From positions 930,001 through 994,000 of the forward strand of contig NZ_VORW01000001.1 of assembly GCF_007997215.1 (NCBI RefSeq): 64,000 nucleotides of DNA, read 5' to 3'. The stretch's first letter is position 1; every line of letters begins with the position of its first letter. Of this stretch, positions 1-64,000 are shown piece by piece. A model generated the notes under the pieces. The model saw only the letters and a program-made list of their open reading frames with translations. It had not been told where the DNA came from and did no database searches. A program made the position numbers and the translations under genes. The stretch is from Algoriphagus aquimarinus (GTDB taxonomy: Bacteria; Bacteroidota; Bacteroidia; Cytophagales; Cyclobacteriaceae).

Positions 1-198
1 CCACGAGTGAAGAATACACGCAAGGTGACTCACGGAGTTTCGATCTCTTCTGATAGTAAATATGCCTTTATTTCAGTAGAAGGCATAGGTGGCGAACCGG
101 GCACTTTAGATGTGATTGATATTCAAAAGGCAAAAAAAGTAGCCTCAGTAGATATGGGCAAACAAGCTGGAGGAATTATCTTCTGGAAGATGGAGTAA
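1..198 (+). CDS. C-terminal fragment of a beta-propeller (YncE/YVTN-like) protein, cut by the window start
   Basis: The frame is open from base 1 and stops at 196-198, so only the last 65 residues are visible. They contain a blade-like pattern, GVSISSDSKYAFIS followed by GTLDVIDI, typical of YVTN/YncE-type beta-propeller repeats, which are usually exported proteins. The last residues GGIIFWKME close the chain. The true start, any signal peptide and the function lie outside the window. The DoxX gene follows 43 bases later on the same strand. The fold assignment rests on two strands only. Confidence 0.6.
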   Translation, partial: PRVKNTRKVTHGVSISSDSKYAFISVEGIGGEPGTLDVIDIQKAKKVASVDMGKQAGGIIFWKME

Positions 199-241
199 TT
201 GCCTAATAGCAAAGGATAAGTGAGCTCTGATAAACTGACAA

Positions 242-661
242 ATGCAGAATCCCAAAACTTCCACTGTTCAAACTGTTTTTAGAATTATCCTGGGAGCTTT
301 TATGATCTGGGCGGCTATAGGTCATTTGACTTTGCAGAGGGAGGGATTTCAAGCGCAGGTGCCAGATTGGATTCCTTTAGGCAAAGACCTAGTAGTCTTA
401 CTGTCTGGAATAGTAGAGTTTTTGCTGGGTTTCGGGATGGTTTTCTTGGCAAAGCATAAGGTGAAAATCGGTATAGCTCTTGCCATTTTCTATGTATTGA
501 TTTTCCCTGGAAACATTGCCCAATACATCAATGGTACGGATGCTTTTGGTCTAGATACAGATCAAAAGCGTTTAATCCGATTATTTTTTCAGCCGGTATT
601 GATTGCTTGGGCACTATGGTCCACAGGCACATTAAAAGTGCTTTTCTCTAAGAAAGGATAA
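242..661 (+). CDS. DoxX family inner-membrane protein
   Basis: A 139-residue protein with about four hydrophobic segments (roughly residues 10-30, 50-72, 78-96 and 112-132). This is the size and topology of the DoxX family. The pattern RIILGAFMIWAAIGHLT near the N-terminus, a central GIVEFLLGFGM and a C-terminal LIRLFFQPVLIAWALW fit DoxX-like proteins. The family is linked to quinone or thiosulfate metabolism in a few organisms, but most members have no known role, and none is claimed here. It follows the beta-propeller fragment on the same strand and ends 35 bases before a convergent gene. The ATG at 242 is the only sensible start. Confidence 0.75.
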   Translation: MQNPKTSTVQTVFRIILGAFMIWAAIGHLTLQREGFQAQVPDWIPLGKDLVVLLSGIVEFLLGFGMVFLAKHKVKIGIALAIFYVLIFPGNIAQYINGTDAFGLDTDQKRLIRLFFQPVLIAWALWSTGTLKVLFSKKG

Positions 662-695
662 AAGCTGTCTATGACTCAAGATCGAGGGTGTTGTT

Positions 696-989
696 TCATC
701 CAATCACTTCATAATCGATCTCCATAAATTTCTCCACATAGGCCTCCCAGTAGGTATCCACAAAACGGACGTGCTCTGAGTGAATATTGTACCCATCATA
801 ATCTTCCTGATTTTCAAACTCCATCGTAAGCCCATAATCAAAGTCATTCTTGGTACTGGTTTGCTTTAATGTGGCAAAATTTATCACTCTTGGCAGAGTA
901 GATAATCTCGCTGCGGCAGATAAAAAAGTGGTTTCCTCTGAGGAGCCTTTAGGGAATTTCAATTTGAAGAAAACGCTGTGTGTGATCAT
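696..989 (-). CDS. Dabb family stress-responsive alpha/beta-barrel protein
   Basis: A 97-residue protein with the ferredoxin-like layout of Dabb (stress-responsive A/B barrel) proteins. It has an N-terminal strand with histidine (MITHSVFFKLKF), a central DFDYGLTMEFENQEDYDGYNIHS, and a C-terminal HVRFVDTYWEAYVEKFMEIDYE. Dabb proteins are small dimeric alpha/beta barrels; some are enzymes of aromatic or polyketide metabolism and many are uncharacterised. It is a single gene, convergent with the DoxX gene. The substrate cannot be read from the sequence. Confidence 0.75.
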   Translation of the reverse strand: MITHSVFFKLKFPKGSSEETTFLSAAARLSTLPRVINFATLKQTSTKNDFDYGLTMEFENQEDYDGYNIHSEHVRFVDTYWEAYVEKFMEIDYEVIG

Positions 990-1310
990 TCGATGGTATT
1001 TTATTTATGTTGATTGAAATTTATTTAAAATCAAGGATTGTGTTCATCTTTTGCTAATTGAAGAAGAAAATCTCGTTTTCCAATTCATAATACAAAGCTA
1101 TCCTTATTAAGTAGGTGAGATTCTATGATCGCTACTATTTCATTACTTATCCTGTTCCACTGTAGCATATTTCTTAGACTGCAATTACAGACAGGATAGC
1201 ACCTGATGCTCTTGTCCGGGACTTTTTTATAACTTGTCGGCTAGCTTAGCTGAATAGTTATTCTGTTTGAAGCTTTCTTTAAGATGTCAAGCAATTCCCA
1301 AAACATACTG
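990..1310. other. intergenic region with no recognised element
   Basis: About 320 bases between two divergent genes. I see AT-rich DNA, no strong hairpin with a T-run and no full TTG/TAnnTTTG promoter pair. It presumably holds the promoters of the Dabb gene and the GH28 gene. Confidence 0.4.
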
Positions 1311-2639
1311 ATGAAAAACCTATTATCGGCACTTCTATTCGCCATTCTAATAAGTCAGCCAGCTTTTTCCCAAGAAACAACCCATGATCTGTGGCCAGAT
1401 GGTACGCCAATTTCTGACTGGTTTCATGATTATTCCAAAGTCAAATTAGAAGACTTGGGCAAGCAATATACCCTGACAGATTTCGGGGTAAAAAATGATA
1501 GCTCACTCCTTCAAACTCAGCAAATACAGGCAGTAATCGACCAAGCTGCGAAAAATGGTGGAGGTGTAATTATCGTTCCAAAAGGTACTTTCCTTAGTGG
1601 GGCGCTATTTTTCAAACCAAAAACACACCTCTATTTAGCCGAAGGAGCAGTACTGAAGGGTTCTGACGATATCTCCCATTACCCATTGCTTCCTTCGCGG
1701 ATGGAGGGTCAAAACTTGGATTACTTTGCCGCTTTGGTGAATGCTTATGGGGTGGATGGATTCACTATTTCTGGTCATGGTACGATCAATGGCAATGGAT
1801 TGAAATTCTGGGAGGCTTTTTGGCAGCGCAGAAAGGAAGATCCAAACTGTACCAATCTGGAAGTGTCACGACCTCGTTTGGTATTTATTTGGAAAAGTAA
1901 TGACGTCCAACTGCAAGATGTCAGTTTGATCAATGCGGGCTTCTGGAGTAGTCATTATTATCAAAGCAATAATATCAAGCTCCTTGACCTAAGAATCACC
2001 TCTCCGCATCAGCCGGTGAAGGCTCCAAGCACCGATGCGATTGATCTGGACGTAGTGTCCAATGTGCTGATCAAAGGCTGTTACCTAGCTGTAAATGACG
2101 ATGCGATTGCGCTCAAGGGCGGCAAAGGACCTTGGGCAGATACAGACCCGAACAATGGCGAGAATACTAATATTCTTATCGAAGACAGTGAATTTGGCTT
2201 TTGTCATTCCGCACTGACTTGCGGGAGCGAATCCATTCACAACAAGAATGTGATTATGCGAAACATCAAAGTGCAAGATGCTGTCCGCCTACTTTGGCTG
2301 AAAATGCGTCCCGACACCCCTCAGCATTACGAGTATATCACTGTGGAAAATATCAAAGGGCAAGCTCATAGTTTTCTTTATGTGAAGCCATGGACTCAGT
2401 TTTTTGACTTGAAGGGAAAAGAGCAAGTGCCAATTTCCTATTCTGATCATATCACGATGAAAAACATAGATCTGGACTGTGAGATTTTCTTTGACGTAGC
2501 CATCACTGAGCATGATAGACTTTCTGATTTTACATTTGAAAACCTAAACATACGTGCTACCAAAGCTGATTTTGAACCTTCCTTCGTCAAGGGATTTGAG
2601 GTGAAAAATGTGAAGGTGAACGGAAAAATGATCGAGTAG
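1311..2639 (+). CDS. glycoside hydrolase family 28 (polygalacturonase-like), secreted
   Basis: A 442-residue exported right-handed beta-helix enzyme. The start at 1311 gives a clean signal peptide (MKNLLSALLFAILISQPAFS, then Q); an ATG at 1284 would add nine residues. GH28 signatures are visible: STDAIDLDV (D242, D245), NDDAIALKGG (the paired acids D263 and D264), CHSALTCGSE (H299, in place of the usual GHG motif) and RLLWLK (R326, K331, matching RxK). The family hydrolyses polygalacturonate or related uronic-acid pectic chains. The product is probably periplasmic or secreted. There is no SusC/SusD pair nearby, so this is not a typical polysaccharide utilisation locus. The altered GHG segment leaves the exact substrate (homogalacturonan, rhamnogalacturonan or xylogalacturonan) open. 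Confidence 0.88.
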   Translation: MKNLLSALLFAILISQPAFSQETTHDLWPDGTPISDWFHDYSKVKLEDLGKQYTLTDFGVKNDSSLLQTQQIQAVIDQAAKNGGGVIIVPKGTFLSGALFFKPKTHLYLAEGAVLKGSDDISHYPLLPSRMEGQNLDYFAALVNAYGVDGFTISGHGTINGNGLKFWEAFWQRRKEDPNCTNLEVSRPRLVFIWKSNDVQLQDVSLINAGFWSSHYYQSNNIKLLDLRITSPHQPVKAPSTDAIDLDVVSNVLIKGCYLAVNDDAIALKGGKGPWADTDPNNGENTNILIEDSEFGFCHSALTCGSESIHNKNVIMRNIKVQDAVRLLWLKMRPDTPQHYEYITVENIKGQAHSFLYVKPWTQFFDLKGKEQVPISYSDHITMKNIDLDCEIFFDVAITEHDRLSDFTFENLNIRATKADFEPSFVKGFEVKNVKVNGKMIE

Positions 2640-2656
2640 AAATTCTTTTATACAGC

Positions 2657-3694
2657 TTAGAAAAGCAATTGGTGGATAAAGGTCATTTTCTTCACTACTG
2701 TGGGACTTACCACAAATGGATAAGCATCTGGGATGCCCATGGAGCGATTTAGACTATTGATGGCAAAAGATAAAGGCATCCAATCGTTGAAAATGCTACC
2801 AAAGTCCTTGATTTCATAGGGATCAAATGCGATGGATCCACATAAGCTTTTATCATTCAGTAGAGGATTTACTGACATGCCGAAAAAATAGGAGGTCTCG
2901 GACATGTCCATGATATGAAGGTAATGCGCCCAGGTTTCCGCCCAGTCTTCCCAAGGATGTGAAGTTGCATATTGGCTGATAAAGTTATCCTGCCAGTTTT
3001 GTGAAGCTCCGGTTTGATAATATCTTTTCAACGAGTCGCCGTAGTCGGCTCTTTCATCTCCAAAAAGATTTCTAAAATCATTCAGTACGGACTGATTAGT
3101 AGCAACCAGTCTATCCCAAAAGTAGTGACCAACTTCATGTCTGAAATGACCAATCAGTGTGCGGTATGGTTCGGAAAGTTGCTTTCTCATCTGCTCACGA
3201 TGAACAGAATCAGCTTCTGAAAGTAAAATGGTAATCACGCCATTCGCATGTCCAGTCATGATTTTGTCTCGTCTTCCTTTTGAAATAAAATCAAAACATA
3301 AGCCTTCAGAATCATTCGTTTCCTTACTTGGGATAGGTAGTTTTAGCCTTTCCAACTGATAAACTAACCGGTGTTTTGCCACTTCAAGCTTCTGCCATTT
3401 GGGAAAGTTCTCGTTGTCAGATAAGTCCGGTATAGTCCTATTCAACTCACATGCGTTACAAAAATGATTTTCATTGGAGGCAGGTATAAGCCAGTTACAC
3501 ACCCCAAACCCCTTGTTTTCACAGTATTTGAACGTATTCCCATCCCGATCCGAAATCAAATGAGAGGTTGTTGGATCGAAGGTCAGGATCATGAAATTGT
3601 CACCAAAGTAGCCAGAGAGGTGGCCGCACTTTTCGCAGCTTTCGTTTTCGAAATACAATGGGTGCGAGCAATTGCCACATTCAAAAATTTTCAT
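2657..3694 (-). CDS. putative zinc metallopeptidase with N-terminal zinc ribbon (COG4307/Peptidase_Mx-like)
   Basis: Counting from the ATG at 3694 (345 residues), the N-terminus is a zinc ribbon with C6, C9, C20 and C23. An ATG at 3739 would add 15 unconserved-looking residues, so the internal start is preferred. A second Cys set (around FGVCNWLIP and HFCNAC) follows. The centre carries a gluzincin-type HEVGHYFWDRL motif with H186, E187 and H190, and a downstream acidic stretch WEDWAETWAHYLH could give the third zinc ligand. This matches a conserved cytosolic family of putative zinc-binding peptidases without an established substrate. There is no signal peptide. The gene is convergent with the GH28 gene, 17 bases apart. 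Confidence 0.75.
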   Translation of the reverse strand: MKIFECGNCSHPLYFENESCEKCGHLSGYFGDNFMILTFDPTTSHLISDRDGNTFKYCENKGFGVCNWLIPASNENHFCNACELNRTIPDLSDNENFPKWQKLEVAKHRLVYQLERLKLPIPSKETNDSEGLCFDFISKGRRDKIMTGHANGVITILLSEADSVHREQMRKQLSEPYRTLIGHFRHEVGHYFWDRLVATNQSVLNDFRNLFGDERADYGDSLKRYYQTGASQNWQDNFISQYATSHPWEDWAETWAHYLHIMDMSETSYFFGMSVNPLLNDKSLCGSIAFDPYEIKDFGSIFNDWMPLSFAINSLNRSMGIPDAYPFVVSPTVVKKMTFIHQLLF

Positions 3695-4154
3695 ATCATG
3701 TCGACTAGTTGATGAAAGATAAGTAGAAGTTTGACTCATATTTCAGGCCAGTACATAGCTTTTCTGCTAATCCGTATTGGGGAACAAGAAAATTCCTGCC
3801 TAAGCCGTATGTTGTTGATACCTGATAAGCGTCTAACGAAAACAGGAAAAAGATAATTTGGAGGCTAAGGGGAAGTATTAGTCACAGCATGAGACACTGT
3901 TTCCCAAATGTGCCATCTTAACTCTTGATGATAGAAATTAGAAAGGAAAGCTAGTTGTAGAATTTATTGTGACTTTTTTGCTTGTGCGAGGATCATTTAC
4001 CAAGCTATATTTGTGGGCTAATTTGCTTTGATAAGCTCTGATTCTGTTGAATGGTTGCTGCTCTTGGCTTAATCCTTGCAGGAACTGTTCACATGACTTT
4101 TTTGCGACGGGCAAATAATTAAGTAGCTTATATATAATTTCTAAACCACCTTTT
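3695..4154. other. intergenic region with no recognised element
   Basis: About 460 bases between divergent genes. It is AT-rich, with a long A/T tract just before the downstream start (around 4122-4140). I found no gene, terminator hairpin or repeat family shared with the rest of the window. Confidence 0.4.
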
Positions 4155-4610
4155 ATGAAAAAGATTAAACTCTTAGGGCTTGTTCTCTTTTTAGTTACAG
4201 CAAGCTTCTATCAGGCAAATGCTCAAGAATTGGGTATTCGTTTTGGTAACTTTAATGGCAATAATGTTGCTGTAGATGGAGTTTTCGCGCTTGGCGAATT
4301 CAGCAGAGTTCATGCAGATGTAAGTTTTGGAGGAAATGGAGTGGGGATCGACGCACTTTGGAACCCAATCTATAAACCTGTAGGCACAAGTGAATTCAAC
4401 TATTACCTAGGCTTTGGTCCATCTTTGTTTATTGGAGATCCATTTGGTCTGGGTGTGGCTGGAGAGGCCGGTATTGAATATGCATTCGATGATGTACCCA
4501 TCGTAATTGGTGCTGATTGGCGACCTAATTTTCGTCTCATCGAAAACACGAATTTCTTCGCTGATCAATTTGGTTTGAATATACGTTGGCGCTTTCATGA
4601 AGTAAATTAA
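4155..4610 (+). CDS. small exported protein, outer-membrane-barrel-like, unknown function
   Basis: A 151-residue protein with a signal peptide (MKKIKLLGLVLFLVTASFYQANA, then Q). The mature part of about 128 residues alternates polar and hydrophobic residues with many glycines and aromatics (for example FNYYLGFGPSLFIGDPFGLG and IVIGADWRPNFRL), as in small eight-stranded outer-membrane barrels. It ends NIRWRFHEVN. I do not recognise a family with certainty. It has its own terminator directly downstream (4618-4643), so it is probably a single-gene unit. Confidence 0.6.
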   Translation: MKKIKLLGLVLFLVTASFYQANAQELGIRFGNFNGNNVAVDGVFALGEFSRVHADVSFGGNGVGIDALWNPIYKPVGTSEFNYYLGFGPSLFIGDPFGLGVAGEAGIEYAFDDVPIVIGADWRPNFRLIENTNFFADQFGLNIRWRFHEVN

Positions 4611-4617
4611 ATATCTT

Positions 4618-4643
4618 AAGCAGGCTTACAGCCTGCTTTTTTT
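4618..4643 (+). terminator. rho-independent terminator after the small barrel-like protein
   Basis: An 8-bp stem AAGCAGGC / GCCTGCTT with loop TTACA is followed by a run of T that ends at base 4643. The next gene's ATG begins at 4644, so the T-run directly abuts a start codon. Confidence 0.85.
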
Positions 4644-5096
4644 ATGAAACTTTTAGCCGAAGGAAAATTTTTATTAGAGCGGTTTCCTGGAAAAGGAGGG
4701 TGGACTTTCGTCAAATTCCCGAAGGAAACCATATCGACTTCCAAAGCTTTTGGGATGATGAAAGTATCTGGATTTATAGATGATTTTCCTTTCGAAGGAA
4801 AACATCTTATGCCTATGGGAAATGGCTATATTTTTCTCCCCATAGCTAAACCAATCCGTACAGAAATGGGAAAAGAGAAGGGCGATATAGTCGTTATGCG
4901 GCTCTTTAAAGTTGATGTTCCGGATCAACTCCCACAGGAAATTATAGATTGCCTCAAAGATGATCCTGGGAAGTTTGAGCTTTTTGAAAAGCTATCCGAA
5001 TCAGATCAAAAGCACTGGATAGAATATATTTATAGCAGCGATAAAATCGACGTTATATCTGATCGGATTATCAAGTTGCTTGATTCCTTACACTAA
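4644..5096 (+). CDS. DUF1905 / YdeI-like (bacteriocin-protection type) protein
   Basis: A 150-residue soluble protein with two parts. Residues about 5-90 look like DUF1905 (GKFLLERFPGKGGWTFVKFP ... GFIDDFPFEGKHLMPMGNGYIFLPI). Residues about 95-148 look like the YdeI/OmdA-type helical region (LKDDPGKFELFEKLSESDQKHWIEYIYSS). Proteins with this pairing are common in Bacteroidetes and loosely named after bacteriocin resistance; the biochemical role is unknown. The ATG at 4644 follows the upstream terminator with no space for a ribosome-binding site, so translation is either leaderless or depends on readthrough. No better in-frame start is visible before residue 38. It is convergent with the TonB receptor gene, two bases apart. 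Confidence 0.65.
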   Translation: MKLLAEGKFLLERFPGKGGWTFVKFPKETISTSKAFGMMKVSGFIDDFPFEGKHLMPMGNGYIFLPIAKPIRTEMGKEKGDIVVMRLFKVDVPDQLPQEIIDCLKDDPGKFELFEKLSESDQKHWIEYIYSSDKIDVISDRIIKLLDSLH

Positions 5097-5098
5097 GC

Positions 5099-7501
5099 TT
5101 AGAATTCCACAATCAAACCTACTGTTGGTAAAAGGGATCCTGCTGGGTTGCTGAGATACTTCAGCTGGTATCGGCTAGGATCACTGGAGTCTACTAGTAT
5201 ATTTCCCTCTCCGTCACGTAGAGGAACCAATAGCGGTGGCTGTTCAGCTTTGAAATTATAGGCATTTTGTATGTCCACATACCAATTCAAATTCCATTTC
5301 TGGAAGTAATATTTCTTGTCCAGCCTCAAATCCAACTGGTGAAAACCGCTTAATCTAACTGCATTTATTTGTGAATAATCCAACGTCGGCTGATTTCTTA
5401 AATCCCAGTTGCTGATCAGACTTGACTTTTCATAATCGTAAGGAGTGTAAGGCGTTCCGCCCAAAAATCTCCATCTAGCGCCGATTTCCCAGTTATTTCC
5501 AAATCGCTTACCTGCTGTCAAACTCACGATAAACCTATTGTCCCAAGAGGATGCGATGTATCCATCGGTATTGGGATTAGTGAATTCACTACGAACTAAT
5601 GTAAGCGCGGCGATGCCATAGAAATCATTGAAAAGACGTTGCTGAGCCAGCATTTCCAAACCGTAGGCCCTTCCTTCTGAGTTGGATTCCACAGGTTCAT
5701 TTCCTATTACTCCAAAGTCAGCGCCTAGGTTTGCCAGAGAAATTCCATTGCGGACGGAAGATGGGTAATTGCTGTATTTCTTATAAAAAGCCTCTGCGGT
5801 GAACCGACGGTTTTTCACCGGAACCAACCACTCTATGCCCGCGATAAGCTGAGAATTTCTGATAAATCGCACGTCGTTTAGCTGATTGATAAGCTGGCCC
5901 TCGCTGTCTTTATATCCTAAAACAGTATATGAGGGCTTCTGGTAATAAATCCCTGCATTAGCTGTCGCAAAGAGATTTGGTTTCAATTGATAGGAGAAGG
6001 AAATACGTGGACTGAGTTGATTCAATGGGTTCTTGGCAGTCGCACCAAAGTCTGCTCCATCCATTCTTATTCCACCTGTGATCAATAAACGCTCGTTATT
6101 GAAATACTTGCTTGCCGACACAAATCCTCCATAGAGATTGAAATTTGAAGTCGATTCCACATCGATTGTCTGACCAGAATTCGCTAGGGTAGATCTGTCA
6201 AAATTCTTGATGTAATACCTGGAATACTCGTAATTGACGCCATATTTCACCGTAAATCCGCCTTTAAAAATGCTGTTTTCAGCGCGGAATTTATTCTCAG
6301 ATTCTTGGGACAAATAATCAAAAAGCAAGTTGTCCTGTGAGCTCTCATCGTTGCCTGCATACTTCACGGAGTGATTATTCAGCATATTTCTGCTCAGCAC
6401 AAATGTCCAAAAACCATTCTCACGAAATCGCTTTAACTTCACGCCAGTGGCATAATTCCACTGATTTTGCACTGGAAGTACGTCCAGAAGATAAAGCCGG
6501 TTCTCGCGATCTTCTTCTGTCTCGTCATCAGGTACATCTTGATTAAGTACGAATTTATCGATCGCCCCAACTCCTATAAAAGTTAGCTCAGTTTTATCAT
6601 TGAGCTTGGTGGTAGTTTTCAGCTGAAAGTCATTAAAGGTTGGGAGAAAAGGCAAACCAATTAACTTAAAAAGGCCCTGTAAGTACGAGCGCCGTGCAGA
6701 AAGCAGATAAGTGGTTTTCTCTCCGATAGGACCTTCATTAGACAAAGTTAATTCTGAAGCTCCCACGGTCACTTGAGTTGCCATTTTATCGCGCCGTCCT
6801 TCTTTAAGTTGAAATTCAAAAAAGGAGCTTAGCGCATCCATGCGATTGGCAGGAAATCCACCAGCAATCAGATCCACGTTTTTAATCAGGTTAACATTCA
6901 ACAGCCCCACTGGACCACCAGATGAACCTTGTGTTGAAAAGTGATTGATCACAGGAACCTCGATTTCATCGATGAAAAACTTATTTTCATTTGGCGCTCC
7001 GCCTCGGATCAAAATATCATTCCGAAAACTCGGGGTACTCGCCACTCCGGGTAATGCTTGTATCACACGGGAGATATCCCGATTTCCGCCAGGATACCGC
7101 TCTATTTCATTCCCATTAAGTTTTCTTACAGATAGTGGTGTTTCTTCAGAGCGAGAAAACTCATCACTGACCACCACCTCAGACAGCTCAGAGGCATCTT
7201 CTATCAATTCAAAATCCAACTGTACAGGTCTAGCTAAAGTCACCTGAACTTCAAAAGCAGTTTTGTTTTTGAAACCCACAAAACTTGCGCGCACATTGTA
7301 TAATCCAGTTGGAACTTCAGTGATTTCATACAGACCATTTTCATCCGAAATGGCTCCCAACTCTGTGTTTAGTATCAGCACGTTGGCAAAAGCAACGGGC
7401 TGATTATTCACCGGATTAGTGATTTTCCCGCGGATTATTCCTTGAGAAAAGACTTGAAAAGAACTGATTAAAAGTGTAAAAAGCAGTAAAACTGGTTTCA
7501 T
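5099..7501 (-). CDS. TonB-dependent outer-membrane receptor with CarboxypepD_reg domain
   Basis: 800 residues. A signal peptide (MKPVLLLFTLLISSFQVFS) is followed by a CarboxypepD_reg-like beta-sandwich (about 20-105, with GIIRGKITNPVNNQPVAFANV), a TonB plug (about 105-235, with ISRVIQALPGVASTPSFRND and ILIRGGAPNENKFFIDEIE) and a 22-strand-type barrel ending in a terminal phenylalanine (GLIVEF). It is not a SusC type and no SusD gene is near. It begins 15 bases after crtW on the same strand with no terminator between, so it is probably transcribed with the carotenoid operon. The ligand is not deducible; TonB receptors of this class take up siderophores, cobalamin or other bulky solutes. Confidence 0.88.
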   Translation of the reverse strand: MKPVLLLFTLLISSFQVFSQGIIRGKITNPVNNQPVAFANVLILNTELGAISDENGLYEITEVPTGLYNVRASFVGFKNKTAFEVQVTLARPVQLDFELIEDASELSEVVVSDEFSRSEETPLSVRKLNGNEIERYPGGNRDISRVIQALPGVASTPSFRNDILIRGGAPNENKFFIDEIEVPVINHFSTQGSSGGPVGLLNVNLIKNVDLIAGGFPANRMDALSSFFEFQLKEGRRDKMATQVTVGASELTLSNEGPIGEKTTYLLSARRSYLQGLFKLIGLPFLPTFNDFQLKTTTKLNDKTELTFIGVGAIDKFVLNQDVPDDETEEDRENRLYLLDVLPVQNQWNYATGVKLKRFRENGFWTFVLSRNMLNNHSVKYAGNDESSQDNLLFDYLSQESENKFRAENSIFKGGFTVKYGVNYEYSRYYIKNFDRSTLANSGQTIDVESTSNFNLYGGFVSASKYFNNERLLITGGIRMDGADFGATAKNPLNQLSPRISFSYQLKPNLFATANAGIYYQKPSYTVLGYKDSEGQLINQLNDVRFIRNSQLIAGIEWLVPVKNRRFTAEAFYKKYSNYPSSVRNGISLANLGADFGVIGNEPVESNSEGRAYGLEMLAQQRLFNDFYGIAALTLVRSEFTNPNTDGYIASSWDNRFIVSLTAGKRFGNNWEIGARWRFLGGTPYTPYDYEKSSLISNWDLRNQPTLDYSQINAVRLSGFHQLDLRLDKKYYFQKWNLNWYVDIQNAYNFKAEQPPLLVPLRDGEGNILVDSSDPSRYQLKYLSNPAGSLLPTVGLIVEF

Positions 7502-7516
7502 TAAAATTCCATTGGT

Positions 7517-8218
7517 TTAGTGGTGCGATTCCTTTACGCGCCACAGTCTCCACCAAGGTGTCCTCGGAGAGTCGTGGTGCTCGTAGTGGTAGCCAAAGAA
7601 ATAGCAGGTGATAAATGCCCAAAAGTGATTTTTAGCTTGAGTTGTTGAGTGATGCTTATTGTCATTCTCTCCTTTATGAGGCAAGTAGGTACCAAAGTAA
7701 AAAAGCTGAAATGTGGATAAAACTGCGGGCAACATCCAGAATGCAATTAAGTTATCCACAGGGAGAAATAGCTTTAAAATATTGAATGTCACAGCCATCA
7801 GGAGAATTTGCCAAATGGTAACATATTGCTTGATAAAGCTGAAGTACCACGCGAAGAAATTGTCCGAATCATGATAGTCCGGATCCTGATCTGTTGCCAC
7901 AAAACGATGATGCTCGTGATGCTTTGGAAACAGTCTGTTGTAGAAATTGTACGAGAATAGCAGGGCTGTAGTCCAGCCGATGGCATTATTCAGTTTTTTG
8001 TCTGAGGAGACTAAGCCATGCATCGCATCGTGAGCAGTAATGAAAAGTCCTGTATACAAATGCATTTGGATTAAAATACCCAGATAAATGAGTGGATTGT
8101 ACCAAGAAATCTGATAGTTGAGAAGTAGAACTAAGCTCAGAAACCACAGGCCTACAATAGCTAAGGCGATCAATACACCTTTTGGATCAACAGACGCACG
8201 TGTGAACTCAGACTTCAT
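7517..8218 (-). CDS. crtW: beta-carotene ketolase CrtW
   Basis: A membrane di-iron oxygenase that introduces the 4-keto group on beta-ionone rings. The histidine boxes match CrtW: HDAMHG (H63, H67), HHEHHR at about 100, and near the C-terminus YHYEHHDSPRTPWW; FYFGTYLPH is also typical. Three to four hydrophobic segments are present. The ATG at 8218 gives 233 residues, the usual length, and leaves 23 bases after the ispH stop. An ATG at 8284 would overlap ispH by 43 bases and adds 22 non-membrane residues, so it is less likely. It lies near the end of the crt operon. A fatty-acid desaturase is the alternative, but FGTYLPH and the final box favour CrtW. Confidence 0.88.
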   Translation of the reverse strand: MKSEFTRASVDPKGVLIALAIVGLWFLSLVLLLNYQISWYNPLIYLGILIQMHLYTGLFITAHDAMHGLVSSDKKLNNAIGWTTALLFSYNFYNRLFPKHHEHHRFVATDQDPDYHDSDNFFAWYFSFIKQYVTIWQILLMAVTFNILKLFLPVDNLIAFWMLPAVLSTFQLFYFGTYLPHKGENDNKHHSTTQAKNHFWAFITCYFFGYHYEHHDSPRTPWWRLWRVKESHH

Positions 8219-8241
8219 ATCGGCAATTTGGGAATGTTTTC

Positions 8242-9087
8242 TCAGAAAGTCAGAATCCTTTCCTTCACTTGTTCCATCAGCCACATGGGTGTGGAAGTGG
8301 CTCCGCAGATTCCCACTCGATCATTTTCTATAAACCAATCAGATTCAATTTCCTCAGAATTTGACACGAAAAAAGTATTGGGATTAGTGTCTTTGCAGAC
8401 ATTGAATAGCACCTTTCCATTCGAAGATTTGGTGCCACTGACGAAGACGATTTTATCAAACTTGGTGGCGAAATCTCTTAGTTCTCTGTCACGATTAGAC
8501 ACCTGTCTGCAGATCGTATCATTAGTATTCACTTCTATGCCGTTATCCTTTAAAAGCGCATTGATTTCGTAGAATTTGTCAGTGCTTTTGGTCGTCTGGC
8601 TATAGAGGGTGATGTTTTTAGGCAGAGCGGCCAAGTCCAATTCTGAAATATCCTGAAATACCACCGCTTTATTATTTGTTTGACCTAGCAGGCCGATCAC
8701 TTCTGCATGGGCATGCTTTCCATAGATATAAATGGAATCTCCTTTGTCGAAGGAGTTTTTGATTCTGTGTTGGAGTTTAAGCACCACAGGACAGCTCGCG
8801 TCTATTAGTTCTAGATTGTTTTCAATTGCAAGTCGGTAGGTAGCAGGTGGTTCTCCATGTGCCCGAATCAGCACTTTTTCATTTTGAAGTGTCTTTAGCT
8901 TCTCATGGTCAATGATTATCAATCCCTTGTTTTTCAGACGCTTTACTTCTTCATCATTATGCACAATATCCCCGAGGCAGTATAAAATGCCTTCTTCATT
9001 CAAAATATCTTCTGCCATTTCGATAGCATAAACTACTCCAAAACAGAAGCCAGAATGTGAGTCGATATGTACTTGGAGGTTTTTCAT
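8242..9087 (-). CDS. ispH: 4-hydroxy-3-methylbut-2-enyl diphosphate reductase (IspH/LytB)
   Basis: The last enzyme of the MEP isoprenoid pathway, a [4Fe-4S] reductase giving IPP and DMAPP, the carotenoid building blocks. The three cluster cysteines are in family contexts: HSGFCFGV (C15), DASCPVV (C99) and DTICRQVSNRD (C193). The C-terminal GTKSSNGKVLF and GICGATSTPMWLMEQV match the substrate site. At 281 residues it is somewhat shorter than typical IspH. It sits between crtYcd (3 bases upstream) and crtW, so precursor supply is probably co-regulated with pigment synthesis. A second copy elsewhere in the genome is possible but not visible. Confidence 0.92.
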   Translation of the reverse strand: MKNLQVHIDSHSGFCFGVVYAIEMAEDILNEEGILYCLGDIVHNDEEVKRLKNKGLIIIDHEKLKTLQNEKVLIRAHGEPPATYRLAIENNLELIDASCPVVLKLQHRIKNSFDKGDSIYIYGKHAHAEVIGLLGQTNNKAVVFQDISELDLAALPKNITLYSQTTKSTDKFYEINALLKDNGIEVNTNDTICRQVSNRDRELRDFATKFDKIVFVSGTKSSNGKVLFNVCKDTNPNTFFVSNSEEIESDWFIENDRVGICGATSTPMWLMEQVKERILTF

Positions 9088-9090
9088 AAC

Positions 9091-9801
9091 CTAGTAACTT
9101 TTAGCAGATTGAATTGTTTTTCGAGATCTGAAAAATTCAAATAGTGACACATTCATCAGCAGTAATGTCATGGAATAAATTGTGTCTTCTATGGGAACAG
9201 TCCATATTCGGATCCCCAGATTTTCAGCGTTATTATAGATCACCACCGGCTCAGGAGTAAGACCGCCTGTCAGTATACCATTGCATAGGATAAATGGAAT
9301 CAGGTGGACCAAATAGGCAAAGAGAAACCTTCCGATGTATTTGTCTTTGAAAATCAACCAGTGAATTCCCAACGCGAGTGCTCCGACAAAGAAATTGACA
9401 GCCGTGTACGTCTTGTCAAGATTCAAAAATGCCAGAACCACTAAAACCGGTATCATCAAGAATACAAAAGGCTTCCCCAGAGGCTTGAAAATGTCCTGTG
9501 GGAAAAAGTAGATCAATACTTCATAGATGAAAATGCAGGCAAATGGAACGGTAAAGAAAAATAGCCATTCCTCTATTGGTAGTTGGAAAATGAATATTCC
9601 GAGTAAATATCTTGGATTGAATTCCCATATACCTATCACGGTGAACCAGTGATCCCATACCAAAAAGAAAATGGCCGTTAGAATCAGAGCAGGAAAAAGG
9701 GCTCCCCATTTGCTGGAAAACCTGATTTTTGGCTCAAAGGATCGAATGAGTGGAAAGGAAATCGCAAATAGGTTGATAGCAAGATATAGGTATTTTTCCA
9801 T
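9091..9801 (-). CDS. crtYcd: fused lycopene beta-cyclase, CrtYcd type (lycopene cyclase domain protein)
   Basis: A 236-residue integral membrane protein with about seven hydrophobic segments. It has the two internally repeated halves of heterodimeric lycopene cyclases joined in one chain: PIEEWLFFFTVPFACIFIYE (about residue 75) and IPIEDTIYSMTLLLMN (about residue 205), each carrying the P(I/V)E(E/D) signature of CrtYc and CrtYd. Such fusions are known from Bacteroidetes carotenoid clusters, including a flexixanthin-producing Algoriphagus. The reaction cyclises one or both psi ends of lycopene-type substrates to beta rings without net redox change. Two bases separate it from crtB. Confidence 0.88.
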   Translation of the reverse strand: MEKYLYLAINLFAISFPLIRSFEPKIRFSSKWGALFPALILTAIFFLVWDHWFTVIGIWEFNPRYLLGIFIFQLPIEEWLFFFTVPFACIFIYEVLIYFFPQDIFKPLGKPFVFLMIPVLVVLAFLNLDKTYTAVNFFVGALALGIHWLIFKDKYIGRFLFAYLVHLIPFILCNGILTGGLTPEPVVIYNNAENLGIRIWTVPIEDTIYSMTLLLMNVSLFEFFRSRKTIQSAKSY

Positions 9802-9803
9802 GC

Positions 9804-10646
9804 TTAGCTTAAGCCTAGTTTGCTCCCAAAGTATGTTCCTACGAGTAGAGTGAATTTCTGGGAATTAGGGATTCTTATTCGTTCTTTGATAATGATTGCA
9901 GCTGACAATCCTTTGATCTTATCAAATAGCTTTTGGTAATATAAGTAGGCGACTTTCACTCCTAGTTTTGCTCCATCCGGAAGTTGAGCTATCCCAATCA
10001 AGGCTTCATCAAAATCTTTCTGTATTTCTTCTTCGATGATGCCTTTTGCTATTTTGTCAAACATCTCATAGGAAACACCTGGGAAATATACTCTTCCACG
10101 CTCTTCGTAGTCACTTTTGATGTCGCGCAGAAAATTCACTTTTTGGAAGGCAGATCCTAGCATTTGTGCCGGTCGTTTTAGCCGTTGATACATGGCCGAA
10201 TCACCCTCTACAAACACTTTGAGGCACATCAAGCCGACTACTTCTGCCGATCCATAGATGTACTCTAGGTATCGGTCGTCATTGTATGTACTGAAGTCCA
10301 AGTCCATCGCCATGCTTTTGAAGAATGACTCTATCAGGTCCAGATCAATTTGGTATTTATTTACGATCAATTGGAAGCCATGTAACACTGGATTTAAAGA
10401 AAGCCCAGTATCAATCGCAGTGTAAGTAGCCAATCTAAATTCAGCCAGTAATTTGGCTTTGTCATGCTCATGGAAAGTATCTACGATCTCATCGGCATAG
10501 CGCACAAAACCATAAACTGCGTAAATCGGAGCATGGAATTTCTTGTCCAGCGTCTGAATCCCAAGGGTGAAACTGGTACTGTAGCGCTGCGTGATCAGCT
10601 TGCCACATTCCAGGCTTGTTTGGTCAAATAACTGCTTAGCGTCCAT
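9804..10646 (-). CDS. crtB: phytoene synthase CrtB
   Basis: 280 residues of the trans-isoprenyl synthase fold. It joins two geranylgeranyl diphosphates into phytoene. Both aspartate-rich metal sites are present: RYADEIVD (D52, D56) and FLRDIKSDYEERGRVYFP (D175, D179). Further family residues include YGFVRYADE and GLMCLKVF. The ATG at 10646 gives a protein of normal length. It lies 25 bases after crtI within the operon. No geranylgeranyl diphosphate synthase (crtE) is in the window, so that step must be encoded elsewhere. Confidence 0.93.
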   Translation of the reverse strand: MDAKQLFDQTSLECGKLITQRYSTSFTLGIQTLDKKFHAPIYAVYGFVRYADEIVDTFHEHDKAKLLAEFRLATYTAIDTGLSLNPVLHGFQLIVNKYQIDLDLIESFFKSMAMDLDFSTYNDDRYLEYIYGSAEVVGLMCLKVFVEGDSAMYQRLKRPAQMLGSAFQKVNFLRDIKSDYEERGRVYFPGVSYEMFDKIAKGIIEEEIQKDFDEALIGIAQLPDGAKLGVKVAYLYYQKLFDKIKGLSAAIIIKERIRIPNSQKFTLLVGTYFGSKLGLS

Positions 10647-10671
10647 GATATTGAATATACTTTAATTACTT

Positions 10672-12147
10672 CTAATTTTCCCTAATTACTTCTTTTGCAA
10701 CCACATAGCCCGAGATCAGCGATGGTGGTACCCCCGGTCCAGGGACAGTGAGCTGACCTGTGTAAAACAGATTACTTACCTTTTTGTTTTTTAGCGAAGG
10801 CTTCAATAGCGCCGTTTGTTTCAAGGTATTTGCCAATCCATAAGCATTGCCTTTGTAGGCATGGTAATCAGCTTTGAAGTCTGAATGCGCATAGGATCGC
10901 TTGAATGTAACATGAGAACGTATTTCCTGACCCGTGATTTTCTCCAGTCGATCCATGATCAATCCGTAATATTTTTCTCTTGTCTCTTCTGAATCTTCCA
11001 AATCTGGCGCCAATGGAATCAGTAAAAACAGATTTTCCATTCCTTCTGGAGCAACTGTAGCATCAGTTACCGAAGGAACACATGCATAGAATAACGGAGC
11101 TTCCGGCCATCTTGGATTGCTGTAGATTGCATCTGCATGCGGACCAAGTGGCTCGTCGAAGAATAAATTATGGTGGAGTAAATTTTCCAATTTCTTATCG
11201 ACTCCTAAATAGAAGAGCAAACTGGAAGGTGCCAATACTCTCTTGTCCCAGTATTCCTCGCTGTAATTACTGTATTTAGGATTGATTAAATTTCTGTCCA
11301 CATGGTGATAGTCTGCACCAGCTATGACCACATCAGCATTTATTTTCTCTCCTGAGATAAGTCTTACTCTTTTGGCTTCCCCTTGCTCGATTTCAATTTC
11401 TTCTACCTCAGCATTGTAGCGGATTTTCACACCGGTTTCCTCTGCTAGCTGCACCATTCCTTTGATTATCTCATGCATTCCACCTTTTGGATACCATGTA
11501 CCCAAAGCGATGTCTGCATAGTTCATCAGGCTATAAAGTGCTGGGATATTCTCTGCTGTTTCCCCTAGGAAAAGCACAGGAAATTCCATTAAGCGAATGA
11601 TTTTTTCAGATTTAAAAAACTTCCTTACGTGAGTAGCCATGGACTGGAATATATCCATGCGCATCACATCCTTCATCAGTGCCAAAGAGGCAAACTCCAT
11701 AAGGGATCGACTTGGTCTTTTGACCAGATCGTGAATTCCTACTTGGTATTTATACTTGGCTTGCCCCAAAAATTTATCCAATTGAACTGCAGCCCCAGGT
11801 TCAATTTGCTCCATCATGGCTTTGAACTCATCTAGATCTGCTGGGATCTCCAATATGTCATCTTGACCATAAATCACCGAATAGGATGGGTCAAGGCGGA
11901 TTAGATCGTAATAATCTGAAGGTTTTTTGCCAAAATGTGAAAAATAGTCTTCAAATACATCTGGCATCCAGTACCAGCTTGGCCCCATATCGAAGGTAAA
12001 TCCCTGACTTTCAAATTTTCGAGCTCTACCTCCAGGAGAATCATTTTTCTCCAAAAGTGTAACCGAAAAGTTGTTGGCAGCAAGATGTGTAGCGGCAGAA
12101 AGGCCAGCAAATCCAGAACCTATGACCACCGCATGTTTTTGCTTCAT
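10672..12147 (-). CDS. crtI: phytoene desaturase CrtI
   Basis: A 491-residue FAD-dependent desaturase. The N-terminal dinucleotide fold is clear (VVIGSGFAGLSAATHLAA, residues 7-24, then LLEKNDSPGGRARKFE), as is the CrtI C-terminal signature (NLFYTGQLTVPGPGVPPSLISG, about 460-482). It converts phytoene to lycopene and may also carry out the 3',4'-desaturation seen in flexixanthin, since no separate crtD is found here. It starts four bases after the sigma-factor stop, which strongly suggests co-transcription with the sigma gene. Confidence 0.93.
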   Translation of the reverse strand: MKQKHAVVIGSGFAGLSAATHLAANNFSVTLLEKNDSPGGRARKFESQGFTFDMGPSWYWMPDVFEDYFSHFGKKPSDYYDLIRLDPSYSVIYGQDDILEIPADLDEFKAMMEQIEPGAAVQLDKFLGQAKYKYQVGIHDLVKRPSRSLMEFASLALMKDVMRMDIFQSMATHVRKFFKSEKIIRLMEFPVLFLGETAENIPALYSLMNYADIALGTWYPKGGMHEIIKGMVQLAEETGVKIRYNAEVEEIEIEQGEAKRVRLISGEKINADVVIAGADYHHVDRNLINPKYSNYSEEYWDKRVLAPSSLLFYLGVDKKLENLLHHNLFFDEPLGPHADAIYSNPRWPEAPLFYACVPSVTDATVAPEGMENLFLLIPLAPDLEDSEETREKYYGLIMDRLEKITGQEIRSHVTFKRSYAHSDFKADYHAYKGNAYGLANTLKQTALLKPSLKNKKVSNLFYTGQLTVPGPGVPPSLISGYVVAKEVIREN

Positions 12148-12151
12148 CTCC

Positions 12152-12664
12152 TTAATTTACGTGCTTATATACCATCAAATCCTCTTTGAGGTGCTTACGA
12201 GCAATATGAATTCTATTTTTTACAGTTCCAATCGGTATGCTCAGTCTGTCAGCGATTTCGTGATATTTGAATCCTCTGTAATACAATAAGAATGGAGTGC
12301 TGAAGATGTCGTCCAACTTGTCTATAGCTCGGTAAATATCATCCACCGCAAAGTCACCATAAGCAGAGTTTTCTATTAAGCTAGCGCTGGAATTAATGAA
12401 GTGAAGGTTCTCTGTGGTATCTACAAAAGTCGCACGTCTCACCATTTTCTGATAGTTGGTGATGAAGGTGTTCTTCATGATCGTGTACAGCCAAGCTTTC
12501 AGATTGGTGCCTTCAGCAAATTTGTCCTGGTTGGTAAATGCTTTTACCATAGTATCCTGAAGCAAATCATTTGCATCGTCAAGATCTCTGGTCAATTTCA
12601 ACGCAAACGGCTTTAATACACCCGAAAGCTGATTTAAAGAGTAACTGAATTCGATTGAAGTCAT
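12152..12664 (-). CDS. ECF-type RNA polymerase sigma factor heading the carotenoid operon
   Basis: 170 residues. Sigma region 2 (about 10-80) contains ALKLTRDLDDANDLLQDTMV and LKAWLYTIMKNTFITNY. Region 4 (about 110-165) contains LLYYRGFKYHEIADRLSIPIGTVKNRIHIARKHL, a helix-turn-helix. No anti-sigma gene adjoins it; instead a CarH-like repressor gene lies upstream. Position at the head of the crt operon and operator-like repeats on its own promoter suggest that light and B12 relieve repression here, and that the sigma factor then acts on carotenoid and possibly other light-stress genes. That regulatory logic is inferred by analogy with CarH systems and CarQ-type cascades. The ATG at 12664 lies about 22 bases downstream of the -7 box. 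Confidence 0.88.
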   Translation of the reverse strand: MTSIEFSYSLNQLSGVLKPFALKLTRDLDDANDLLQDTMVKAFTNQDKFAEGTNLKAWLYTIMKNTFITNYQKMVRRATFVDTTENLHFINSSASLIENSAYGDFAVDDIYRAIDKLDDIFSTPFLLYYRGFKYHEIADRLSIPIGTVKNRIHIARKHLKEDLMVYKHVN

Positions 12665-12677
12665 GGCCTTGTAGTTT

Positions 12678-12753
12678 TTGTTTAAGCAAACATACTATTC
12701 GTTAAACAAAATAACAAGAAAGTGTTTAATTATTTATCGTATTGTTTAAACAA
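12678..12753. promoter_or_regulatory. three operator-like 12-mers (TTGTTTAAACAA family) on the sigma-crt promoter
   Basis: TTGTTTAAGCAA (12678-12689), TTCGTTAAACAA (12698-12709) and the perfect palindrome TTGTTTAAACAA (12742-12753). Start-to-start distances are 20 and 44 bases, about two and four helical turns. One copy overlaps the -7 box and one lies between the -33 and -7 elements, as expected of repressor sites. The neighbouring CarH-like regulator is the natural candidate to bind them; that is inference. Confidence 0.55.
12687..12717 (-). promoter_or_regulatory. Bacteroidetes-type promoter of the sigma-crt operon
   Basis: Read on the minus strand, TATGTTTG (12694-12687) matches the -7 consensus TAnnTTTG perfectly, and a TTG (12717-12715) sits exactly 20 bases upstream as the -33 element. 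The start codon at 12664 follows at a suitable distance. Operator-like repeats lie in the spacer and over the -7 box. Confidence 0.6.
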
Positions 12754-12812
12754 ATATGCCCTCCTGTTAATCAAAAAAGATTGAAATGTGGCTTTTTAGT
12801 GTTTTTAGGGCA

Positions 12813-12841
12813 TAAAAAAAGTATTCATCAAGAATACTTTT
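12813..12841 (-). terminator. terminator of the crtZ-merR unit
   Basis: On the minus strand a 9-bp stem AAAGTATTC / GAATACTTT with a 5-base loop is followed by a T-run (A-run at 12814-12820 on the plus strand). It lies just after the regulator's stop codon and separates it from the sigma-crt promoter. Confidence 0.8.
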
Positions 12842-12863
12842 GTTTAATATATTTTAGATTTAT

Positions 12864-13754
12864 CTAAACAGTCTCATGTTCCATTTGAAGTAAAACCTGT
12901 TTTATCTCCTTTGCATACGTAAGCAAACGGAGGTTAGAAGGAATAGAAAGTGATTGGTCTAAAGCTTGAAGACCTGATATGAAAATTTCTGAATTGCGGA
13001 ATTCCTTTCCAAGCATATTCAAATAATCTTGCATTTTATCTCCTGAGGGTGAGGAGGTAATTATCGTAAGCAAATAATCAGGTTGCTGAATCTTATATAC
13101 AGAAATTAAGTCTATTTGAGGAGTACTTTGTCCCAGGTAGATAACCTTATGCCCGTGTTTTTTGATCAGATAGGAACTGAAGAGTATAGATAGTTCGTGT
13201 AGTTCACCTTCTGGAAGAAAAAGCATAAACGTTTTGCCTTGGCTCTTTCCCATTTGCCCATCAATGGCTACAATCAATTTTTGGCGAATCAAATTAGATA
13301 TAAAATGTTCCTGTGCGGGATTGATAGCTCCTGTTTGCCAGAGTACGCCTATTTTGGACAGAAAGGGATAAATCACATCAAGCACGGTTTCTTCGAAACC
13401 AAGCTTAAGTATATTGGTAGAGAGCACCTTCTCAAATCTATCTTCATCCATTTCAATCATACAGATTGTAAGGGCCTGGATCTGATCGTTGTGATCCATC
13501 GATTGATCTGTGAGTCGTATGATTTCCTGAGAAATATCATTGCTGCTCATCGCGGCGATTTTGCTGATCTTAATACCGTGGGTATTCAGCATAGCTACAT
13601 TGAGGATCAACTTCAGATCTACATCATCGTAATAGCGGATGTTTGTATCCGTCCTTTTTGGTTTGAGTAGATTATACCGCTGCTCCCAGATCCTTAGCGT
13701 GTGTGCTTTGATCCCAGAGAGTTGCTCTAAATCCTTTATCGAGTAATTGCTCAC
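12864..13754 (-). CDS. CarH-like MerR regulator with cobalamin-binding domain (probable B12 photoreceptor-repressor)
   Basis: 296 residues. The N-terminal MerR winged helix (about 1-70) contains YSIKDLEQLSGIKAHTLRIW and EQRYNLLKPKRT. A helical B12-cap domain carries the Wx9EH signature (W139, E149, H150) that marks adenosylcobalamin-type CarH sensors. A Rossmann-like B12 domain carries ELHELS with H186 as likely lower cobalt ligand; the usual motif ExHxxG has Ser instead of Gly here. In CarH systems the dark AdoCbl tetramer represses carotenoid genes and light breaks it. Its ATG overlaps the crtZ stop by four bases, so the two are translationally coupled. AdoCbl binding is inferred from motifs only. 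Confidence 0.85.
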   Translation of the reverse strand: MSNYSIKDLEQLSGIKAHTLRIWEQRYNLLKPKRTDTNIRYYDDVDLKLILNVAMLNTHGIKISKIAAMSSNDISQEIIRLTDQSMDHNDQIQALTICMIEMDEDRFEKVLSTNILKLGFEETVLDVIYPFLSKIGVLWQTGAINPAQEHFISNLIRQKLIVAIDGQMGKSQGKTFMLFLPEGELHELSILFSSYLIKKHGHKVIYLGQSTPQIDLISVYKIQQPDYLLTIITSSPSGDKMQDYLNMLGKEFRNSEIFISGLQALDQSLSIPSNLRLLTYAKEIKQVLLQMEHETV

Positions 13755-14197
13755 CTTTCTGTGTCCTTAAAATATTTTTTTGGAACCAAAAACAGTCCAA
13801 ATGATACTGATCCGTCCTTTTCTCTACTATGATGATGCGCTTGATGTGCTTTGAAGATTCCTTTTAGAAAACCAGTTCTAGGTCTATCCAGCCACTTCAC
13901 TCTACGATGAATAAGAACATCGTGAAGGAAGAAATACAGCATACCATAGGTGCTTATCCCTATTCCAATCCAAAACCTATAGTCCAATTCCCCCACTCCC
14001 AAGAATATCAGAAGTACAGCAATACTTCCAAATAGCAGAGAAAACAGGTCATTCAGCTCGAAAAAGGATTCTGAATGCTCATGGTGTGTCTTATGAATAT
14101 TCCACAAAGGCCCATGCATCACATACTTGTGAATCGCCCAACCGGACAATTCCATCAGTACAAAACCTACTATGCTAAAGGCAATCGCTTCAATCAT
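13751..14197 (-). CDS. crtZ: beta-carotene 3-hydroxylase CrtZ
   Basis: A 148-residue membrane di-iron hydroxylase of the fatty-acid hydroxylase superfamily. The histidine boxes are complete: HKYVMHG (H23, H28), HKTHHEH (H35, H38, H39), HDVLIHRR (about 92-98) and HQAHHHSREKDGSVSFG near the C-terminus, which is the CrtZ signature. It adds the 3-hydroxyl to beta rings. It overlaps the CarH-like regulator gene by four bases and is transcribed away from cruF. Note that this pigment gene is coupled to its regulator rather than placed in the main crt operon. Confidence 0.92.
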   Translation of the reverse strand: MIEAIAFSIVGFVLMELSGWAIHKYVMHGPLWNIHKTHHEHSESFFELNDLFSLLFGSIAVLLIFLGVGELDYRFWIGIGISTYGMLYFFLHDVLIHRRVKWLDRPRTGFLKGIFKAHQAHHHSREKDGSVSFGLFLVPKKYFKDTER

Positions 14198-14362
14198 CTG
14201 TATAACAACCTCAGAGGGTCTTTTTTTGTTTTAGTAATTTTATAGCCACCACGAACACGTAGTCCCGATAACTATCCGGACGCAGAGGCCACAACTTTGT
14301 ATTTTAATTAATCCCTATGTAACTGCAAGGTTGTTTTTAAAATCATTTCATTTAGAATCAAA

Positions 14363-14408
14363 GGGCTGAAAGCCCAAGATACTAAAGCCCAGGCTGAAGG
14401 GCTGGGTT
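14363..14408. repeat. intergenic hairpin pair, REP-like
   Basis: GGGCTGAAAGCCC (14363-14375, stem GGGCT/AGCCC) and a second imperfect hairpin AGCCCAG ... CTGGGTT (14386-14408) lie in the gap between cruF and crtZ. Similar hairpin pairs are widespread intergenic repeats in Cytophagales genomes as I recall; only this copy of this sequence type was seen in the window. No T-run follows, so it is not a plain terminator. Confidence 0.5.
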
Positions 14409-14462
14409 ACAAATCGAAATTCAATTAGTAAAGCTCTGCAAGAGCGAAACACTCAAAATTGT

Positions 14463-15131
14463 TCAAAGCTCAAGCGTGAAATTAAGAATCGTAAAGAAGA
14501 GGATCATAGCAACCAGCATCCAAGCTGCAAGTGGATTCTCCCTATCGAAATTAGCCTTTCTGTAAATCAAGTGAATCAAAAAGGCCACTCCAAACCATGC
14601 GAAATAATTTCCCGCAGGGATAATTTCAAACTTCCAATACCAAAAGTCCAAGGCTACTGCCACAGGCTCCATGATGTAATCTATGACGGTCATCGCCGTA
14701 GCTCCCAGCAACGCGGCATAATAGTCATTGTCCGTTGCCTTGTGGAAAACTGTCCCCGTCAGATAAACCAAAATAAACCAGTTCACCCCGATCACAATTG
14801 GAACGTCCCAGAGTTTGGGACCCAAAGTGGTACCATATACATAGTCACCAAATAAGTACCCCGTGTGAATTCCTAAGATCTCAGCTCCAAATCCTATCCA
14901 AAACGCTGCTGTGGCAAAGATGGGAAAAGCATCAGACCAGCCGCGATGGTAACCTAGGAGGATTACCAATGAAAGCAACAACTGAGCTGGAGTAAGCTTC
15001 AGAAAAAGCTCTCTATACTCAGGCAAACTCAATCCAATCACCCCCACCGCATACAATACAACCACTGCGATTTTTGCGATAATTAATCGCTTATTCTGCG
15101 CCTCTGGGGGAACTTGGGCTATCATATGCAT
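14463..15131 (-). CDS. cruF: carotenoid biosynthesis membrane protein, CruF-like (1',2'-hydratase family)
   Basis: 222 residues with about seven hydrophobic segments. Family features include GFGAEILGIHTGYLFGDYVYGTTLGPKLWDVPIVIGVNWFI and TAMTVIDYIMEPVAVALDFW, as in the DUF422/CruF family. CruF adds water across the 1',2' double bond of the psi end, giving a 1'-hydroxyl. With CrtYcd, CrtW and CrtZ this fits synthesis of a monocyclic carotenoid of the flexixanthin type. It is a single gene, divergent from the DUF4286 gene and separated from crtZ by about 265 bases with REP-like hairpins. The precise reaction is inferred from family and context. Confidence 0.82.
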   Translation of the reverse strand: MHMIAQVPPEAQNKRLIIAKIAVVVLYAVGVIGLSLPEYRELFLKLTPAQLLLSLVILLGYHRGWSDAFPIFATAAFWIGFGAEILGIHTGYLFGDYVYGTTLGPKLWDVPIVIGVNWFILVYLTGTVFHKATDNDYYAALLGATAMTVIDYIMEPVAVALDFWYWKFEIIPAGNYFAWFGVAFLIHLIYRKANFDRENPLAAWMLVAMILFFTILNFTLEL

Positions 15132-15242
15132 AATTAGGTAAGCTTTGGTTTAGGTAAATTCTATTTTTAGCGTTGGGATTCCTAACTTTGAAATCGCAAA
15201 TCTGTTTGCAAAAAAACGAAATTCCAGCCAAAATCCCCCGAT

Positions 15243-15548
15243 ATGATTCTTTACAACATCACTTTCACCGTTTCCAATGAGATCGAAGAGGATTTTGTCC
15301 AATGGATGAAAGGCACTCACATTCCTGATATTTTCGCAACTGGATTATTTGTTGAGCATAAATTCTTCAGGCTTCTCAATAGCCCAGATGACAACGTGAC
15401 GAATTATGCTGTGCAGTTCTTTGCAGAAAACACGAAAAAGCTAATCGAGTATGAAAGCCGGTTCGCAACTGCGCTTCGCTATGAAACCCAGGCTCGCTAT
15501 GGTGAGAAGGCAATTCCTTTCCGAACATTGATGGAGTCGGTGGATTAG
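15243..15548 (+). CDS. DUF4286 family protein
   Basis: A 101-residue small soluble protein. The start MILYNITFTVSNEIEEDFVQWM, then HIPDIFATGLFVEHKFFRLL and a central TNYAVQFFAENTKKLIEYE, match the DUF4286 family of Bacteroidetes, which looks like a ferredoxin-like alpha/beta fold. No function is known. It is transcribed alone, divergently from cruF. A possible -7 box TAACTTTG lies at 15183-15190, but I saw no matching -33 element. Confidence 0.75.
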   Translation: MILYNITFTVSNEIEEDFVQWMKGTHIPDIFATGLFVEHKFFRLLNSPDDNVTNYAVQFFAENTKKLIEYESRFATALRYETQARYGEKAIPFRTLMESVD

Positions 15549-15591
15549 GGCCTAGAAAGCAGATATTAGTTTTAATCCTTTACTAATAATT

Positions 15592-15776
15592 CAACCCCTT
15601 TGGGGTTGCCTTGATAAATCATTATTTCATTTAGCCACGGGTTGCACCCGCGGTTATTGAAAAGTTTGATCCCTTCGGGATCTTCAATTTGAAGATTTAA
15701 AATCGAATGTTTATAGATTCAATTGCATGACCACAAAGTGGTCAAACCTATCAATAACCATGGGTTCAACCCATGG
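15592..15776. repeat. cluster of palindromic repeats, BIME-like inverted pair
   Basis: The 423-base gap before the lipoprotein array holds several hairpins: CAACCCCTTTGGGGTTG (15592-15608), CCACGGGT/ACCCGCGG (15635-15653, one mismatch), GATCCCTTCGGGATC (15668-15682), GACCACAAAGTGGTC (15729-15743) and CCATGGGTT/AACCCATGG (15758-15776). The segment 15635-15660 is the reverse complement of 15751-15776 with four mismatches in 26, and the inner hairpins also mirror each other (both contain TCAAAC or GTTTGA beside the stem). The whole is therefore two REP-like units facing each other. No transposase gene is adjacent. Confidence 0.75.
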
Positions 15777-15971
15777 ATTGAGTGACCAATCCAAGACATC
15801 CCCAAGATCTCATTCCCTCCACTCCCCCAACCTGCATAAATATCAAATCAGTATATCATAATTTCCAAGCCTCATTTTATTGCAGTTCCCAACTATTTTT
15901 TTGATTTATTAACATTCTAGGATCGCTTTTTTAAGACAGTTTATTTAGTTTTATAGCTAACCCTACTGTTT

Positions 15972-17084
15972 ATGAAGAGATTATTTTTTTACTCTACTCT
16001 AATTGTTTTTCTGTATTCCTGCCAAACTAAAGAGTCATCATCATCCGCCTATAGCACTAACTCGCTCGAAAACTTTTCTTTTTCTGTTGACACCCTTGTG
16101 TTAGATGTAGGAGCAGAGATTTTTAATTCTAACGGTTATTCCAGTTATGATCTAAGTGAAGATGGAAATAATCTTTTCCTATTCTATGAACCTGAAAAGG
16201 AAATGCATGAATATGATATGGCTGAAAAGAAGTTAGTTTCTCGTCATCCCTTCGAAACCGATGGACCAAATCTAATTCCTTCTTATTTCAACTACTTTCA
16301 GGCGCTGCCAAATGATGAATTTTTTATGACTGACGTTGTCAGATCAGGGATTTATAGACTTGATGGAAAAAAGCTAACGTCTTATAAGCTTCGAGTGGAT
16401 AACATTTCAGGATTAAATCTGGATGCCTCTTTCCAGCTCACAAAAAACAGCTATATCAGCCCTGATAAGCAGACCCTCGTGAGTCTCCCCTCAAAATATG
16501 GCGCTCCACCCGCTGGACTTGCCGTCATAGACTTGAAATCCATGTCTGGTAAAATCCTAGATCTACCCGCGCTGGAGATGACAGAAAATTATCAGGTAAT
16601 CTTCGAAGAGGAAATGTCTCAATCAGGTGATTTCATAACTACGCAGTTTCTCCACGATCAATTTATCATCTACAGCGGAGCCACTTCAGCTATCTATACC
16701 TACGATTGGAAGCGAAATTCTCTGAAACTTCATACGTTCCCACATACCCTAGTTGCGAAGTCCAAAACAGGTGAATTCCCAACCAAGATAAACTCCGAAG
16801 AGCGAAGAAAGGAAGTATCCAAACTGATGCAAAAGCAGATCACTTTTGGAAAATTTTACTGGGACGAGACACGCAAAAATTATTTCCGAATTGGAACAAC
16901 CAACGAAGACTATACAAAAGCCTACCTATTCTCTTATGATGAGAATTTTGATCTCACGGGCGAAACACTCATTCCAGATTTCTACTATATCCCTTACATG
17001 GAATTCTTTCATGCAGGAAAACTGTACAGCTTTATCAATGTGGGAGAAGAACCCGCTTTAGTTGAATTCACTTTTGATTTTTAA
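15972..17084 (+). CDS. lipoprotein 1 of a seven-gene paralogous array (DUF4221-like)
   Basis: 370 residues with a lipoprotein signal (MKRLFFYSTLIVFLYSC, C17). After a short serine-rich linker the mature domain begins with the array signature FSVDTLVLDVGAE. It continues through an EGP-type motif (FETDGPNLIP), a late GKFYWDETRKNYFRIGT and a C-terminal GKLYSFINVGEEPALVEFTF. The strand pattern resembles a beta-propeller. I assign DUF4221 from memory. This first gene is the most divergent of the first three and ends FTFDF. It lies downstream of the REP-like cluster; no clear promoter was found. The next gene starts six bases later. Function unknown; probably an outer-membrane or periplasmic lipoprotein. 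Confidence 0.78.
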   Translation: MKRLFFYSTLIVFLYSCQTKESSSSAYSTNSLENFSFSVDTLVLDVGAEIFNSNGYSSYDLSEDGNNLFLFYEPEKEMHEYDMAEKKLVSRHPFETDGPNLIPSYFNYFQALPNDEFFMTDVVRSGIYRLDGKKLTSYKLRVDNISGLNLDASFQLTKNSYISPDKQTLVSLPSKYGAPPAGLAVIDLKSMSGKILDLPALEMTENYQVIFEEEMSQSGDFITTQFLHDQFIIYSGATSAIYTYDWKRNSLKLHTFPHTLVAKSKTGEFPTKINSEERRKEVSKLMQKQITFGKFYWDETRKNYFRIGTTNEDYTKAYLFSYDENFDLTGETLIPDFYYIPYMEFFHAGKLYSFINVGEEPALVEFTFDF

Positions 17085-17090
17085 GAAACC

Positions 17091-18230
17091 ATGAAAAAAC
17101 TCCTTACGATTTCCATTTTAGCACTTCTTTCTGCCTGTGGCAGTAAAAAATCAGAATCTACTGAACAGAAAAACATTCTAGAAAACCTCACTTATACTGT
17201 AGATACCCTTGTAGTGGATCCAGGCGAGGAAATCATTGACTTGTCTGGAGGATTGAGGCTTTCTAACCTCTCAGACGACAAAAGCAAACTCTATCTTTTT
17301 ACCCAAAAAGAGCATCAAATCGCCATTGTCAATCTAGACCAATTGGAGTTGGAGGAGTTTCTGCCTTTTGAAGTGGAAGGACCCAATGGCATTGGACAGT
17401 ATGTAGGAACCATGCAGAAGCTTGACGGCGAAAAGTTTATGTTTTCAAGTTTTCAGACTTCGGGGATTTATGATAGAAATGGAGTCAAAATCGAAGATCT
17501 CAAGCTTAAACCTACAGATTTTGAAGGAGTGGACATCGAAGGTGATGGGCCGATGAATTATAAACTGATGCAATCTGCGAATGGCAAGTGGCTTTTCTCG
17601 CTTCCAGGCGATTTCATGGAAGGATCCAGAGATTTGGCCGTTTTAGATCCTGCAAACAGCTCTGGAAAGATCCTCGATATTCCAGCGATGGATAAAGCGT
17701 CAGAGTTTAGGATCATTCTCCAAAGCACCGAGATGATGTCGATTTATGTAGAAGATGTCAACCTACAAGAATTTGACGGGCAGGTATTCATCAGTACCTC
17801 TGTCACTTCAGATATTTACCGCTATGATTACAAGCAGGACTCATTGCAGCTTTTCACTTTCCCGCATCAGCTAGTGCCGCCAGCCAAAACAGGAGCCATC
17901 AAAAACAAAGTGTCCTCTGAAGATGAGTGGAGGAGCGAAATGGAAAAAGCATCAAGCCAGATAGGCTTTGAAAAATTGCTTTGGGATGATAGCAGCAATA
18001 GATTCTTCAGGTTTGGCAGAAAATTACTCCCAAAAGAAAACGACGAAGCTCCTACGAAAGCTGAAGTGTATCTCTTCGCTTACGATGCTAATTTGAAGTT
18101 GATCGGTGAGAAATTTCTGGAAGATGTTGACCAGATTCCTTCTTACCCTTTCTTCAAAGACGGCAAGCTCTATTCCTATGTCAATGTCGAAGACGAGCTA
18201 GGCTTCGCAGTATTCACTTTTAATTTTTAG
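17091..18230 (+). CDS. lipoprotein 2 of the array (DUF4221-like)
   Basis: 379 residues, lipobox LLSAC (C16), then a charged linker (GSKKSESTEQK). The core begins ENLTYTVDTLVVDPGEE and has VNLDQLELEEFLPFEVEGPNGIG, LLWDDSSNRFFRFGRK and the ending GKLYSYVNVEDELGFAVF. It is closest to gene 3: the two agree strongly at both ends, and the last about 70 bases are nearly identical in DNA, while the middle has diverged. It is separated from genes 1 and 3 by six bases each, with similar junction sequences (stop, GAAAC, two bases, start). Charged residues right after the lipid cysteine are compatible with a Bacteroidetes surface-export signal. Confidence 0.78.
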   Translation: MKKLLTISILALLSACGSKKSESTEQKNILENLTYTVDTLVVDPGEEIIDLSGGLRLSNLSDDKSKLYLFTQKEHQIAIVNLDQLELEEFLPFEVEGPNGIGQYVGTMQKLDGEKFMFSSFQTSGIYDRNGVKIEDLKLKPTDFEGVDIEGDGPMNYKLMQSANGKWLFSLPGDFMEGSRDLAVLDPANSSGKILDIPAMDKASEFRIILQSTEMMSIYVEDVNLQEFDGQVFISTSVTSDIYRYDYKQDSLQLFTFPHQLVPPAKTGAIKNKVSSEDEWRSEMEKASSQIGFEKLLWDDSSNRFFRFGRKLLPKENDEAPTKAEVYLFAYDANLKLIGEKFLEDVDQIPSYPFFKDGKLYSYVNVEDELGFAVFTFNF

Positions 18231-18236
18231 GAAACT

Positions 18237-19379
18237 ATGAAAAAACTAATCCCCGTTCTATTTCTAATTGCTTCCTGTGGTGAAAAAGGAAGTACTGAAA
18301 GTGCTGAATCAGGCAATGTCCTCGAGAACCTGACTTACTCGGTGGATACCCTAGTGGTCGATGCTGGAGGCGAGCTTCTTTCAATAGAGAATTATTTGCA
18401 ATTGGAAGGATCATCCAGCCTCTCTGAGGATCAAAAATTTTTCTACGTTTTTAATAATAAGGATCATACCCTAGCCGTGGTAGATCTCGATCAATTGAAA
18501 CTTGTGGAAGTTTTGCCTTTCGAAAAGGAAGGCCCAGATGGAGTGGGTGAATACATAGCAGGATTGCAGGCGCTACCTGATGGGAGATTTTTGATTACTG
18601 GATTTGAAAAGGCGGGGGTATTTAATAGAGAAGGTAAAAAACTGGATGATATTCCACTTATAGCCGAGAAATATGAAGGGATTGAAACAGATCTTCCTAT
18701 TTATCTAAAGCTGACTAGGTCTGCAGAAATGAATTTGCTCTTCTCTTTTACTGGGTACAGTGATTTTGGCGAAAAAAAACTAGTTCTCATCAATCCTTCT
18801 CAAAAGTCAGGGAAGACCATCAAACTTCCTGAAATAGAAAAAGCCCAAGAGTTTGATATCACTTTAATAAGTAATCAGGGCAGTATAAGTTTGATGACAC
18901 CATTATACATCCAGGAGCTCAATGGCCAAGTATATGTGTCCAATGGTATTTCCTCAGGTGTTTATACTTACGACTACCAAGCTGACTCCATGAGATTAAT
19001 CACCTTTCAGCATCAATTAGTCCCATCTGCAGTTTCGGGTACTGTCAAAAACGAAGTTTCTTCGCGAGAAGAGTTTAATTCTGAAGTTGAAAAAATAACT
19101 ACTCAAATTGCCTTTGAAAAGCTCCTTTGGGATGAAAAGTCCAATCATTTTTTTCGAATTGGAAGGAAAACCATTCCCAAGATTAAAAAGGATACTCCCT
19201 ACAAATCGGAAGTCTATCTATTCATCTATGATGAGAATCTCAATTTATTGGGAGAAAAATTATTAGAGGATCTAACCAACCCTCCTCGTTTTTATTTCAT
19301 GAAAGACGGCAAACTCTATTCCTACGTCAATGTCGAAGACGAGCTGGGCTTCGCGGTTTTCACTTTTGATTTTAACTAA
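18237..19379 (+). CDS. lipoprotein 3 of the array (DUF4221-like)
   Basis: 380 residues, short signal with lipobox IASC (C14). The core shows ENLTYSVDTLVVDAGGE, VDLDQLKLVEVLPFEKEGPDGVG, GVFNREGKKLDD, LLWDEKSNHFFRIGRK and ends GKLYSYVNVEDELGFAVFTFDF. It is the nearest relative of gene 2. The final roughly 70 coding bases differ from gene 2 at only about six positions, which suggests recent duplication or gene conversion of that patch. Nine bases separate it from gene 4, where the C-terminal signature of the family changes from AVFTF to FVRIKP. Confidence 0.78.
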   Translation: MKKLIPVLFLIASCGEKGSTESAESGNVLENLTYSVDTLVVDAGGELLSIENYLQLEGSSSLSEDQKFFYVFNNKDHTLAVVDLDQLKLVEVLPFEKEGPDGVGEYIAGLQALPDGRFLITGFEKAGVFNREGKKLDDIPLIAEKYEGIETDLPIYLKLTRSAEMNLLFSFTGYSDFGEKKLVLINPSQKSGKTIKLPEIEKAQEFDITLISNQGSISLMTPLYIQELNGQVYVSNGISSGVYTYDYQADSMRLITFQHQLVPSAVSGTVKNEVSSREEFNSEVEKITTQIAFEKLLWDEKSNHFFRIGRKTIPKIKKDTPYKSEVYLFIYDENLNLLGEKLLEDLTNPPRFYFMKDGKLYSYVNVEDELGFAVFTFDFN

Positions 19380-19388
19380 CAACCAACC

Positions 19389-20537
19389 ATGAGAAAACTA
19401 TTCCCATTTCTAGGACTAGCGCTTTTGGCTTCTTGCGGAGAGAAAAGTACTTCTGAATCCGCCAACTCCAGTATTCTAAACTTCACCGTAGAAATAGATA
19501 CCGTGCAGGTAGACCCCGGCGAGGAGCACTTCATCTACCTATCGAACTACCTCAATACTGCTACGGTCAGTTCCGACAAAAAAACACTTTACAACTTCAA
19601 CGCCACCGTGCCCGAACTTGAAGTAATTGATCTCGATAAGTTGACGCTCACCGAGGTGATCAAACTCGAAAATGAAGGCCCAACAGGAATTGGAGCCGCC
19701 AATGCCTATATCCCGATGATGGATATGACTGATAATGGCGACCTATACCTGAATACTTGGTCGTATATGATCAAGCTAAACGCGGCCCGTGATCAGGTGA
19801 GCAAGTATTGGTTTACCGCGGACTCTTTGAAAGGAGACACTATTACCGAACTGGAAAAAATATATCCTGATGGATTTATGGCTGATGACGGGAAATTCTT
19901 CTACAGCACCTATGGCTCAGTGGACAATAGCCCAAAGAAAGGCATAGCGATAGTAAATCTCAGCACCATGGAGCTAAAGAAAGTGCCGATGGATATTTTT
20001 GAGAAAATCGATAAGTTCTCCATCGTATTTAGCCCAGAGGCGAATAGTAAAATGTCTTTAGCTGAGACGGTTTTTTTTGTTCCATTTGACAACAACATTC
20101 TCATTTCCTCCACTGCCTTCAATGAAGTCTTTACCCTAGATCTCTCAAATGGGACTGTAGCACAGAAGTCCTTTCACTCCGAACTGACCGATGATGCCAA
20201 GAAAGGTAACTATGAGAAAAGAGCCAATTCCCGAGAAAATCTTTTTGAACTCAACAAGGAGAAGGTGAAGGAAGTGACTTTTGGTAAGCTGCACTTTGAT
20301 GATCAAAACGAGAAATTGTGGCGATTCAGCACCTCACTTGACCGCATGATCGGAGATTCTACAGCATACCAATCCGTGCTGACCATTTTTGATAAAGACC
20401 TAACTCAGCTTCATGAGCAGAAAGTGAGCTACTCACCGATGAGTTCACTATCCTTTTTCAAAGAAGGCTCACTTTATTCTTACATCAACCTCGAAGACGA
20501 ACTTGGCTTCGTCCGAATCAAACCCACTTATGAATAA
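19389..20537 (+). CDS. lipoprotein 4 of the array (DUF4221-like)
   Basis: 382 residues, lipobox LLASC (C16). The core has FTVEIDTVQVDPGEEHFIYLSNYL, VIDLDKLTLTEVIKLENEGPTGIG, a late VTFGKLHFDDQNEKLWRFST and the ending LYSYINLEDELGFVRIKP. It is the first member of the second subgroup (genes 4-7), which share DTVxVDxGE near the start, EKxKEVTFGKL-type segments and an FVR(I/L)KP end. Its stop codon overlaps the start of gene 5 by eight bases (ATGAATAA), so translation is probably coupled. Confidence 0.78.
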   Translation: MRKLFPFLGLALLASCGEKSTSESANSSILNFTVEIDTVQVDPGEEHFIYLSNYLNTATVSSDKKTLYNFNATVPELEVIDLDKLTLTEVIKLENEGPTGIGAANAYIPMMDMTDNGDLYLNTWSYMIKLNAARDQVSKYWFTADSLKGDTITELEKIYPDGFMADDGKFFYSTYGSVDNSPKKGIAIVNLSTMELKKVPMDIFEKIDKFSIVFSPEANSKMSLAETVFFVPFDNNILISSTAFNEVFTLDLSNGTVAQKSFHSELTDDAKKGNYEKRANSRENLFELNKEKVKEVTFGKLHFDDQNEKLWRFSTSLDRMIGDSTAYQSVLTIFDKDLTQLHEQKVSYSPMSSLSFFKEGSLYSYINLEDELGFVRIKPTYE

Positions 20538-21696
20538 AATCAGACTACTTACTCCAATTATTCTAGCAGTTTTAGCCAGTTGCGGAACTAAAGAAGGTGC
20601 AGAAAATATGCAAGGCACGGCCATTGATTTCTCCTATCAGCTAGACACGGTGATGGTGGATGCGGGGGAGAACTTCATTTACTTGAATAGTTCTCTAATT
20701 AACTCCGGGGTTTCACAAGACGGAAAATATCTGTATAATTTCAAAACTGGTGTAAATCCAACAGGCATAGAAGTTATTAATCTGGACAATCTGAAACTGG
20801 AACGGGTCATTCCAATGAGCGTAGATGGACCCAATGCAATTCGATCTCCCTACATGTCCAATATTTATATGCTTGCTGATGGGACTTTTTACCTATCGGA
20901 CAATTATGAAGTTTATCATTTCGATCAGGAAGGAAACAAGCTTTCTACTATGGTCTATGCAAAGCAGGAGTTTGAAGGTGAGAGACTTCCGGAAGGCAAG
21001 AGGATCCAGTTAAATGAAACGCTTTCTAAGGATGAGAAAACCATTGCGACATTGTATGGTGGTGAGAAAATGGAAGATTCTGCAGACGGGCTGGCGCTGT
21101 TTGATCTGGAAAATAAGCGTGTGAAGTACAAACAGTTAGGCTTATTTAAGGAATTGGACAAGTATCAAACTATTTTCTATTATGAGAAAGTACACCCGAT
21201 GAATATGCTTATGGCTGACATCAGCCTTCTGATGAAAAACGATAGTTTGTTGTTTTCAAATTCCGCTCAAAACAAGATTTATTTCTACAACCTCGCTACA
21301 GATTCCATTTCTTCTAAAACTTACTCCAGTAAATTCACCAGCCAAGAAGCTAAGGGAAATTACCCACCTCGCTCTGACTCTGAAGAGGAATTTCAAGAGA
21401 TTCTCAATGAGAAAGACAAAGAAGTTAGCTATGGCAAACTGTTTTTTGATGAGCATAACGACGTCTATTGGCGCTTTGCCAAGGAAATGGATCATATGAA
21501 AGGAGACACAATCCAGTACAAAACCGTCCTAACTGCCTTTGATCCAGAGTTCAATCAACTACACGAAGAACTGCTCCCTTCAGATTTCGTGCTTCCCTAC
21601 AAGTACTTCGCCCGAAAGGGGATGATTTATACCTTTTTGAATATCGAGGATGAACTGGCCTTTGTAAGGCTTAAACCAAAATTTGAACATGACTAA
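20530..21696 (+). CDS. lipoprotein 5 of the array (DUF4221-like)
   Basis: 388 residues from the ATG at 20530. This start gives a proper lipoprotein signal (MNKIRLLTPIILAVLASC, C18); an earlier in-frame start at 20503 lies inside gene 4 and would spoil the signal. The core has FSYQLDTVMVDAGENFIYLNSSL, VINLDNLKLERVIPMSVDGPNAI, KEVSYGKLFFDEHNDVYWRF and the end FLNIEDELAFVRLKP. It overlaps gene 4 and gene 6 by eight bases each, with the same arrangement (ATGA, base, TAA). Confidence 0.78.
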   Translation: MNKIRLLTPIILAVLASCGTKEGAENMQGTAIDFSYQLDTVMVDAGENFIYLNSSLINSGVSQDGKYLYNFKTGVNPTGIEVINLDNLKLERVIPMSVDGPNAIRSPYMSNIYMLADGTFYLSDNYEVYHFDQEGNKLSTMVYAKQEFEGERLPEGKRIQLNETLSKDEKTIATLYGGEKMEDSADGLALFDLENKRVKYKQLGLFKELDKYQTIFYYEKVHPMNMLMADISLLMKNDSLLFSNSAQNKIYFYNLATDSISSKTYSSKFTSQEAKGNYPPRSDSEEEFQEILNEKDKEVSYGKLFFDEHNDVYWRFAKEMDHMKGDTIQYKTVLTAFDPEFNQLHEELLPSDFVLPYKYFARKGMIYTFLNIEDELAFVRLKPKFEHD

Positions 21697-22834
21697 ATAC
21701 GTATACTTACTGTTGGCAATAGCTTTTATAAGCTGCTCTTCAGAAAAGAAATCCGAGGCAGAAAACAATGATGATTTTAAGTTCTCCTACGCCGTGGATA
21801 CCGTGATGGTGGATGCCGGGGAGCATTTCTTTTTTCTCAACGAGGATTTGGAATTAGCTGATGTTTCCCCTGACCGGAAACTGCTCTATAATCTAAATCC
21901 AAAAACGTTCCTACTGGAGATAGTGGACTTGGACAATCTCAAATTAGAGAAGACAGTCCAATTAGAAAAAGAAGGTCCTGATGGAATTGGGCTCCCTTAT
22001 TATGGAAAAATTCAGGTATTGGAAAATGGTAACATCTGTTTATTTGGTCAGTTTAAAATCCACATTGTCACTGAGCAGGGTAAGCTTGTTAAAACCATAG
22101 AACTTGATCAAATCAAAATTAAAAATAACGATCAAAAAGAGGAAGAGAAAATTGGATGGAACAGCGTACTTTCTGATGACGGCAAACTACTCGCGAGCAC
22201 ACTAGTCAACTTTGATTACAAAACACCAGCAAAAGGAATCGTAGTGATAGAGTTAGAGACTGACTCGATTAAGTACATTCCTATGAACTTATTTCAAGAG
22301 CTTAAGCAATTTGAAATAATTCATCAAGAGGGAAATGCACCTGGTATTATTTCCGGAGAATCTACTTATTTGAGTTTCATTGGCGATAAGCTGATTGTCT
22401 CCTCCTCGGCATATAACGATGTGTATCGCTATAATACCAGCTCTGATAGCCTTTCTCACTACAGTTTTAAAGCAAGCCTTACTGACAACGAAAAAATTCG
22501 AAATTTCCCTAACGAAGTGCACTCAAGTAAAGAGTGGACTGATGCTGAGAAGGCAAAAAACGAACAAGTTTCTTTCCAAGAGTTTTTGAAATTGCCTGAG
22601 CAAAATATTTTCTGGAGAGTGAGTACCGACAAAGACCGTATGATTGCAGATTCTGTTGTTTTCAAGCAGGTCGCCACTTTTTTTGATGCTGATTTTAAGA
22701 TGCTCAACGAGCAAGAATTGGAGAATTTTCATAGTTCCAGAAAGCCATTTTTCAAAGATGGGATGCTTTACAGCTTTATTAATATTGAGGATGAGATGGC
22801 TTTTATAAGACTGAAACCTATATTAGAAGAATGA
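21689..22834 (+). CDS. lipoprotein 6 of the array (DUF4221-like)
   Basis: 381 residues from the ATG at 21689, which gives the lipoprotein signal MTKYVYLLLAIAFISC (C16); a TTG two codons earlier is less likely. The linker after the cysteine is strongly charged (SSEKKSEAENNDD). The core has FSYAVDTVMVDAGEHFFFLNED, VDLDNLKLEKTVQLEKEGPDGIG, a shortened late motif VSFQEFLKLPEQNIFWRV and the end FINIEDEMAFIRLKP. The late motif lacks the KLxFD pattern of genes 4 and 5. It overlaps gene 7 by four bases (ATGA). Confidence 0.78.
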   Translation: MTKYVYLLLAIAFISCSSEKKSEAENNDDFKFSYAVDTVMVDAGEHFFFLNEDLELADVSPDRKLLYNLNPKTFLLEIVDLDNLKLEKTVQLEKEGPDGIGLPYYGKIQVLENGNICLFGQFKIHIVTEQGKLVKTIELDQIKIKNNDQKEEEKIGWNSVLSDDGKLLASTLVNFDYKTPAKGIVVIELETDSIKYIPMNLFQELKQFEIIHQEGNAPGIISGESTYLSFIGDKLIVSSSAYNDVYRYNTSSDSLSHYSFKASLTDNEKIRNFPNEVHSSKEWTDAEKAKNEQVSFQEFLKLPEQNIFWRVSTDKDRMIADSVVFKQVATFFDADFKMLNEQELENFHSSRKPFFKDGMLYSFINIEDEMAFIRLKPILEE

Positions 22835-24000
22835 GTAAGTATCTGACTTTTCTTTTTTTGATAGCGATGATGAGTTGCTCGGCCAAAGAGGAAAAGGAGG
22901 AAGTAGTGGTTCCTAAAAGCGATATCGAGTTTAGCTATACCATAGATACCATCAGGATAGATGGGGGAGGGACCAAGCATTACTTGGGCATGAATCTCAC
23001 GATGGCTGATTATTCTGCTCAAGAAGGACTTTTATACAATCTGGAGCCTGAAACGGGGCGTGTGGAGGTGATAGATGTAGAAAAACAAAAGCTGCTGCGC
23101 TTGATCCAGTACGATATGCGGGGTCCGAATAGTATTAAGGAGTATTATCCTTCCGGTATCAAGAAAACTATCCTGGGAGAGACATTTTTCAGAGATTTCT
23201 ATGTGATCCATCGGATGGATTCAGCGCGAAAGAAAATAGACACCTACAAGCTTGATAATAGTTCCCTGAAAGGTGATCGGCTGCCCTATGAGACCAATAT
23301 AGATGGATCCGGTGAAATCGCTGCTGATGGGTCTTATTACGTGGGGCTTTACGGTAACTTCAAACCCAAAGGTGAGATTTTGGGAGTAGCTAAAGTGAGG
23401 TTCTCGGATAAATCCATGAAGCTTATTCCTATTGATTTTTGGGATCAGCTGAAAGAGTATACCATTACTGTAAATTATGATATAGGCAGAAGAAGCAGTT
23501 CAACTGAGATGAAATTTCTCACATTGAATGGCCCTGATTTTATTTTGTCCACATCCGCCAGTAATGAGCTATGGTACTACATTTCTGAAATTGACAGCGT
23601 CGTCCACAGATCGTATCACAGTACGATCACTTCAGACAAGAAAAGTGGGGAGTATAGAAAAGAAGTTACCACCCATGCGACATTCGAGTACTGGTCTCAG
23701 CGGAAGAATCAGGAGGTTACGTTTGGGCCATTGGTCAAAGATCCGGATTCCCAACTCTTCTATCGCTACAGCCGCGAGCTGGACAAGAGCAACCCGGAAA
23801 GTGCTAGTTATGTCTATGTATTGACGGTTTTCAACGAAAAGCTAGACCAAATCCATGAGGAGAAACTCAGGAGCAGGATTTCAATTTTGGGTAAATACTT
23901 CGCTGGAAAGACCTTCGTGCACAAGGGTATGATCTATTCCTATATCAATCTGAATGATGAAATGGCCTTTGTACGGTTGAAACCAGATTTCTCTAAATGA
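22831..24000 (+). CDS. lipoprotein 7, last gene of the array (DUF4221-like)
   Basis: 389 residues, lipobox MMSC (C16), then SAKEEKEEVVV. The core has FSYTIDTIRIDGGGTKHYLGMNL, IDVEKQKLLRLIQYDMRGPNSIKEYYP (the EGPDG motif has become RGPNS), VTFGPLVKDPDSQLFYRYSREL and the end YINLNDEMAFVRLKPDF. It is the most divergent member of the second subgroup. The operon ends here: a bidirectional hairpin terminator follows at 24049-24080. No enzyme motif, SusD-like domain or regulator is found in or beside the array. Confidence 0.78.
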   Translation: MSKYLTFLFLIAMMSCSAKEEKEEVVVPKSDIEFSYTIDTIRIDGGGTKHYLGMNLTMADYSAQEGLLYNLEPETGRVEVIDVEKQKLLRLIQYDMRGPNSIKEYYPSGIKKTILGETFFRDFYVIHRMDSARKKIDTYKLDNSSLKGDRLPYETNIDGSGEIAADGSYYVGLYGNFKPKGEILGVAKVRFSDKSMKLIPIDFWDQLKEYTITVNYDIGRRSSSTEMKFLTLNGPDFILSTSASNELWYYISEIDSVVHRSYHSTITSDKKSGEYRKEVTTHATFEYWSQRKNQEVTFGPLVKDPDSQLFYRYSRELDKSNPESASYVYVLTVFNEKLDQIHEEKLRSRISILGKYFAGKTFVHKGMIYSYINLNDEMAFVRLKPDFSK

Positions 24001-24048
24001 GAGAGTATTAGCATTTATTCAGCCCTTTGTAGTTTAAAAAATATAGAC

Positions 24049-24080
24049 AAAAAAAAGAGGGCCGAAGCCCTCTGTTATTT
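24049..24080. terminator. bidirectional terminator between the lipoprotein array and the FKBP genes
   Basis: A 7-bp GC-rich stem AGAGGGC / GCCCTCT with loop CGAA (24056-24073) is flanked by an A-run on the left and a T-rich run (GTTATTTTTT) on the right, so it can stop transcription from both sides between two convergent units. Confidence 0.85.
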
Positions 24081-24081
24081 T

Positions 24082-24639
24082 TTAGTCCATTCCTTTGAAT
24101 ACCACATCGAATATCAATATCGAGTTGGCTGGAATTTTAGGTTGCGTTTCAGAATTCTGATAGCCAAGAGGCGAGGGTATAATGAGTTTTGCTTTAGAAC
24201 CCGATCTGAGTCTAAGGAAGCCCCTATCCCATCCGGGAATAACACTGCCTGAGCCTAGAACGAAACTGAGTAGATTATAATTTCTATTTTCATCATAGAT
24301 ATCATTATCTATTGCTACTTGTTCAATATTGGTATCAAATACAGAACCATCGCTCATCAATGAACCTGCATATTTGGTATAGATAATATTTCCGTTATTC
24401 GGGCGAGAGCCTATTCCTTCTTCTTGTACGATGACCACGACGCCGCTTGCAGTATGGATGCGGTATAAGCTGTCTATCTCTGCGGTTTCAAGGTATTTCA
24501 CGATCAAAAGGCTGTCCTTTGTCAGATTCCCCGCATAGTCATATACAGGTCCAGTGTCGTATGGATTCTTTGCATCGCAACTGGCGAATACTATTGCTAT
24601 CAGTAGAAAGGCGAAAATACTAAGTCTATAAATACTCAT
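24082..24639 (-). CDS. FKBP-type peptidyl-prolyl isomerase lipoprotein
   Basis: 185 residues with a lipoprotein signal (lipobox FASC, about C20). The C-terminal FKBP domain (about 75-185) contains IIYTKYAGSLMSDGSVFDTN, FVLGSGSVIPGWDRGFLRLRSGSKAKLIIPSPLGY and a final ILIFDVVF, the usual FKBP core with GWD-x-G and PSxLGY. It probably acts as a folding catalyst or chaperone in the periplasm. It is the last of three FKBP lipoprotein genes, two bases after the second. One such protein, GldI, is needed for gliding in flavobacteria; whether any of the three is GldI cannot be told here. Confidence 0.85.
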   Translation of the reverse strand: MSIYRLSIFAFLLIAIVFASCDAKNPYDTGPVYDYAGNLTKDSLLIVKYLETAEIDSLYRIHTASGVVVIVQEEGIGSRPNNGNIIYTKYAGSLMSDGSVFDTNIEQVAIDNDIYDENRNYNLLSFVLGSGSVIPGWDRGFLRLRSGSKAKLIIPSPLGYQNSETQPKIPANSILIFDVVFKGMD

Positions 24640-24641
24640 AA

Positions 24642-25202
24642 TTACTGCTGTGGTCCTTGAGTTACCTCTATAAGATTTAATTCAAACATAATAGGAGCGT
24701 TTGATGGGATCGGTACAACCCCATTCGTTCCTTGTTGACCATATGCATATCTAGATGGGATAAATACAGTGGCTTTATCACCTTGTTCCATTTGACCCAC
24801 ACCAAATTCAAAACCTGGAATCAATAGATTGAAACCTACTGGAAACTCAAGGGGAGTATAAACTCTAGTCGATGCAAATATTCCCCCATCCACTGCCACC
24901 TGCTTGATAGAGGTATCAAATACTTTATTTGAAAGCAATTTGCCGATATAATCTACCTTCAAGGTGTCTCCGTTAGTTACACCCATCCCTGAATCAGAGA
25001 CTTCTTGCCAAATTATTCTCAAACCGGAGGCTTCATCATGAAATTCCTTAACATTAACGATAGTAGTAGTATCAATATAAGCATTGATTGCTGCTTTATC
25101 ATTAGCTAGTATTACCTCGTCCGTAGCTTCTTCGTCAATACAAGATGCCATTGCGAAACTGCCTGCAATCAGGCTTAATATGGCAAATATTCTAATTTTC
25201 AT
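24642..25202 (-). CDS. FKBP-type peptidyl-prolyl isomerase lipoprotein
   Basis: 186 residues, lipobox MASC (about C21). The FKBP domain (about 75-182) contains GDTLKVDYIGKLLSNKVFDT, FPVGFNLLIPGFEFGVGQMEQGDKATVFIPSRYAYG and PIMFELNLIEV. Compared with its neighbours, the GWDEG motif is GFEFG. It lies between the other two FKBP genes, two bases before one and 47 after the start of the other's tail, on the same strand. A periplasmic or outer-membrane folding role is inferred from the family. Confidence 0.85.
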   Translation of the reverse strand: MKIRIFAILSLIAGSFAMASCIDEEATDEVILANDKAAINAYIDTTTIVNVKEFHDEASGLRIIWQEVSDSGMGVTNGDTLKVDYIGKLLSNKVFDTSIKQVAVDGGIFASTRVYTPLEFPVGFNLLIPGFEFGVGQMEQGDKATVFIPSRYAYGQQGTNGVVPIPSNAPIMFELNLIEVTQGPQQ

Positions 25203-25249
25203 CGTCGTTGGTTTTGTATTAGTTACTGGATATACTTACAGTACGTCCA

Positions 25250-26173
25250 TTACTGAACTTCTGCTACATCCACATCGAAAACAAGTACTGAATTAGCAGG
25301 AATCATGTCTCCAGCTCCATTTTCTCCATAAGCTAGTGGAGAAGGGATGATAAACTTGCCTTTTGATCCTTTTTTTAACAATAATAAACCTTCGTCCCAT
25401 CCTGGGATTACTTGACCCATACCTACAGTCACAGGAAGTGGCTCATATGGTCTGCCTTCGTTAAACATATTGTTTTCTCTTGCTATGGATTCCACAGAAG
25501 TGTCAAATAACGTTCCGTCAAGCAAGTAACCTGCATAATTCACATGCATGGTAGTACCTACAGAAACAGGCTCGCCAGTTCCTTCTTCTTCGATCACATA
25601 GTAAAGTCCGCTTTCTGTTTTCTGAGCAGCTAGACCTTTTTCTTTGATGTAATCTTGAATGATTTTCTCTTCTTCTATTATTCTCTCTTTAGCTCTTTCA
25701 CCTTTTTTCACTTCCTCAGCAGCCATCACTTTTTCAAAGTATGCCTGAATAGCTTCTTCGTTCATGATTTCAAATGCTCCCAAACGAACTTTTACTATAT
25801 CTTCTTTATTCACTGTTGGAGGCGCATTTTCTCCATAAATATTTTTAATAGTAGTTTCAAAAGCGATGCTATCTCCTTTGCGAAGGCTAAGGAAGATCTC
25901 ATCCATACCGGTCTCAACTGGCATAGAATCGTTGGCCATTATATAGCCAGGGAAAGGATAATCTGCCGTAGAATAGATCACAGAATCTGATGCAGTAGTG
26001 ATCTCAAGGTTGTAAAGTAAAAACTCACCGTTTGGAGCTTTTTCATTTCCCTCTTTTACATAGGTATATTCGATACCGTCTTTTTCAGTGACTTTAGTTT
26101 TTTTACATGAAGTCAAGATGCTCGCTCCAACCAAGAGAGCAAGGATTGCCAAAAGGCTTTTTGAATTTTTCAT
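25250..26173 (-). CDS. large FKBP-type isomerase lipoprotein with extra N-terminal domain
   Basis: 307 residues from the ATG at 26173, which gives a lipoprotein signal (MKNSKSLLAILALLVGASILTSC). A more upstream ATG at 26224 would overlap nrnA and hide the signal. The N-terminal half (about 30-140) is a degenerate FKBP-like domain (PGYIMANDSMPVETGMDEIF, LRKGDSIAFETTIKNIYG). A charged helical linker rich in E and K follows (about 145-200). The C-terminal FKBP domain is complete (MHVNYAGYLLDGTLFDTS, VIPGWDEGLLLLKKGSKGKFIIPSPLAYGENG). The two-domain layout with a helical linker resembles Mip/FkpA-type chaperone isomerases. It follows nrnA on the same strand. Confidence 0.85.
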   Translation of the reverse strand: MKNSKSLLAILALLVGASILTSCKKTKVTEKDGIEYTYVKEGNEKAPNGEFLLYNLEITTASDSVIYSTADYPFPGYIMANDSMPVETGMDEIFLSLRKGDSIAFETTIKNIYGENAPPTVNKEDIVKVRLGAFEIMNEEAIQAYFEKVMAAEEVKKGERAKERIIEEEKIIQDYIKEKGLAAQKTESGLYYVIEEEGTGEPVSVGTTMHVNYAGYLLDGTLFDTSVESIARENNMFNEGRPYEPLPVTVGMGQVIPGWDEGLLLLKKGSKGKFIIPSPLAYGENGAGDMIPANSVLVFDVDVAEVQ

Positions 26174-26220
26174 AAAGGATAAGTGATTTTTCAAGGTAAT
26201 GTGGTGGTCTTCGAAGGTCA

Positions 26221-27264
26221 TCAATCTGCGGTAACAGGAACAGAACGGTATAAATCATCCTGGTTCTCTTCCACTAAAGATTCGAATCGCTCTACGGTAT
26301 CTCTTAGGCTTAATGTAGACTTGCCTCCTGAGGCATTTTTATGTCCACCTCCATCGAAATATTCTGCTGCAAACTTATTCACAGCTACTTCGCTGGATGA
26401 TCTAAAGGAGATTTTTATACCGTCTTCGCGTTCCGAAAATAAGGCTGCCAACTTTATCCCATCCAAAGATAAAGCATAATTGACCAAACCTTCGGTATCG
26501 CCTGTGCGGCTTTGATATTTTTTAAGATCTTTTTTGCTGATCGCAAAATAGGCCATGTGAAGATCTTCACAGACCACCAGACGACGACTGATCGCAAAAC
26601 CGATAAATTTCAATCTATTCACCGAATTGGAATCATAGATCCAATTGGCAATCTGAGAGGTATCTGCGCCCAAGTCCAGTAATTCCGCGACCACGAGGTG
26701 CACGTTCTTAGTGGTATTGGGATGCCTGAATCCACCAGTATCTGTCATGATTCCTGCATAGAGACACTCTGCGATGTCTTTGTCTAGAAGTTTCTCATCT
26801 CCTAGCTGCACGACCAGTTCATATACCAATTCACAGGTAGCGGCGGCCTCTGTACTCCAAAACTTGAAGTCAGCAAAATCCTCCGGATCCTGATGATGAT
26901 CGATATTGATTACGAGTGCATCCGACTTGCGGATCATTTCGCCTAATTCATTGACCCTTTTTAAGACAGAGAAATCCAAACAGAATATAAGATCCGCTTC
27001 ATTTAACTTTTGGGTGGCAATCTCTGTGTGCTTAGGATTACTGAAATCCAGCACAGAATCATTGCCTTTCATCCAATTAAGAAATGAAGGGTAATCCGTT
27101 GGCGTCACCACAGTTACCTCATGTCCCTTCTTGAGTAGGTAGTTAGCCATTCCCAATGAAGAACCCAATGCATCGGCATCGGGTTTGACGTGAGTGGTAA
27201 TGAATATTTTTTTGGGTGAAGATATCTCTCTCTTAAACGAGGCTAAAGCTTCCATTTTATACAT
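26221..27264 (-). CDS. nrnA: DHH/DHHA1 phosphoesterase, NrnA-like (oligoribonuclease / pAp phosphatase)
   Basis: 347 residues. The DHH domain shows the metal-site motifs THVKPDADALGSSLG (H25, D29, D31), LIFCLDFSVLKRV and NIDHHQDPEDF (about 118-128). The C-terminal DHHA1 domain has FDGGGHKNASGGKS (about 302-315). NrnA-type enzymes degrade short RNA oligonucleotides and dephosphorylate 3'-phosphoadenosine 5'-phosphate. The start may be 27264 or the ATG three codons later. It is transcribed divergently from ndk and followed by the FKBP genes. Confidence 0.88.
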   Translation of the reverse strand: MYKMEALASFKREISSPKKIFITTHVKPDADALGSSLGMANYLLKKGHEVTVVTPTDYPSFLNWMKGNDSVLDFSNPKHTEIATQKLNEADLIFCLDFSVLKRVNELGEMIRKSDALVINIDHHQDPEDFADFKFWSTEAAATCELVYELVVQLGDEKLLDKDIAECLYAGIMTDTGGFRHPNTTKNVHLVVAELLDLGADTSQIANWIYDSNSVNRLKFIGFAISRRLVVCEDLHMAYFAISKKDLKKYQSRTGDTEGLVNYALSLDGIKLAALFSEREDGIKISFRSSSEVAVNKFAAEYFDGGGHKNASGGKSTLSLRDTVERFESLVEENQDDLYRSVPVTAD

Positions 27265-27439
27265 TTAGCTGCTTTTTGGCTCTTGTAGCTCGCAAAGGTC
27301 AGGAATTTTTTGACAATTCCCAATTATAGTAGTTGGCTGACAATGAAGCAGGTAGCTTATAATTACAGAAGTAAATGCGGAGAATGCTACGAAAAAGTCT
27401 ATTTTTGCGCCCGATTTAAACCAATGAAAAACGAATAAC

Positions 27440-27862
27440 ATGGCAACTAACAGAACATTCACCATGATCAAGCCTGATGCTTTCTCTGCAGGCAATTCAG
27501 GAGCGATCCTTAAAATGATCGAAGAAGCAGGCTTCAAAATCGTAGCCATGAAAGCTACTCAATTGACTCCAGCTATCGCAGGTAAATTCTACGAAGTTCA
27601 CTCAGAAAGACCTTTCTACGCTGATCTATGTGCTTATATGTCTTCTGGACCTATCATCGCAGCTATCCTTGAGAAAGACAATGCAGTAGAAGATTTCAGA
27701 AAATTGATCGGTGCCACTAATCCTGCTGATGCAGCTGAAGGTACTATCCGTAAGATCTTCGCTAAGTCTATCGAAGCAAATGCTGTACACGGTTCTGACT
27801 CAGACGAAAATGCAGCTATCGAAGGAGCATTCTACTTCTCTCAGACAGAAAGAGTAGGTTAA
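27440..27862 (+). CDS. ndk: nucleoside diphosphate kinase
   Basis: A 140-residue protein of the normal Ndk length. It has [19 protein letters not shown] at the N-terminus, [18 protein letters not shown] in the middle, and the active-site histidine in NAVHGSDS (H117). It transfers the gamma phosphate between nucleoside triphosphates and diphosphates in the cytosol. A possible -7 box TATTTTTG lies at 27400-27407, without a clear -33 partner. A clean terminator follows at 27885-27914, so it is a single-gene unit divergent from nrnA. Confidence 0.96.
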
Positions 27863-27884
27863 TTCCAGCACAAAAATAATTTTG

Positions 27885-27914
27885 AAAGCACTCTGTCAAG
27901 GAGTGCTTTTTTTG
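27885..27914 (+). terminator. terminator of ndk
   Basis: A 9-bp stem AAAGCACTC / GAGTGCTTT with a 7-base loop, followed by a run of seven T ending near 27913. Confidence 0.9.
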
Positions 27915-27954
27915 TTTAAAGTCAATTTGGATTCAACCACAGAGAGCACAATTA

Positions 27955-28105
27955 GTTTTGTCAGGCTGAGCGAAGTCGAAGCCCCGCTTTGCCCAATGGC
28001 GCAATTCCTGCTTCTCCAGAAGCAGGAATTTTTCATTAAAGATCCAATGGCCTCAATGGCGCAAGTCTCTTGACCTGCTTATAACAGGCAGGCTTGTGCC
28101 AATGA
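27955..28105. repeat. mosaic of intergenic repeats and hairpins upstream of the nir operon
   Basis: The 600-base gap after ndk holds CTGAGCGAAGTCGAAG (27966-27981), a well-known type of Bacteroidetes intergenic repeat. It also has a perfect 13-bp hairpin AATTCCTGCTTCT / AGAAGCAGGAATT with a 2-base loop followed by TTT (28003-28033), and a third hairpin CCTGCTTATAACAGGCAGG around 28075-28093. The words AATGGCGCAA and CAATGG recur between them. No coding potential is evident. Confidence 0.55.
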
Positions 28106-28255
28106 TAATGCAGTCTCCTGACTGCCTCGCTATCCCAAGAAGCCTCTTCCTCCCAGATTTGTGAAGCCAAATTCAAGATAGATTTATCTGTTAGCAGACA
28201 ACACAATTAAGTCAACAGTCAGTATTCACTCAGTCTTCCTCTTACTTAATGATTT

Positions 28256-28458
28256 TACGTACGTATGCTTGCAATTTAGTATATAAAAAAATACGTACTA
28301 GGTACCTGAAATTTTTAAAAAAAAACGTCCTTTTAACGATAATTGGATGGTTTATTACTTTTTAATCCACTCTTAAATACTTATTTCTAGTAAGTATTTA
28401 TTTACTGCTTTCTTTGTAATTACGTATTTATACTTATATTTGAGTTCTAAAATACGTA
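28256..28458. promoter_or_regulatory. TACGTA palindrome cluster upstream of nirB
   Basis: Five TACGTA hexamers lie in about 200 bases before nirB: 28256-28261, 28260-28265 (overlapping), 28292-28297, 28421-28426 and 28453-28458. A random 200-base stretch would rarely hold even one. The same hexamer recurs before the response-regulator gene (33792-33797, 33814-33819) and before narK (34580-34585, 34600-34605). They look like sites for a nitrate-island regulator. Confidence 0.6.
28413..28442 (+). promoter_or_regulatory. candidate nirB promoter containing the shared 24-bp box
   Basis: Bases 28413-28436 are identical to 34592-34615 upstream of narK. A TTTG at the left edge (28413-28416) and TATATTTG (28435-28442), a perfect TAnnTTTG -7 box, are spaced 18 bases apart, slightly shorter than the usual 19-20. 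A TACGTA sits inside the spacer. The start codon at 28462 is 25 bases after the box. Confidence 0.6.
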
Positions 28459-28461
28459 GCC

Positions 28462-30972
28462 ATGAAGAAAGTTATTGTCATAGGAAATGGAATGGTAGGG
28501 TACAAGTTTTGCGAAAAGCTAGCTGCCCACCCTCTTCGTGATCAATTTGAGGTGGTAGTCTTCGGGGAAGAATTCAGACCAGCTTATGATCGTGTTCACC
28601 TAAGCGAATACTTCACGCTAGACTCTGCGGATAAGCTGCTTTTGGCTTCCCGTGACTGGTATGCCGAGAATAACATCACCCTTCGTACGGGAGAAATGAT
28701 CACTTCCATCGAGACTGAGACTAAGCGGGTTTTCACGCACAAGCATGATTATTTCGAATATGATTACCTGATTTTGGCTACAGGTTCAGCTCCTTTTGTC
28801 CCTAGTATCAAAGGAGTGGACAAGCCGGGTGTATTTGTCTATAGAACAATTGAAGATCTTGATGCAATCAAAGATTACGCAGACAAACTTAAGCAGGAAG
28901 GCAAATTCAAGGCCTCTGTCTTAGGTGGAGGATTGCTAGGTTTGGAAGCTGCAAATGCTGCCAAAGAGCTCGGGTTGCAAACTGATGTAATCGAATTCGC
29001 ACCACGACTTATGCCTCGTCAACTGGACAAAGCTGCCAGTGATATGCTTCAAAGCAAGATCGAAAGCCTTGGTATGAAAATTCACTTGGGCAAAAACTCC
29101 AAGGAAATCATGGGAGAAGCAGGTATCGAAAAAATCGACTTCACTGACGAAACTTCTCTCCAAACCGACATGCTGATCATTTCCGCAGGTATTCGTCCTA
29201 GAGATGAATTGGCTGTGAAATGTGGCTTACGAACTGGCGAGCGCGGTGGTGTCTATGTAAACAACAAAATGGAAACTTCCGATCCGGCGATTTATGCGAT
29301 CGGAGAAGTAGCACTATATAATAATGGCATCTACGGACTAGTCGCTCCTGGATATGAGATGGCAGCAGTCGCGGTAGATCAAATTGCCGGTGGCGAAAAG
29401 CTCATGAGTCCTTCCATAGACATGTCGACCCAACTGAAATTGGTGGGAACGGAAGTGGCTTCATTTGGTGATCCATTCATCGAGAATGATGAGGTCACTG
29501 CAATCGCATATGAAAACAAGCAACGTGGAGTTTACAAAAGAATCAACATCACCAAAGACGGTTCGAAGTTACTAGGTGGAATCATGGTCGGTGATTCTTC
29601 AGATTACAACACACTTTTTCAATTGTATATCAATGCGATGAAGCTACCTGAGAATCCGGAAGATTTGATCTTGGGTTCCAGAGGTGGAGAGAGCAAAAGT
29701 GCTTTGGGTTCTGTGCTGGATTTGCCAGATACAGCTCAGATTTGCTCTTGCGAAGCAGTCTCTAAAGGAACGATCTGCGACTCCATCACAAGTGGTGCTT
29801 GTTGCACTTTCTCAGATGTTGTAAAAAGCACAAAAGCTTCGAGTTCATGTGGAGGGTGTAAGCCCATGGTGACAGATTTGGTTACGGCCACTTTGAAGTC
29901 CATGGGACAGGAAGTGAAAGAAACGATCTGCGAACACTTCGATTATAGCCGTCAGGAAATGTACGATTTGGTGAAGTTGCACAGCATTATGGATTTTGAC
30001 GAAGCGCTGGATCGTCATGGTAAAGGTCATGGATGTGAGATGTGCAAGCCCGTTTTGGCTTCGATTTTCGCCAGTATATACATGGAAACTGCCAATCGTC
30101 AGGCTCCTATTCAGGATTCGAATGATAGATTCCTAGCCAATATTCAGAGAAACGGTACATACTCGGTCGTACCGAGAGTGCCAGGAGGAGAGATTACTCC
30201 GGACAAATTAATGGTTTTGGGACAAGTCGCTAAGAAATACGATCTCTATACCAAAATCACAGGGGGTCAGAGAATAGATCTTTTTGGAGCTCAGCTTCAT
30301 GAATTACCAATGATTTGGAAAGAATTGATTGATGCTGGTTTCGAAAGTGGACATGCCTACGGCAAATCACTCAGAACTGTAAAAAGCTGCGTGGGATCTA
30401 CCTGGTGTCGATACGGCTTGCACGACAGTGTGAGTTTTGCCATCAGAATCGAGGAGCGATACAAAGGCCTACGTTCTCCTCACAAACTAAAAGGAGGAGT
30501 ATCTGGCTGTATTCGTGAATGTGCCGAAGCCAGAGGGAAGGACTTTGGTGTCATCGCAGTAGAAGGTGGTTGGAACCTATTTGTATGTGGTAATGGCGGA
30601 GCTACGCCGAAGCACGCTATTATGCTGGCCGAGAAACTCGACGATGAAACCTGCATCAAATACCTAGATAGATTCTTGGTTTATTATATCAGAACAGCCG
30701 CTCCGCTTCAGCGCACTGCACCTTGGCTGGACAAGCTGGAAGGTGGAATAGACTATTTGAAAAAGGTAGTGGTAGAAGATAGCCTCGGGATAGCCGAAGA
30801 ACTGGAAGCTGAGATGGAGGAGCTGGTAAACCAGTACGCATGTGAGTGGAAAGAAGCTATCGAGGATCCACAGATGATGAAGAGATTTAAGCCATTTGTC
30901 AATTCAGAAGAGACAGATGACAGCTTAGTATTTGTGCCGATGCGAGATCAAAAAATGCCTAGACCTTGGTAA
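28462..30972 (+). CDS. nirB: assimilatory nitrite reductase, large subunit NirB
   Basis: 836 residues, the normal NirB length. The N-terminal FAD/NAD module (about 1-400) begins KKVIVIGNGMVGYKFCEKL, with a second dinucleotide site ASVLGGGLLGLEAANAAKEL. A BFD-type [2Fe-2S] domain has CSC (C428, C430) and SCGGC (C463, C466). The C-terminal siroheme/[4Fe-4S] part has CVGSTWC (C643, C649) and GCIRECAEA (C683, C687). It reduces nitrite to ammonium with NAD(P)H in the cytosol. nirD follows 18 bases later. It is the first gene of the nitrate island and carries the shared 24-bp upstream box. Confidence 0.96.
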   Translation: MKKVIVIGNGMVGYKFCEKLAAHPLRDQFEVVVFGEEFRPAYDRVHLSEYFTLDSADKLLLASRDWYAENNITLRTGEMITSIETETKRVFTHKHDYFEYDYLILATGSAPFVPSIKGVDKPGVFVYRTIEDLDAIKDYADKLKQEGKFKASVLGGGLLGLEAANAAKELGLQTDVIEFAPRLMPRQLDKAASDMLQSKIESLGMKIHLGKNSKEIMGEAGIEKIDFTDETSLQTDMLIISAGIRPRDELAVKCGLRTGERGGVYVNNKMETSDPAIYAIGEVALYNNGIYGLVAPGYEMAAVAVDQIAGGEKLMSPSIDMSTQLKLVGTEVASFGDPFIENDEVTAIAYENKQRGVYKRINITKDGSKLLGGIMVGDSSDYNTLFQLYINAMKLPENPEDLILGSRGGESKSALGSVLDLPDTAQICSCEAVSKGTICDSITSGACCTFSDVVKSTKASSSCGGCKPMVTDLVTATLKSMGQEVKETICEHFDYSRQEMYDLVKLHSIMDFDEALDRHGKGHGCEMCKPVLASIFASIYMETANRQAPIQDSNDRFLANIQRNGTYSVVPRVPGGEITPDKLMVLGQVAKKYDLYTKITGGQRIDLFGAQLHELPMIWKELIDAGFESGHAYGKSLRTVKSCVGSTWCRYGLHDSVSFAIRIEERYKGLRSPHKLKGGVSGCIRECAEARGKDFGVIAVEGGWNLFVCGNGGATPKHAIMLAEKLDDETCIKYLDRFLVYYIRTAAPLQRTAPWLDKLEGGIDYLKKVVVEDSLGIAEELEAEMEELVNQYACEWKEAIEDPQMMKRFKPFVNSEETDDSLVFVPMRDQKMPRPW

Positions 30973-30990
30973 TCCAATAAGAATAAGATC

Positions 30991-31368
30991 ATGGAAGAAC
31001 TATTAAAAAATTATCAATCCGTAGCTGAGGAGCATGCTATTAATTGGATCAAAGTAGGTCAGACAGACGACTTTCCGGAAAATGCGGGAGCCTGTGTGAA
31101 GTACAACGCTAAGCAAATTGCAGTTTACTATTTCACCAGAACGAACTCCTGGTATGCCTGTCAGAACCTTTGCCCACACAAGATGGAAATGGTTCTTTCC
31201 CGCGGCATGACTGGCGATGCTCAGGGAATTCCAAAAGTGGCTTGTCCGCTTCATAAGAAGACCTTTTCGCTAGAAGATGGCAGCAATCTGAACGGAGAAG
31301 AATACAGTATTGCGACCTATCCGGTCAGGATTCAGGAGGGAAATGTATATATTGGATTCGCAGATTAA
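30991..31368 (+). CDS. nirD: nitrite reductase small subunit NirD (Rieske-type)
   Basis: 125 residues. A Rieske-like fold with cluster ligands in NLCPHKMEMVLSRGM (CxH) and ACPLHKKTFSLEDG (CxxH); some NirD proteins lack these ligands, but here both pairs are intact. It partners NirB in cytosolic nitrite reduction. It lies 18 bases after nirB and 12 before the DUF4202 gene, all on the same strand. Confidence 0.92.
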   Translation: MEELLKNYQSVAEEHAINWIKVGQTDDFPENAGACVKYNAKQIAVYYFTRTNSWYACQNLCPHKMEMVLSRGMTGDAQGIPKVACPLHKKTFSLEDGSNLNGEEYSIATYPVRIQEGNVYIGFAD

Positions 31369-31380
31369 TCCAATTGACAC

Positions 31381-31959
31381 ATGAACAAATTCCAGAAAGC
31401 AATCTCATTGATCGATCAGATCAATGCGGAAGATCCGATCAAAGAAGAAGTATTGGGAAAAGAGATTGCAAAAGAGCTGTTGTATTCCATCCGTATGACC
31501 GAAAAACTTGATCAGTTTGATCCTGAATCTTCTGAGGCTATGCAGCTCGCCGTGAGGGCACAACACATCGGAAGATGGAAAATTCCGAGATCAGATTACC
31601 CGATGGATAGAGTGGGTTATCTCAAGTGGCGAGAAGAATTGAAGAAGATGCATGCTGATATGGCTGCGGAAATTCTAGTAGAAGCGGGGTACGATGACGA
31701 GACGATTGAGAAGACAAAATTCCTGATCAGAAAGAAACAATTGAAGACTGATCCTGATACACAAACCATGGAAGATGTCATTTGTCTGGTTTTCTTGGAA
31801 TATTATTTCGAAGAATTCGCTGCCAAACATGAGTCTGCCAAAGTCATTGATATTCTTCAAAAAACCTGGGCAAAAATGTCTGAAAAAGGACATAGAGCCG
31901 CTTTACAATTACCATTTTCACCTTCAAGCCTCGAATTAGTCAAAGAAGCTATTACCTAA
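31381..31959 (+). CDS. DUF4202 protein in the nitrite reductase operon
   Basis: A 192-residue cytosolic, mostly helical protein. The stretch RAQHIGRWKIPRSDYPMDRVGYLKWREELKKMHA (about 60-93) and DVICLVFLEYYFEEFAAKH (about 124-142) match DUF4202 as I know it. The conserved H, R and D residues and helical pattern recall HD-type phosphohydrolases, but no such activity has been shown to my knowledge. DUF4202 genes often sit beside nitrite or sulfite reductase genes. Here it lies between nirD (12 bases) and a sensor kinase (4 bases), so it is part of the same transcript. Confidence 0.78.
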   Translation: MNKFQKAISLIDQINAEDPIKEEVLGKEIAKELLYSIRMTEKLDQFDPESSEAMQLAVRAQHIGRWKIPRSDYPMDRVGYLKWREELKKMHADMAAEILVEAGYDDETIEKTKFLIRKKQLKTDPDTQTMEDVICLVFLEYYFEEFAAKHESAKVIDILQKTWAKMSEKGHRAALQLPFSPSSLELVKEAIT

Positions 31960-31963
31960 ACAA

Positions 31964-33775
31964 ATGACTGGTACACCGCGATCGCTGGATCAAGATACTT
32001 TTAATCGTCTCCGCCGCCTCTACATTATTGCTTTGGGAGCAATTGCCATCTCCTTGATCGCAAGCCAGATTCTCATCAGAAAATACCTGAATGATCAGGA
32101 AAATGACAGTCGTCTGGTCAATGTGGCTGGTCGGCAGAGAATGCTGAGTCAAAAGCTGAACAAGGAAGTTCTTTTGCTGTCGCAAAGCCAATCTTCTGAA
32201 GATTCGAAAGTGCAGATAGACACAATTCAATCCACGCTGAATCGCTGGGAAAAAGCACATCAGCTTTTACAGTTGGGAGATGAATCACAGGATTTTACTG
32301 TAGACAATAGCTCTGAAATCAAGGGCATGTTTGAGGAAATCAATCCAGATTTCAAACAAGTGATTGATGCAACGCAGAATTTCATTTTTCTGAAATCCAG
32401 TACTTCTGAGGATTCTTCTGCTATAGCGGAGCAATTGAAAATCATTGAAACCAACGCAAATAGCTTTCTGATCAAAATGGACGAGATAGTGAATCAATAC
32501 GATCACGAAGCCAAAGAGAAAGTCTCAAGCTTAAAGCAACTGGAATTGCTCATAACGGTTTTCACATTGCTAGTCTTAGTTGGTGAGTTTTTGATCATCT
32601 TTTGGCCTTCGGCCAAAGCCATGAAAGCAAGTATTCATGAGCTGATGGATGCGGAGGAAAAAGCAATCCGAATGGCCAAGAATGCAGATATACTTAGTCA
32701 GTCAAAGGAAAAATCAGTACGGGAACTACAAGCGCTTAGCAAAGCGATGGATCAGATTCTGCTTTTCGCGAGGATCACACCAGAAGGATACATCACCCAC
32801 ATAGGTGAGCGCTTCAGCAGGCTTTACAAAGCCCAAAAATTCAATATCAATGCGAAGATCTCCGATATGCTTTCTCCACTGGAAAATGAGCAACTTACGA
32901 TAGATCGCATCATTGCAGAAAACAAGAAATCCGGTTGGGAAGGGGAATTCAAAACAACTTCGCAGACTGGAGAAGACATCTGGTTGGATGTGTCCATGAT
33001 TCCTTTCAATTCTGCTGAGGACAAATCGGAGTTGATATTGATTTGCATGGATATCACCAAACGTAAGGAGTTCATGCATCAGGTGGAGCAGTTGACAAAG
33101 GAGAGTTTTGAGGAGAAAATGCATCAGCAGAAAGTGATCTCAAGACAAATCATCGAGAACCAAGAGAATGAGCAAAACCGCATTGCCAAGGATATACATG
33201 ACGGTATTGGACAAATGCTCACTGGACTTAAATACTTATTGGAAAGTGTAGACTCTTCTGATCCAGAAAAAGCAGAGGTGAAGATCATCAAGCTCAAAGA
33301 ACTTACTTCGAATATCATCAAGGGAGTGCGAACTGCCACCTTTAACCTTACTCCTCCGGAATTAAAGGATTACGGAATTGTACCAGCATTGACAGAACTG
33401 ACGCAGGAGCTTTCCAAGCTTACTGGGAAAGACATAGTGCTTTTCAATAAGTCAGAATTCTCTCAGCGACTGGATTCTTTGGTGGAAATCAATCTGTACA
33501 GGATCACACAGGAGGCAATCAACAACGCGATCAAATATGCAGAATCCTCGCATATCATCGTCACCGTCTCGCATAGTCAGAATATTCTGAGCATCATCGT
33601 GGATGACAATGGAAAAGGTTTTGACAAAGCAAAGCTTAAAGCTAAACCGGATGAGGAAGGTGGAATGGGGCTGACCTTTATGAGAGAACGGGTGAAATAC
33701 ATCAACGGAAGATTGTTCATTAATTCCTCGCCAAACGAAGGCACCAAAGTCACTCTCAACATTCCTTTGACGTAG
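31964..33775 (+). CDS. nitrate/nitrite sensor-like histidine kinase with P-box, PAS and HisKA_3 domains
   Basis: 603 residues. TM1 (about 19-38) is followed by a periplasmic helical sensor domain of PilJ/NarX type; its first helix carries LVNVAGRQRMLSQKL (V52-L65), which closely resembles the nitrate-binding P-box of NarX/NarQ. TM2 is at about 189-212. A PAS domain covers about 265-365, a HisKA_3 domain holds AKDIHDGIGQ with H412 as phosphorylation site, and a HATPase domain ends the chain (NNAIKYAE, DDNGKGFD, GGMGLTFMRERV). It lies between nirBD and narK with its response regulator downstream. Nitrate sensing is inferred from the P-box and context. Confidence 0.85.
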   Translation: MTGTPRSLDQDTFNRLRRLYIIALGAIAISLIASQILIRKYLNDQENDSRLVNVAGRQRMLSQKLNKEVLLLSQSQSSEDSKVQIDTIQSTLNRWEKAHQLLQLGDESQDFTVDNSSEIKGMFEEINPDFKQVIDATQNFIFLKSSTSEDSSAIAEQLKIIETNANSFLIKMDEIVNQYDHEAKEKVSSLKQLELLITVFTLLVLVGEFLIIFWPSAKAMKASIHELMDAEEKAIRMAKNADILSQSKEKSVRELQALSKAMDQILLFARITPEGYITHIGERFSRLYKAQKFNINAKISDMLSPLENEQLTIDRIIAENKKSGWEGEFKTTSQTGEDIWLDVSMIPFNSAEDKSELILICMDITKRKEFMHQVEQLTKESFEEKMHQQKVISRQIIENQENEQNRIAKDIHDGIGQMLTGLKYLLESVDSSDPEKAEVKIIKLKELTSNIIKGVRTATFNLTPPELKDYGIVPALTELTQELSKLTGKDIVLFNKSEFSQRLDSLVEINLYRITQEAINNAIKYAESSHIIVTVSHSQNILSIIVDDNGKGFDKAKLKAKPDEEGGMGLTFMRERVKYINGRLFINSSPNEGTKVTLNIPLT

Positions 33776-33791
33776 ATTTCCTAGATTTTTA

Positions 33792-33819
33792 TACGTAAAT
33801 TCGGTTTCTTTACTACGTA
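33792..33819. promoter_or_regulatory. two TACGTA sites upstream of the response-regulator gene
   Basis: TACGTA at 33792-33797 and 33814-33819, 22 bases apart (about two helical turns), in the 59-base gap between the kinase and response-regulator genes. They match the hexamers upstream of nirB and narK and suggest an internal, possibly autoregulated promoter. Confidence 0.45.
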
Positions 33820-33834
33820 TTTACTTAAGCGCAT

Positions 33835-34497
33835 ATGAACCCAATCAAGATAGTTTTAGCAGATGACCACGAATTAGTACGTGATGGGATCAAGTCCCTA
33901 CTTGAAAGTGAAAAAGAGTTTCAGGTAATTGATGAGGCATCTGATGGAGTGGAAGCGTTAGAAGTAGTCGCCCTGCAAAATCCAGATTTACTTATTGTGG
34001 ACATTCGAATGCCTAAAATGAATGGTCTGGAAGTAGTGAAGGAAATGACCAAATCATTTCCACATATCAAAAAGCTTGTCCTTTCTATGCATGATTCGGA
34101 AGAGTATGTGGTGGAGGCAGTGGAAGCTGGAGCCGATGGGTATTTGCTCAAAGGATCCTCGAAAAGCGAGTTTTTGAAGGCTTTACACACCATAGCTGGT
34201 GGCGGGAAGTTTTTTGCTGGAGATGTATCTGCTTATATCATCAATAATTTTGTCAACGGGAAAGCCAAGTCTTCATCCAAATCAGAAGTGCTTCCAGAGG
34301 AATTGGCGAATTTGACCAACAGAGAAAAGCAGATACTCGAACTTATCCTAGAAGGGAAAGGAAATAATGAAATCGCTGATGCGCTGGAGATCAGCAAGAG
34401 AACAGCGGAAGTACATCGGTTTAATTTGATGAAAAAAATGAACGTCAAGAATCTGGCAGAGCTGACCACAAAATCCAGAGATTTAAATCTGATCTAA
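33835..34497 (+). CDS. NarL/FixJ-type response regulator of the nitrate island
   Basis: 220 residues. The receiver domain (1-120) has the acidic pair D10/D11, phospho-acceptor D56 in LIVDIRMPKMNG and K in GYLLKGSS. The C-terminal LuxR-type helix-turn-helix (about 155-215) has LTNREKQILELILEGKGNNEIADALEISKRTAEVHRFNLMKKM. It pairs with the HisKA_3 kinase just upstream. It is followed by a strong terminator, and its own upstream gap contains two TACGTA sites. It is the best candidate to bind the box shared by nirB and narK. Confidence 0.92.
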   Translation: MNPIKIVLADDHELVRDGIKSLLESEKEFQVIDEASDGVEALEVVALQNPDLLIVDIRMPKMNGLEVVKEMTKSFPHIKKLVLSMHDSEEYVVEAVEAGADGYLLKGSSKSEFLKALHTIAGGGKFFAGDVSAYIINNFVNGKAKSSSKSEVLPEELANLTNREKQILELILEGKGNNEIADALEISKRTAEVHRFNLMKKMNVKNLAELTTKSRDLNLI

Positions 34498-34527
34498 GGA
34501 AACTACTAAGTTTTATAAGTAGTCAAT

Positions 34528-34563
34528 AATCCATTTAGAGCCAATCTAAATGGATTTTTTATT
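34528..34563 (+). terminator. terminator after the response-regulator gene
   Basis: A perfect 12-bp stem AATCCATTTAGA / TCTAAATGGATT with loop GCCAA, followed by a T-rich run. It ends the nirB-to-regulator unit, so narK needs its own promoter. Confidence 0.88.
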
Positions 34564-34591
34564 TTTTACTTAAATTTAATACGTATTCTGT

Positions 34592-34621
34592 TTTGTAATT
34601 ACGTATTTATACTTACTTTTA
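34592..34621 (+). promoter_or_regulatory. candidate narK promoter containing the shared 24-bp box
   Basis: Bases 34592-34615 repeat 28413-28436 exactly. A TTTG at the left edge and TACTTTTA (34614-34621, seven of eight to TAnnTTTG) are spaced as in the nirB promoter, with TACGTA in the spacer. The narK ATG at 34643 is 27 bases after the box, against 25 for nirB. Confidence 0.6.
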
Positions 34622-34642
34622 TCCTAATTAAAAATAAGTATT

Positions 34643-36067
34643 ATGGAGCCACTACTTACACACAAAGCGACACGGTTGAATCTCTTAGATTTTAAATCTG
34701 TCCCGATCCGTACCTTCTGGATCACTTCAATTGCATTCTTTATCTGCTTTTTCGCATGGTTTGGTATAGTGCCATTCATGCCAGATGTAGTCAAGGACTT
34801 AGGTCTTACTCCCGCGCAAAAGTGGAATGCAACAGTTCTTGCAGTAGCGGGAACAGTTTTCGCCAGATTACTTATCGGCAAGCTATGCGATAAGTACGGT
34901 CCGAGGCTTTGCTATACTTGGTTACTAATTTTAGGATCAATTCCTGTAATACTTAGCGGCCTGGTTCAAACTCCCATGCAGTTTTACATTTGCCGTCTGT
35001 TGACTGGATTTATCGGAGCTTCATTCGTGATCACGCAGGTTCACACTTCGCTGATGTTTGCTTCCAACGTAGTCGGAACTGCCAATGCAACTTCTGCTGG
35101 CTGGGGAAATCTAGGTGGCGGAGCTAATAGATTGGGTATGCCGATCATTGCGGCGATAGTGATTGGAGTTGGGGTAGCTGAGGCAGATGCCTGGAGATAT
35201 TCCATGGTCATCGCGGGTATCGCGTGCTTTACCATGGGTTTGGTGTATTACTTCTTTACAAAAGATACACCACAAGGAAACTTCAAGGAATTAGAAGCAA
35301 GAGGAATGCAAGTTCCTAGCACTAAGAAGGATAAAGTTGGCTTTATGGAGGCCGTGAAAGACTACCGTGTTTGGTTGCTTTTCGTGGTCTACGCAGCATG
35401 TTTTGGTATAGAACTGACAGTCTATGGCACCATGGATGATTACCTTCAAAACACTTTCCAACTCGAACGAATCACCGCTGGTAATATCGTGCTCTCTTTC
35501 GCATTGATGAACATTTTCGCCCGTACGCTTGGTGGATATTTTGGAGACAAATTTGGTAAAGCTAGAGGGCTTAAAGGCCGGGTTTGGTTCTTGGCAGCTA
35601 TCTTAATTGCGGAAGGCTTAATGCTAAGCTTGTTCTCTCTTGCCACTGGATTGTTACTAGGATTTGTACTTTTGGTTGCATTCAGCCTTACGGTTCAAAT
35701 GGCAGAAGGAGCCACCTTCTCTGTTGTTCCTTTTGTCAATAGGAAAGCAATCGGATCTATCTCAGGTATAGTTGGTGCAGGTGGAAATTTCGGAGCATTC
35801 TTGGCAGCACTTTTCTTAAGCTCCAAGTCAGCAGTAGCCGAAAAAGCTGCTTTAATTGCAAGTGAAACACTGGGAGCAGATGCAGCAGCGGCAGCACAAT
35901 CAGCCGCCGCGGCAAGCGCAGTATCGGCTGGTTACTTAGTCATAGGCGGTCTGATCGTCATGTCTGGAATGGTTGCCTTAGCGATACGATTCAGTACCGA
36001 AGATGAGAAAGTAGCCGAAGTGGAATTAGGTAAGTTACAGCCTGAATTAGTGCGAATAGATAATTAA
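34643..36067 (+). CDS. narK: nitrate/nitrite transporter, NarK/NasA family (MFS)
   Basis: 474 residues with about twelve hydrophobic segments. Family markers are FAWFGIVPFMPDVVKDLGL in helix 1, FARLLIGKLCDKYGPR (the MFS loop motif), a nitrate signature SAGWGNLGGG in helix 5 and a matching SGIVGAGGNFGAF in the second half. It imports nitrate or exchanges nitrite across the inner membrane. It is preceded by its own candidate promoter and followed by a long hairpin terminator (36084-36136), and precedes the nitrate reductase gene. Confidence 0.93.
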   Translation: MEPLLTHKATRLNLLDFKSVPIRTFWITSIAFFICFFAWFGIVPFMPDVVKDLGLTPAQKWNATVLAVAGTVFARLLIGKLCDKYGPRLCYTWLLILGSIPVILSGLVQTPMQFYICRLLTGFIGASFVITQVHTSLMFASNVVGTANATSAGWGNLGGGANRLGMPIIAAIVIGVGVAEADAWRYSMVIAGIACFTMGLVYYFFTKDTPQGNFKELEARGMQVPSTKKDKVGFMEAVKDYRVWLLFVVYAACFGIELTVYGTMDDYLQNTFQLERITAGNIVLSFALMNIFARTLGGYFGDKFGKARGLKGRVWFLAAILIAEGLMLSLFSLATGLLLGFVLLVAFSLTVQMAEGATFSVVPFVNRKAIGSISGIVGAGGNFGAFLAALFLSSKSAVAEKAALIASETLGADAAAAAQSAAAASAVSAGYLVIGGLIVMSGMVALAIRFSTEDEKVAEVELGKLQPELVRIDN

Positions 36068-36083
36068 CTTGTTGTCTATACCC

Positions 36084-36136
36084 AAAATAGCTCTTCTGCA
36101 ATTGATCATTTGTCGTGCGGATGAGCTATTTTGTTC
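36084..36136 (+). terminator. long hairpin terminator after narK
   Basis: Two 17-base arms, 36084-36100 and 36116-36132, are complementary at 15 positions (outer AAAATAGCTC / GAGCTATTTT), with a 15-base loop and a T-rich tail. Confidence 0.75.
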
Positions 36137-36211
36137 TTAAACAATATGAATATTCGCTTTTTGCTAGTAGGGATTCAAAAGTCCTGAATAGATGGGAAAC
36201 TCAAGAATTGA

Positions 36212-36298
36212 GGCCACTTCGGTCACCCGTCTTCGGTCTCCCGTCCAGCCAAGCAAAGCAATTTTGGCCACTGGCATAATCGCTGATAACTATGTTAA
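36212..36298. repeat. dispersed intergenic repeat, copy 1
   Basis: Shares GGCCACTTCGGTC, then AAGCAAAG.AATTTTGG, and ACTGGCAT with a second copy at 46694-46800. It contains a short internal tandem (TTCGGTCACCCGTC / TTCGGTCTCCCGTC). It is noncoding and lies directly upstream of the nitrate reductase gene. Confidence 0.6.
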
Positions 36299-36325
36299 AC
36301 TATTTCCAATTGTAACCCTTGAGTA

Positions 36326-39300
36326 GTGATCCCAGACAAAAAAGTTAAAACCACTTGTTCCTACTGCGGCGTTGGCTGTGGAATAGTTGCTGAGGTGGAC
36401 TCTCAAAACAAAGTACATGTCGAGGGCGATCAGGATCATCCTGTGAACCAAGGCATGCTTTGCTCAAAGGGGAGGAATCTGCACTACGTAGTAAATGATA
36501 CTTCCGATAGAATTCTCTATCCTGAAATGCGCTGGAGCAGATCTCATCCTCGTGAGCGGGTAAGTTGGGACGATGGGTTGGACAGAGCTGCGGGAGTTTT
36601 CAAGTCTTTGATTCAGAAATACGGCCCGAACAGTGTAGGTTTTTATATCTCTGGACAATGCCTTACGGAAGAGTACTACATCGCAAATAAGCTGACGAAA
36701 GGCTTTCTAGGCACAAATAACATAGATACCAACAGTCGTTTGTGCATGAGTTCAGCGGTGGTGGCTTACAAAAAAACTTTCGGAGAAGATTCAGTCCCTA
36801 TTTCTTATGAAGACATAGAGTTGGCGGATGCGTTTTTGATAGCTGGCGCAAATCCAGCCTGGTGTCATCCGATCCTCTTTCGCAGACTGGAAAAGCATAA
36901 GGAGAAAAATCCGAATGTGAAGATTATCGTGGTAGATCCGCGCAAAACTGATTCTGCCACTTTTGCTGATATTCATTTGCAAATCATACCAGGCACAGAC
37001 ATCATTTTGTACAATGCTATAGGTAGGAGAATCATCGATATCGGACTGGCTGACAAAGAATTTATAGAGAAACACACCGAGAACTACCTAAAATATCGCA
37101 AACAGGTAATGGCAACTTCCTTGAAGGAAGCCTCCAAACTCTGCGGGATTTCAGTTGAAGATATTAAGAAAGTAGCCGAGATCATCGGCGAATCCAAAGG
37201 GTTTATCAGTATGTGGGCGATGGGCTTGAACCAAAGTGCCATCGGTACGGATAAGAATTTTTCCCTGCTGAACCTTTCTTTAGTGACAGGCAGAATTGGC
37301 AAGCCAGGAAATGGACCTTTTTCACTTACTGGCCAGCCAAATGCTATGGGCGGACGCGAAGTTGGTGGAATGGCAAATTTATTGGCTGTACACAAAGACT
37401 TGAATAATCCTGTTCATCGGCAGGAAGTGGCAAATTTCTGGGGTGTAAATGAGATTTCTCCCGAACCGGGATTATCAGCCACTGAGATGTTCGACGCACT
37501 CGAAAGCGGAGAAATGAAGGCAGTTTGGATCATTTGCACCAATCCGATGGTGAGCTTGCCAAATTCCAAGAAGATCGAAAAGGCAATGAAAAACGCCAAG
37601 TTCGTGGTCGTTCAGGATATTTCTCACAAAGCAGACACAGTTGAGTACGCAGATTTGGTTCTTCCCGCTGCTGGATGGTTGGAGAAGGAAGGGACGATGA
37701 CGAATTCTGAGCGGCGGATTTCCTATCTCAACAAAGGCATCAATCCTCCCGGAGAAGCTAGACCAGACGTGGAGATTCTTTGTGATTTTGCTCGCAGAAT
37801 GGGTTTCCGAGGTTTTAATTTCAACAATACGGAGGAGATCTACGAGGAATATTGTGCTATGACCAAAGGCACGAACATCGATATTTCCTACCTCAATTAC
37901 GATAGGCTGAAGAATGAAGGAACCTTCCAATGGCCAGTACCAGCCTACAGACATACAGGAACTCCAAGGCTTTTCGAAGACAAGAAATTCTATACGCCGA
38001 CTCAAAAGGCGGTGTTCAATATTCCCGCTCAGATCACTAATACTTCCGAAAAAACTAGCAAGGAATATCCGCTGATTCTTACCACAGGACGCGTGAGGGA
38101 TCAGTGGCATACCATGACCAAGACGGGAAAAGTATCCAGACTTCGCACGCATTACCCAAGTCCGGTTCTGGAAATCAATCCCATCGATGCTTACCTAGAC
38201 AAGGTGAAAGATGGAGATGTGGTGGAAGTGAAAAGCAAGAATGGCGTAGTCCGAGTAAAGGCAAAGCTTTCCAAAAACATTCGTGAAGGCGTAGTTTTTC
38301 TGCCCATGCATTGGGGTAAGCAATTACAAAGTGATCTCAATCGAGCAAATAACCTAACAAACACGGTGGTCGATCCTCAATCCAAAGAACCGGATTTTAA
38401 GTTTACCACAGTTTCTGTTTCTAGATACAAAAAAATCACGGAGAAAATCGTGGTCGTGGGAGCAGGAGCGGCAGCTTTCCGCTTCATCCAAAACTACCGC
38501 GAACACAATGAATCCGATCAGATTCATGTGTTCTCCAAAGAGCCGCATCCTTTTTACAATAGAGTACTTTTGCCGGAATATGTGACTGAAGAGCTGACTT
38601 GGGAGCAGCTGCAGAAGATCAAAGAGCACGAGCTTAAGAAGCTGAAAATAAGTCTTCACACGGGACTTTCTATAGAACATATTGATCCTGAGAAGCAAGT
38701 TGTCGTCGATAATGACGGCCAGGAATATCCTTTTGACAAGCTGATTTTGGCGACTGGAAGTCGAGCTTTCATCCCAAAAGATGCGCAATTGGATCTACCG
38801 GGTCGATTTACCATGCGAAACAAAATCGATGCAGATCGATTTAAAGATTACCTGGATTCTACCAAGCTACCTCCTGAAAACCAGCATGTCGTCATCATAG
38901 GTGGAGGCTTGCTTGGGCTGGAACTTGCAGCGGCTTTGCAGCACAATCGTGTGAAAGTAACTATCGTACAGCGCGCTTCCAGATTGATGGAGCGCCAGTT
39001 GGATGAAGTTTCGAGTAAGCTACTTTCTCTGGATGTACAGGAGCGGGGAATTCATGTGTATTTCGATAATGAGGTCAGTACGGTCTTCGATGATGAAGAA
39101 CATAAATCGCTTTCTATCACACTGAAAAGTGGGAAAATCATTTACGCAAATGCGGTGGTATACGCGATAGGCACACAGCCGAACATTAAAATCGCACGGG
39201 ATAATGGCATTCTTTGCGGTCGTGGTATCAAGGTAAATCAACACTTACAGACCAATTATCCTAACATTTTTGCCATCGGGGAGATCGCAGAATTTCAAAA

Positions 39301-39850
39301 TCAACTCTTCGGAATTACCTCCGCTGCTGAGGAGCAAGCCATGGTTTTAGCTAACTATATAGCCGGAGATGTAAGTAGTATTTACAGCGGATCTGTGCTG
39401 ATGAATATTCTGAAATTCAAGGATCTGGAACTTTGTAGCATAGGTGATATTTTGATTCCTGAAAATGACGATTCCTATGAGGAAATCATTTTCACCGATA
39501 TCAGTCGTCGCTATTATAAGAAATGTATTGTCAAAGATGACTTGCTCATCGGGGCAGTGCTGATGGGAGATAAAAATGAATTTGCGGAATTCAAATCCCT
39601 GATCGAAAACAAAATAGAGCTTTCCGAAAAGAGAAAATCTTTGCTGATGGGTTCTTCGGAAACACGGCCTGTGATCGGCAAATTAGTATGTAGCTGTAGC
39701 CGTGTGGGCGAGGGAAATATCAAGGAAGCAATCGCAGGTGGATGCTTCGATTTCACCGCACTTTGTCAGCAGACAGGCGCTGGTTTGGGATGTGGTAGTT
39801 GTAAAACGGAGGTAAGAGAGATTCTTCACCAATCAAAAGTAATGGTATGA
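36326..39850 (+). CDS. assimilatory nitrate reductase fused to a NirB-like FAD reductase and BFD [2Fe-2S] domain
   Basis: 1174 residues, three modules. (1) Residues 1 to about 690: molybdopterin bis-MGD oxidoreductase with an N-terminal [4Fe-4S] site (C11, C14, C18, C46), SRLCMSSAVVAYKKTFGED and, near 560-690, the guanine-dinucleotide domain (LTTGRVRDQWHTMTKTGKV). (2) About 705-1110: pyridine-nucleotide-disulfide reductase fold (KIVVVGAGAAAFRFIQ, later VVIIGGGLLGLELAAAL). (3) A BFD-type cluster with C1122, C1124, C1156 and C1159. The usual separate catalytic and electron-transfer proteins (NasA plus NasB or NasC) are thus one chain. The start is GTG at 36326, fixed by an in-frame TGA six bases upstream. 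It reduces nitrate to nitrite in the cytosol. Confidence 0.92.
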   Translation: MIPDKKVKTTCSYCGVGCGIVAEVDSQNKVHVEGDQDHPVNQGMLCSKGRNLHYVVNDTSDRILYPEMRWSRSHPRERVSWDDGLDRAAGVFKSLIQKYGPNSVGFYISGQCLTEEYYIANKLTKGFLGTNNIDTNSRLCMSSAVVAYKKTFGEDSVPISYEDIELADAFLIAGANPAWCHPILFRRLEKHKEKNPNVKIIVVDPRKTDSATFADIHLQIIPGTDIILYNAIGRRIIDIGLADKEFIEKHTENYLKYRKQVMATSLKEASKLCGISVEDIKKVAEIIGESKGFISMWAMGLNQSAIGTDKNFSLLNLSLVTGRIGKPGNGPFSLTGQPNAMGGREVGGMANLLAVHKDLNNPVHRQEVANFWGVNEISPEPGLSATEMFDALESGEMKAVWIICTNPMVSLPNSKKIEKAMKNAKFVVVQDISHKADTVEYADLVLPAAGWLEKEGTMTNSERRISYLNKGINPPGEARPDVEILCDFARRMGFRGFNFNNTEEIYEEYCAMTKGTNIDISYLNYDRLKNEGTFQWPVPAYRHTGTPRLFEDKKFYTPTQKAVFNIPAQITNTSEKTSKEYPLILTTGRVRDQWHTMTKTGKVSRLRTHYPSPVLEINPIDAYLDKVKDGDVVEVKSKNGVVRVKAKLSKNIREGVVFLPMHWGKQLQSDLNRANNLTNTVVDPQSKEPDFKFTTVSVSRYKKITEKIVVVGAGAAAFRFIQNYREHNESDQIHVFSKEPHPFYNRVLLPEYVTEELTWEQLQKIKEHELKKLKISLHTGLSIEHIDPEKQVVVDNDGQEYPFDKLILATGSRAFIPKDAQLDLPGRFTMRNKIDADRFKDYLDSTKLPPENQHVVIIGGGLLGLELAAALQHNRVKVTIVQRASRLMERQLDEVSSKLLSLDVQERGIHVYFDNEVSTVFDDEEHKSLSITLKSGKIIYANAVVYAIGTQPNIKIARDNGILCGRGIKVNQHLQTNYPNIFAIGEIAEFQNQLFGITSAAEEQAMVLANYIAGDVSSIYSGSVLMNILKFKDLELCSIGDILIPENDDSYEEIIFTDISRRYYKKCIVKDDLLIGAVLMGDKNEFAEFKSLIENKIELSEKRKSLLMGSSETRPVIGKLVCSCSRVGEGNIKEAIAGGCFDFTALCQQTGAGLGCGSCKTEVREILHQSKVMV

Positions 39851-39904
39851 AATCAAGCCTGCCTCAGTAATAAAAATTTAGAATTAACAAAAGAGTGATG
39901 ACGT

Positions 39905-40010
39905 TGTCCGCCTGAGCGCCCGCCTGACTTCGGGCAGGAAGTCGAAGGCTCTTTAAAATAAGTGAAGTTATTGTCCTCGACTCCGCTCGGACTGACACAA
40001 TTTCCAGCAA
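39905..40010. repeat. Bacteroidetes intergenic repeat with nested 20-bp hairpin
   Basis: CTGAGCG (39912-39918) and AAGTCGAAG (39939-39947) are the two halves of the repeat seen intact at 27966-27981. They are split here by CCCGCCTGACTTCGGGCAGG (39919-39938). A near-identical 21-mer sits inside a different repeat at 46717-46737. The inverted form CCTCGACTCCGCTCGGACTGACA follows at about 39973-39995. Confidence 0.6.
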
Positions 40011-40148
40011 AAAACTAAATACTTCAACGGCAGGAGATATGCTTGAATTTAAGTGTGACACAGTGGGATGATTTTCTATCAAGCGAGAATGTCCCTAAGC
40101 AAGTTATGGACAGGCTACCTGACCATTGAAAAAGATAATTATAAACAC

Positions 40149-41591
40149 ATGAAACAGACCTATTCTAGAGTAGTGGTGAAAGGCGGAGTACTCTCTCCAG
40201 CAGAACTCAAGCAGATTTTGGAACTGGCAGAAAATGCCGGGTTGGATACTATTTCCCTGGGATCTCGTCAAGACATCCTTTTTATCAAAGATGACGGAAA
40301 CCTGGAAATTGATTCTCAGGATAAATTTCAACTCGTATCTCCAGAAGAATTGGGTGCTGAAAATATCGTCTCTTCTTATGTTTCATCAGACATTTTCCCA
40401 AATACACCCTGGCTGACAGGTGATCGGTATTTGTATATTCTCGAGCAATTTAGAGTTCAGCCAAACCTCAAAATCAACATCACAGATCCGAAGCAGCGCT
40501 TGGTTCCTCTTTTCACTGGTCACTTGAATTTCATCGCTTCGGCCCACGAAGATTACTGGTATCTATATGTTCGTTTGCCAGAATGGGAAGATACGATGAT
40601 GTATCCAGCGCTTATTTACAGTTGGGATATCGCAAAAGTGGCTTCTGCCATTGAAGACATACTTCAGGAGGAGCCCGAGACAGTTGAGTTTCTTTTTGAG
40701 TTGGTGAATGACGCAGTTGACTCAAATAATCGTACGGTGGACACTCCGCTGGAAGTGCCCTTTTATCCTTTTCCATACTACGAGGGAATCAATCGTGTGG
40801 GCGATGATCGCTATTGGTTAGGCTTATACTGGAGAAATAACAAGTATTACACTGAGTTCCTGAAAGTGCTTTGCGATCTCTGCGCAGACAGTAAAATCGG
40901 GAAAATCTCCATCACACCTTGGAAATCCATCATCATCAAAGGAATTCCGGAAAGCACAAAAATCGAGTGGGAAAGACTTCTTGGTCGATACGGAATCAAT
41001 GTGCGTCACTCCATGCTGGAACTGAATTGGCATCTTCCTGTCAACAATAAATCTGCCCTCAAACTCAAGGAGTATCTTGTGGATAACTTTGACAAAAGAG
41101 ATATCAGTACCTACGGTTTGACCTTTGGAATCACTGATTATACAAGAAAGGCATACTATTTCACCTCCATTATTATCGAGAAGAATCAGCCTCCAGCAGG
41201 TTTGGAGGGTATCAAAATCCGAAACACATACAATTTACTTTACGCCAAAAACTTTGACCCAAATACTCAGCAGTACATCGTGTATGTGCAGGAAGTGGAT
41301 AAAGCAGAATTACCTGGACTTTTGATCGAGCTAAGCAAAATGTATTTCGAGCAATTGGGGAAAAAGCAGGAGCAATCCAAAAAGCAAGTTGCTACGAAAG
41401 AAACTATCCATACCGAGATTTTTCAATGCTCGGATTGCTTGACAATGTATGATCCAACTTATGGAGATCAGGAGCAGAATATTCCCGCAAACACCCCTTT
41501 TGAAGAATTACCAGCTGATTATCATTGCTCACTTTGCGAAGCACCGAAAAGCAAATTAGTGAAGAAAACCATCTCAAAAATCCTCAAATAA
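40149..41591 (+). CDS. rubredoxin-tailed protein with nitrite/sulfite-reductase ferredoxin-like segments
   Basis: 480 residues from the ATG at 40149; an ATG at 40068 would add 27 residues and cannot be excluded. Residues about 1-65 (VVVKGGVLSPAELKQILELAENAGL, then ISLGSRQDILFI) resemble the ferredoxin-like half-domain of nitrite/sulfite reductases, and a second such segment occurs at about 235-300 (YYTEFLKVLCDLCADSKIGKI, then ITPWKSIIIKGI). The siroheme/[4Fe-4S] cysteine motifs are missing. The C-terminus is a rubredoxin domain with CSDC (about 428) and CSLC (about 466). Placed between nitrate reductase and a porin, it is probably an electron carrier or assembly partner for nitrate reduction; that is inference. 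Confidence 0.75.
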   Translation: MKQTYSRVVVKGGVLSPAELKQILELAENAGLDTISLGSRQDILFIKDDGNLEIDSQDKFQLVSPEELGAENIVSSYVSSDIFPNTPWLTGDRYLYILEQFRVQPNLKINITDPKQRLVPLFTGHLNFIASAHEDYWYLYVRLPEWEDTMMYPALIYSWDIAKVASAIEDILQEEPETVEFLFELVNDAVDSNNRTVDTPLEVPFYPFPYYEGINRVGDDRYWLGLYWRNNKYYTEFLKVLCDLCADSKIGKISITPWKSIIIKGIPESTKIEWERLLGRYGINVRHSMLELNWHLPVNNKSALKLKEYLVDNFDKRDISTYGLTFGITDYTRKAYYFTSIIIEKNQPPAGLEGIKIRNTYNLLYAKNFDPNTQQYIVYVQEVDKAELPGLLIELSKMYFEQLGKKQEQSKKQVATKETIHTEIFQCSDCLTMYDPTYGDQEQNIPANTPFEELPADYHCSLCEAPKSKLVKKTISKILK

Positions 41592-41637
41592 GACCTTAAA
41601 TCTTAGCTAAAAAGATGACTTATATCAGGGCGAAGCT

Positions 41638-41669
41638 CTGTAAATCAGCGTCTTAAATCTATACATTTG
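41638..41669 (+). promoter_or_regulatory. candidate promoter of the porin gene
   Basis: TACATTTG (41662-41669) matches the -7 consensus TAnnTTTG; a CTG (41638-41640) 21 bases upstream is a weak match to the -33 TTG. The porin ATG follows 29 bases later. Confidence 0.4.
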
Positions 41670-41698
41670 ATAAGCATCACTCTTCAATTCTCAAACCT

Positions 41699-42976
41699 AT
41701 GAAAAAATTTCTATTACTTATTTTTATCTCAATAGTATCAGTACTAATTGTTGATGCTCAGGAGTTCACACTAGATGCTGATATCCGACCGCGCTTCGAA
41801 TACAGACACGGTTTTGGAAGCCTTTTTCCAGATGATGCCAAAGCGGCAGCATTCGTCACACAGCGCTCAAGGCTGAATTTGGGATATCAAGACGAAAAAC
41901 TTCAAGTCTATTTCAGTGTGCAGGACGTCAGTACTTGGGGAGATACACAGCAGCTCAGTGCTGTAGATGGCAACGATTCCTTTAGCCTATTTCAAGCTTG
42001 GTTTCGTTATTCTTTTACTCCAAACTGGGCGATCAAACTTGGTCGACAGACCATTTCTTACGATGATCAACGAATCCTTGGGGAAGTGGATTGGACCATG
42101 CAAGGCAGATTTCATGATGCCGCAATGATTCAATATTCCAAGGACAAATTTAAGCTCGACCTCGCTTTTGCATACAATCAGGAGAATCAAAAAACTCTTG
42201 GGAGTGATTATGCAATTACTGGCTTTTTCTCCTACAAAGTCATGCAAATGGCGCACCTCACCAAGACATGGGATAAGGCTTCTTTCAGCTTTCTCTTTAT
42301 GAATAATGGTTTTCAGAAATACACCAGCGACCCTATTCCACAAACAGACGGCTTGTATTACAGACAAACTACGGGTACTTACTTTACTTTTCCACTGTCG
42401 GCTATTAGCGTGACGGGTTCGGCTTACTTGCAATCAGGTCAGGCAAATGCATCCACGGACATTTCTGCTTATCAGTATATGATAGAGGCCAAATACAAGC
42501 CGGGAAAAGTGGCTTTTATTCTGGGTTTTGAATCGCTGAGTGGAACAGATCAGGGGGGAGAAAGTAAGAACAAGTCCTTCTTTCCGCTATACGGAACAAA
42601 CCACAAATTCAATGGCTACATGGATTACTTCTATGTGGGAAATCATGCAAATAACGTAGGCTTGAATGATGTCTATGGAAAGGTGCAAGTCCCGACTGGC
42701 GAGAAATCAAACATCGCACTTAATGCACACTATTTCTCTGCAAATGCAGATTTGGCAAATGATCTGGGAAAGGGTTTGGGAACAGAATTCGATCTGGTTT
42801 TCTCTAAAAGTATTGCCAAATACATCAAAATGAATGTGGGCTATTCCCAGATGTTTGCCACTGAAAGTATGAGTGCGGTGAAAGGTGGAACAAGCTCAGA
42901 AAACACAAATAATTGGGGTTGGGTGCAGCTGATAGTCAATCCAAGATTGCTGACTTATAAGTTTAAAGAGGATTGA
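41699..42976 (+). CDS. outer-membrane porin, alginate-export family-like
   Basis: 425 residues with a signal peptide (MKKFLLLIFISIVSVLIVDA, then Q). The mature part looks like a 16-18 stranded barrel: FTLDADIRPRFEYRHGFG, VTQRSRLNLGYQDEKLQVYFSVQDVSTWGD, FRYSFTPNWAIKLGRQTISYDDQRILGEVDW and a C-terminal WVQLIVNPRLLTYKF. The RFEYR and GRQ motifs are usual for the Alginate_exp porin family. In this place, last in the nitrate island, it may serve as the outer-membrane channel for nitrate or nitrite; the family name does not imply alginate here. A candidate promoter at 41638-41669 suggests separate control. Confidence 0.8.
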   Translation: MKKFLLLIFISIVSVLIVDAQEFTLDADIRPRFEYRHGFGSLFPDDAKAAAFVTQRSRLNLGYQDEKLQVYFSVQDVSTWGDTQQLSAVDGNDSFSLFQAWFRYSFTPNWAIKLGRQTISYDDQRILGEVDWTMQGRFHDAAMIQYSKDKFKLDLAFAYNQENQKTLGSDYAITGFFSYKVMQMAHLTKTWDKASFSFLFMNNGFQKYTSDPIPQTDGLYYRQTTGTYFTFPLSAISVTGSAYLQSGQANASTDISAYQYMIEAKYKPGKVAFILGFESLSGTDQGGESKNKSFFPLYGTNHKFNGYMDYFYVGNHANNVGLNDVYGKVQVPTGEKSNIALNAHYFSANADLANDLGKGLGTEFDLVFSKSIAKYIKMNVGYSQMFATESMSAVKGGTSSENTNNWGWVQLIVNPRLLTYKFKED

Positions 42977-43030
42977 AAACTCAATTCAGTAACTTTTCAA
43001 TCACTTCCACTAGGATAGCGAGACGGGGAA

Positions 43031-43222
43031 TCAACCGATTTTCCCGTCTCCGTCAATGTCTCTGCCGGATTGCTCTTCCAGTATCTTAAGAGTTTTGATC
43101 AGTAATTCTCTGGTATGTGCTAATTCCCATTCCAGGTTTCTGACTCTGGCTTCGAGCGTTTCAGCTTTGGATTTATGATCTTGAATTTGGCTTTGCTGGA
43201 TAAGATTCCAAAATAGTCCCAT
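43031..43222 (-). CDS. small coiled-coil protein, unknown function
   Basis: 63 residues. The N-terminal MGLFWNLIQQSQIQDHKSKA is followed by a heptad-like region rich in L, E and R (about 20-50), and the chain ends SGRDIDGDGKIG, which recalls a single EF-hand-like calcium loop. It begins 20 bases after the S9 peptidase stop on the same strand, so it may be translated from that transcript. The last codons lie in a 31-base inverted repeat (43020-43050, arms GAGACGGG/CCCGTCTC). I do not know a family name. Coding is supported by the clear amphipathic pattern. Confidence 0.5.
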   Translation of the reverse strand: MGLFWNLIQQSQIQDHKSKAETLEARVRNLEWELAHTRELLIKTLKILEEQSGRDIDGDGKIG

Positions 43223-43242
43223 AGGTTATTTCAAATTACGTT

Positions 43243-45276
43243 TTACTTCTTCGTCAAATAATAGTTAAACCAACTCAGAATCGAAGCAGATTTACTCAAC
43301 AGCATGCTTGGGCGATCCACTAATCCGTGAGATGCATTTGGAATGCGCACCATAGCCGTTTCCACTCCCTGAAGCTTTAAGGCTGCATAAAACTGCTCCG
43401 ATTCTGCAAGTGGAGTGCGATAATCCGCTTCTCCTCCCAGCAGCATGGTTGGAGTGACCACATTTCCTACGAAAGTAATAGGGGAGCGCTTAGCATAATT
43501 TTCCGGCTCTTCCCATGGATTTCCCGGAAACCAATATTTAGTAAAAAAAGCAGGATTATCCGCATAGAGCACATGTGTGGACCAATTGATTACCGGCTTA
43601 GCTACCACTGCAGCTTTGAAGCGATCTGTTTTGCCTACTATCCAGGCCGTCAGCAATCCTCCTCCACTTCCACCAGTTACAAATAGATTAGTAGTGTCCA
43701 CATAGCCCTTCTCGATTAACGCATCTACTCCAGACATCAGATCTGCGTAATCATGATTTGGGTAATCGTGATGGATAGAATTTCCAAATTCCTGTCCATA
43801 TCCTGTACTTCCACGTGGATTGCTGTAAAGTACTACATAACCAGCTGCCGCATATTGTTGAATTTCATACGAAAATGAAGTGCCGTACATGGCAAATGGA
43901 CCTCCATGGATTTCTAGAATCATTGGATACTTTTTACTGGAGTCAAAGTTTGGAGGAGTAACGATCCAGCCCTGAATGTCTAATTGATCGTAGGAAGATT
44001 TCCACCACATTTCCTCCACCTTTCCTAGATTACGGTAAGAAAAAACATCGTCATTCACTGCCGTGATTCTTTTGACCTCACCATCTACCCAGACTGCCAA
44101 GTCAGCGGGATGATCCGTACCACCCAAAGTAAAGGCAAATCTCGTATTGTCAGACACAGTAAAATCTCCTGCATTGTAAGGCCTTCCTATATCCAGTCCG
44201 CCTAATCCTTCAACTACTGTTCGGATTTTTCCAGTGAGCGCTACATGCCCAATTTTAGTATCTCCTTTTTCGTCATATTGAAAATAAATTCCCTTACCAT
44301 TTGTCTCCCACTGTGCATTAGAAGCATCACGATCTAGGTCGGCAGTTAGGTTTTTTACCCCTGATCCGTCAAGATTCATCACATACAACTTATTTACTTG
44401 GTAGCCTTGATAGGTATCATCATTCCCTATGAAAGCAATCTGTGAACCATCAGGAGAAAGCACAGGATTGGAGTCAGGTCCAAAACGAGATGTCAATGCC
44501 TTTACTTTTCCATCGGAAAAGCTAAGCTGATATACTTCAGAATTACCAGGTTCTAATTCCTTTTTTTCATGAAGATTAGCTGAGAAAATTAGACTCTTTC
44601 CATCCTTTGTCCAACTTGGGTTTCCATAGTCATTATCATCGAAAGTCCATTGATGCGCAGATCCACCGTCGAGTCCTAAGGTAAATATCTGACGATTTCC
44701 AGGCTTGGTATATCCTCCTCCATCACTTCGGTAATTCATTTCATCGATGAAAATAGGCGCGTCATTCCATGTCGCTCCAGCTGGCTTAGCGGGTATCTTC
44801 AACAAAGATTTTGGAGTACTTGGGACAAACTGTGTAAATGCAAGTTGCTTATCATCTGCAGACCATGAAACTGCGCCTGGAGGAGTAGCTGAATTCGTCA
44901 ATGCCACCGACTCACGTGTATCCAAGTAGACAACAAAAAGCTTTGTTTTATCATCCTGCTGATTGGAATGGTAGGCTATTTTTGTTCCATCATTTGACCA
45001 AGTTGGATTTGAATTCCGCTGATTTCCCTGAGTCAGAGGACGGTTTTGTGTGCCGTCTATATTCGTCATCCAGATATTGGAATAGTCGCGATCTGTCATC
45101 ACATCTTTGAAGTTCCGGACGTAGACAACCTTAGTCCCATCTGGAGAAATCTCTGGATTAGAGATGTATTCCAGATCAAAAAGATCCAATAGTTCCAGAT
45201 TGGTTTTTTGCTGGGAAAATGTATTCCCACACATCAAAAAAGTAATTACAAATAGTAGTACAAGTTTAGTCTTCAT
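43243..45276 (-). CDS. S9 family prolyl-oligopeptidase-like peptidase, exported
   Basis: 677 residues with a signal peptide (MKTKLVLLFVITFLMCGNTFS). A WD40-like/TolB-type beta-propeller (about 30-400) has repeated patterns such as NPEISPDGTKVVYVR and NPTWSNDGTKIAYHS. A C-terminal alpha/beta hydrolase (about 410-677) carries nucleophile S537 in TGGSGGG, the acid in GGEADYRTP (about D617) and His in NASHGLVDR (about H650). Members cleave short peptides, often as dipeptidyl or acylaminoacyl peptidases. It is probably periplasmic. The nearby permease and gamma-glutamyltransferase hint at peptide and amino-acid use but are separate units. Confidence 0.92.
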   Translation of the reverse strand: MKTKLVLLFVITFLMCGNTFSQQKTNLELLDLFDLEYISNPEISPDGTKVVYVRNFKDVMTDRDYSNIWMTNIDGTQNRPLTQGNQRNSNPTWSNDGTKIAYHSNQQDDKTKLFVVYLDTRESVALTNSATPPGAVSWSADDKQLAFTQFVPSTPKSLLKIPAKPAGATWNDAPIFIDEMNYRSDGGGYTKPGNRQIFTLGLDGGSAHQWTFDDNDYGNPSWTKDGKSLIFSANLHEKKELEPGNSEVYQLSFSDGKVKALTSRFGPDSNPVLSPDGSQIAFIGNDDTYQGYQVNKLYVMNLDGSGVKNLTADLDRDASNAQWETNGKGIYFQYDEKGDTKIGHVALTGKIRTVVEGLGGLDIGRPYNAGDFTVSDNTRFAFTLGGTDHPADLAVWVDGEVKRITAVNDDVFSYRNLGKVEEMWWKSSYDQLDIQGWIVTPPNFDSSKKYPMILEIHGGPFAMYGTSFSYEIQQYAAAGYVVLYSNPRGSTGYGQEFGNSIHHDYPNHDYADLMSGVDALIEKGYVDTTNLFVTGGSGGGLLTAWIVGKTDRFKAAVVAKPVINWSTHVLYADNPAFFTKYWFPGNPWEEPENYAKRSPITFVGNVVTPTMLLGGEADYRTPLAESEQFYAALKLQGVETAMVRIPNASHGLVDRPSMLLSKSASILSWFNYYLTKK

Positions 45277-45316
45277 AGTAAAGTGAATTAACAGTCATGA
45301 ATTTTAATGTGATTTG

Positions 45317-46615
45317 CTATTTTTTGCCCTTTGAAACAGCTTTTACCAAAAAGTAAATCAGTGTCAGAACTACAATAAATACTAGTATCCCGATCTTTTC
45401 ATATCCTGTCAGGTTAGATAGGAAAAAGAGAATAATTCCAGCCGAAAGGATTGGAACAGTGTAGCCAAAAGGTATTTTGAAATTTCCGGAATCGGTATTA
45501 TCCATCTTTCTCAGCTTGATTACTGATAGGGCTACGCCAAAATATACCAGCAGCATACTTGCTGAAGCGATGACTGCCAACTGCCGAAATCCTCCCACTG
45601 CTGCTAGGGTAAAACCAATTCCAGCATAAAGCAAAATCGCCAAATAAGGAGTTTTGAACCTAGGGTGAATAGATGCCAACTTGTCTAGTGGAATAACTCG
45701 GTCACTTGCCAAACCAAATAATACTCTCGGCAAATTCAATATTTCCCCACTCAGCATCCCAAACATAGAAACTCCTGCGGTGACTAGTAGCAAGGTGTAG
45801 CCTATCGGTCCAAAAACGATATTTGCGACGGATGCCAAAGGAGCTTCCTTGAAATCTGGTAATTGGTCTCCCAAAACTCCCTGCGCTGCAGTCTGTATAA
45901 GAATATAAAGGATCAAGACGAAGGTGATTCCTATGAAAATGGCTTTTGGAACTGTCTTCTGAGGGTCTTTGATCTCTCCTCCTACAGTTAATCCGGCATC
46001 TCCACCCTGAAAAGCGAAGAATAAGATCAGAGAAGCAGCGCCGAAATTCTTGAAAGAAGGAGCATTCTCTATATATAAATTAGCCAGCGAAACGTCTTTC
46101 CAACTGAAGAATATCAGGAGTATCAGAGGTGTTAATTTGGCTACAGTATTGATTTTCACTAAGCCAATTCCTTGCTTGACTCCGATGACATTGAGGTAAG
46201 CTAATCCACCAAAAATCAAAAACAAGAGTAAAACGCGGATGATTTGATTTGTAAAAACCGGAAAGGCTAATCCTATTAATTCTACCAGAGCATTTGCAAC
46301 GGCGGCATCTGAAAAAGCAGATCCCATCACCATGAATACCGCTGCTAAAAAGCCCGTGTAAGGACCAAAAGCTGTCTCCACATACGCATAAGCTCCTCCT
46401 GATCTCGTTACTTTGCTTCCTGCCTCTGCGAAACACAGCATCACCAAAGCAATCAAAAACCCACAGAATAGATAAACAAAGATTCCTGAGGCACCCATGA
46501 TTTCGGCGACAATGGCCGGCAAAACAAAGATTCCTGCACCGACGATGATATTTACTATGTTAGCAGAGAGTCCCCATACACCGATCTCTCTTCTTAAGCC
46601 TGTATCTTTTTCCAC
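45317..46615 (-). CDS. APC-superfamily amino-acid permease
   Basis: 432 residues with about twelve hydrophobic segments. The N-terminus GLRREIGVWGLSANIVNIIVGAGIFVLPA contains the GAGIF substrate-site motif of APC transporters. SGGAYAYVETAFGPYTGFLAA (helix 3) and FFAFQGGDAGLTVGGEIKDPQKTVPKA (helix 6) are also typical. It imports or exchanges an amino acid across the inner membrane; the substrate cannot be predicted. It lies between the S9 peptidase and the gamma-glutamyltransferase genes on the same strand, 40 bases before the former. Confidence 0.88.
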   Translation of the reverse strand: MEKDTGLRREIGVWGLSANIVNIIVGAGIFVLPAIVAEIMGASGIFVYLFCGFLIALVMLCFAEAGSKVTRSGGAYAYVETAFGPYTGFLAAVFMVMGSAFSDAAVANALVELIGLAFPVFTNQIIRVLLLFLIFGGLAYLNVIGVKQGIGLVKINTVAKLTPLILLIFFSWKDVSLANLYIENAPSFKNFGAASLILFFAFQGGDAGLTVGGEIKDPQKTVPKAIFIGITFVLILYILIQTAAQGVLGDQLPDFKEAPLASVANIVFGPIGYTLLLVTAGVSMFGMLSGEILNLPRVLFGLASDRVIPLDKLASIHPRFKTPYLAILLYAGIGFTLAAVGGFRQLAVIASASMLLVYFGVALSVIKLRKMDNTDSGNFKIPFGYTVPILSAGIILFFLSNLTGYEKIGILVFIVVLTLIYFLVKAVSKGKK

Positions 46616-46693
46616 GATTATATTTTATTCATTGTAATTCCGCTACTATAAAGACTAAACTAATAGATGATTTGAGAATTTCCTTGGTATTGT

Positions 46694-46800
46694 GGCCACT
46701 TCGGTCTCCTGTCCTCCCCGCCTGCAATTCGGGCAGGGGTCTTCCTGCCGGGTAAGCAAAGAAATTTTGGTGACTGGCATTATTTCGGATGATTCTATTA
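46694..46800. repeat. dispersed intergenic repeat, copy 2, with nested hairpin
   Basis: Related to 36212-36298 (GGCCACTTCGGTCTCC, AAGCAAAGAAATTTTGG, ACTGGCAT). Compared with copy 1 it contains an additional CCCGCCTGCAATTCGGGCAGG-type hairpin (46717-46737) and a nearby CCTGCCGGG. Its last bases overlap the gamma-glutamyltransferase stop codon (46798-46800), so the repeat may have set the end of that gene. Confidence 0.6.
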
Positions 46801-48495
46801 ATATCCTCTCGCTCCGCCATCTTCACTGGAAGAATCAGAAGCGCCTGTGTATAGTTTGGTGGATGCATCGTAGGTAATACCCATCAGCACGCCAATATTA
46901 GTAGTCGGTCTGAGTGTATGTCCCATTTTCTGAAGTGCATTTCTGGTGTCTGGAGAAAGTAGATTGTGTTCATATAAGATCACATCCGGCAGCCACTGAT
47001 GATGGATTTTCATGGCTTCAATAGCTCTATCGACGCGCATATCATAAGCCAAGACATTCAGCACCGTTTGGAAAACCGTGTTGATGATTGTTCTCCCTCC
47101 TGGGCTACCGATCACTAGGTAAGGCTTTCCGTCTTTCGCCACTATTGTCGGCGTCATGCTGGAAAGCATTCGTTTTTCTGGAGAAACCAGATTCGGATCG
47201 GAACCGATTTGCCCAGTTGTAGTTGTCTTACCAGGAACAGGGTTGAAGTCTCCCATTTCATTGTTGAAAATAAAGCCCAATTTATCCGATCCCATTTTTA
47301 CTCCATAAGAATTTTCCAAGGTATAGGTCATCGAGATAGCATTACCATCTTTGTCCACTACAGAAAAATGGGTGGTGTTGTCACCGCCGTAAGGATGTCC
47401 AAACTGTGCAGGATCAGAAATGGAAGCTTTGTTCATGTCCAGATTTTCAAATCGCTTTTTTGCAAAATCCTTCGAAAGCAATTTATCCAATGGCATTTCA
47501 GGATTGAAATCAGGATCTCCCAAGTGCTCAGCTCGATCTGCAAATGCTCTTCTCATGGCCTCAGCGACTAAGTGAACATAAGCTGTAGAATTGAATTCTA
47601 CTTCGGTGATATTAGCTTCCTCCATCAGATTCATCATCTCGATCAGCGCAACTCCGCCTGAACTTGGTGGAGGCATGGAATAAATATCGTAGCCATTGAA
47701 AGTTCCCGTTACTGGTTCACGCTCCACCGCCTCATATTTCTCTAAATCTTCTTTGGTGATGATTCCACCATTGGCTTTCATATAATCCTCTATTTCCTGA
47801 GCGACCTCACCTTTATAGAACCCATCACGACCATGCTTCTGGATCAGTTTCAGAGTTTTGGCTAAGGCAGGCTGCTTCCAAGTTTCGCCAGGTTTTACAA
47901 TTTCACCGTTTTCTCCTCGGAAATAATTTTTCATGATATCCTCTGAAGGGTCACGATCTGATACTCTCACGGCTGCATTATAAAGACCGAAAGTCATAGT
48001 AAATCCTTTTTTTGCAAGTTCGACTGATGGTTTAACCAAATCGGACCAAGGTAGTTTCCCGTATTTTTGATGTGCCTGATAAAGCCCCGCCACAGTCCCT
48101 GGTACCCCTACAGCCAACAGTCCTTTATGGTTTGAATTGTCTTTTATCTCACCCTTTTCATCAAGGAACATGGTTGGACTTGCTGCCAAAGGGGCTTTCT
48201 CACGAAAATCGAATGTGGTCACATCTCCCGTTGATTTCATGAAAACCATAAAACCTCCTCCACCAATATTCCCTGCTTCGGGGTGAGTGACTTCCAGTGC
48301 GAAAGCCGTAGCGATTGCTGCGTCGACAGCATTTCCTCCCTTTTTCAAAATATCAACTCCTACTTGCGAAGCGATGACATTATCTGAGACGACCATTCCA
48401 TTTTCTGCAATGGTTTGGGCATTTACTGAACTGATTAAAAATAGGAGTAGCAATGAAAAGCCAAATGCTACATTTTTAGTAAGGATGTTTTTCAT
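46798..48495 (-). CDS. ggt: gamma-glutamyltransferase
   Basis: 565 residues from the ATG at 48495, which gives a signal peptide (MKNILTKNVAFGFSLLLLFLISSVNA, then Q). An ATG at 48591 would add 32 unlikely residues. It is an Ntn-hydrolase made as a proenzyme: large subunit with GGNAVDAAIATAFALEVTHPEAGNIGGGGFMV, nucleophile at the processing site DNTTHFSV (first Thr, T374), and small subunit with MLSSMTPTIV and GSPGGRTIINTV. It hydrolyses glutathione and other gamma-glutamyl compounds in the periplasm. Its end lies in a dispersed repeat. The C-terminus (GASDSSSEDGGARGY) is normal in character. Confidence 0.95.
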   Translation of the reverse strand: MKNILTKNVAFGFSLLLLFLISSVNAQTIAENGMVVSDNVIASQVGVDILKKGGNAVDAAIATAFALEVTHPEAGNIGGGGFMVFMKSTGDVTTFDFREKAPLAASPTMFLDEKGEIKDNSNHKGLLAVGVPGTVAGLYQAHQKYGKLPWSDLVKPSVELAKKGFTMTFGLYNAAVRVSDRDPSEDIMKNYFRGENGEIVKPGETWKQPALAKTLKLIQKHGRDGFYKGEVAQEIEDYMKANGGIITKEDLEKYEAVEREPVTGTFNGYDIYSMPPPSSGGVALIEMMNLMEEANITEVEFNSTAYVHLVAEAMRRAFADRAEHLGDPDFNPEMPLDKLLSKDFAKKRFENLDMNKASISDPAQFGHPYGGDNTTHFSVVDKDGNAISMTYTLENSYGVKMGSDKLGFIFNNEMGDFNPVPGKTTTTGQIGSDPNLVSPEKRMLSSMTPTIVAKDGKPYLVIGSPGGRTIINTVFQTVLNVLAYDMRVDRAIEAMKIHHQWLPDVILYEHNLLSPDTRNALQKMGHTLRPTTNIGVLMGITYDASTKLYTGASDSSSEDGGARGY

Positions 48496-48623
48496 ATGAT
48501 TAAAGTTGGTAGTGAAAGTGGTTTTAGTAAAATTAAGAGAAAATACCACATCAATACCAAGAGTTCTGATAAGCGGAAATAGGCTGGTCAATTGAAGACC
48601 AGCAGTTAAAAAAAAAGTAGAAA

Positions 48624-49382
48624 TTATTTCTGAGTCTTTATTGTGGACAGTCTGTGATTAACCACTATCCGCACAATATCTCTATTGAAATAGGCTCCAT
48701 TTTGACGCTGATTTATCCATTTTTGATAGGTGGCTTCCACGTTCAAAAATGGAGAAATAGACAGACCTAAACCTGCAATTATTCGATTTTGGTCAAAGGT
48801 GTATGAAATCTTTTTACCCGCCTGAACCATCAGTTCATCTCCTGCAATCACCTTCAGCACTTGATTTTCATTGATCTTCCAAATAGGGTAGGATGCCAAA
48901 ATGCGATAGCGGAATCTGAAACCTCCGAAATAATAACCATTTGCCAAACCTGTCTTTTCTAAGTTCAGCTTATGAAAATATCGAGCTTCAGCCCGATAAC
49001 GATGATCTATCGTGAGCTTTTCAAACTTCTGTTTGTAGGCCATTTCGATATGAGCTCTAAGTTCAGGCTCTACCAAATCCAGTTCTGAACGGGGATTGTT
49101 GGGGCTTTGAAAAAAGGTTGCAAAACCTGCAGATACTTCCCATCCGCTTTGTCCTAACTTTCGGTGTACGTGTGTTCTCAGTGACAACTGTTGCTGAGCA
49201 AATGGATGAATAAAATGTCGCTCCTGGACTTCTGCTCCTACAGACCAATTCTCATCAATCGGGAGGGTAAGAAAATACCCGTACCAGATAAGTTGCTGAT
49301 GAGTCACATCTTTCTGAGCTATAGAAGCCTGAGGTAAAAAGCTCATTAAAAGAAAAATAGAAGTGTAAGTAATTGCTTTCAA
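48624..49382 (-). CDS. DUF2490 family outer-membrane-like protein
   Basis: 252 residues with a signal peptide (MKAITYTSIFLLMSFLPQASIA, then Q). The mature domain shows the DUF2490 pattern (HQQLIWYGYFLTLPIDENWSVGAEVQERHF, ELRAHIEMAYKQKF, DHRYRAEARYF, YRFRYRILASYPI-like strands), consistent with a beta-barrel of about twelve strands ending VVNHRLSTIK. It is a common Bacteroidetes family without a known function. It is a single gene upstream of, and on the same strand as, the gamma-glutamyltransferase gene. Confidence 0.75.
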   Translation of the reverse strand: MKAITYTSIFLLMSFLPQASIAQKDVTHQQLIWYGYFLTLPIDENWSVGAEVQERHFIHPFAQQQLSLRTHVHRKLGQSGWEVSAGFATFFQSPNNPRSELDLVEPELRAHIEMAYKQKFEKLTIDHRYRAEARYFHKLNLEKTGLANGYYFGGFRFRYRILASYPIWKINENQVLKVIAGDELMVQAGKKISYTFDQNRIIAGLGLSISPFLNVEATYQKWINQRQNGAYFNRDIVRIVVNHRLSTIKTQK

Positions 49383-49572
49383 GCCTATGAGTTAAGCTGC
49401 AATTTTACGCTAAATCCTAGTAATTTAATAGGGTAATAAAAAAATATTTATTTGACTTAAAATTGCATCGTTCTGGCCTTAGGAAGTTCCTAGGTACAGT
49501 AAACCTATATCAGTATTTAATATCTATATGTAAACTCTTTTAGTTAGAGTTATAGTGTTCCAAATGAGCTAT

Positions 49573-49605
49573 TCCCCCTTTACAAAGGGGGCTAGGGGGA
49601 TTTAC
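49573..49605. repeat. G/C-run intergenic repeat (CCCCCTTTACAAAGGGGG type)
   Basis: The 317-base gap between DUF2490 and the cupin gene contains a CCCCCTT/AAGGGGG hairpin followed by CTAGGGGGATT. This word type is a widespread intergenic repeat in many bacteria as I recall; only one copy was seen here. The rest of the gap is AT-rich and shows nothing else. Confidence 0.5.
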
Positions 49606-49699
49606 TTAAATAAACTTCTTTGAATCCCTTTTTTATCATCCAAATCATCGATGAAAAAGTTTAATTCGTTGATTACGTAGCTGATATTTTTCTTCACAT

Positions 49700-50059
49700 C
49701 TAGATTTTTTCAAACTTATCCACAGTCAAATCTGATTTGACATCACCTGTGTGTTTGGTGCTTTGAGGCTCGAAAAGCAGAACCCAAGCTTCCTCCTCGG
49801 CTACGGGTCTGTGCTCAACTCCTCGCGGTACGACCAGCATTTCCCCTTCGTTCAGCGTGACGCTTTCTCCTTCAAAATCAATCTTGAGCGATCCCTTCAC
49901 AATCAGAAAAAGCTCGTCTTCATCTGTATGATTATGCCAGACAAACTCACCTTTCACTTTTGCCAGCTTCACATCCTGGCCATTCAGTTCTCCAATGATT
50001 TTTGGAGTCCAGAGCTCTTTAATCAAATCAAACTTTTCGTTAATATTTACCTTTTTCAT
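49700..50059 (-). CDS. single-domain cupin protein
   Basis: 119 residues. One cupin barrel with metal-site motif 1 WHNHTDEDELFLIVKGSLKIDFE (H42, H44, E49) and motif 2 VPRGVEHRPVA (His near residue 84). This is the compact form of small cupins often annotated as mannose-6-phosphate isomerase-like. The substrate or metal is not known. It is a single gene with about 115 bases to the ATPase gene upstream. Confidence 0.8.
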   Translation of the reverse strand: MKKVNINEKFDLIKELWTPKIIGELNGQDVKLAKVKGEFVWHNHTDEDELFLIVKGSLKIDFEGESVTLNEGEMLVVPRGVEHRPVAEEEAWVLLFEPQSTKHTGDVKSDLTVDKFEKI

Positions 50060-50174
50060 AGTCCCGATTTTACTTGAAACATTTTACTTCTTACTACTTA
50101 CAAACCTTACTATTTACTAGATTCTTACTTTCAGCCACATGGGTCACCCGACATCTCACAACTAGCATATATTT

Positions 50175-52166
50175 TCAAAACTTCATCTTCTGAATTCGTA
50201 TTGCATTCAAAATCGCCAATAATGCAACTCCTACATCTGCGAAAACTGCCGCCCACATGGTCGCCATTCCCAGTGCTCCAAGTATCAGCACAATCACTTT
50301 CACCCCAAAAGCAAAACTTATATTCTGCCAGACAATCATCTTGGTCTTTTTCCCAATAGAAATTGCCATTGGGATTTTACTCGGTCTATCATCCTGAATC
50401 ACTACATCTGCTGTCTCAATAGTAGCATCACTTCCCAGACCGCCCATCGCTATTCCTACATCCGAAATAGCTACCACAGGCGCATCATTTACCCCATCGC
50501 CAATAAAGGCAACTGTTCCTTTTTGAGCTTTGATCTCCTTGACTTTATTCACCTTATCTTCTGGAAGTAAGTCGCCAAAGGAATTGGGAATGCCTAGCTT
50601 ATCAGCAACAAACTTGGCCACATTACTTTTGTCTCCACTTAGCATTGTGATGCCAATGCCCATAGATTTCAAGCGATCAATCGTCTGCTGTGCATCCGCT
50701 TTTATTTTATCCGAAATAGTTAAATAACCTGCGAATTTTCCTCCGTAGGCTATTGCCACCAAGGTGTGAACAATGTTAGTTGGATCAAGGGGATAGGCAA
50801 TCGAAAACTTGTCCATCAGCTTGAAATTCCCGACAAGTAATTCCTTGCCGTCAACCTGAGCCTTCAACCCATGTCCAGCAATTTCTTCTACGTTCTCTAA
50901 AATAATACTGGAATCAATCTCCCCCACATGGTTCTTTATCGCAGTTGCGATAGGGTGCGTGCTTTTACTCTCCAGCGAATTGACAAATTCTAGGATTTTC
51001 GTGCTCTCAAATTCAGGCTGAAGATGAACTCCCTGCACATCGAAAACCCCTTCGGTCATCGTACCCGTCTTGTCCATCACTACCTCTTTGATCTCCGCGA
51101 GACTGTCTAGGAAATTACTTCCTTTGAATAGAATGCCGTTCTTACTAGCGGCTCCGATTCCACCAAAATATCCCAACGGAATACTGATCACCAGTCCACA
51201 TGGACAGGAAATTACCAAGAAAATCAGGGCGCGATACAGCCAATCACTGAACTCATAATTGTCCACAAAAAGGAATGGGATAAAGCAAATTCCTATAGCC
51301 AGATAGACTACGATGGGCGTATAGATCTTGGCGAATTTCCTGATGAAAAGCTCTGTTGGTGCTTTTTGTGCCGTCGCATTTTGTACCAATTCTAAGATTC
51401 TCGATAGTTTACTATCCGTGTAAGAGGTAGTCACTTTGACTTGGGAAACAGTATTTAGATTTACCATGCCCGCCAAAACCACAGCGCCTTTTTCTTTGGA
51501 ATCCGGCTTACTTTCTCCGGTCAATGCGGCAGTATTAAAAGAAGCTTTTTCTGAAAGAAGCTCCCCATCCAAACCAAGTTTCTCACCAGGTTTCAGTTGG
51601 ATAATATCTCCAATGTTAGCGGTTGAAGCTTTGATGGTCTTGGTCGTATTTCCTTCCAAAATCGTCACCTCATCAGGACGCTGATCTAGTAAAGTTTTGA
51701 TGTTTGTTTTGGCTCGGGTGACTGCCATGCCCTGGAAAACTTCCCCTACAGAGTAAAAAAGCATCACGGCAACACCTTCAGGATATTCGCCAATGGCAAA
51801 AGCTCCTAAAGTCGCAATTCCCATCAGGAAAAACTCCGAAAACACATCTCCCTTGATAATGCTCTTGAAAGCTTCTTTCAATACAGTAAGCCCAACAGGA
51901 AGATAGGCTGCCAGGTACCAGCCTAGTCTTATATAGCCTGCGAACCAATCTTGAGGAAAAATATTGTCCATCAAAATGCCCGCCAGCATCAACACAAAAG
52001 AAAAAATCGCAGGAAGGAAAAACTGGAAAGAACTTGGGTCTCCATGAGAATGATCATGCCCATCGTCGTCGGAATGTCCCTCAGGTGAAGGATCTCGATT
52101 TACCTTTGCATCCAGAGAGCAGCAATCTTCGTCTACCAAATTTTCACTAGTATCTTTTGTCGTCAT
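50175..52166 (-). CDS. heavy-metal P1B-type ATPase, probably Zn/Cd/Co exporter
   Basis: 663 residues. The N-terminus lacks an HMA domain and has instead a His/Asp-rich tail (HSDDDGHDHSHGD, about 31-43). Membrane segments flank the transport motif SCPCGL (C321, C323). The catalytic DKTGT has D365, and the hinge GDGVNDAP is near residue 567. The last helices have FADVGVALLAILNAIRI, resembling the aspartate-containing TM8 of ZntA-type pumps. It exports divalent heavy metals from the cytosol. The lack of HMA and the histidine tail favour zinc, cadmium or cobalt over copper. It starts ten bases after the P1 peptidase gene ends. Confidence 0.9.
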   Translation of the reverse strand: MTTKDTSENLVDEDCCSLDAKVNRDPSPEGHSDDDGHDHSHGDPSSFQFFLPAIFSFVLMLAGILMDNIFPQDWFAGYIRLGWYLAAYLPVGLTVLKEAFKSIIKGDVFSEFFLMGIATLGAFAIGEYPEGVAVMLFYSVGEVFQGMAVTRAKTNIKTLLDQRPDEVTILEGNTTKTIKASTANIGDIIQLKPGEKLGLDGELLSEKASFNTAALTGESKPDSKEKGAVVLAGMVNLNTVSQVKVTTSYTDSKLSRILELVQNATAQKAPTELFIRKFAKIYTPIVVYLAIGICFIPFLFVDNYEFSDWLYRALIFLVISCPCGLVISIPLGYFGGIGAASKNGILFKGSNFLDSLAEIKEVVMDKTGTMTEGVFDVQGVHLQPEFESTKILEFVNSLESKSTHPIATAIKNHVGEIDSSIILENVEEIAGHGLKAQVDGKELLVGNFKLMDKFSIAYPLDPTNIVHTLVAIAYGGKFAGYLTISDKIKADAQQTIDRLKSMGIGITMLSGDKSNVAKFVADKLGIPNSFGDLLPEDKVNKVKEIKAQKGTVAFIGDGVNDAPVVAISDVGIAMGGLGSDATIETADVVIQDDRPSKIPMAISIGKKTKMIVWQNISFAFGVKVIVLILGALGMATMWAAVFADVGVALLAILNAIRIQKMKF

Positions 52167-52176
52167 AGTATGATTT

Positions 52177-53289
52177 CTATTTCATCCAGTTCATTACCTG
52201 TTCCACTGGAAGTTTTGCTACGGTATGGCCATCCTTACCCTTCATTGTTTCGGCAGCGAAAAGGGAATTGATAATCGCCTCTTCTGTCGCTTCAATCACA
52301 GCCATGAAAAGCGAAGACATATCGTCATTTCTTACAAATTCAGCCGTTTCCAAATTTCCATTTTCGGCTGAATAAGCAACACGAAGTCCTTCGGCAGTAC
52401 TGAATGCAATCACATAGTCACCAGAGCCATTGGAAGCGATTCCGCCAGTTTTGGCCAAGCCCATAATGGCTCTTTTTGCCATTCGTTCCAGATTTCTGTC
52501 CAGCACAGGAGCATCAGTAGCTACAACTATCATGCAGCTCCCGTCAGATTTTTCCATCGCATCACGAAAAGGATGTTTTCCCATTTTTTCTCCCACAGCG
52601 ACTCCATCTATCTGAAGGTTTCCTCCAAAATTGGTCTGGACAAGCACCCCGACAGTGTATCCTCCCAAACTCTCAGGGAGTTTTCGTGAAGCAGTCCCTA
52701 TGCCTCCCTTCCAGCCAAAACACACGGTTCCGGTTCCTGCTCCTACATTTCCTTCAGTCACTTTTCCAGACTTGGCAGACTTTATCGCCTGCATTACCTC
52801 ATCGGAAGAAATATGCATTCCGCGGATATCATTCAGGTAGCCATCATTCGTCTCTCCGACCACAGCATTCACAGATTGGGCATTTTCATTTCCTTTTTGT
52901 TCCAAAGAATACCGAACCGCGCCCTCGATCCCGGCAGCGAGACTTAGTGTATTGGTAAGAATAATGGGAGATTCTATAGTACCAAGCTCCTGTACTTGAG
53001 TCGATCCAGCAAGTTTCCCGAAACCATTTCCCACGTAAATAGCAGCAGGCACTTTTTGTTGGAAAATATTTCCGTCATGCGGTAAAATAGCTGTTACACC
53101 CGTGCGGATGTCATCACCTTCTATTTTGGTGAGGTGTCCCACTTTCACGCCAGGTACATCGGTGATTGCATTTAGCGAACCTGTTGGAAGGACGCCGATG
53201 ATGATTCCTTTTTCACGTGGTCTTTCTTGAGAAAATGAAGTGAAGGTGAATAGGATGAAGAATACAAATAGGAGGCTGAGGTGTTTCAT
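52177..53289 (-). CDS. P1 family (DmpA-like) N-terminal nucleophile aminopeptidase, exported
   Basis: 370 residues from the ATG at 53289, which provides a signal peptide (MKHLSLLFVFFILFTFTSFS, then Q). An ATG at 53379 would place 30 extra residues before it. DmpA/S58 features are NAITDVPGVKVGH, the glycine-rich GNVGAGTGTVCFGWKGGIGTAS and the autocleavage region SNGSGDYVIAFST with the likely nucleophile Ser. The family includes aminopeptidases and beta-aminopeptidases that self-process into two subunits. It is divergent from nth and lies just upstream of the P-type ATPase gene. Confidence 0.88.
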   Translation of the reverse strand: MKHLSLLFVFFILFTFTSFSQERPREKGIIIGVLPTGSLNAITDVPGVKVGHLTKIEGDDIRTGVTAILPHDGNIFQQKVPAAIYVGNGFGKLAGSTQVQELGTIESPIILTNTLSLAAGIEGAVRYSLEQKGNENAQSVNAVVGETNDGYLNDIRGMHISSDEVMQAIKSAKSGKVTEGNVGAGTGTVCFGWKGGIGTASRKLPESLGGYTVGVLVQTNFGGNLQIDGVAVGEKMGKHPFRDAMEKSDGSCMIVVATDAPVLDRNLERMAKRAIMGLAKTGGIASNGSGDYVIAFSTAEGLRVAYSAENGNLETAEFVRNDDMSSLFMAVIEATEEAIINSLFAAETMKGKDGHTVAKLPVEQVMNWMK

Positions 53290-53502
53290 AGTAGGTGGTT
53301 TCCCGAATTTAAAGGTTGTGTCTTCACCAAAAAACCAGTTTGCTATGCAATGCAGGTAATCGGTAGAATTTTTGCACAATTTCTTATACGATTTGAATTT
53401 CCATTCATCGACAACTATTATTCAACCAATTTTTCACTAAAAATGGGATTGATCTAATCATCTTATAAATTAGCATGAGACTCCATTTATTAAAAAGAGA
53501 AA

Positions 53503-54174
53503 ATGCTGAAAAAAGAAAGATACGAATCCATTATCAATCATTTCCGTGAGAATATGCCCATTGCCGAGACGGAACTTCAGTATGAGAATCCCTTTCAGCT
53601 TTTGATGGCAGTTGTACTTTCAGCACAGTGCACGGATAAGCGGATCAACATAATCACGCCGGCCTTATTCGAGAAGTTTCCAGAACCTGAGTTTTTGGCA
53701 GCTTCGAATTTTGACGAGCTTTTTCCTTACATCAAAACCGTTTCTTACCCGAACAATAAGACCAAACACCTTTTGGGTTTGGGTAAAATGCTTGTTGAGG
53801 ATTTTGGAAGCGAAGTTCCTTCTACAGTTGCAGAGTTGATCAAGCTACCTGGAGTAGGACGAAAAACTGCAAATGTGATCACGTCGGTGGTATGGAATCA
53901 GCCCAATATGGCCGTGGACACGCACGTTTTCCGAGTTTCGAAAAGACTTGGGCTTGTTTCTCAAACCGCCAAAACTCCCTTGGAAGTAGAAAAGCAATTG
54001 ATTCGGCATATTCCTAAAGAGTATGTGCATATCGCACATCATTGGCTGATTTTACATGGGAGATATGTTTGCTTGGCTCGTAGACCAAAGTGCGAAGAAT
54101 GTACGTTGACTCACCTATGCCGGTATTTTGAGAAAAATCAGGGGAAAATCACCAAAGTTGAAACTATAGAATAA
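53503..54174 (+). CDS. nth: endonuclease III (DNA glycosylase/AP lyase)
   Basis: 223 residues. The helix-hairpin-helix LPGVGRKTANVI carries catalytic K121, and AVDTHVFRV carries catalytic D139. The C-terminal [4Fe-4S] loop has the family spacing C-x6-C-x2-C-x5-C (CLARRPKCEECTLTHLC). It removes oxidised pyrimidines and nicks the abasic site. Its stop codon shares one base with the start of asnB, so a DNA-repair gene is translationally coupled to an amidotransferase and a glycosyltransferase. Confidence 0.96.
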   Translation: MLKKERYESIINHFRENMPIAETELQYENPFQLLMAVVLSAQCTDKRINIITPALFEKFPEPEFLAASNFDELFPYIKTVSYPNNKTKHLLGLGKMLVEDFGSEVPSTVAELIKLPGVGRKTANVITSVVWNQPNMAVDTHVFRVSKRLGLVSQTAKTPLEVEKQLIRHIPKEYVHIAHHWLILHGRYVCLARRPKCEECTLTHLCRYFEKNQGKITKVETIE

Positions 54175-55949
54175 TGTGCGGAATTCATCTGATTTGGGGC
54201 AAAGGAGCGAATGAGGAAGCGATTACTACTATGCTTCAGCAAAGCCAGCATCGTGGCCCAGATCAGCAAGCGAGTTTCAGTCCATGGCCTGGACTTTGGA
54301 TAGGAGTAAATCGTCTGAAAATCTTACACACAGGTTCTGAAGCAGATCAACCATTTTGGTCTCCCGATGGAAGAACACTGTTGATCTGGAATGGCGAACT
54401 CTATAACTATAAGGAAATCCGCAAGCTCCTCATTCAAATTGGGATTTCTTTTATTACCCAGTCCGATACCGAAGTGGTGCTGCATATGCTTCGGGTTTTT
54501 GGCACAAAGGGATTAGAGAAAATGAATGGCATGTTTGCTTTGATGTTTGTGGATTTGGCTGAAAAATCTGTGCTGGTAGCTCGTGATAAAAATGGAGAAA
54601 AACCTCTCTATTATGCTCAAAATCCTGATGCGCTGACTATTTCTTCAGAAAGTAGAAGTATTCAGACACTTAAAGATTCAGCTTTTGATACCAGGCAAAT
54701 GGAACACTATTTCTATCTCAGAGCGCCACTTTTAGGCAATACTTTTTTTAAGGGGATTCACGAATGGAAGCCTGAGCGATACAGCAAAATCTCAAGTCAT
54801 TCAGCATTTCATTGGAATAATATCCGCATTCAATCTAAAGTCACGTCAGAACCGACTTTTGAAAACTTCAAAGAGACGCTGACCGATGCTGTTTTGAACC
54901 AATTCCATGCAGATGTACCTGTAGGAATTCAGCTCAGTGGAGGGGCAGATAGCTCCTTGCTTTACGCACTTTGGTACAGAGAAACAGGAACACCGTTACC
55001 ATCTTTTACCATTCAGGTTGAGCATAACTATCGAAAGAAATATTCTGACGGAAACGCTGCAAGTCGCTTTGCAAAGCAATTTCCATCTCAACATCATCTC
55101 ATAGAAATAACGCAAGAAATCTTTTGGGAAAACTGGGATGACTATTTGAAAAGTGTGGATCAGCCGATTGGGGATTCTGCTGGATTTCTAAATTGGATGA
55201 TAGGGAAAGAGGCCAAAAACTCTGTCAAAGTGCTGATTTCTGGGGCTGGAGCAGATGAGTTGTGGGGAGGATATCAGCGCCACAAAGCATTTGATGTTTA
55301 CCAAAAGCGAAAAAAATTCCTGTTAAAGTTTCAGGGAATTCTATGTAAGCTTCCTCTTGGAAGAAGCTATCAGAAATTCGTTTCAGCTGTAGAATCTGAT
55401 CCTCGTAAGACCTTTCTCAATTTTTCAGCGTTGGAAACTATTCCAGATGATTTGAGGGAAGATTACGACAGAGTTTTTGATTCAAACCTACCTGAATACA
55501 CGCAGATGCTAAATTTTGACAGGCAGATTTACTTGGTTCAAGATGTGCTGAAAATTCAAGATAATGCCCTGATGGCACATAGTATAGAAGGGAGAGCGCC
55601 GTATTTGGATGCATCTCTGATGGAGTTATGGCGAAATATAAAAGACGAGGAGTTGCTGAAAGGCAAACCTTGGATCAAGAAATACTTGAGCGAACTTGAA
55701 CTTACATGGATTTCTGAGCGCAAGAAAATGGGCTTTGGATTGCCTTTACAAGAATGGTTTGCTGAAAATGGAGAATTTGCCAAACGTGTTTTTAATTCTA
55801 TCAAATCATTCGAAAAAACCCATGGATCTCATTTCTCTCCACAGATGAGATCACTGGCTACCCAACCTGACCTGGGTGTAAAACATCATTTTTTAACACT
55901 TTACAATCTGTTTCTTCTGGCAGAATGGGTAAAATTGAATAAGCTATGA
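54174..55949 (+). CDS. asnB: asparagine synthase (glutamine-hydrolysing) family amidotransferase
   Basis: 591 residues. The class-II glutaminase begins directly with the Cys nucleophile (MCGIHLIWG) and has HRGPDQQ and IWNGELYNYKEIRKLL. The synthetase domain has the PP-loop SGGADSS (S255-S261; the usual form is SGGLDSS) and GAGADELWGGYQRHK. It uses glutamine amide and ATP to amidate aspartate or, in many glycan loci, another carboxylate. It is coupled to nth (one-base overlap) and to a glycosyltransferase (four-base overlap), so it could serve sugar or surface-polymer modification rather than free asparagine supply. Confidence 0.88.
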   Translation: MCGIHLIWGKGANEEAITTMLQQSQHRGPDQQASFSPWPGLWIGVNRLKILHTGSEADQPFWSPDGRTLLIWNGELYNYKEIRKLLIQIGISFITQSDTEVVLHMLRVFGTKGLEKMNGMFALMFVDLAEKSVLVARDKNGEKPLYYAQNPDALTISSESRSIQTLKDSAFDTRQMEHYFYLRAPLLGNTFFKGIHEWKPERYSKISSHSAFHWNNIRIQSKVTSEPTFENFKETLTDAVLNQFHADVPVGIQLSGGADSSLLYALWYRETGTPLPSFTIQVEHNYRKKYSDGNAASRFAKQFPSQHHLIEITQEIFWENWDDYLKSVDQPIGDSAGFLNWMIGKEAKNSVKVLISGAGADELWGGYQRHKAFDVYQKRKKFLLKFQGILCKLPLGRSYQKFVSAVESDPRKTFLNFSALETIPDDLREDYDRVFDSNLPEYTQMLNFDRQIYLVQDVLKIQDNALMAHSIEGRAPYLDASLMELWRNIKDEELLKGKPWIKKYLSELELTWISERKKMGFGLPLQEWFAENGEFAKRVFNSIKSFEKTHGSHFSPQMRSLATQPDLGVKHHFLTLYNLFLLAEWVKLNKL

Positions 55950-57169
55950 GGATTATCTACATCCATCAGTATTTCAGAACACCAGACGAAGGAGGTGCCG
56001 TGCGTTCCTATCACTTGGCAAAGGGATTGGTGGAGGCAGGACATGACGTAGAGATGATCACAGGAGGATCACAAACTGCGTATGATCAGCGATGGATAGA
56101 AGGAATTAAGGTTCACTATTTGCCAGTGAGCTACAACCAGAAATTCGGGTTTTTCAAGCGTGTTTTATCCTTTTTGAGTTACATACGCCAAGCAAAAAAA
56201 TTGATTATTAAACTGCCAAGGCCTGATTTATTATACATTACGTCCACTCCGCTCACTACAGGTTTGTTGGGTCTATGGGCGAAAAATAGGTTGGCAATTC
56301 CTTACATTTTTGAAGTTCGTGATCTTTGGCCTCAGGCCCCGATAGAAGTTGGTGCTATCCGGAATCCACTTTTAAAGCGAATGATGGTTTCAATGGAGAA
56401 AAAAATCTATCTGGGTGCCATGAGTCTAGTGGCACTTTCTCCAGGAATAGCAGATCACTTACGAAAAATCACCCCACATCAATACATTCATTTGATCCCA
56501 AACTTTTCAGATTTGGATAGATTTTATCCTTTGGAGAAAAATGAGAGTTTGCTCAAGAAATACGGTCTGACAAATGCATTGACCATTGCCTACACAGGAG
56601 CTTTGGGTCAGGTAAATGCTGTAGAAGAACTTCTAAATCTTGCTTACATGGCTAAGAAGCGAAGTAAAAACTGGCAGTTTCTGATCATGGGAGAGGGAAG
56701 TCATGAAGCTCAGCTTAAAAAAATAGCTTCGGAAAAGTCACTTTCCAATGTCCATTTCATCCCCTTTGGCTCCAAAGAAAAGGTTAATGAGGTTCTCAGT
56801 TTGGCTGACTTTGCCTGGATATCTTTTGCGCACTTACCTGTGTTGAAGACCAACAGCCCAAATAAATTTTTTGATGCCTTGGCTGCGGGAAAAGCCATTT
56901 TGGTCAATCACAAAGGATGGGTTTTTGATTTGGTAAGAACCCATCAGCTTGGAGTTTCTTGCTTACCTACGAAAGTAGAATCAGCCTTTAAAAAGCTTGA
57001 AGAGCTCGAAGAAAACCCGCTAGAGCTTTTGAAAATGGGTGAAAACTCAAGAAAGTTGGCTGAGAAGCATTTCAGTAAAGAGCATGCAGTTTCTCATCTC
57101 AAACAGGTAATAGAACCAGGTAAAAATTCTCCTAATTCACAGGACGAGCACTTTATTCTTACAGCTTGA
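55946..57169 (+). CDS. glycosyltransferase family 4 (GT-B) protein
   Basis: 407 residues with the two Rossmann halves of GT-B enzymes. The N-terminal half has IHQYFRTPDEGGAVRSYHLAKGLVEAGHDVEMITGG, and the C-terminal half has IAYTGALGQVNAVEELLNLA, NVHFIPFGSKEKVNEVLSLADF and NKFFDALAAGKAILVNHKGW. This resembles WbuB/WcaI-like enzymes of O-antigen and capsule loci. Donor and acceptor are unknown. It is the last gene of the nth-asnB-GT unit. No terminator is obvious directly after it; a hairpin terminator appears only at 57599. Confidence 0.87.
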   Translation: MRIIYIHQYFRTPDEGGAVRSYHLAKGLVEAGHDVEMITGGSQTAYDQRWIEGIKVHYLPVSYNQKFGFFKRVLSFLSYIRQAKKLIIKLPRPDLLYITSTPLTTGLLGLWAKNRLAIPYIFEVRDLWPQAPIEVGAIRNPLLKRMMVSMEKKIYLGAMSLVALSPGIADHLRKITPHQYIHLIPNFSDLDRFYPLEKNESLLKKYGLTNALTIAYTGALGQVNAVEELLNLAYMAKKRSKNWQFLIMGEGSHEAQLKKIASEKSLSNVHFIPFGSKEKVNEVLSLADFAWISFAHLPVLKTNSPNKFFDALAAGKAILVNHKGWVFDLVRTHQLGVSCLPTKVESAFKKLEELEENPLELLKMGENSRKLAEKHFSKEHAVSHLKQVIEPGKNSPNSQDEHFILTA

Positions 57170-57440
57170 TTTTTATTTCCAAACCTGTTCATTAAGCCGC
57201 TATATTTTTTTTTGGAAATGGATTATTTCTCCAATAAAGTGGAAGTGTTATTTCATGCCATCAAAATTCGCTTTAATCCTTAATACAGGCATTTTAGGGA
57301 TAAGTTAATTCGGTGGAAATACCTGATATATAGAGTGGTCAGAAGATTTTTTTTTGCAAAAAATCCAATAATCTTAAAACCAAATCGATGCTGGTTAGTT
57401 TCAATGGTTCAACTCAATAGGTAACCATAAACCAACTAAA
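57170..57440. other. intergenic region before the fasciclin remnant
   Basis: About 270 bases with T-runs (57208-57216, 57348-57355) and no gene. It probably holds the former promoter of the fasciclin gene; no clear TTG/TAnnTTTG pair was found. Confidence 0.35.
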
Positions 57441-57574
57441 ATGAAAAATTTAAAGATGAATGTCTGGAGATTGCTTTCTCTGGCCATGATAGCAACTTGG
57501 TTCCATCTATGTTGAATATTCATGCAACGAATGGAGTTATCCATGTAATTGATAAAGTAATGTTACCAGAATAA
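57441..57574 (+). pseudogene. remnant of a fasciclin (FAS1) domain lipoprotein, internal deletion
   Basis: An ATG at 57441 opens a lipoprotein-like signal peptide (MKNLKMNVWRLLSLAMIATW), but the frame stops at 57513-57515. In another frame the DNA from 57515 reads NIHATNGVIHVIDKVMLPE and stops at 57572-57574. ATNGVIHVIDKVMLP is the highly typical end of a FAS1 domain. The start and the last 19 residues of one gene thus survive, with nearly the whole domain deleted and the frame shifted. The original terminator is still in place at 57599-57629. The fold call rests on this short but distinctive motif. Confidence 0.75.
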
Positions 57575-57598
57575 GAATTGGTGGGTTTAGTGTTCAAA

Positions 57599-57629
57599 GC
57601 GAGTCTAGGTTTCTAGGCTCGTTTTTTTT
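57599..57629 (+). terminator. terminator left from the fasciclin gene
   Basis: A 9-bp stem CGAGTCTAG / CTAGGCTCG (one G-T pair) with loop GTTT, followed by eight T. Confidence 0.85.
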
Positions 57630-57701
57630 AGTGACATATCCAAATAGGTTCATATATGAGAAATAGCCTTTCTAATTCACTCGCAAAAGCTATGTTTCAC
57701 T

Positions 57702-58715
57702 TCACTCATTCACCTTCCTAGGCCTATACCCCGATTCTCTAAAAATCTTCTCCGCATCAGGTTCCGCCATAAGTACATCCAGAGGAACGTTTTGATTGAA
57801 CTGATAATCATCCACGATATTCCAACCTAGCCAACGCCCTAATCGCCCAGGAGCTTTGGTGCTAATGGCATCTGTAAATGGCGCTTCTCCTATGTATTTC
57901 CTGATTTCAAAAGGGTTTGTCTCGTAAAGCAATTCATTTTCCACAAAGTGTGACCAGATCAATTCCTCATTGTCAAAGCTTTCCGAAATTGCTTCTGGGG
58001 TGTATCCGATGATGTATTGGTCAGAGGTACAAGGCAAAATAGCTTTAGTGAAATGATAAGTCTTGCCATAATAAATCATCTCTGCTAGCAACCTATTGTC
58101 CTGAGGGTTGGTCTCATTGAATCTCGCTGAAATAGCCATCACAATCATAGGAACTATGAATGGGCGATCGTAGCGCTCTGCCATGTAGCGCGGAAGTTCT
58201 GGCTGAAAAGTATGAGTAGGAGGTAAGAAATAATCCAGTCCTATCACGATCAGATCATCTGTCACAATCAAGTCAGAATTAAATCCAGAAGTAAACGTGT
58301 AAACCTTAGGAACCTGGAACTGTGGAAAGTAATATTTGATGGCTTTGAAAGCATTTTCAAGATCTTTTTCTACATCCGAAAAATCTCTAAAGGCGACTTC
58401 CACTGAATCATAAAGCACCTTCATGGCTGAATCTTGATGAATAGCTAAGAGCTCTGCGGCCAAACTATCAGGACTTGGGTAAAGATCCATTTGCAGATAT
58501 TCCTCTGTGAACTCTGGATGTTCCTCAAAGAGATATTTGAATTCTTCCGCTGTCTGTGCAGTGAAAAAATCCTGCTCCAAGCGCGTGATTTTAACACTCA
58601 GATCCTGATCTAGGATTTCCGAAGAAAGCTCGCAGCCTTCTTCCTTTTTGCCGCAGGCGAAAGCTAAAATCAGTATAAGAGAAAAGTATATATGTCGAGT
58701 GCTGTTAATACGCAT
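57702..58715 (-). CDS. gldB: gliding motility lipoprotein GldB
   Basis: 337 residues from the ATG at 58715, which gives a lipoprotein signal (MRINSTRHIYFSLILILAFAC); an ATG at 58763 would add 16 residues. The protein shows the GldB pattern: early KITRLEQDFFTAQTAEEFKYLFEEHPEF, central FPQFQVPKVYTFTSGFNSDLIVTDDLIVIGLDYFLPP and MIYYGKTYHFTKAILP, and the ending FRESGYRPRKVNE. GldB is an essential gliding lipoprotein in Flavobacterium, and orthologues occur throughout Bacteroidetes, including non-gliders. It follows eboF by 67 bases on the same strand. Confidence 0.9.
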   Translation of the reverse strand: MRINSTRHIYFSLILILAFACGKKEEGCELSSEILDQDLSVKITRLEQDFFTAQTAEEFKYLFEEHPEFTEEYLQMDLYPSPDSLAAELLAIHQDSAMKVLYDSVEVAFRDFSDVEKDLENAFKAIKYYFPQFQVPKVYTFTSGFNSDLIVTDDLIVIGLDYFLPPTHTFQPELPRYMAERYDRPFIVPMIVMAISARFNETNPQDNRLLAEMIYYGKTYHFTKAILPCTSDQYIIGYTPEAISESFDNEELIWSHFVENELLYETNPFEIRKYIGEAPFTDAISTKAPGRLGRWLGWNIVDDYQFNQNVPLDVLMAEPDAEKIFRESGYRPRKVNE

Positions 58716-58782
58716 GAATAAGTTTTTTTTCAAAAATAGGAATTGAAATGGTAACTGACTCAACGAAATACTTTTAAAGCTA

Positions 58783-60156
58783 TTATCCCCTTACAGCCTT
58801 CAATATCAAATCATACACATCAGTAGGTTGAATCGTGGCTGAATTGAGTAAGCTAGCATTCTGTGAAACTAAAAGAGGCTTATCCAAATCATCTTCACTC
58901 AATCTACCGTGGGCTCCTTTTACCAAAGTTGCGTCCAGCGGAATTACATCCATCAGATATCGGAAACCTAACTTTTTCTTCAGGACTTTTGATCCGACGG
59001 TAAGCATTGGGATCTTAATATCAGGATTCAAAACCAACTCTACAGGATCGTAACCTGGCTTTTTGTGGATATCCACGCAGCGGGCATAATCTGGTGCTTT
59101 TGCATCATCTAGCCAGAAATAATAAGTAAACCAGGAATCTTTATCTGCCATCACAACCAAATCTCCTGAGCGCTCATGGTCTATGTGATGCTTCTTTTTA
59201 CCTTCTTCGTCCAGTACCAGTTCCACACCGGGAGTCTCTTCCAGTAGCTTCTTCACCTGAGGTAAAATAGCTGGATCATTCACATGCACATGGGCTACCT
59301 GATGATCTGCCACGGCGAAAGCCTTGGAAGTTCCAGGGTCTAACGTTTCTAAACCTTGCTCATCTTTTACCTGAATCCAGCCTTGATTTCTAAAAATTCT
59401 ATTCAAATGAACAGGCTTGCTCACTGTCGTGATAGCATATTCGGACAGTAAAATCACTTGAGTTCCTTGTTTTTCGAAGTATGTGATCAAGTCCTCACAA
59501 AGCTCATCTACTTCTTTCAGATACTTTCCGATTTTGTCAAAATCAATTCCATACTTCTGAAGTGAATAATCCAAATGTGGAATGTAGATTAGATTCAGAG
59601 TTGGATTGTGCCACTCGTCAACTTTCTTGGAAGCTTCAGCTATCCATTTGCTGGATGCTATGTTTGCATTTGGACCCCAGAAAGAGAAAAGCGGGAACTG
59701 ACCCAATTCTTTCTGAAGCCTATCGCGTAACTCCATCGGCTGACTATGGCAATCGGGTTCCTTTCGGCCATCGGCTAGATAAAGAGGCCTCGGAGTCACT
59801 GCAAAATCTGCACTGGAGTACATATTGTACCACCAGAACATATTGGCAACTGTGAAGTCAGGGTTCTCTTTCTTTAGCGTTTCCCATATTTTTGGAGACT
59901 GCACCAACTTATTGGATTGTCTCCAAAATTTGATTTCACACTCATCCTGAAAGTACCAACCATTGCCCACAATACCGTTTTCACTTGGCCACTTTCCTGT
60001 CAGATAAACGGATTGAGCAGAACAGGTCACAGCTGGTAAAACTGGCTCTACGACAGCTCTCTTTCCTTTTTCAATCCACTTTTTCAAGAAGGGCGTATGC
60101 TCACCGATTACTCTCGGAGAAAGTGCAACTATATCTAAGACGACAGTCTTCTTCAT
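58783..60156 (-). CDS. eboF: EboF-like alkaline-phosphatase-superfamily protein (nucleotide pyrophosphatase type)
   Basis: 457 residues without signal peptide. It has the phosphodiesterase fold: first metal site VVLDIVALSP (D8), nucleophile in LPAVTCSAQSVYLTGKWPSENGIVGN (T44), later IPHLDYSLQKYG, LSEYAITTV, and the metal-site histidines in DHQVAHVHV and AHGRLSEDD. The family hydrolyses phosphodiester or pyrophosphate bonds. It is the last gene of the ebo set, one base after eboE, and precedes gldB. The name is based on gene order and the match to the ebo product types, not on a search. Confidence 0.85.
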   Translation of the reverse strand: MKKTVVLDIVALSPRVIGEHTPFLKKWIEKGKRAVVEPVLPAVTCSAQSVYLTGKWPSENGIVGNGWYFQDECEIKFWRQSNKLVQSPKIWETLKKENPDFTVANMFWWYNMYSSADFAVTPRPLYLADGRKEPDCHSQPMELRDRLQKELGQFPLFSFWGPNANIASSKWIAEASKKVDEWHNPTLNLIYIPHLDYSLQKYGIDFDKIGKYLKEVDELCEDLITYFEKQGTQVILLSEYAITTVSKPVHLNRIFRNQGWIQVKDEQGLETLDPGTSKAFAVADHQVAHVHVNDPAILPQVKKLLEETPGVELVLDEEGKKKHHIDHERSGDLVVMADKDSWFTYYFWLDDAKAPDYARCVDIHKKPGYDPVELVLNPDIKIPMLTVGSKVLKKKLGFRYLMDVIPLDATLVKGAHGRLSEDDLDKPLLVSQNASLLNSATIQPTDVYDLILKAVRG

Positions 60157-60157
60157 T

Positions 60158-61369
60158 TTAATTCATTTTGTTAATTACCCATTCCAGCTCTCTGGAAATG
60201 GACTCACCCAAACCTAAACGCGTGTCTTCAGGTAATACTTCCCATGTATAGGTCTCTACCTCAAGATGATTTGTTAAATATGGATTTTTTAAAATTTCAT
60301 TGAGTACAATTGAAATTTGATCCTGAGTGGATTCTAAAGCACCGTAATTATCCAAGAATACCGGGACGTGAAAGTGAATTCTCCATTCTTCTTCATCCGT
60401 TGTGTTTAAGATTTTGAGTGCTTCCGGTAAGTCAGAATAGGATTGCAAAGTGCCGTCCTTCTTTCTTGCAACTACTTGATGTAGGTAAGTGGATTCCTCA
60501 AAAGGCAATAATTTCAACTTGACCAAATCTCTTGCGGCTGGTTCTGCGGGGATTATTACTTTCAGTGCTGCCGAAATTTGAATCTTACCGATCTTGATTC
60601 CAGCTTTCTCAAATTTGGTAAAAGTATCTGCAGGTTTTTCATAGACTATCGCGAAGTGACATACATCATAACAAACCTGAATATGCTCCTTCAAAATCTC
60701 TTCTGCTTGATCTTCAGAAATGTCTAGTTTCTTAGCAAGCCAAGGTCTCCCAATCGGCAGCAACCAATCTGAAAACAACCAGATCATTTCATCGGAATTT
60801 TCTAGAATTCCATCTGGTTCTGGTTCTATATCCAAATGCAGGGACTTGCCAGTTTGTTTTTTGATTTCTACCAATTCTGTAACGACCTCTAGCAAATGCT
60901 GCGTGGCAGTTTCCATTCCGGCGTTAAATGCTGTTTCGGATTTGAACCAATGTCTGTAGGAAATAGGAGAAGTGGATATTCCGCCGTCAAGCCCTTTAGG
61001 CAATAGCTGTGCTAAGATTCTGAATGATCGAATGGTGTAATCGCGTCGCTCTGTGGTCGTCCAGTCTGGAAAATGAACCTGATCTTTTACTGTCGTGCGG
61101 TGAAAATCGCCATATGGAAATCCATTTAAAGTGAAAACGTAAGCGTTTTCGGATTTTAGCCAATCCTTGAATTTAGAGAGTTGATCAGTTTTCTCAAGTA
61201 CTAAGCTTGCTTCATGAGAAAGGCGTAGACCAATCCCAAAGGATTTATCCACATCCAATCGATCTTTTACTTCTGGAATGTAATTCTTAAGATTTTCGAA
61301 AGTTGCTTCCCAGCTTTCTCCTGGGTGAATATTGCTACAGTAACTGAGGTGAAAACCTTTGATTTCCAT
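60158..61369 (-). CDS. eboE: EboE-like TIM-barrel protein (xylose-isomerase-like)
   Basis: 403 residues. It begins EIKGFHLSYCSNIHPGESWEATFENLKNYIPE, typical of EboE. Inside are FTLNGFPYGDFH (about 79-90), LHLDIEPEPDGILENSDEMIWLF (about 188-210) and CYDVCHFAIVYE (about 243-254), which carry acids and histidines where sugar isomerase-like TIM barrels bind metals. The reaction is unknown; the annotation used for the family is metabolite traffic protein EboE. It is one base from eboF and follows eboD by 24 bases. Confidence 0.85.
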   Translation of the reverse strand: MEIKGFHLSYCSNIHPGESWEATFENLKNYIPEVKDRLDVDKSFGIGLRLSHEASLVLEKTDQLSKFKDWLKSENAYVFTLNGFPYGDFHRTTVKDQVHFPDWTTTERRDYTIRSFRILAQLLPKGLDGGISTSPISYRHWFKSETAFNAGMETATQHLLEVVTELVEIKKQTGKSLHLDIEPEPDGILENSDEMIWLFSDWLLPIGRPWLAKKLDISEDQAEEILKEHIQVCYDVCHFAIVYEKPADTFTKFEKAGIKIGKIQISAALKVIIPAEPAARDLVKLKLLPFEESTYLHQVVARKKDGTLQSYSDLPEALKILNTTDEEEWRIHFHVPVFLDNYGALESTQDQISIVLNEILKNPYLTNHLEVETYTWEVLPEDTRLGLGESISRELEWVINKMN

Positions 61370-61393
61370 GAATAAAGATGATTTTGTGCTGAA

Positions 61394-62554
61394 TTAACTA
61401 TTAACCAAATCTTCTTTTTGGTTGAAACTTTTGAGTAATTCTATAGATTGATGAATCAGCTCGTGATCCATTTCGTGAACTTCTTCTCCTTTGCCTAATG
61501 CTTTTAACAGCATTATAGTGAGTTGACCACCTAGGTGCTCTTGGAATTCCTGAAGGCCTTTGATGAGATTTTCACCACCTAATTCCGGAGCAAAAAGCTC
61601 AAACCCAAGGGTCTTGAATACGGTGATAATTCTTAACAGATCTGCTTCTGTAATCCATCCTTTCAAATAGGAATAGGTCGAATCCAAAGCAATTCCTATT
61701 GCCACAGCCTCGCCATGACGAATTCTAAAATCGCTCAAATGCTCCAACTTATGCGCAGCCCAATGGCCAAAATCTAAAGGCCTGGAAGAGCCGAATTCAA
61801 ATGGATCTTTCCCAGATATATGATCCAAATGCATCTGTGCACACCGAATGATTAATTCTTGCATAGGTTTCATTTCCCGCTTCGCAAGAGCTGAAGAGTG
61901 ATCTTCAATCCAGGTAAAAAAGCTTAAATCCTTGATCAAAGCCACCTTGATAGCTTCAGAAATCCCAGATCTCCAATCTCTATCGTCTAGGGTTTTAAGG
62001 AAATTGAAGTCGTTCAAAACCGCATAAGGAGGTGTAAAAGTCCCTAGGTAGTTCTTCTTGCCAAAAAGATTTGCAGAGTTTTTTACTCCTACAGCAGAGT
62101 CATTTTGCGAAAGAACAGTCGTGGGGATTCGTATCAATCGAATGCCGCGATGGGAAATCGCAGCAGCAAAACCAGCCATATCAATGACTGCTCCACCGCC
62201 GATTACCGCGATATAAGAATGCCTGTCAATTCCATATAAATGAGTTGCTTCGACAATCTTTTTATAGATAGCCTCATCGTTTTTTGATGCTTCTCCACCT
62301 ATTACAATTATAGGTTCACATGGAATAGAAAAGGATTCAGAATGGGCATTGGCATATGCTTTCAGCTGTGCTACTAATTGCGGATGGGCTTCTGCAACTC
62401 CATTATCCACCACGAAAAGTACCTTGGCATGTCTGCCCTTGGCCAATAGGTCAACAAATAATTTATTCCCTATGGAGAAAATATCCTCTGAAAAACAGAC
62501 TTGATATTTGAAGGGTACAGAAAATGATTGTTCAATAATCGTATTCATAATCAA
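61394..62554 (-). CDS. eboD: EboD-like 3-dehydroquinate-synthase-family protein
   Basis: 386 residues with the DHQS-like fold. The NAD-site GGGAVIDMAGFAA is at G119-A131, followed by LIRIPTTVLSQNDSAVGVKNSANLFGKKN. The metal ligands appear as SEAIKVALIKD (Glu), FGHWAAHKLEHL (His) and RHGEAVAIGIALDSTYS (His). True AroB proteins are usually about 350-360 residues and lie with shikimate genes; position in the ebo cluster and relatedness to sugar-phosphate cyclases such as EEVS or DOIS suggest a different substrate. This is inference from family breadth. Confidence 0.87.
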   Translation of the reverse strand: MIMNTIIEQSFSVPFKYQVCFSEDIFSIGNKLFVDLLAKGRHAKVLFVVDNGVAEAHPQLVAQLKAYANAHSESFSIPCEPIIVIGGEASKNDEAIYKKIVEATHLYGIDRHSYIAVIGGGAVIDMAGFAAAISHRGIRLIRIPTTVLSQNDSAVGVKNSANLFGKKNYLGTFTPPYAVLNDFNFLKTLDDRDWRSGISEAIKVALIKDLSFFTWIEDHSSALAKREMKPMQELIIRCAQMHLDHISGKDPFEFGSSRPLDFGHWAAHKLEHLSDFRIRHGEAVAIGIALDSTYSYLKGWITEADLLRIITVFKTLGFELFAPELGGENLIKGLQEFQEHLGGQLTIMLLKALGKGEEVHEMDHELIHQSIELLKSFNQKEDLVNS

Positions 62555-62618
62555 CAGGGTATAGGCTCAGGCTGTTTCTAGGAATAAATACAATTCCGAG
62601 CGCCTTTTAGTTCTTGTG

Positions 62619-63533
62619 TTAGGTGACAGCGAATTTCTTGGCTAGCCAAAGCGAAATTGGCAGCAACAATAACACAATTATTCCAATCTGCCATCCTGCG
62701 AAAGCCGATGCAATGGTAGCATTTACAATAATTAGGGAAATAACGGCAGCTTTGACGGATTTACCAATGAGTTTTGGGTCTTGACTACGAATAGCTTTGA
62801 TCAAAGGCGGCAATATCATGTAACTGAGTAAAGCTAAGAATGGCAGTACTTCCCATATCTCTGTGCCATGTACAATGGGCATAGCACCGATAACAAAGAT
62901 CACAATCACATACATTGATAAACCGCCATAAAGCGCATTTCTGTTTTTGCCATGAACCTCACCACGACTGATCATGGTAATCGCCGCTACAAAAACCAAA
63001 GGAATCAATCCTAACGGCCAAAATGTGGATAACATTTCAGGAATGACTGATACACCTAGCAATAAATTTCCTGTTCGACAGAGTCCCATATTGATTGGGC
63101 CTATTATGTTCTGATGTTTGCCCCAGTAATCATAAAGTACTGCCAAGGCTGCTACTGCTAAGGCTATTCCTGCTGAGATCAAATTCACCTGTGCTGCTGC
63201 AATCACTCCTACGACTAAGAGCAAAAAGGACATCCAAGCGGCCTTAGACTTAGAAACTCTTCCGCTAGGAATTGGCCTCTCTGGTCTTTCGACAGCATCC
63301 AGCTCTGCATCAAACACATCGTTGAATGCTACTCCACCAGCATACAATCCAATTGTACTCAATGAAAGCCAAGCTAAATCTACTAGAAATTCATTGGTAT
63401 CAGCTCCGAAGTCAATAACGATGTATGTCCAAGCGCCTGCAATAGCACAGCCTGCCCAAATATCAGCAATGGCTGTGACTACATTCGCGGGGCGAGTGAG
63501 TTGGAGATAGGCGAATAGGCGGGAAGAACCCAT
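62619..63533 (-). CDS. eboC: EboC-like UbiA-family prenyltransferase
   Basis: 304 residues with about eight to nine hydrophobic segments. UbiA aspartate motif 1 is clear: FNDVFDAELDAVERPERPIPSG (about 70-91), with VSKSKAAW following. The second motif is less clear, perhaps around YDYWGKHQ (about 139-146). UbiA enzymes join a prenyl chain to a small acceptor in the membrane. It starts two bases after eboB, so the two are likely translated together. Confidence 0.86.
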   Translation of the reverse strand: MGSSRLFAYLQLTRPANVVTAIADIWAGCAIAGAWTYIVIDFGADTNEFLVDLAWLSLSTIGLYAGGVAFNDVFDAELDAVERPERPIPSGRVSKSKAAWMSFLLLVVGVIAAAQVNLISAGIALAVAALAVLYDYWGKHQNIIGPINMGLCRTGNLLLGVSVIPEMLSTFWPLGLIPLVFVAAITMISRGEVHGKNRNALYGGLSMYVIVIFVIGAMPIVHGTEIWEVLPFLALLSYMILPPLIKAIRSQDPKLIGKSVKAAVISLIIVNATIASAFAGWQIGIIVLLLLPISLWLAKKFAVT

Positions 63534-63535
63534 AA

Positions 63536-64000
63536 TTAATTCTCTACAAAATCAGATGAACCTTCCACTCTAGGTGTTTGTCCACCCCGAAGTACTGAAT
63601 TGCCGCTCATCTTTTTGGTTTGATCCAAAGGCGCTGCGTTTAACCAATCCTGCTCGTCCATTTGTCCACTTTGGCCAAAGGCAGTCAATGCATTTTGGTA
63701 AGTCACCAGTTTAATATGCTCCTCAGGAATTCCTGATTTACGCATAAGATCGGCAGTTTTTGGTACTGCCAGAGGATCAGAAATCCCCCAATCCGCTGCG
63801 GAATTGACGATTATCCTTGCTGGGCCATACTGCCGTACGATTTCCACCATGCGCTCCGAACCCATTTTGGTATGTGGATAAATAGTAAATCCAGCATAAT
63901 ACCCCCGATCCAACACTTCCTTCACTGTCTCCTCATTGTTATGATCAACGATCACCATTTTAGGATCCAATCCATGTTCTTCAGAGACGTCCATGCTCCG
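63536..64000 (-). CDS. eboB: EboB-like TatD-family hydrolase, C-terminal part (cut by window end)
   Basis: The last 154 residues of a TatD-like metal-dependent hydrolase are visible; the frame stays open to base 64000. The fragment shows IVDHNNEETVKEVLDRGYYAGFTIYP with a metal-site-type DHNNEE, IIVNSAADWGISDPLAVP (Asp near the barrel end) and QNALTAFGQSG, as in EboB. The catalytic N-terminal half and eboA lie outside the window. It leads into eboC with two bases between. Confidence 0.82.
   Translation of the reverse strand, partial: RSMDVSEEHGLDPKMVIVDHNNEETVKEVLDRGYYAGFTIYPHTKMGSERMVEIVRQYGPARIIVNSAADWGISDPLAVPKTADLMRKSGIPEEHIKLVTYQNALTAFGQSGQMDEQDWLNAAPLDQTKKMSGNSVLRGGQTPRVEGSSDFVEN

What the first reader, a model, noticed from the sequence alone, without database searches (positions are those of the whole stretch)
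15972..24000. Seven tandem paralogous lipoproteins in one 8-kb operon
Seven genes of 370-389 codons, all with lipoboxes, share landmarks (V/IDTxxVDxGE near the start, an E/DGPxG-type motif, a late WRF/FRF segment and a YSYxNxEDEL end) yet differ widely between them. Gaps are 6-9 bases or overlaps. Such arrays arise by repeated duplication with selection for variation, as in surface receptors, self/non-self markers or immune evasion. No enzyme, transporter or toxin gene accompanies them, so the role is open.
Basis: partly seen in the sequence, partly recalled or inferred. Interest (0 to 1): 0.75.

Follow-up and report, generated by a model that had tools for sequence, protein, structure and literature searches.

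The report
Bank of partner-less propeller lipoproteins
A marine Algoriphagus bacterium carries seven head-to-tail genes for propeller-shaped lipoproteins whose relatives elsewhere sit next to, and vary together with, exported cysteine-rich peptides, so the row may be a swappable bank of peptide-recognising, perhaps protective, proteins without the peptides.

Summary
Window 15972-24000 holds seven co-directional DUF4221 (PF13970) lipoproteins, 21-51% identical, with junctions of 6-9 bp or 4-8 bp overlaps. The fold is a propeller; the best solved match is 3s9j, itself DUF4221. The family is known; its function is not. In 19 Algoriphagus genomes the locus holds 1-23 copies. The 5'-to-3' order of lineages is mostly kept (409 of 448 comparisons), but copies turn over fast (mean share 18%, range 0-100%). 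Some species pairs are near-identical in the propeller body and differ at the ends, which indicates recombination. dN/dS is 0.07-0.29, so positive selection is not shown.

The functional lead lies elsewhere. In C39/ABC/HlyD/VKOR export clusters, DUF4221 genes often follow genes for cysteine-rich peptides with double-glycine leaders. Peptide-core similarity tracks partner similarity (r 0.72, 0 of 5000); leader and VKOR similarity do not. The array loci hold no such peptide candidate.

Best reading: a bank of orphan immunity-type lipoproteins, exchanged as cassettes. Recombining array and family-level peptide partnership are well supported. Immunity by these seven is inferred, about even odds.

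The parts
15972..17084 (+). W1, DUF4221 lipoprotein, 370 aa (5'-half clade)
   Evidence: PF13970 E 1.5e-50; tree clade with W2, W3
17091..18230 (+). W2, DUF4221 lipoprotein, 379 aa (5'-half clade); 85% identical to copy 3 of A. winogradskyi
   Evidence: PF13970 E 4.8e-62
18237..19379 (+). W3, DUF4221 lipoprotein, 380 aa (5'-half clade); no copy above 52% identity in the other 18 genomes' arrays
   Evidence: PF13970 E 4.1e-60
19389..20537 (+). W4, DUF4221 lipoprotein, 382 aa (3'-half clade)
   Evidence: PF13970 E 2.9e-52
20530..21696 (+). W5, DUF4221 lipoprotein, 388 aa; overlaps W4 by 8 bp (ATGAATAA); modelled; codons 105-270 are 99.0% identical to A. aquimarinus copy 5, 91.0% outside
   Evidence: PF13970 E 7.8e-59; AlphaFold2 pLDDT 90.2
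21689..22834 (+). W6, DUF4221 lipoprotein, 381 aa; overlaps W5 by 8 bp (ATGACTAA)
   Evidence: PF13970 E 2.1e-56 (given from 21692, one codon short)
22831..24000 (+). W7, DUF4221 lipoprotein, 389 aa; overlaps W6 by 4 bp
   Evidence: PF13970 E 3e-48
24056..24073 (.). terminator-like hairpin after the last gene, found on both strands
   Evidence: consensus scan only
15243..15548 (+). DUF4286 gene, left-hand neighbour of the array
   Evidence: PF14114; its homologue is the left neighbour in 14 of 22 records
24082..26224 (-). three FKBP-type (peptidyl-prolyl isomerase) genes, right-hand border here; the right border differs between species
   Evidence: PF00254

Best explanation
The row is a bank of envelope lipoproteins, each a beta-propeller of the DUF4221 family (six blades by my count), written as what looks like one operon. 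It evolves as an ordered cassette array: lineages mostly keep their 5'-to-3' place, copies are gained and lost, and stretches of the propeller body pass between species by homologous recombination. In this family the propeller recognises an exported, cysteine-rich peptide. In clusters with the exporter, such a peptide gene is followed by its own propeller, and the two vary together. The Algoriphagus row has the propellers without the peptides. The most likely job is therefore orphan immunity: each copy binds and neutralises, or keeps off its target, a peptide toxin made by neighbouring relatives. SHOWN by sequence: family, predicted fold, array, order, recombination, and adjacency and co-variation with peptides in clusters elsewhere. 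INFERRED: that the peptides are toxic, that DUF4221 binds the peptide core, that binding protects, and that the array copies do the same as their cluster relatives.
Against: The 15 peptide-paired DUF4221 proteins lie outside the array clades; only one of them (L137) is among the 25 best hits to array copies that were printed, at 36%. One exporter-cluster DUF4221 (L077:5281-6456) does fall inside an array clade, but a second VKOR gene lies between its peptide and it. No toxicity of any of these peptides is known here. The bacteroidetocin paper (passages read) reports producers that inhibit themselves and no immunity gene, so exported peptides of this phylum need not have one. 22 of 42 peptides are followed by proteins other than DUF4221. 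dN/dS is low. Of 11 gene pairs tested for clustered differences, 6 had the similar stretch in the body, 2 at the 3' end and 3 showed none. Leader similarity is weakly correlated with the non-DUF4221 partners (r 0.186, 207 of 5000).
Confidence: 0.5

Rival explanations
1. The propellers are receptors, sensors or surface carriers for secreted peptides (signal reception, peptide display or uptake), not immunity proteins. The array then widens the range of peptides that the cell can perceive or hold.
For: Core-partner co-variation fits any specific binder. Some non-array DUF4221 genes sit within four genes of a LytTR regulator (8 of 65 loci) and a histidine kinase (9 of 65).
Against: The array has no kinase or uptake gene inside it. 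A place directly after the peptide gene is common for immunity genes (recalled).
Confidence: 0.25
2. A variable surface-antigen or adhesin array (phage, protist or kin-recognition target) unrelated to the peptides.
For: Lipoprotein signal, many divergent copies, fast turnover and inter-species exchange.
Against: Low dN/dS. No relative confirmed in viral contigs (one pattern scan, 55 matches, none confirmed). It does not explain the peptide partnership of the family.
Confidence: 0.15
3. Ordinary lineage-specific expansion of nutrient- or envelope-related lipoproteins with neutral turnover in a recombining genus.
For: DUF4221 is concentrated in this bacterial family (81 of 196 genomes, against 20 of 392 in the phylum sample), and selection is purifying.
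Against: 12 of 19 genomes keep 10-23 copies or pieces at the locus with a mostly kept order, and in 6 of 11 tested pairs the similar stretch lies in the propeller body.
Confidence: 0.1

Closest known systems
DUF4221 family (PF13970); solved member BVU_1028, PDB 3s9j
   Different: Named only as a domain of unknown function. Ordered arrays and peptide pairing were not met in my paper searches; no held paper contains the word DUF4221.
Orphan immunity arrays of Bacteroidales (rAID systems; abstract of PMC12247911 read)
   Same: Rows of immunity-type genes away from the toxin, diverged from the cognate copies beside it.
   Different: rAID guards against type VI effectors, includes SUKH-domain proteins and is recombinase-associated. 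Here the proteins are propeller lipoproteins, the putative partners are exported peptides, and the ten flanking proteins scanned include no recombinase.
Bacteroidetocins and other C39-exported peptides of Bacteroidota (PMC6671954, PMC10352776; passages read)
   Same: Leader peptides and peptidase/transporter export; thiol oxidoreductase in the bacteroidetocin region.
   Different: The passages report that no immunity protein was recognised; in most clusters here a dedicated protein follows the peptide.
Staphylococcus aureus lpl lipoprotein cluster (PMC4470592, start of abstract in a listing)
   Same: Tandem paralogous lipoproteins in one locus.
   Different: Unrelated host group; family and fold not compared here.

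Membership tests
DUF4221 / PF13970 | score over Pfam's curated cut-off (23.4 bits) | tested here: met
   165.5-210.8 bits for all seven
DUF4221 / PF13970 | same fold as the solved member 3s9j | tested here: met
DUF4221 / PF13970 | lipoprotein signal with lipobox cysteine | tested here: met
   C18 invariant in 124 sequences; all seven begin with a signal and cysteine. A strict lipobox pattern missed W1 and W7
Orphan immunity array (rAID-like) | tandem homologues of a toxin-adjacent partner, without the toxin | tested here: inconclusive
   Family-level homologues are peptide-adjacent and array loci hold no peptide candidate, but array and peptide-paired copies are different clades and toxicity is unknown
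Orphan immunity array (rAID-like) | association with a recombinase gene | tested here: not met
   No recombinase among the ten flanking proteins scanned; a 148-aa IS200-like protein (recognised by eye, one sequence seen) borders the array in three relatives
Orphan immunity array (rAID-like) | protection against the partner toxin | not testable with these tools
   needs an experiment
TIGR04149 leader-peptide family (for the partner peptides) | score over the NCBIfam cut-off (25 bits) | tested here: inconclusive
   three peptides scanned: 18.8, 19.3 and 25.6 bits; one of three over the cut-off

The most novel reading that the evidence does not exclude
DUF4221 propeller lipoproteins are a missing immunity family for double-glycine-leader, cysteine-rich peptides of Bacteroidota, and Algoriphagus keeps a genus-wide library of peptide-less immunity genes in one ordered row, refreshed by swapping propeller bodies between species through homologous recombination.
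Probability: 0.4. Interest if true: 0.85.

Novelty: new variant of a known kind. Interest (0 to 1): 0.72.

Why it matters
Two papers on peptide toxins and modified peptides of Bacteroidales say that no immunity protein was recognised in their clusters (passages of PMC10352776 and PMC6671954). A family that follows exported peptide genes and co-varies with the peptide core, but not with the leader or the processing gene, is a concrete candidate. Large partner-less arrays of the same family would then be an immune repertoire of environmental bacteria, readable from genomes and directly testable. The array also offers a natural case of cassette evolution with no integrase or mobile element inside the row of the window: mostly fixed order, exchangeable middles.

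Tried and rejected
Positive selection on the copies: not found; dN/dS 0.07-0.29 in the 17 pairs computed. Phage or plasmid carriage of the family: none confirmed (one pattern scan, 55 matches, none confirmed, tblastn of W2 against plasmids, no match). RNA element: none over the gathering score in 12000-27000. Loop variability on one face of the propeller: loops on the D-A/B-C side are only slightly more variable (mean entropy 2.73 and 2.85 bits) than on the other side (2.45 and 2.41), so I claim no variable face (blade assignment is mine from the DSSP string). General neighbours of non-array copies: a DUF4143 AAA gene (9 loci), a histidine kinase (9) and LytTR regulator (8) recur among 65 loci; in 8 of those 65 my profile found no DUF4221 at the score used. 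Lower silent divergence of array copies than of flanks (36 of 38 independent pairs, mean 0.41 against 0.63) is partly an effect of choosing pairs at 70% identity or more; I rely on the within-gene contrasts. The 11 pairs were picked by me: win_07/aqui_12 (619 of 2000), aqui_09/chor_13 (511) and wino_02/yeom_04 (179) show no clustering, and win_02/wino_03 (41) and win_04/yeom_10 (4) are most alike at the 3' end, not in the body. The codon excess at the 5' end could partly be start-region codon bias. An early strict pattern found 8 leader-like ORFs in 883 kb, 4 of them just upstream of DUF4221; the later profile found 42 in the enlarged set and missed the pair L077:13452-14630. NCBIfam gave no family over its cut-off for the six of seven window proteins scanned (W5 left out).
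Full report
OBSERVATION. The window comes from an Algoriphagus genome: the named relatives are Algoriphagus species. Seven ORFs at 15972-24000 on the + strand all belong to PF13970, DUF4221. They are 21-51% identical in pairs, carry a lipoprotein signal, and are joined by junctions of +6, +6, +9, -8, -8 and -4 bp. The genome has 11 DUF4221 matches: these seven and four elsewhere.

THE ARRAY ACROSS THE GENUS. Of 52 genomes of the genus at least 90% complete, 48 have DUF4221, with 0 to 33 copies. In the family sample 81 of 196 have it, in the phylum sample 20 of 392. I read the region in 19 genomes: 202 copies or pieces, 1 to 23 per genome (A. yeomjeoni's fifteenth copy lies 4.3 kb off). Species names of G handles (G009, G014, G017, G018, G019, G021) are inferred from matching contig lengths. 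Of 183 junctions 167 are at most 12 bp, 61 overlap, and 43 overlap by exactly 8 bp; in the window the 8 bases are ATGAATAA and ATGACTAA, a start and a stop in one. The left neighbours (DUF4286, carotenoid genes) are the same in 14 of 22 records. Four records (G010, G014, G016, G023) have the row beside other genes, recognised by eye as an ebo-type cluster; L045 and L046 start too close to the array to tell, though one search finds the same flank in both genomes. The right border differs.

HOW IT EVOLVES. On a maximum-likelihood tree of 174 copies the seven window genes need seven changes, so no two are sisters. On a second tree (194 of 202 rows, pieces left out) the copies fall into two large clades of 90 and 100 rows (SH-aLRT 97 each) and four others. 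W1-W3 are in one and W4-W7 in the other; most arrays run mainly from the first clade to the second, some are mixed. Of 448 comparisons of orthologue order 409 agree. Yet on average only 18% of the smaller array has a reciprocal best hit of 55% or more (120 array pairs, range 0 to 100%); close pairs such as AGSA1/NG3 and G652/A. marinus share many copies. A. aquimarinus, the closest of ten relatives by flank DNA, is 89% identical over 6458 bp. It has counterparts at 94, 91 and 91% for W5, W6 and W7, a 69% match for W4, a 44% best match for W2 and no reciprocal hit for W1 and W3. So this is an old shared repertoire with fast gain and loss, not a recent local burst.

RECOMBINATION. At shared amino acids, codons agree more than in the body of the same genes at the 5' end (1.42 times) and the 3' end (1.34-1.36 times) for same-clade copies in one genome (505 pairs at 25-45% identity); between genomes the factors are 1.14 and 1.23-1.25. 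The within-genome 3' value (0.584) exceeds the between-genome value (0.531) and all 500 label shuffles. Between species some pairs show a near-identical middle. A. winogradskyi copy 6 and A. aquimarinus copy 3 are 98.8% identical over codons 103-265 and 84.2% elsewhere; W5 and A. aquimarinus copy 5 are 99.0 and 91.0% (each 0 of 2000 permutations). The flanks of these species pairs differ at 0.69 and 0.40 of silent sites. Of 11 pairs tested, 6 have the similar stretch in the body, 2 at the 3' end and 3 show none. Over 36 independent pairs with pS under 0.5 the middle has lower silent divergence than the ends in 27 (Wilcoxon p 0.0008). I read this as exchange of body stretches between species by homologous recombination, with 3' ends partly levelled inside each genome. 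A DUF4221 gene 73% identical to an array copy of A. yeomjeoni sits alone in a genome of another genus. dN/dS is 0.07-0.29 for the 17 pairs computed, against 0.01-0.10 for flanking genes where it could be computed (18 of 21).

WHAT THE FAMILY DOES. One of the four non-array copies of this genome (L051) lies between a peptidase-C39/VKOR gene and a row of C39 peptidase, ABC exporter, HlyD, LanC-like and glycosyltransferase genes. Directly in front of it is a 69-aa gene with a double-glycine leader and a cysteine-rich core; three such peptides score 18.8, 19.3 and 25.6 bits against TIGR04149 (cut-off 25). The VKOR protein occurs in 64 of 295 family genomes (E at most 1e-20). I fetched 20 regions with it, five of them (L133-L137) because DUF4221 had already been seen on the same contig. 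In all loci scanned, 42 leader-peptide candidates were found, none of them in 456 kb of array loci. The next gene (150 aa or more, same strand, within 900 bp) is DUF4221 for 16 of 42 (15 different genes), VKOR for 3, none for 1, and other proteins for 22. Ten of those 22 were scanned: four match PF17170 (6-bladed propeller) over its cut-off, one is thioredoxin-like, and five have no match over a cut-off. Two of the unmatched groups align with DUF4221 by profile (probability 88 and 95%). In the 15 loci fetched for the VKOR hit alone (L138-L152), 6 of 27 peptides, in 6 loci, are followed by DUF4221.

CO-VARIATION. From the 42 I dropped peptides whose next gene is VKOR, missing or more than 350 bp off, cores under 25 aa and exact duplicates, which left 35 pairs (r 0.741, 0 of 5000; DUF4221 only, n 14, r 0.787, 0 of 5000). 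With near-duplicate partners dropped too, 28 remain: core similarity tracks partner similarity (r 0.719, 0 of 5000), leader similarity does not (r 0.078, 644 of 5000). DUF4221 pairs alone (n 10) give r 0.688 (1 of 5000); other partners (n 18) give r 0.77 (0 of 5000), with a weak leader signal there (r 0.186, 207 of 5000). VKOR similarity, a proxy for species and cluster kinship, has r -0.049 with the partner, and the partial correlation is 0.719 (0 of 5000). Peptides of one core group had the same partner family in 27 of 27 comparisons (chance 0.16; 35 pairs, close copies included). So the partner is matched to the mature peptide, as an immunity protein or a specific receptor would be.

LINK TO THE ARRAY, AND ITS WEAKNESS. 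In L133 (another genus) four adjacent DUF4221 genes without peptide candidates, and a fifth 1.7 kb further, stand directly beside a peptide cluster. In G016 an exporter-cluster DUF4221 (L077:5281-6456) falls inside an array clade (18 rows, 17 of them array copies, support 1.0; best identity 36%), though a second VKOR gene lies between it and the peptide. Against this, the 15 peptide-paired DUF4221 proteins lie outside the array clades, and only one of them (L137, 36%) is among the 25 best hits to array copies that were printed. Transfer of the function to the array is therefore an inference at the level of the family.

VERDICT. Family known, structure of a member known, function unknown. New here, as far as 10 searches of an open-access library show (no held paper contains 'DUF4221'): the ordered, recombining arrays and the peptide partnership. 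The best reading is a bank of orphan immunity-type lipoproteins (0.5); a peptide receptor or carrier is the main rival (0.25). The closest system that I name is rAID orphan immunity (abstract of PMC12247911), from which it differs in protein family, in the presumed weapon and in lacking a recombinase among the flanking genes scanned.

Noticed in passing
L053, L064-L067, L089, L093, L094, L108 (non-array DUF4221 loci): DUF4221 genes recur within four genes of a LytTR response regulator (8 of 65 loci) and a histidine kinase (9 of 65), in 4 loci also with what looks by eye like a TonB-dependent receptor; several genera.
   Followed up: partly
L052:5402-6998 (this genome, C11): A non-array DUF4221 gene overlaps a 137-aa lipoprotein-like gene with a CxxC motif and no Pfam match.
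   Followed up: no
window 14335-14454 and 15592-15781: Left of the array: a stretch that matches many other places in the relatives' genomes, and small palindromes. A 148-aa IS200-like protein (by eye, one sequence seen) lies between DUF4286 and the array in G009, G017 and L041.
   Followed up: partly
window 58783-63994: Genes that look by eye like an ebo cluster; in G010, G014, G016 and G023 the DUF4221 gene or row sits beside such genes instead of the carotenoid genes.
   Followed up: partly
arrays of A. halophilus (copies 7-8), A. marinus (1-2), G652 (6-7), G016 (3-4): Copies split into two ORFs, so inactivation may be part of the turnover.
   Followed up: no
L146:8915-10054: A non-DUF4221 partner of a leader peptide has a weak match to Imm51 (E 0.0012, 19.1 bits, below the cut-off of 29.8).
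   Followed up: no
L097:5739-6875: An array-type DUF4221 gene, 73% identical to A. yeomjeoni copy 1, stands alone in a genome of another genus.
   Followed up: partly
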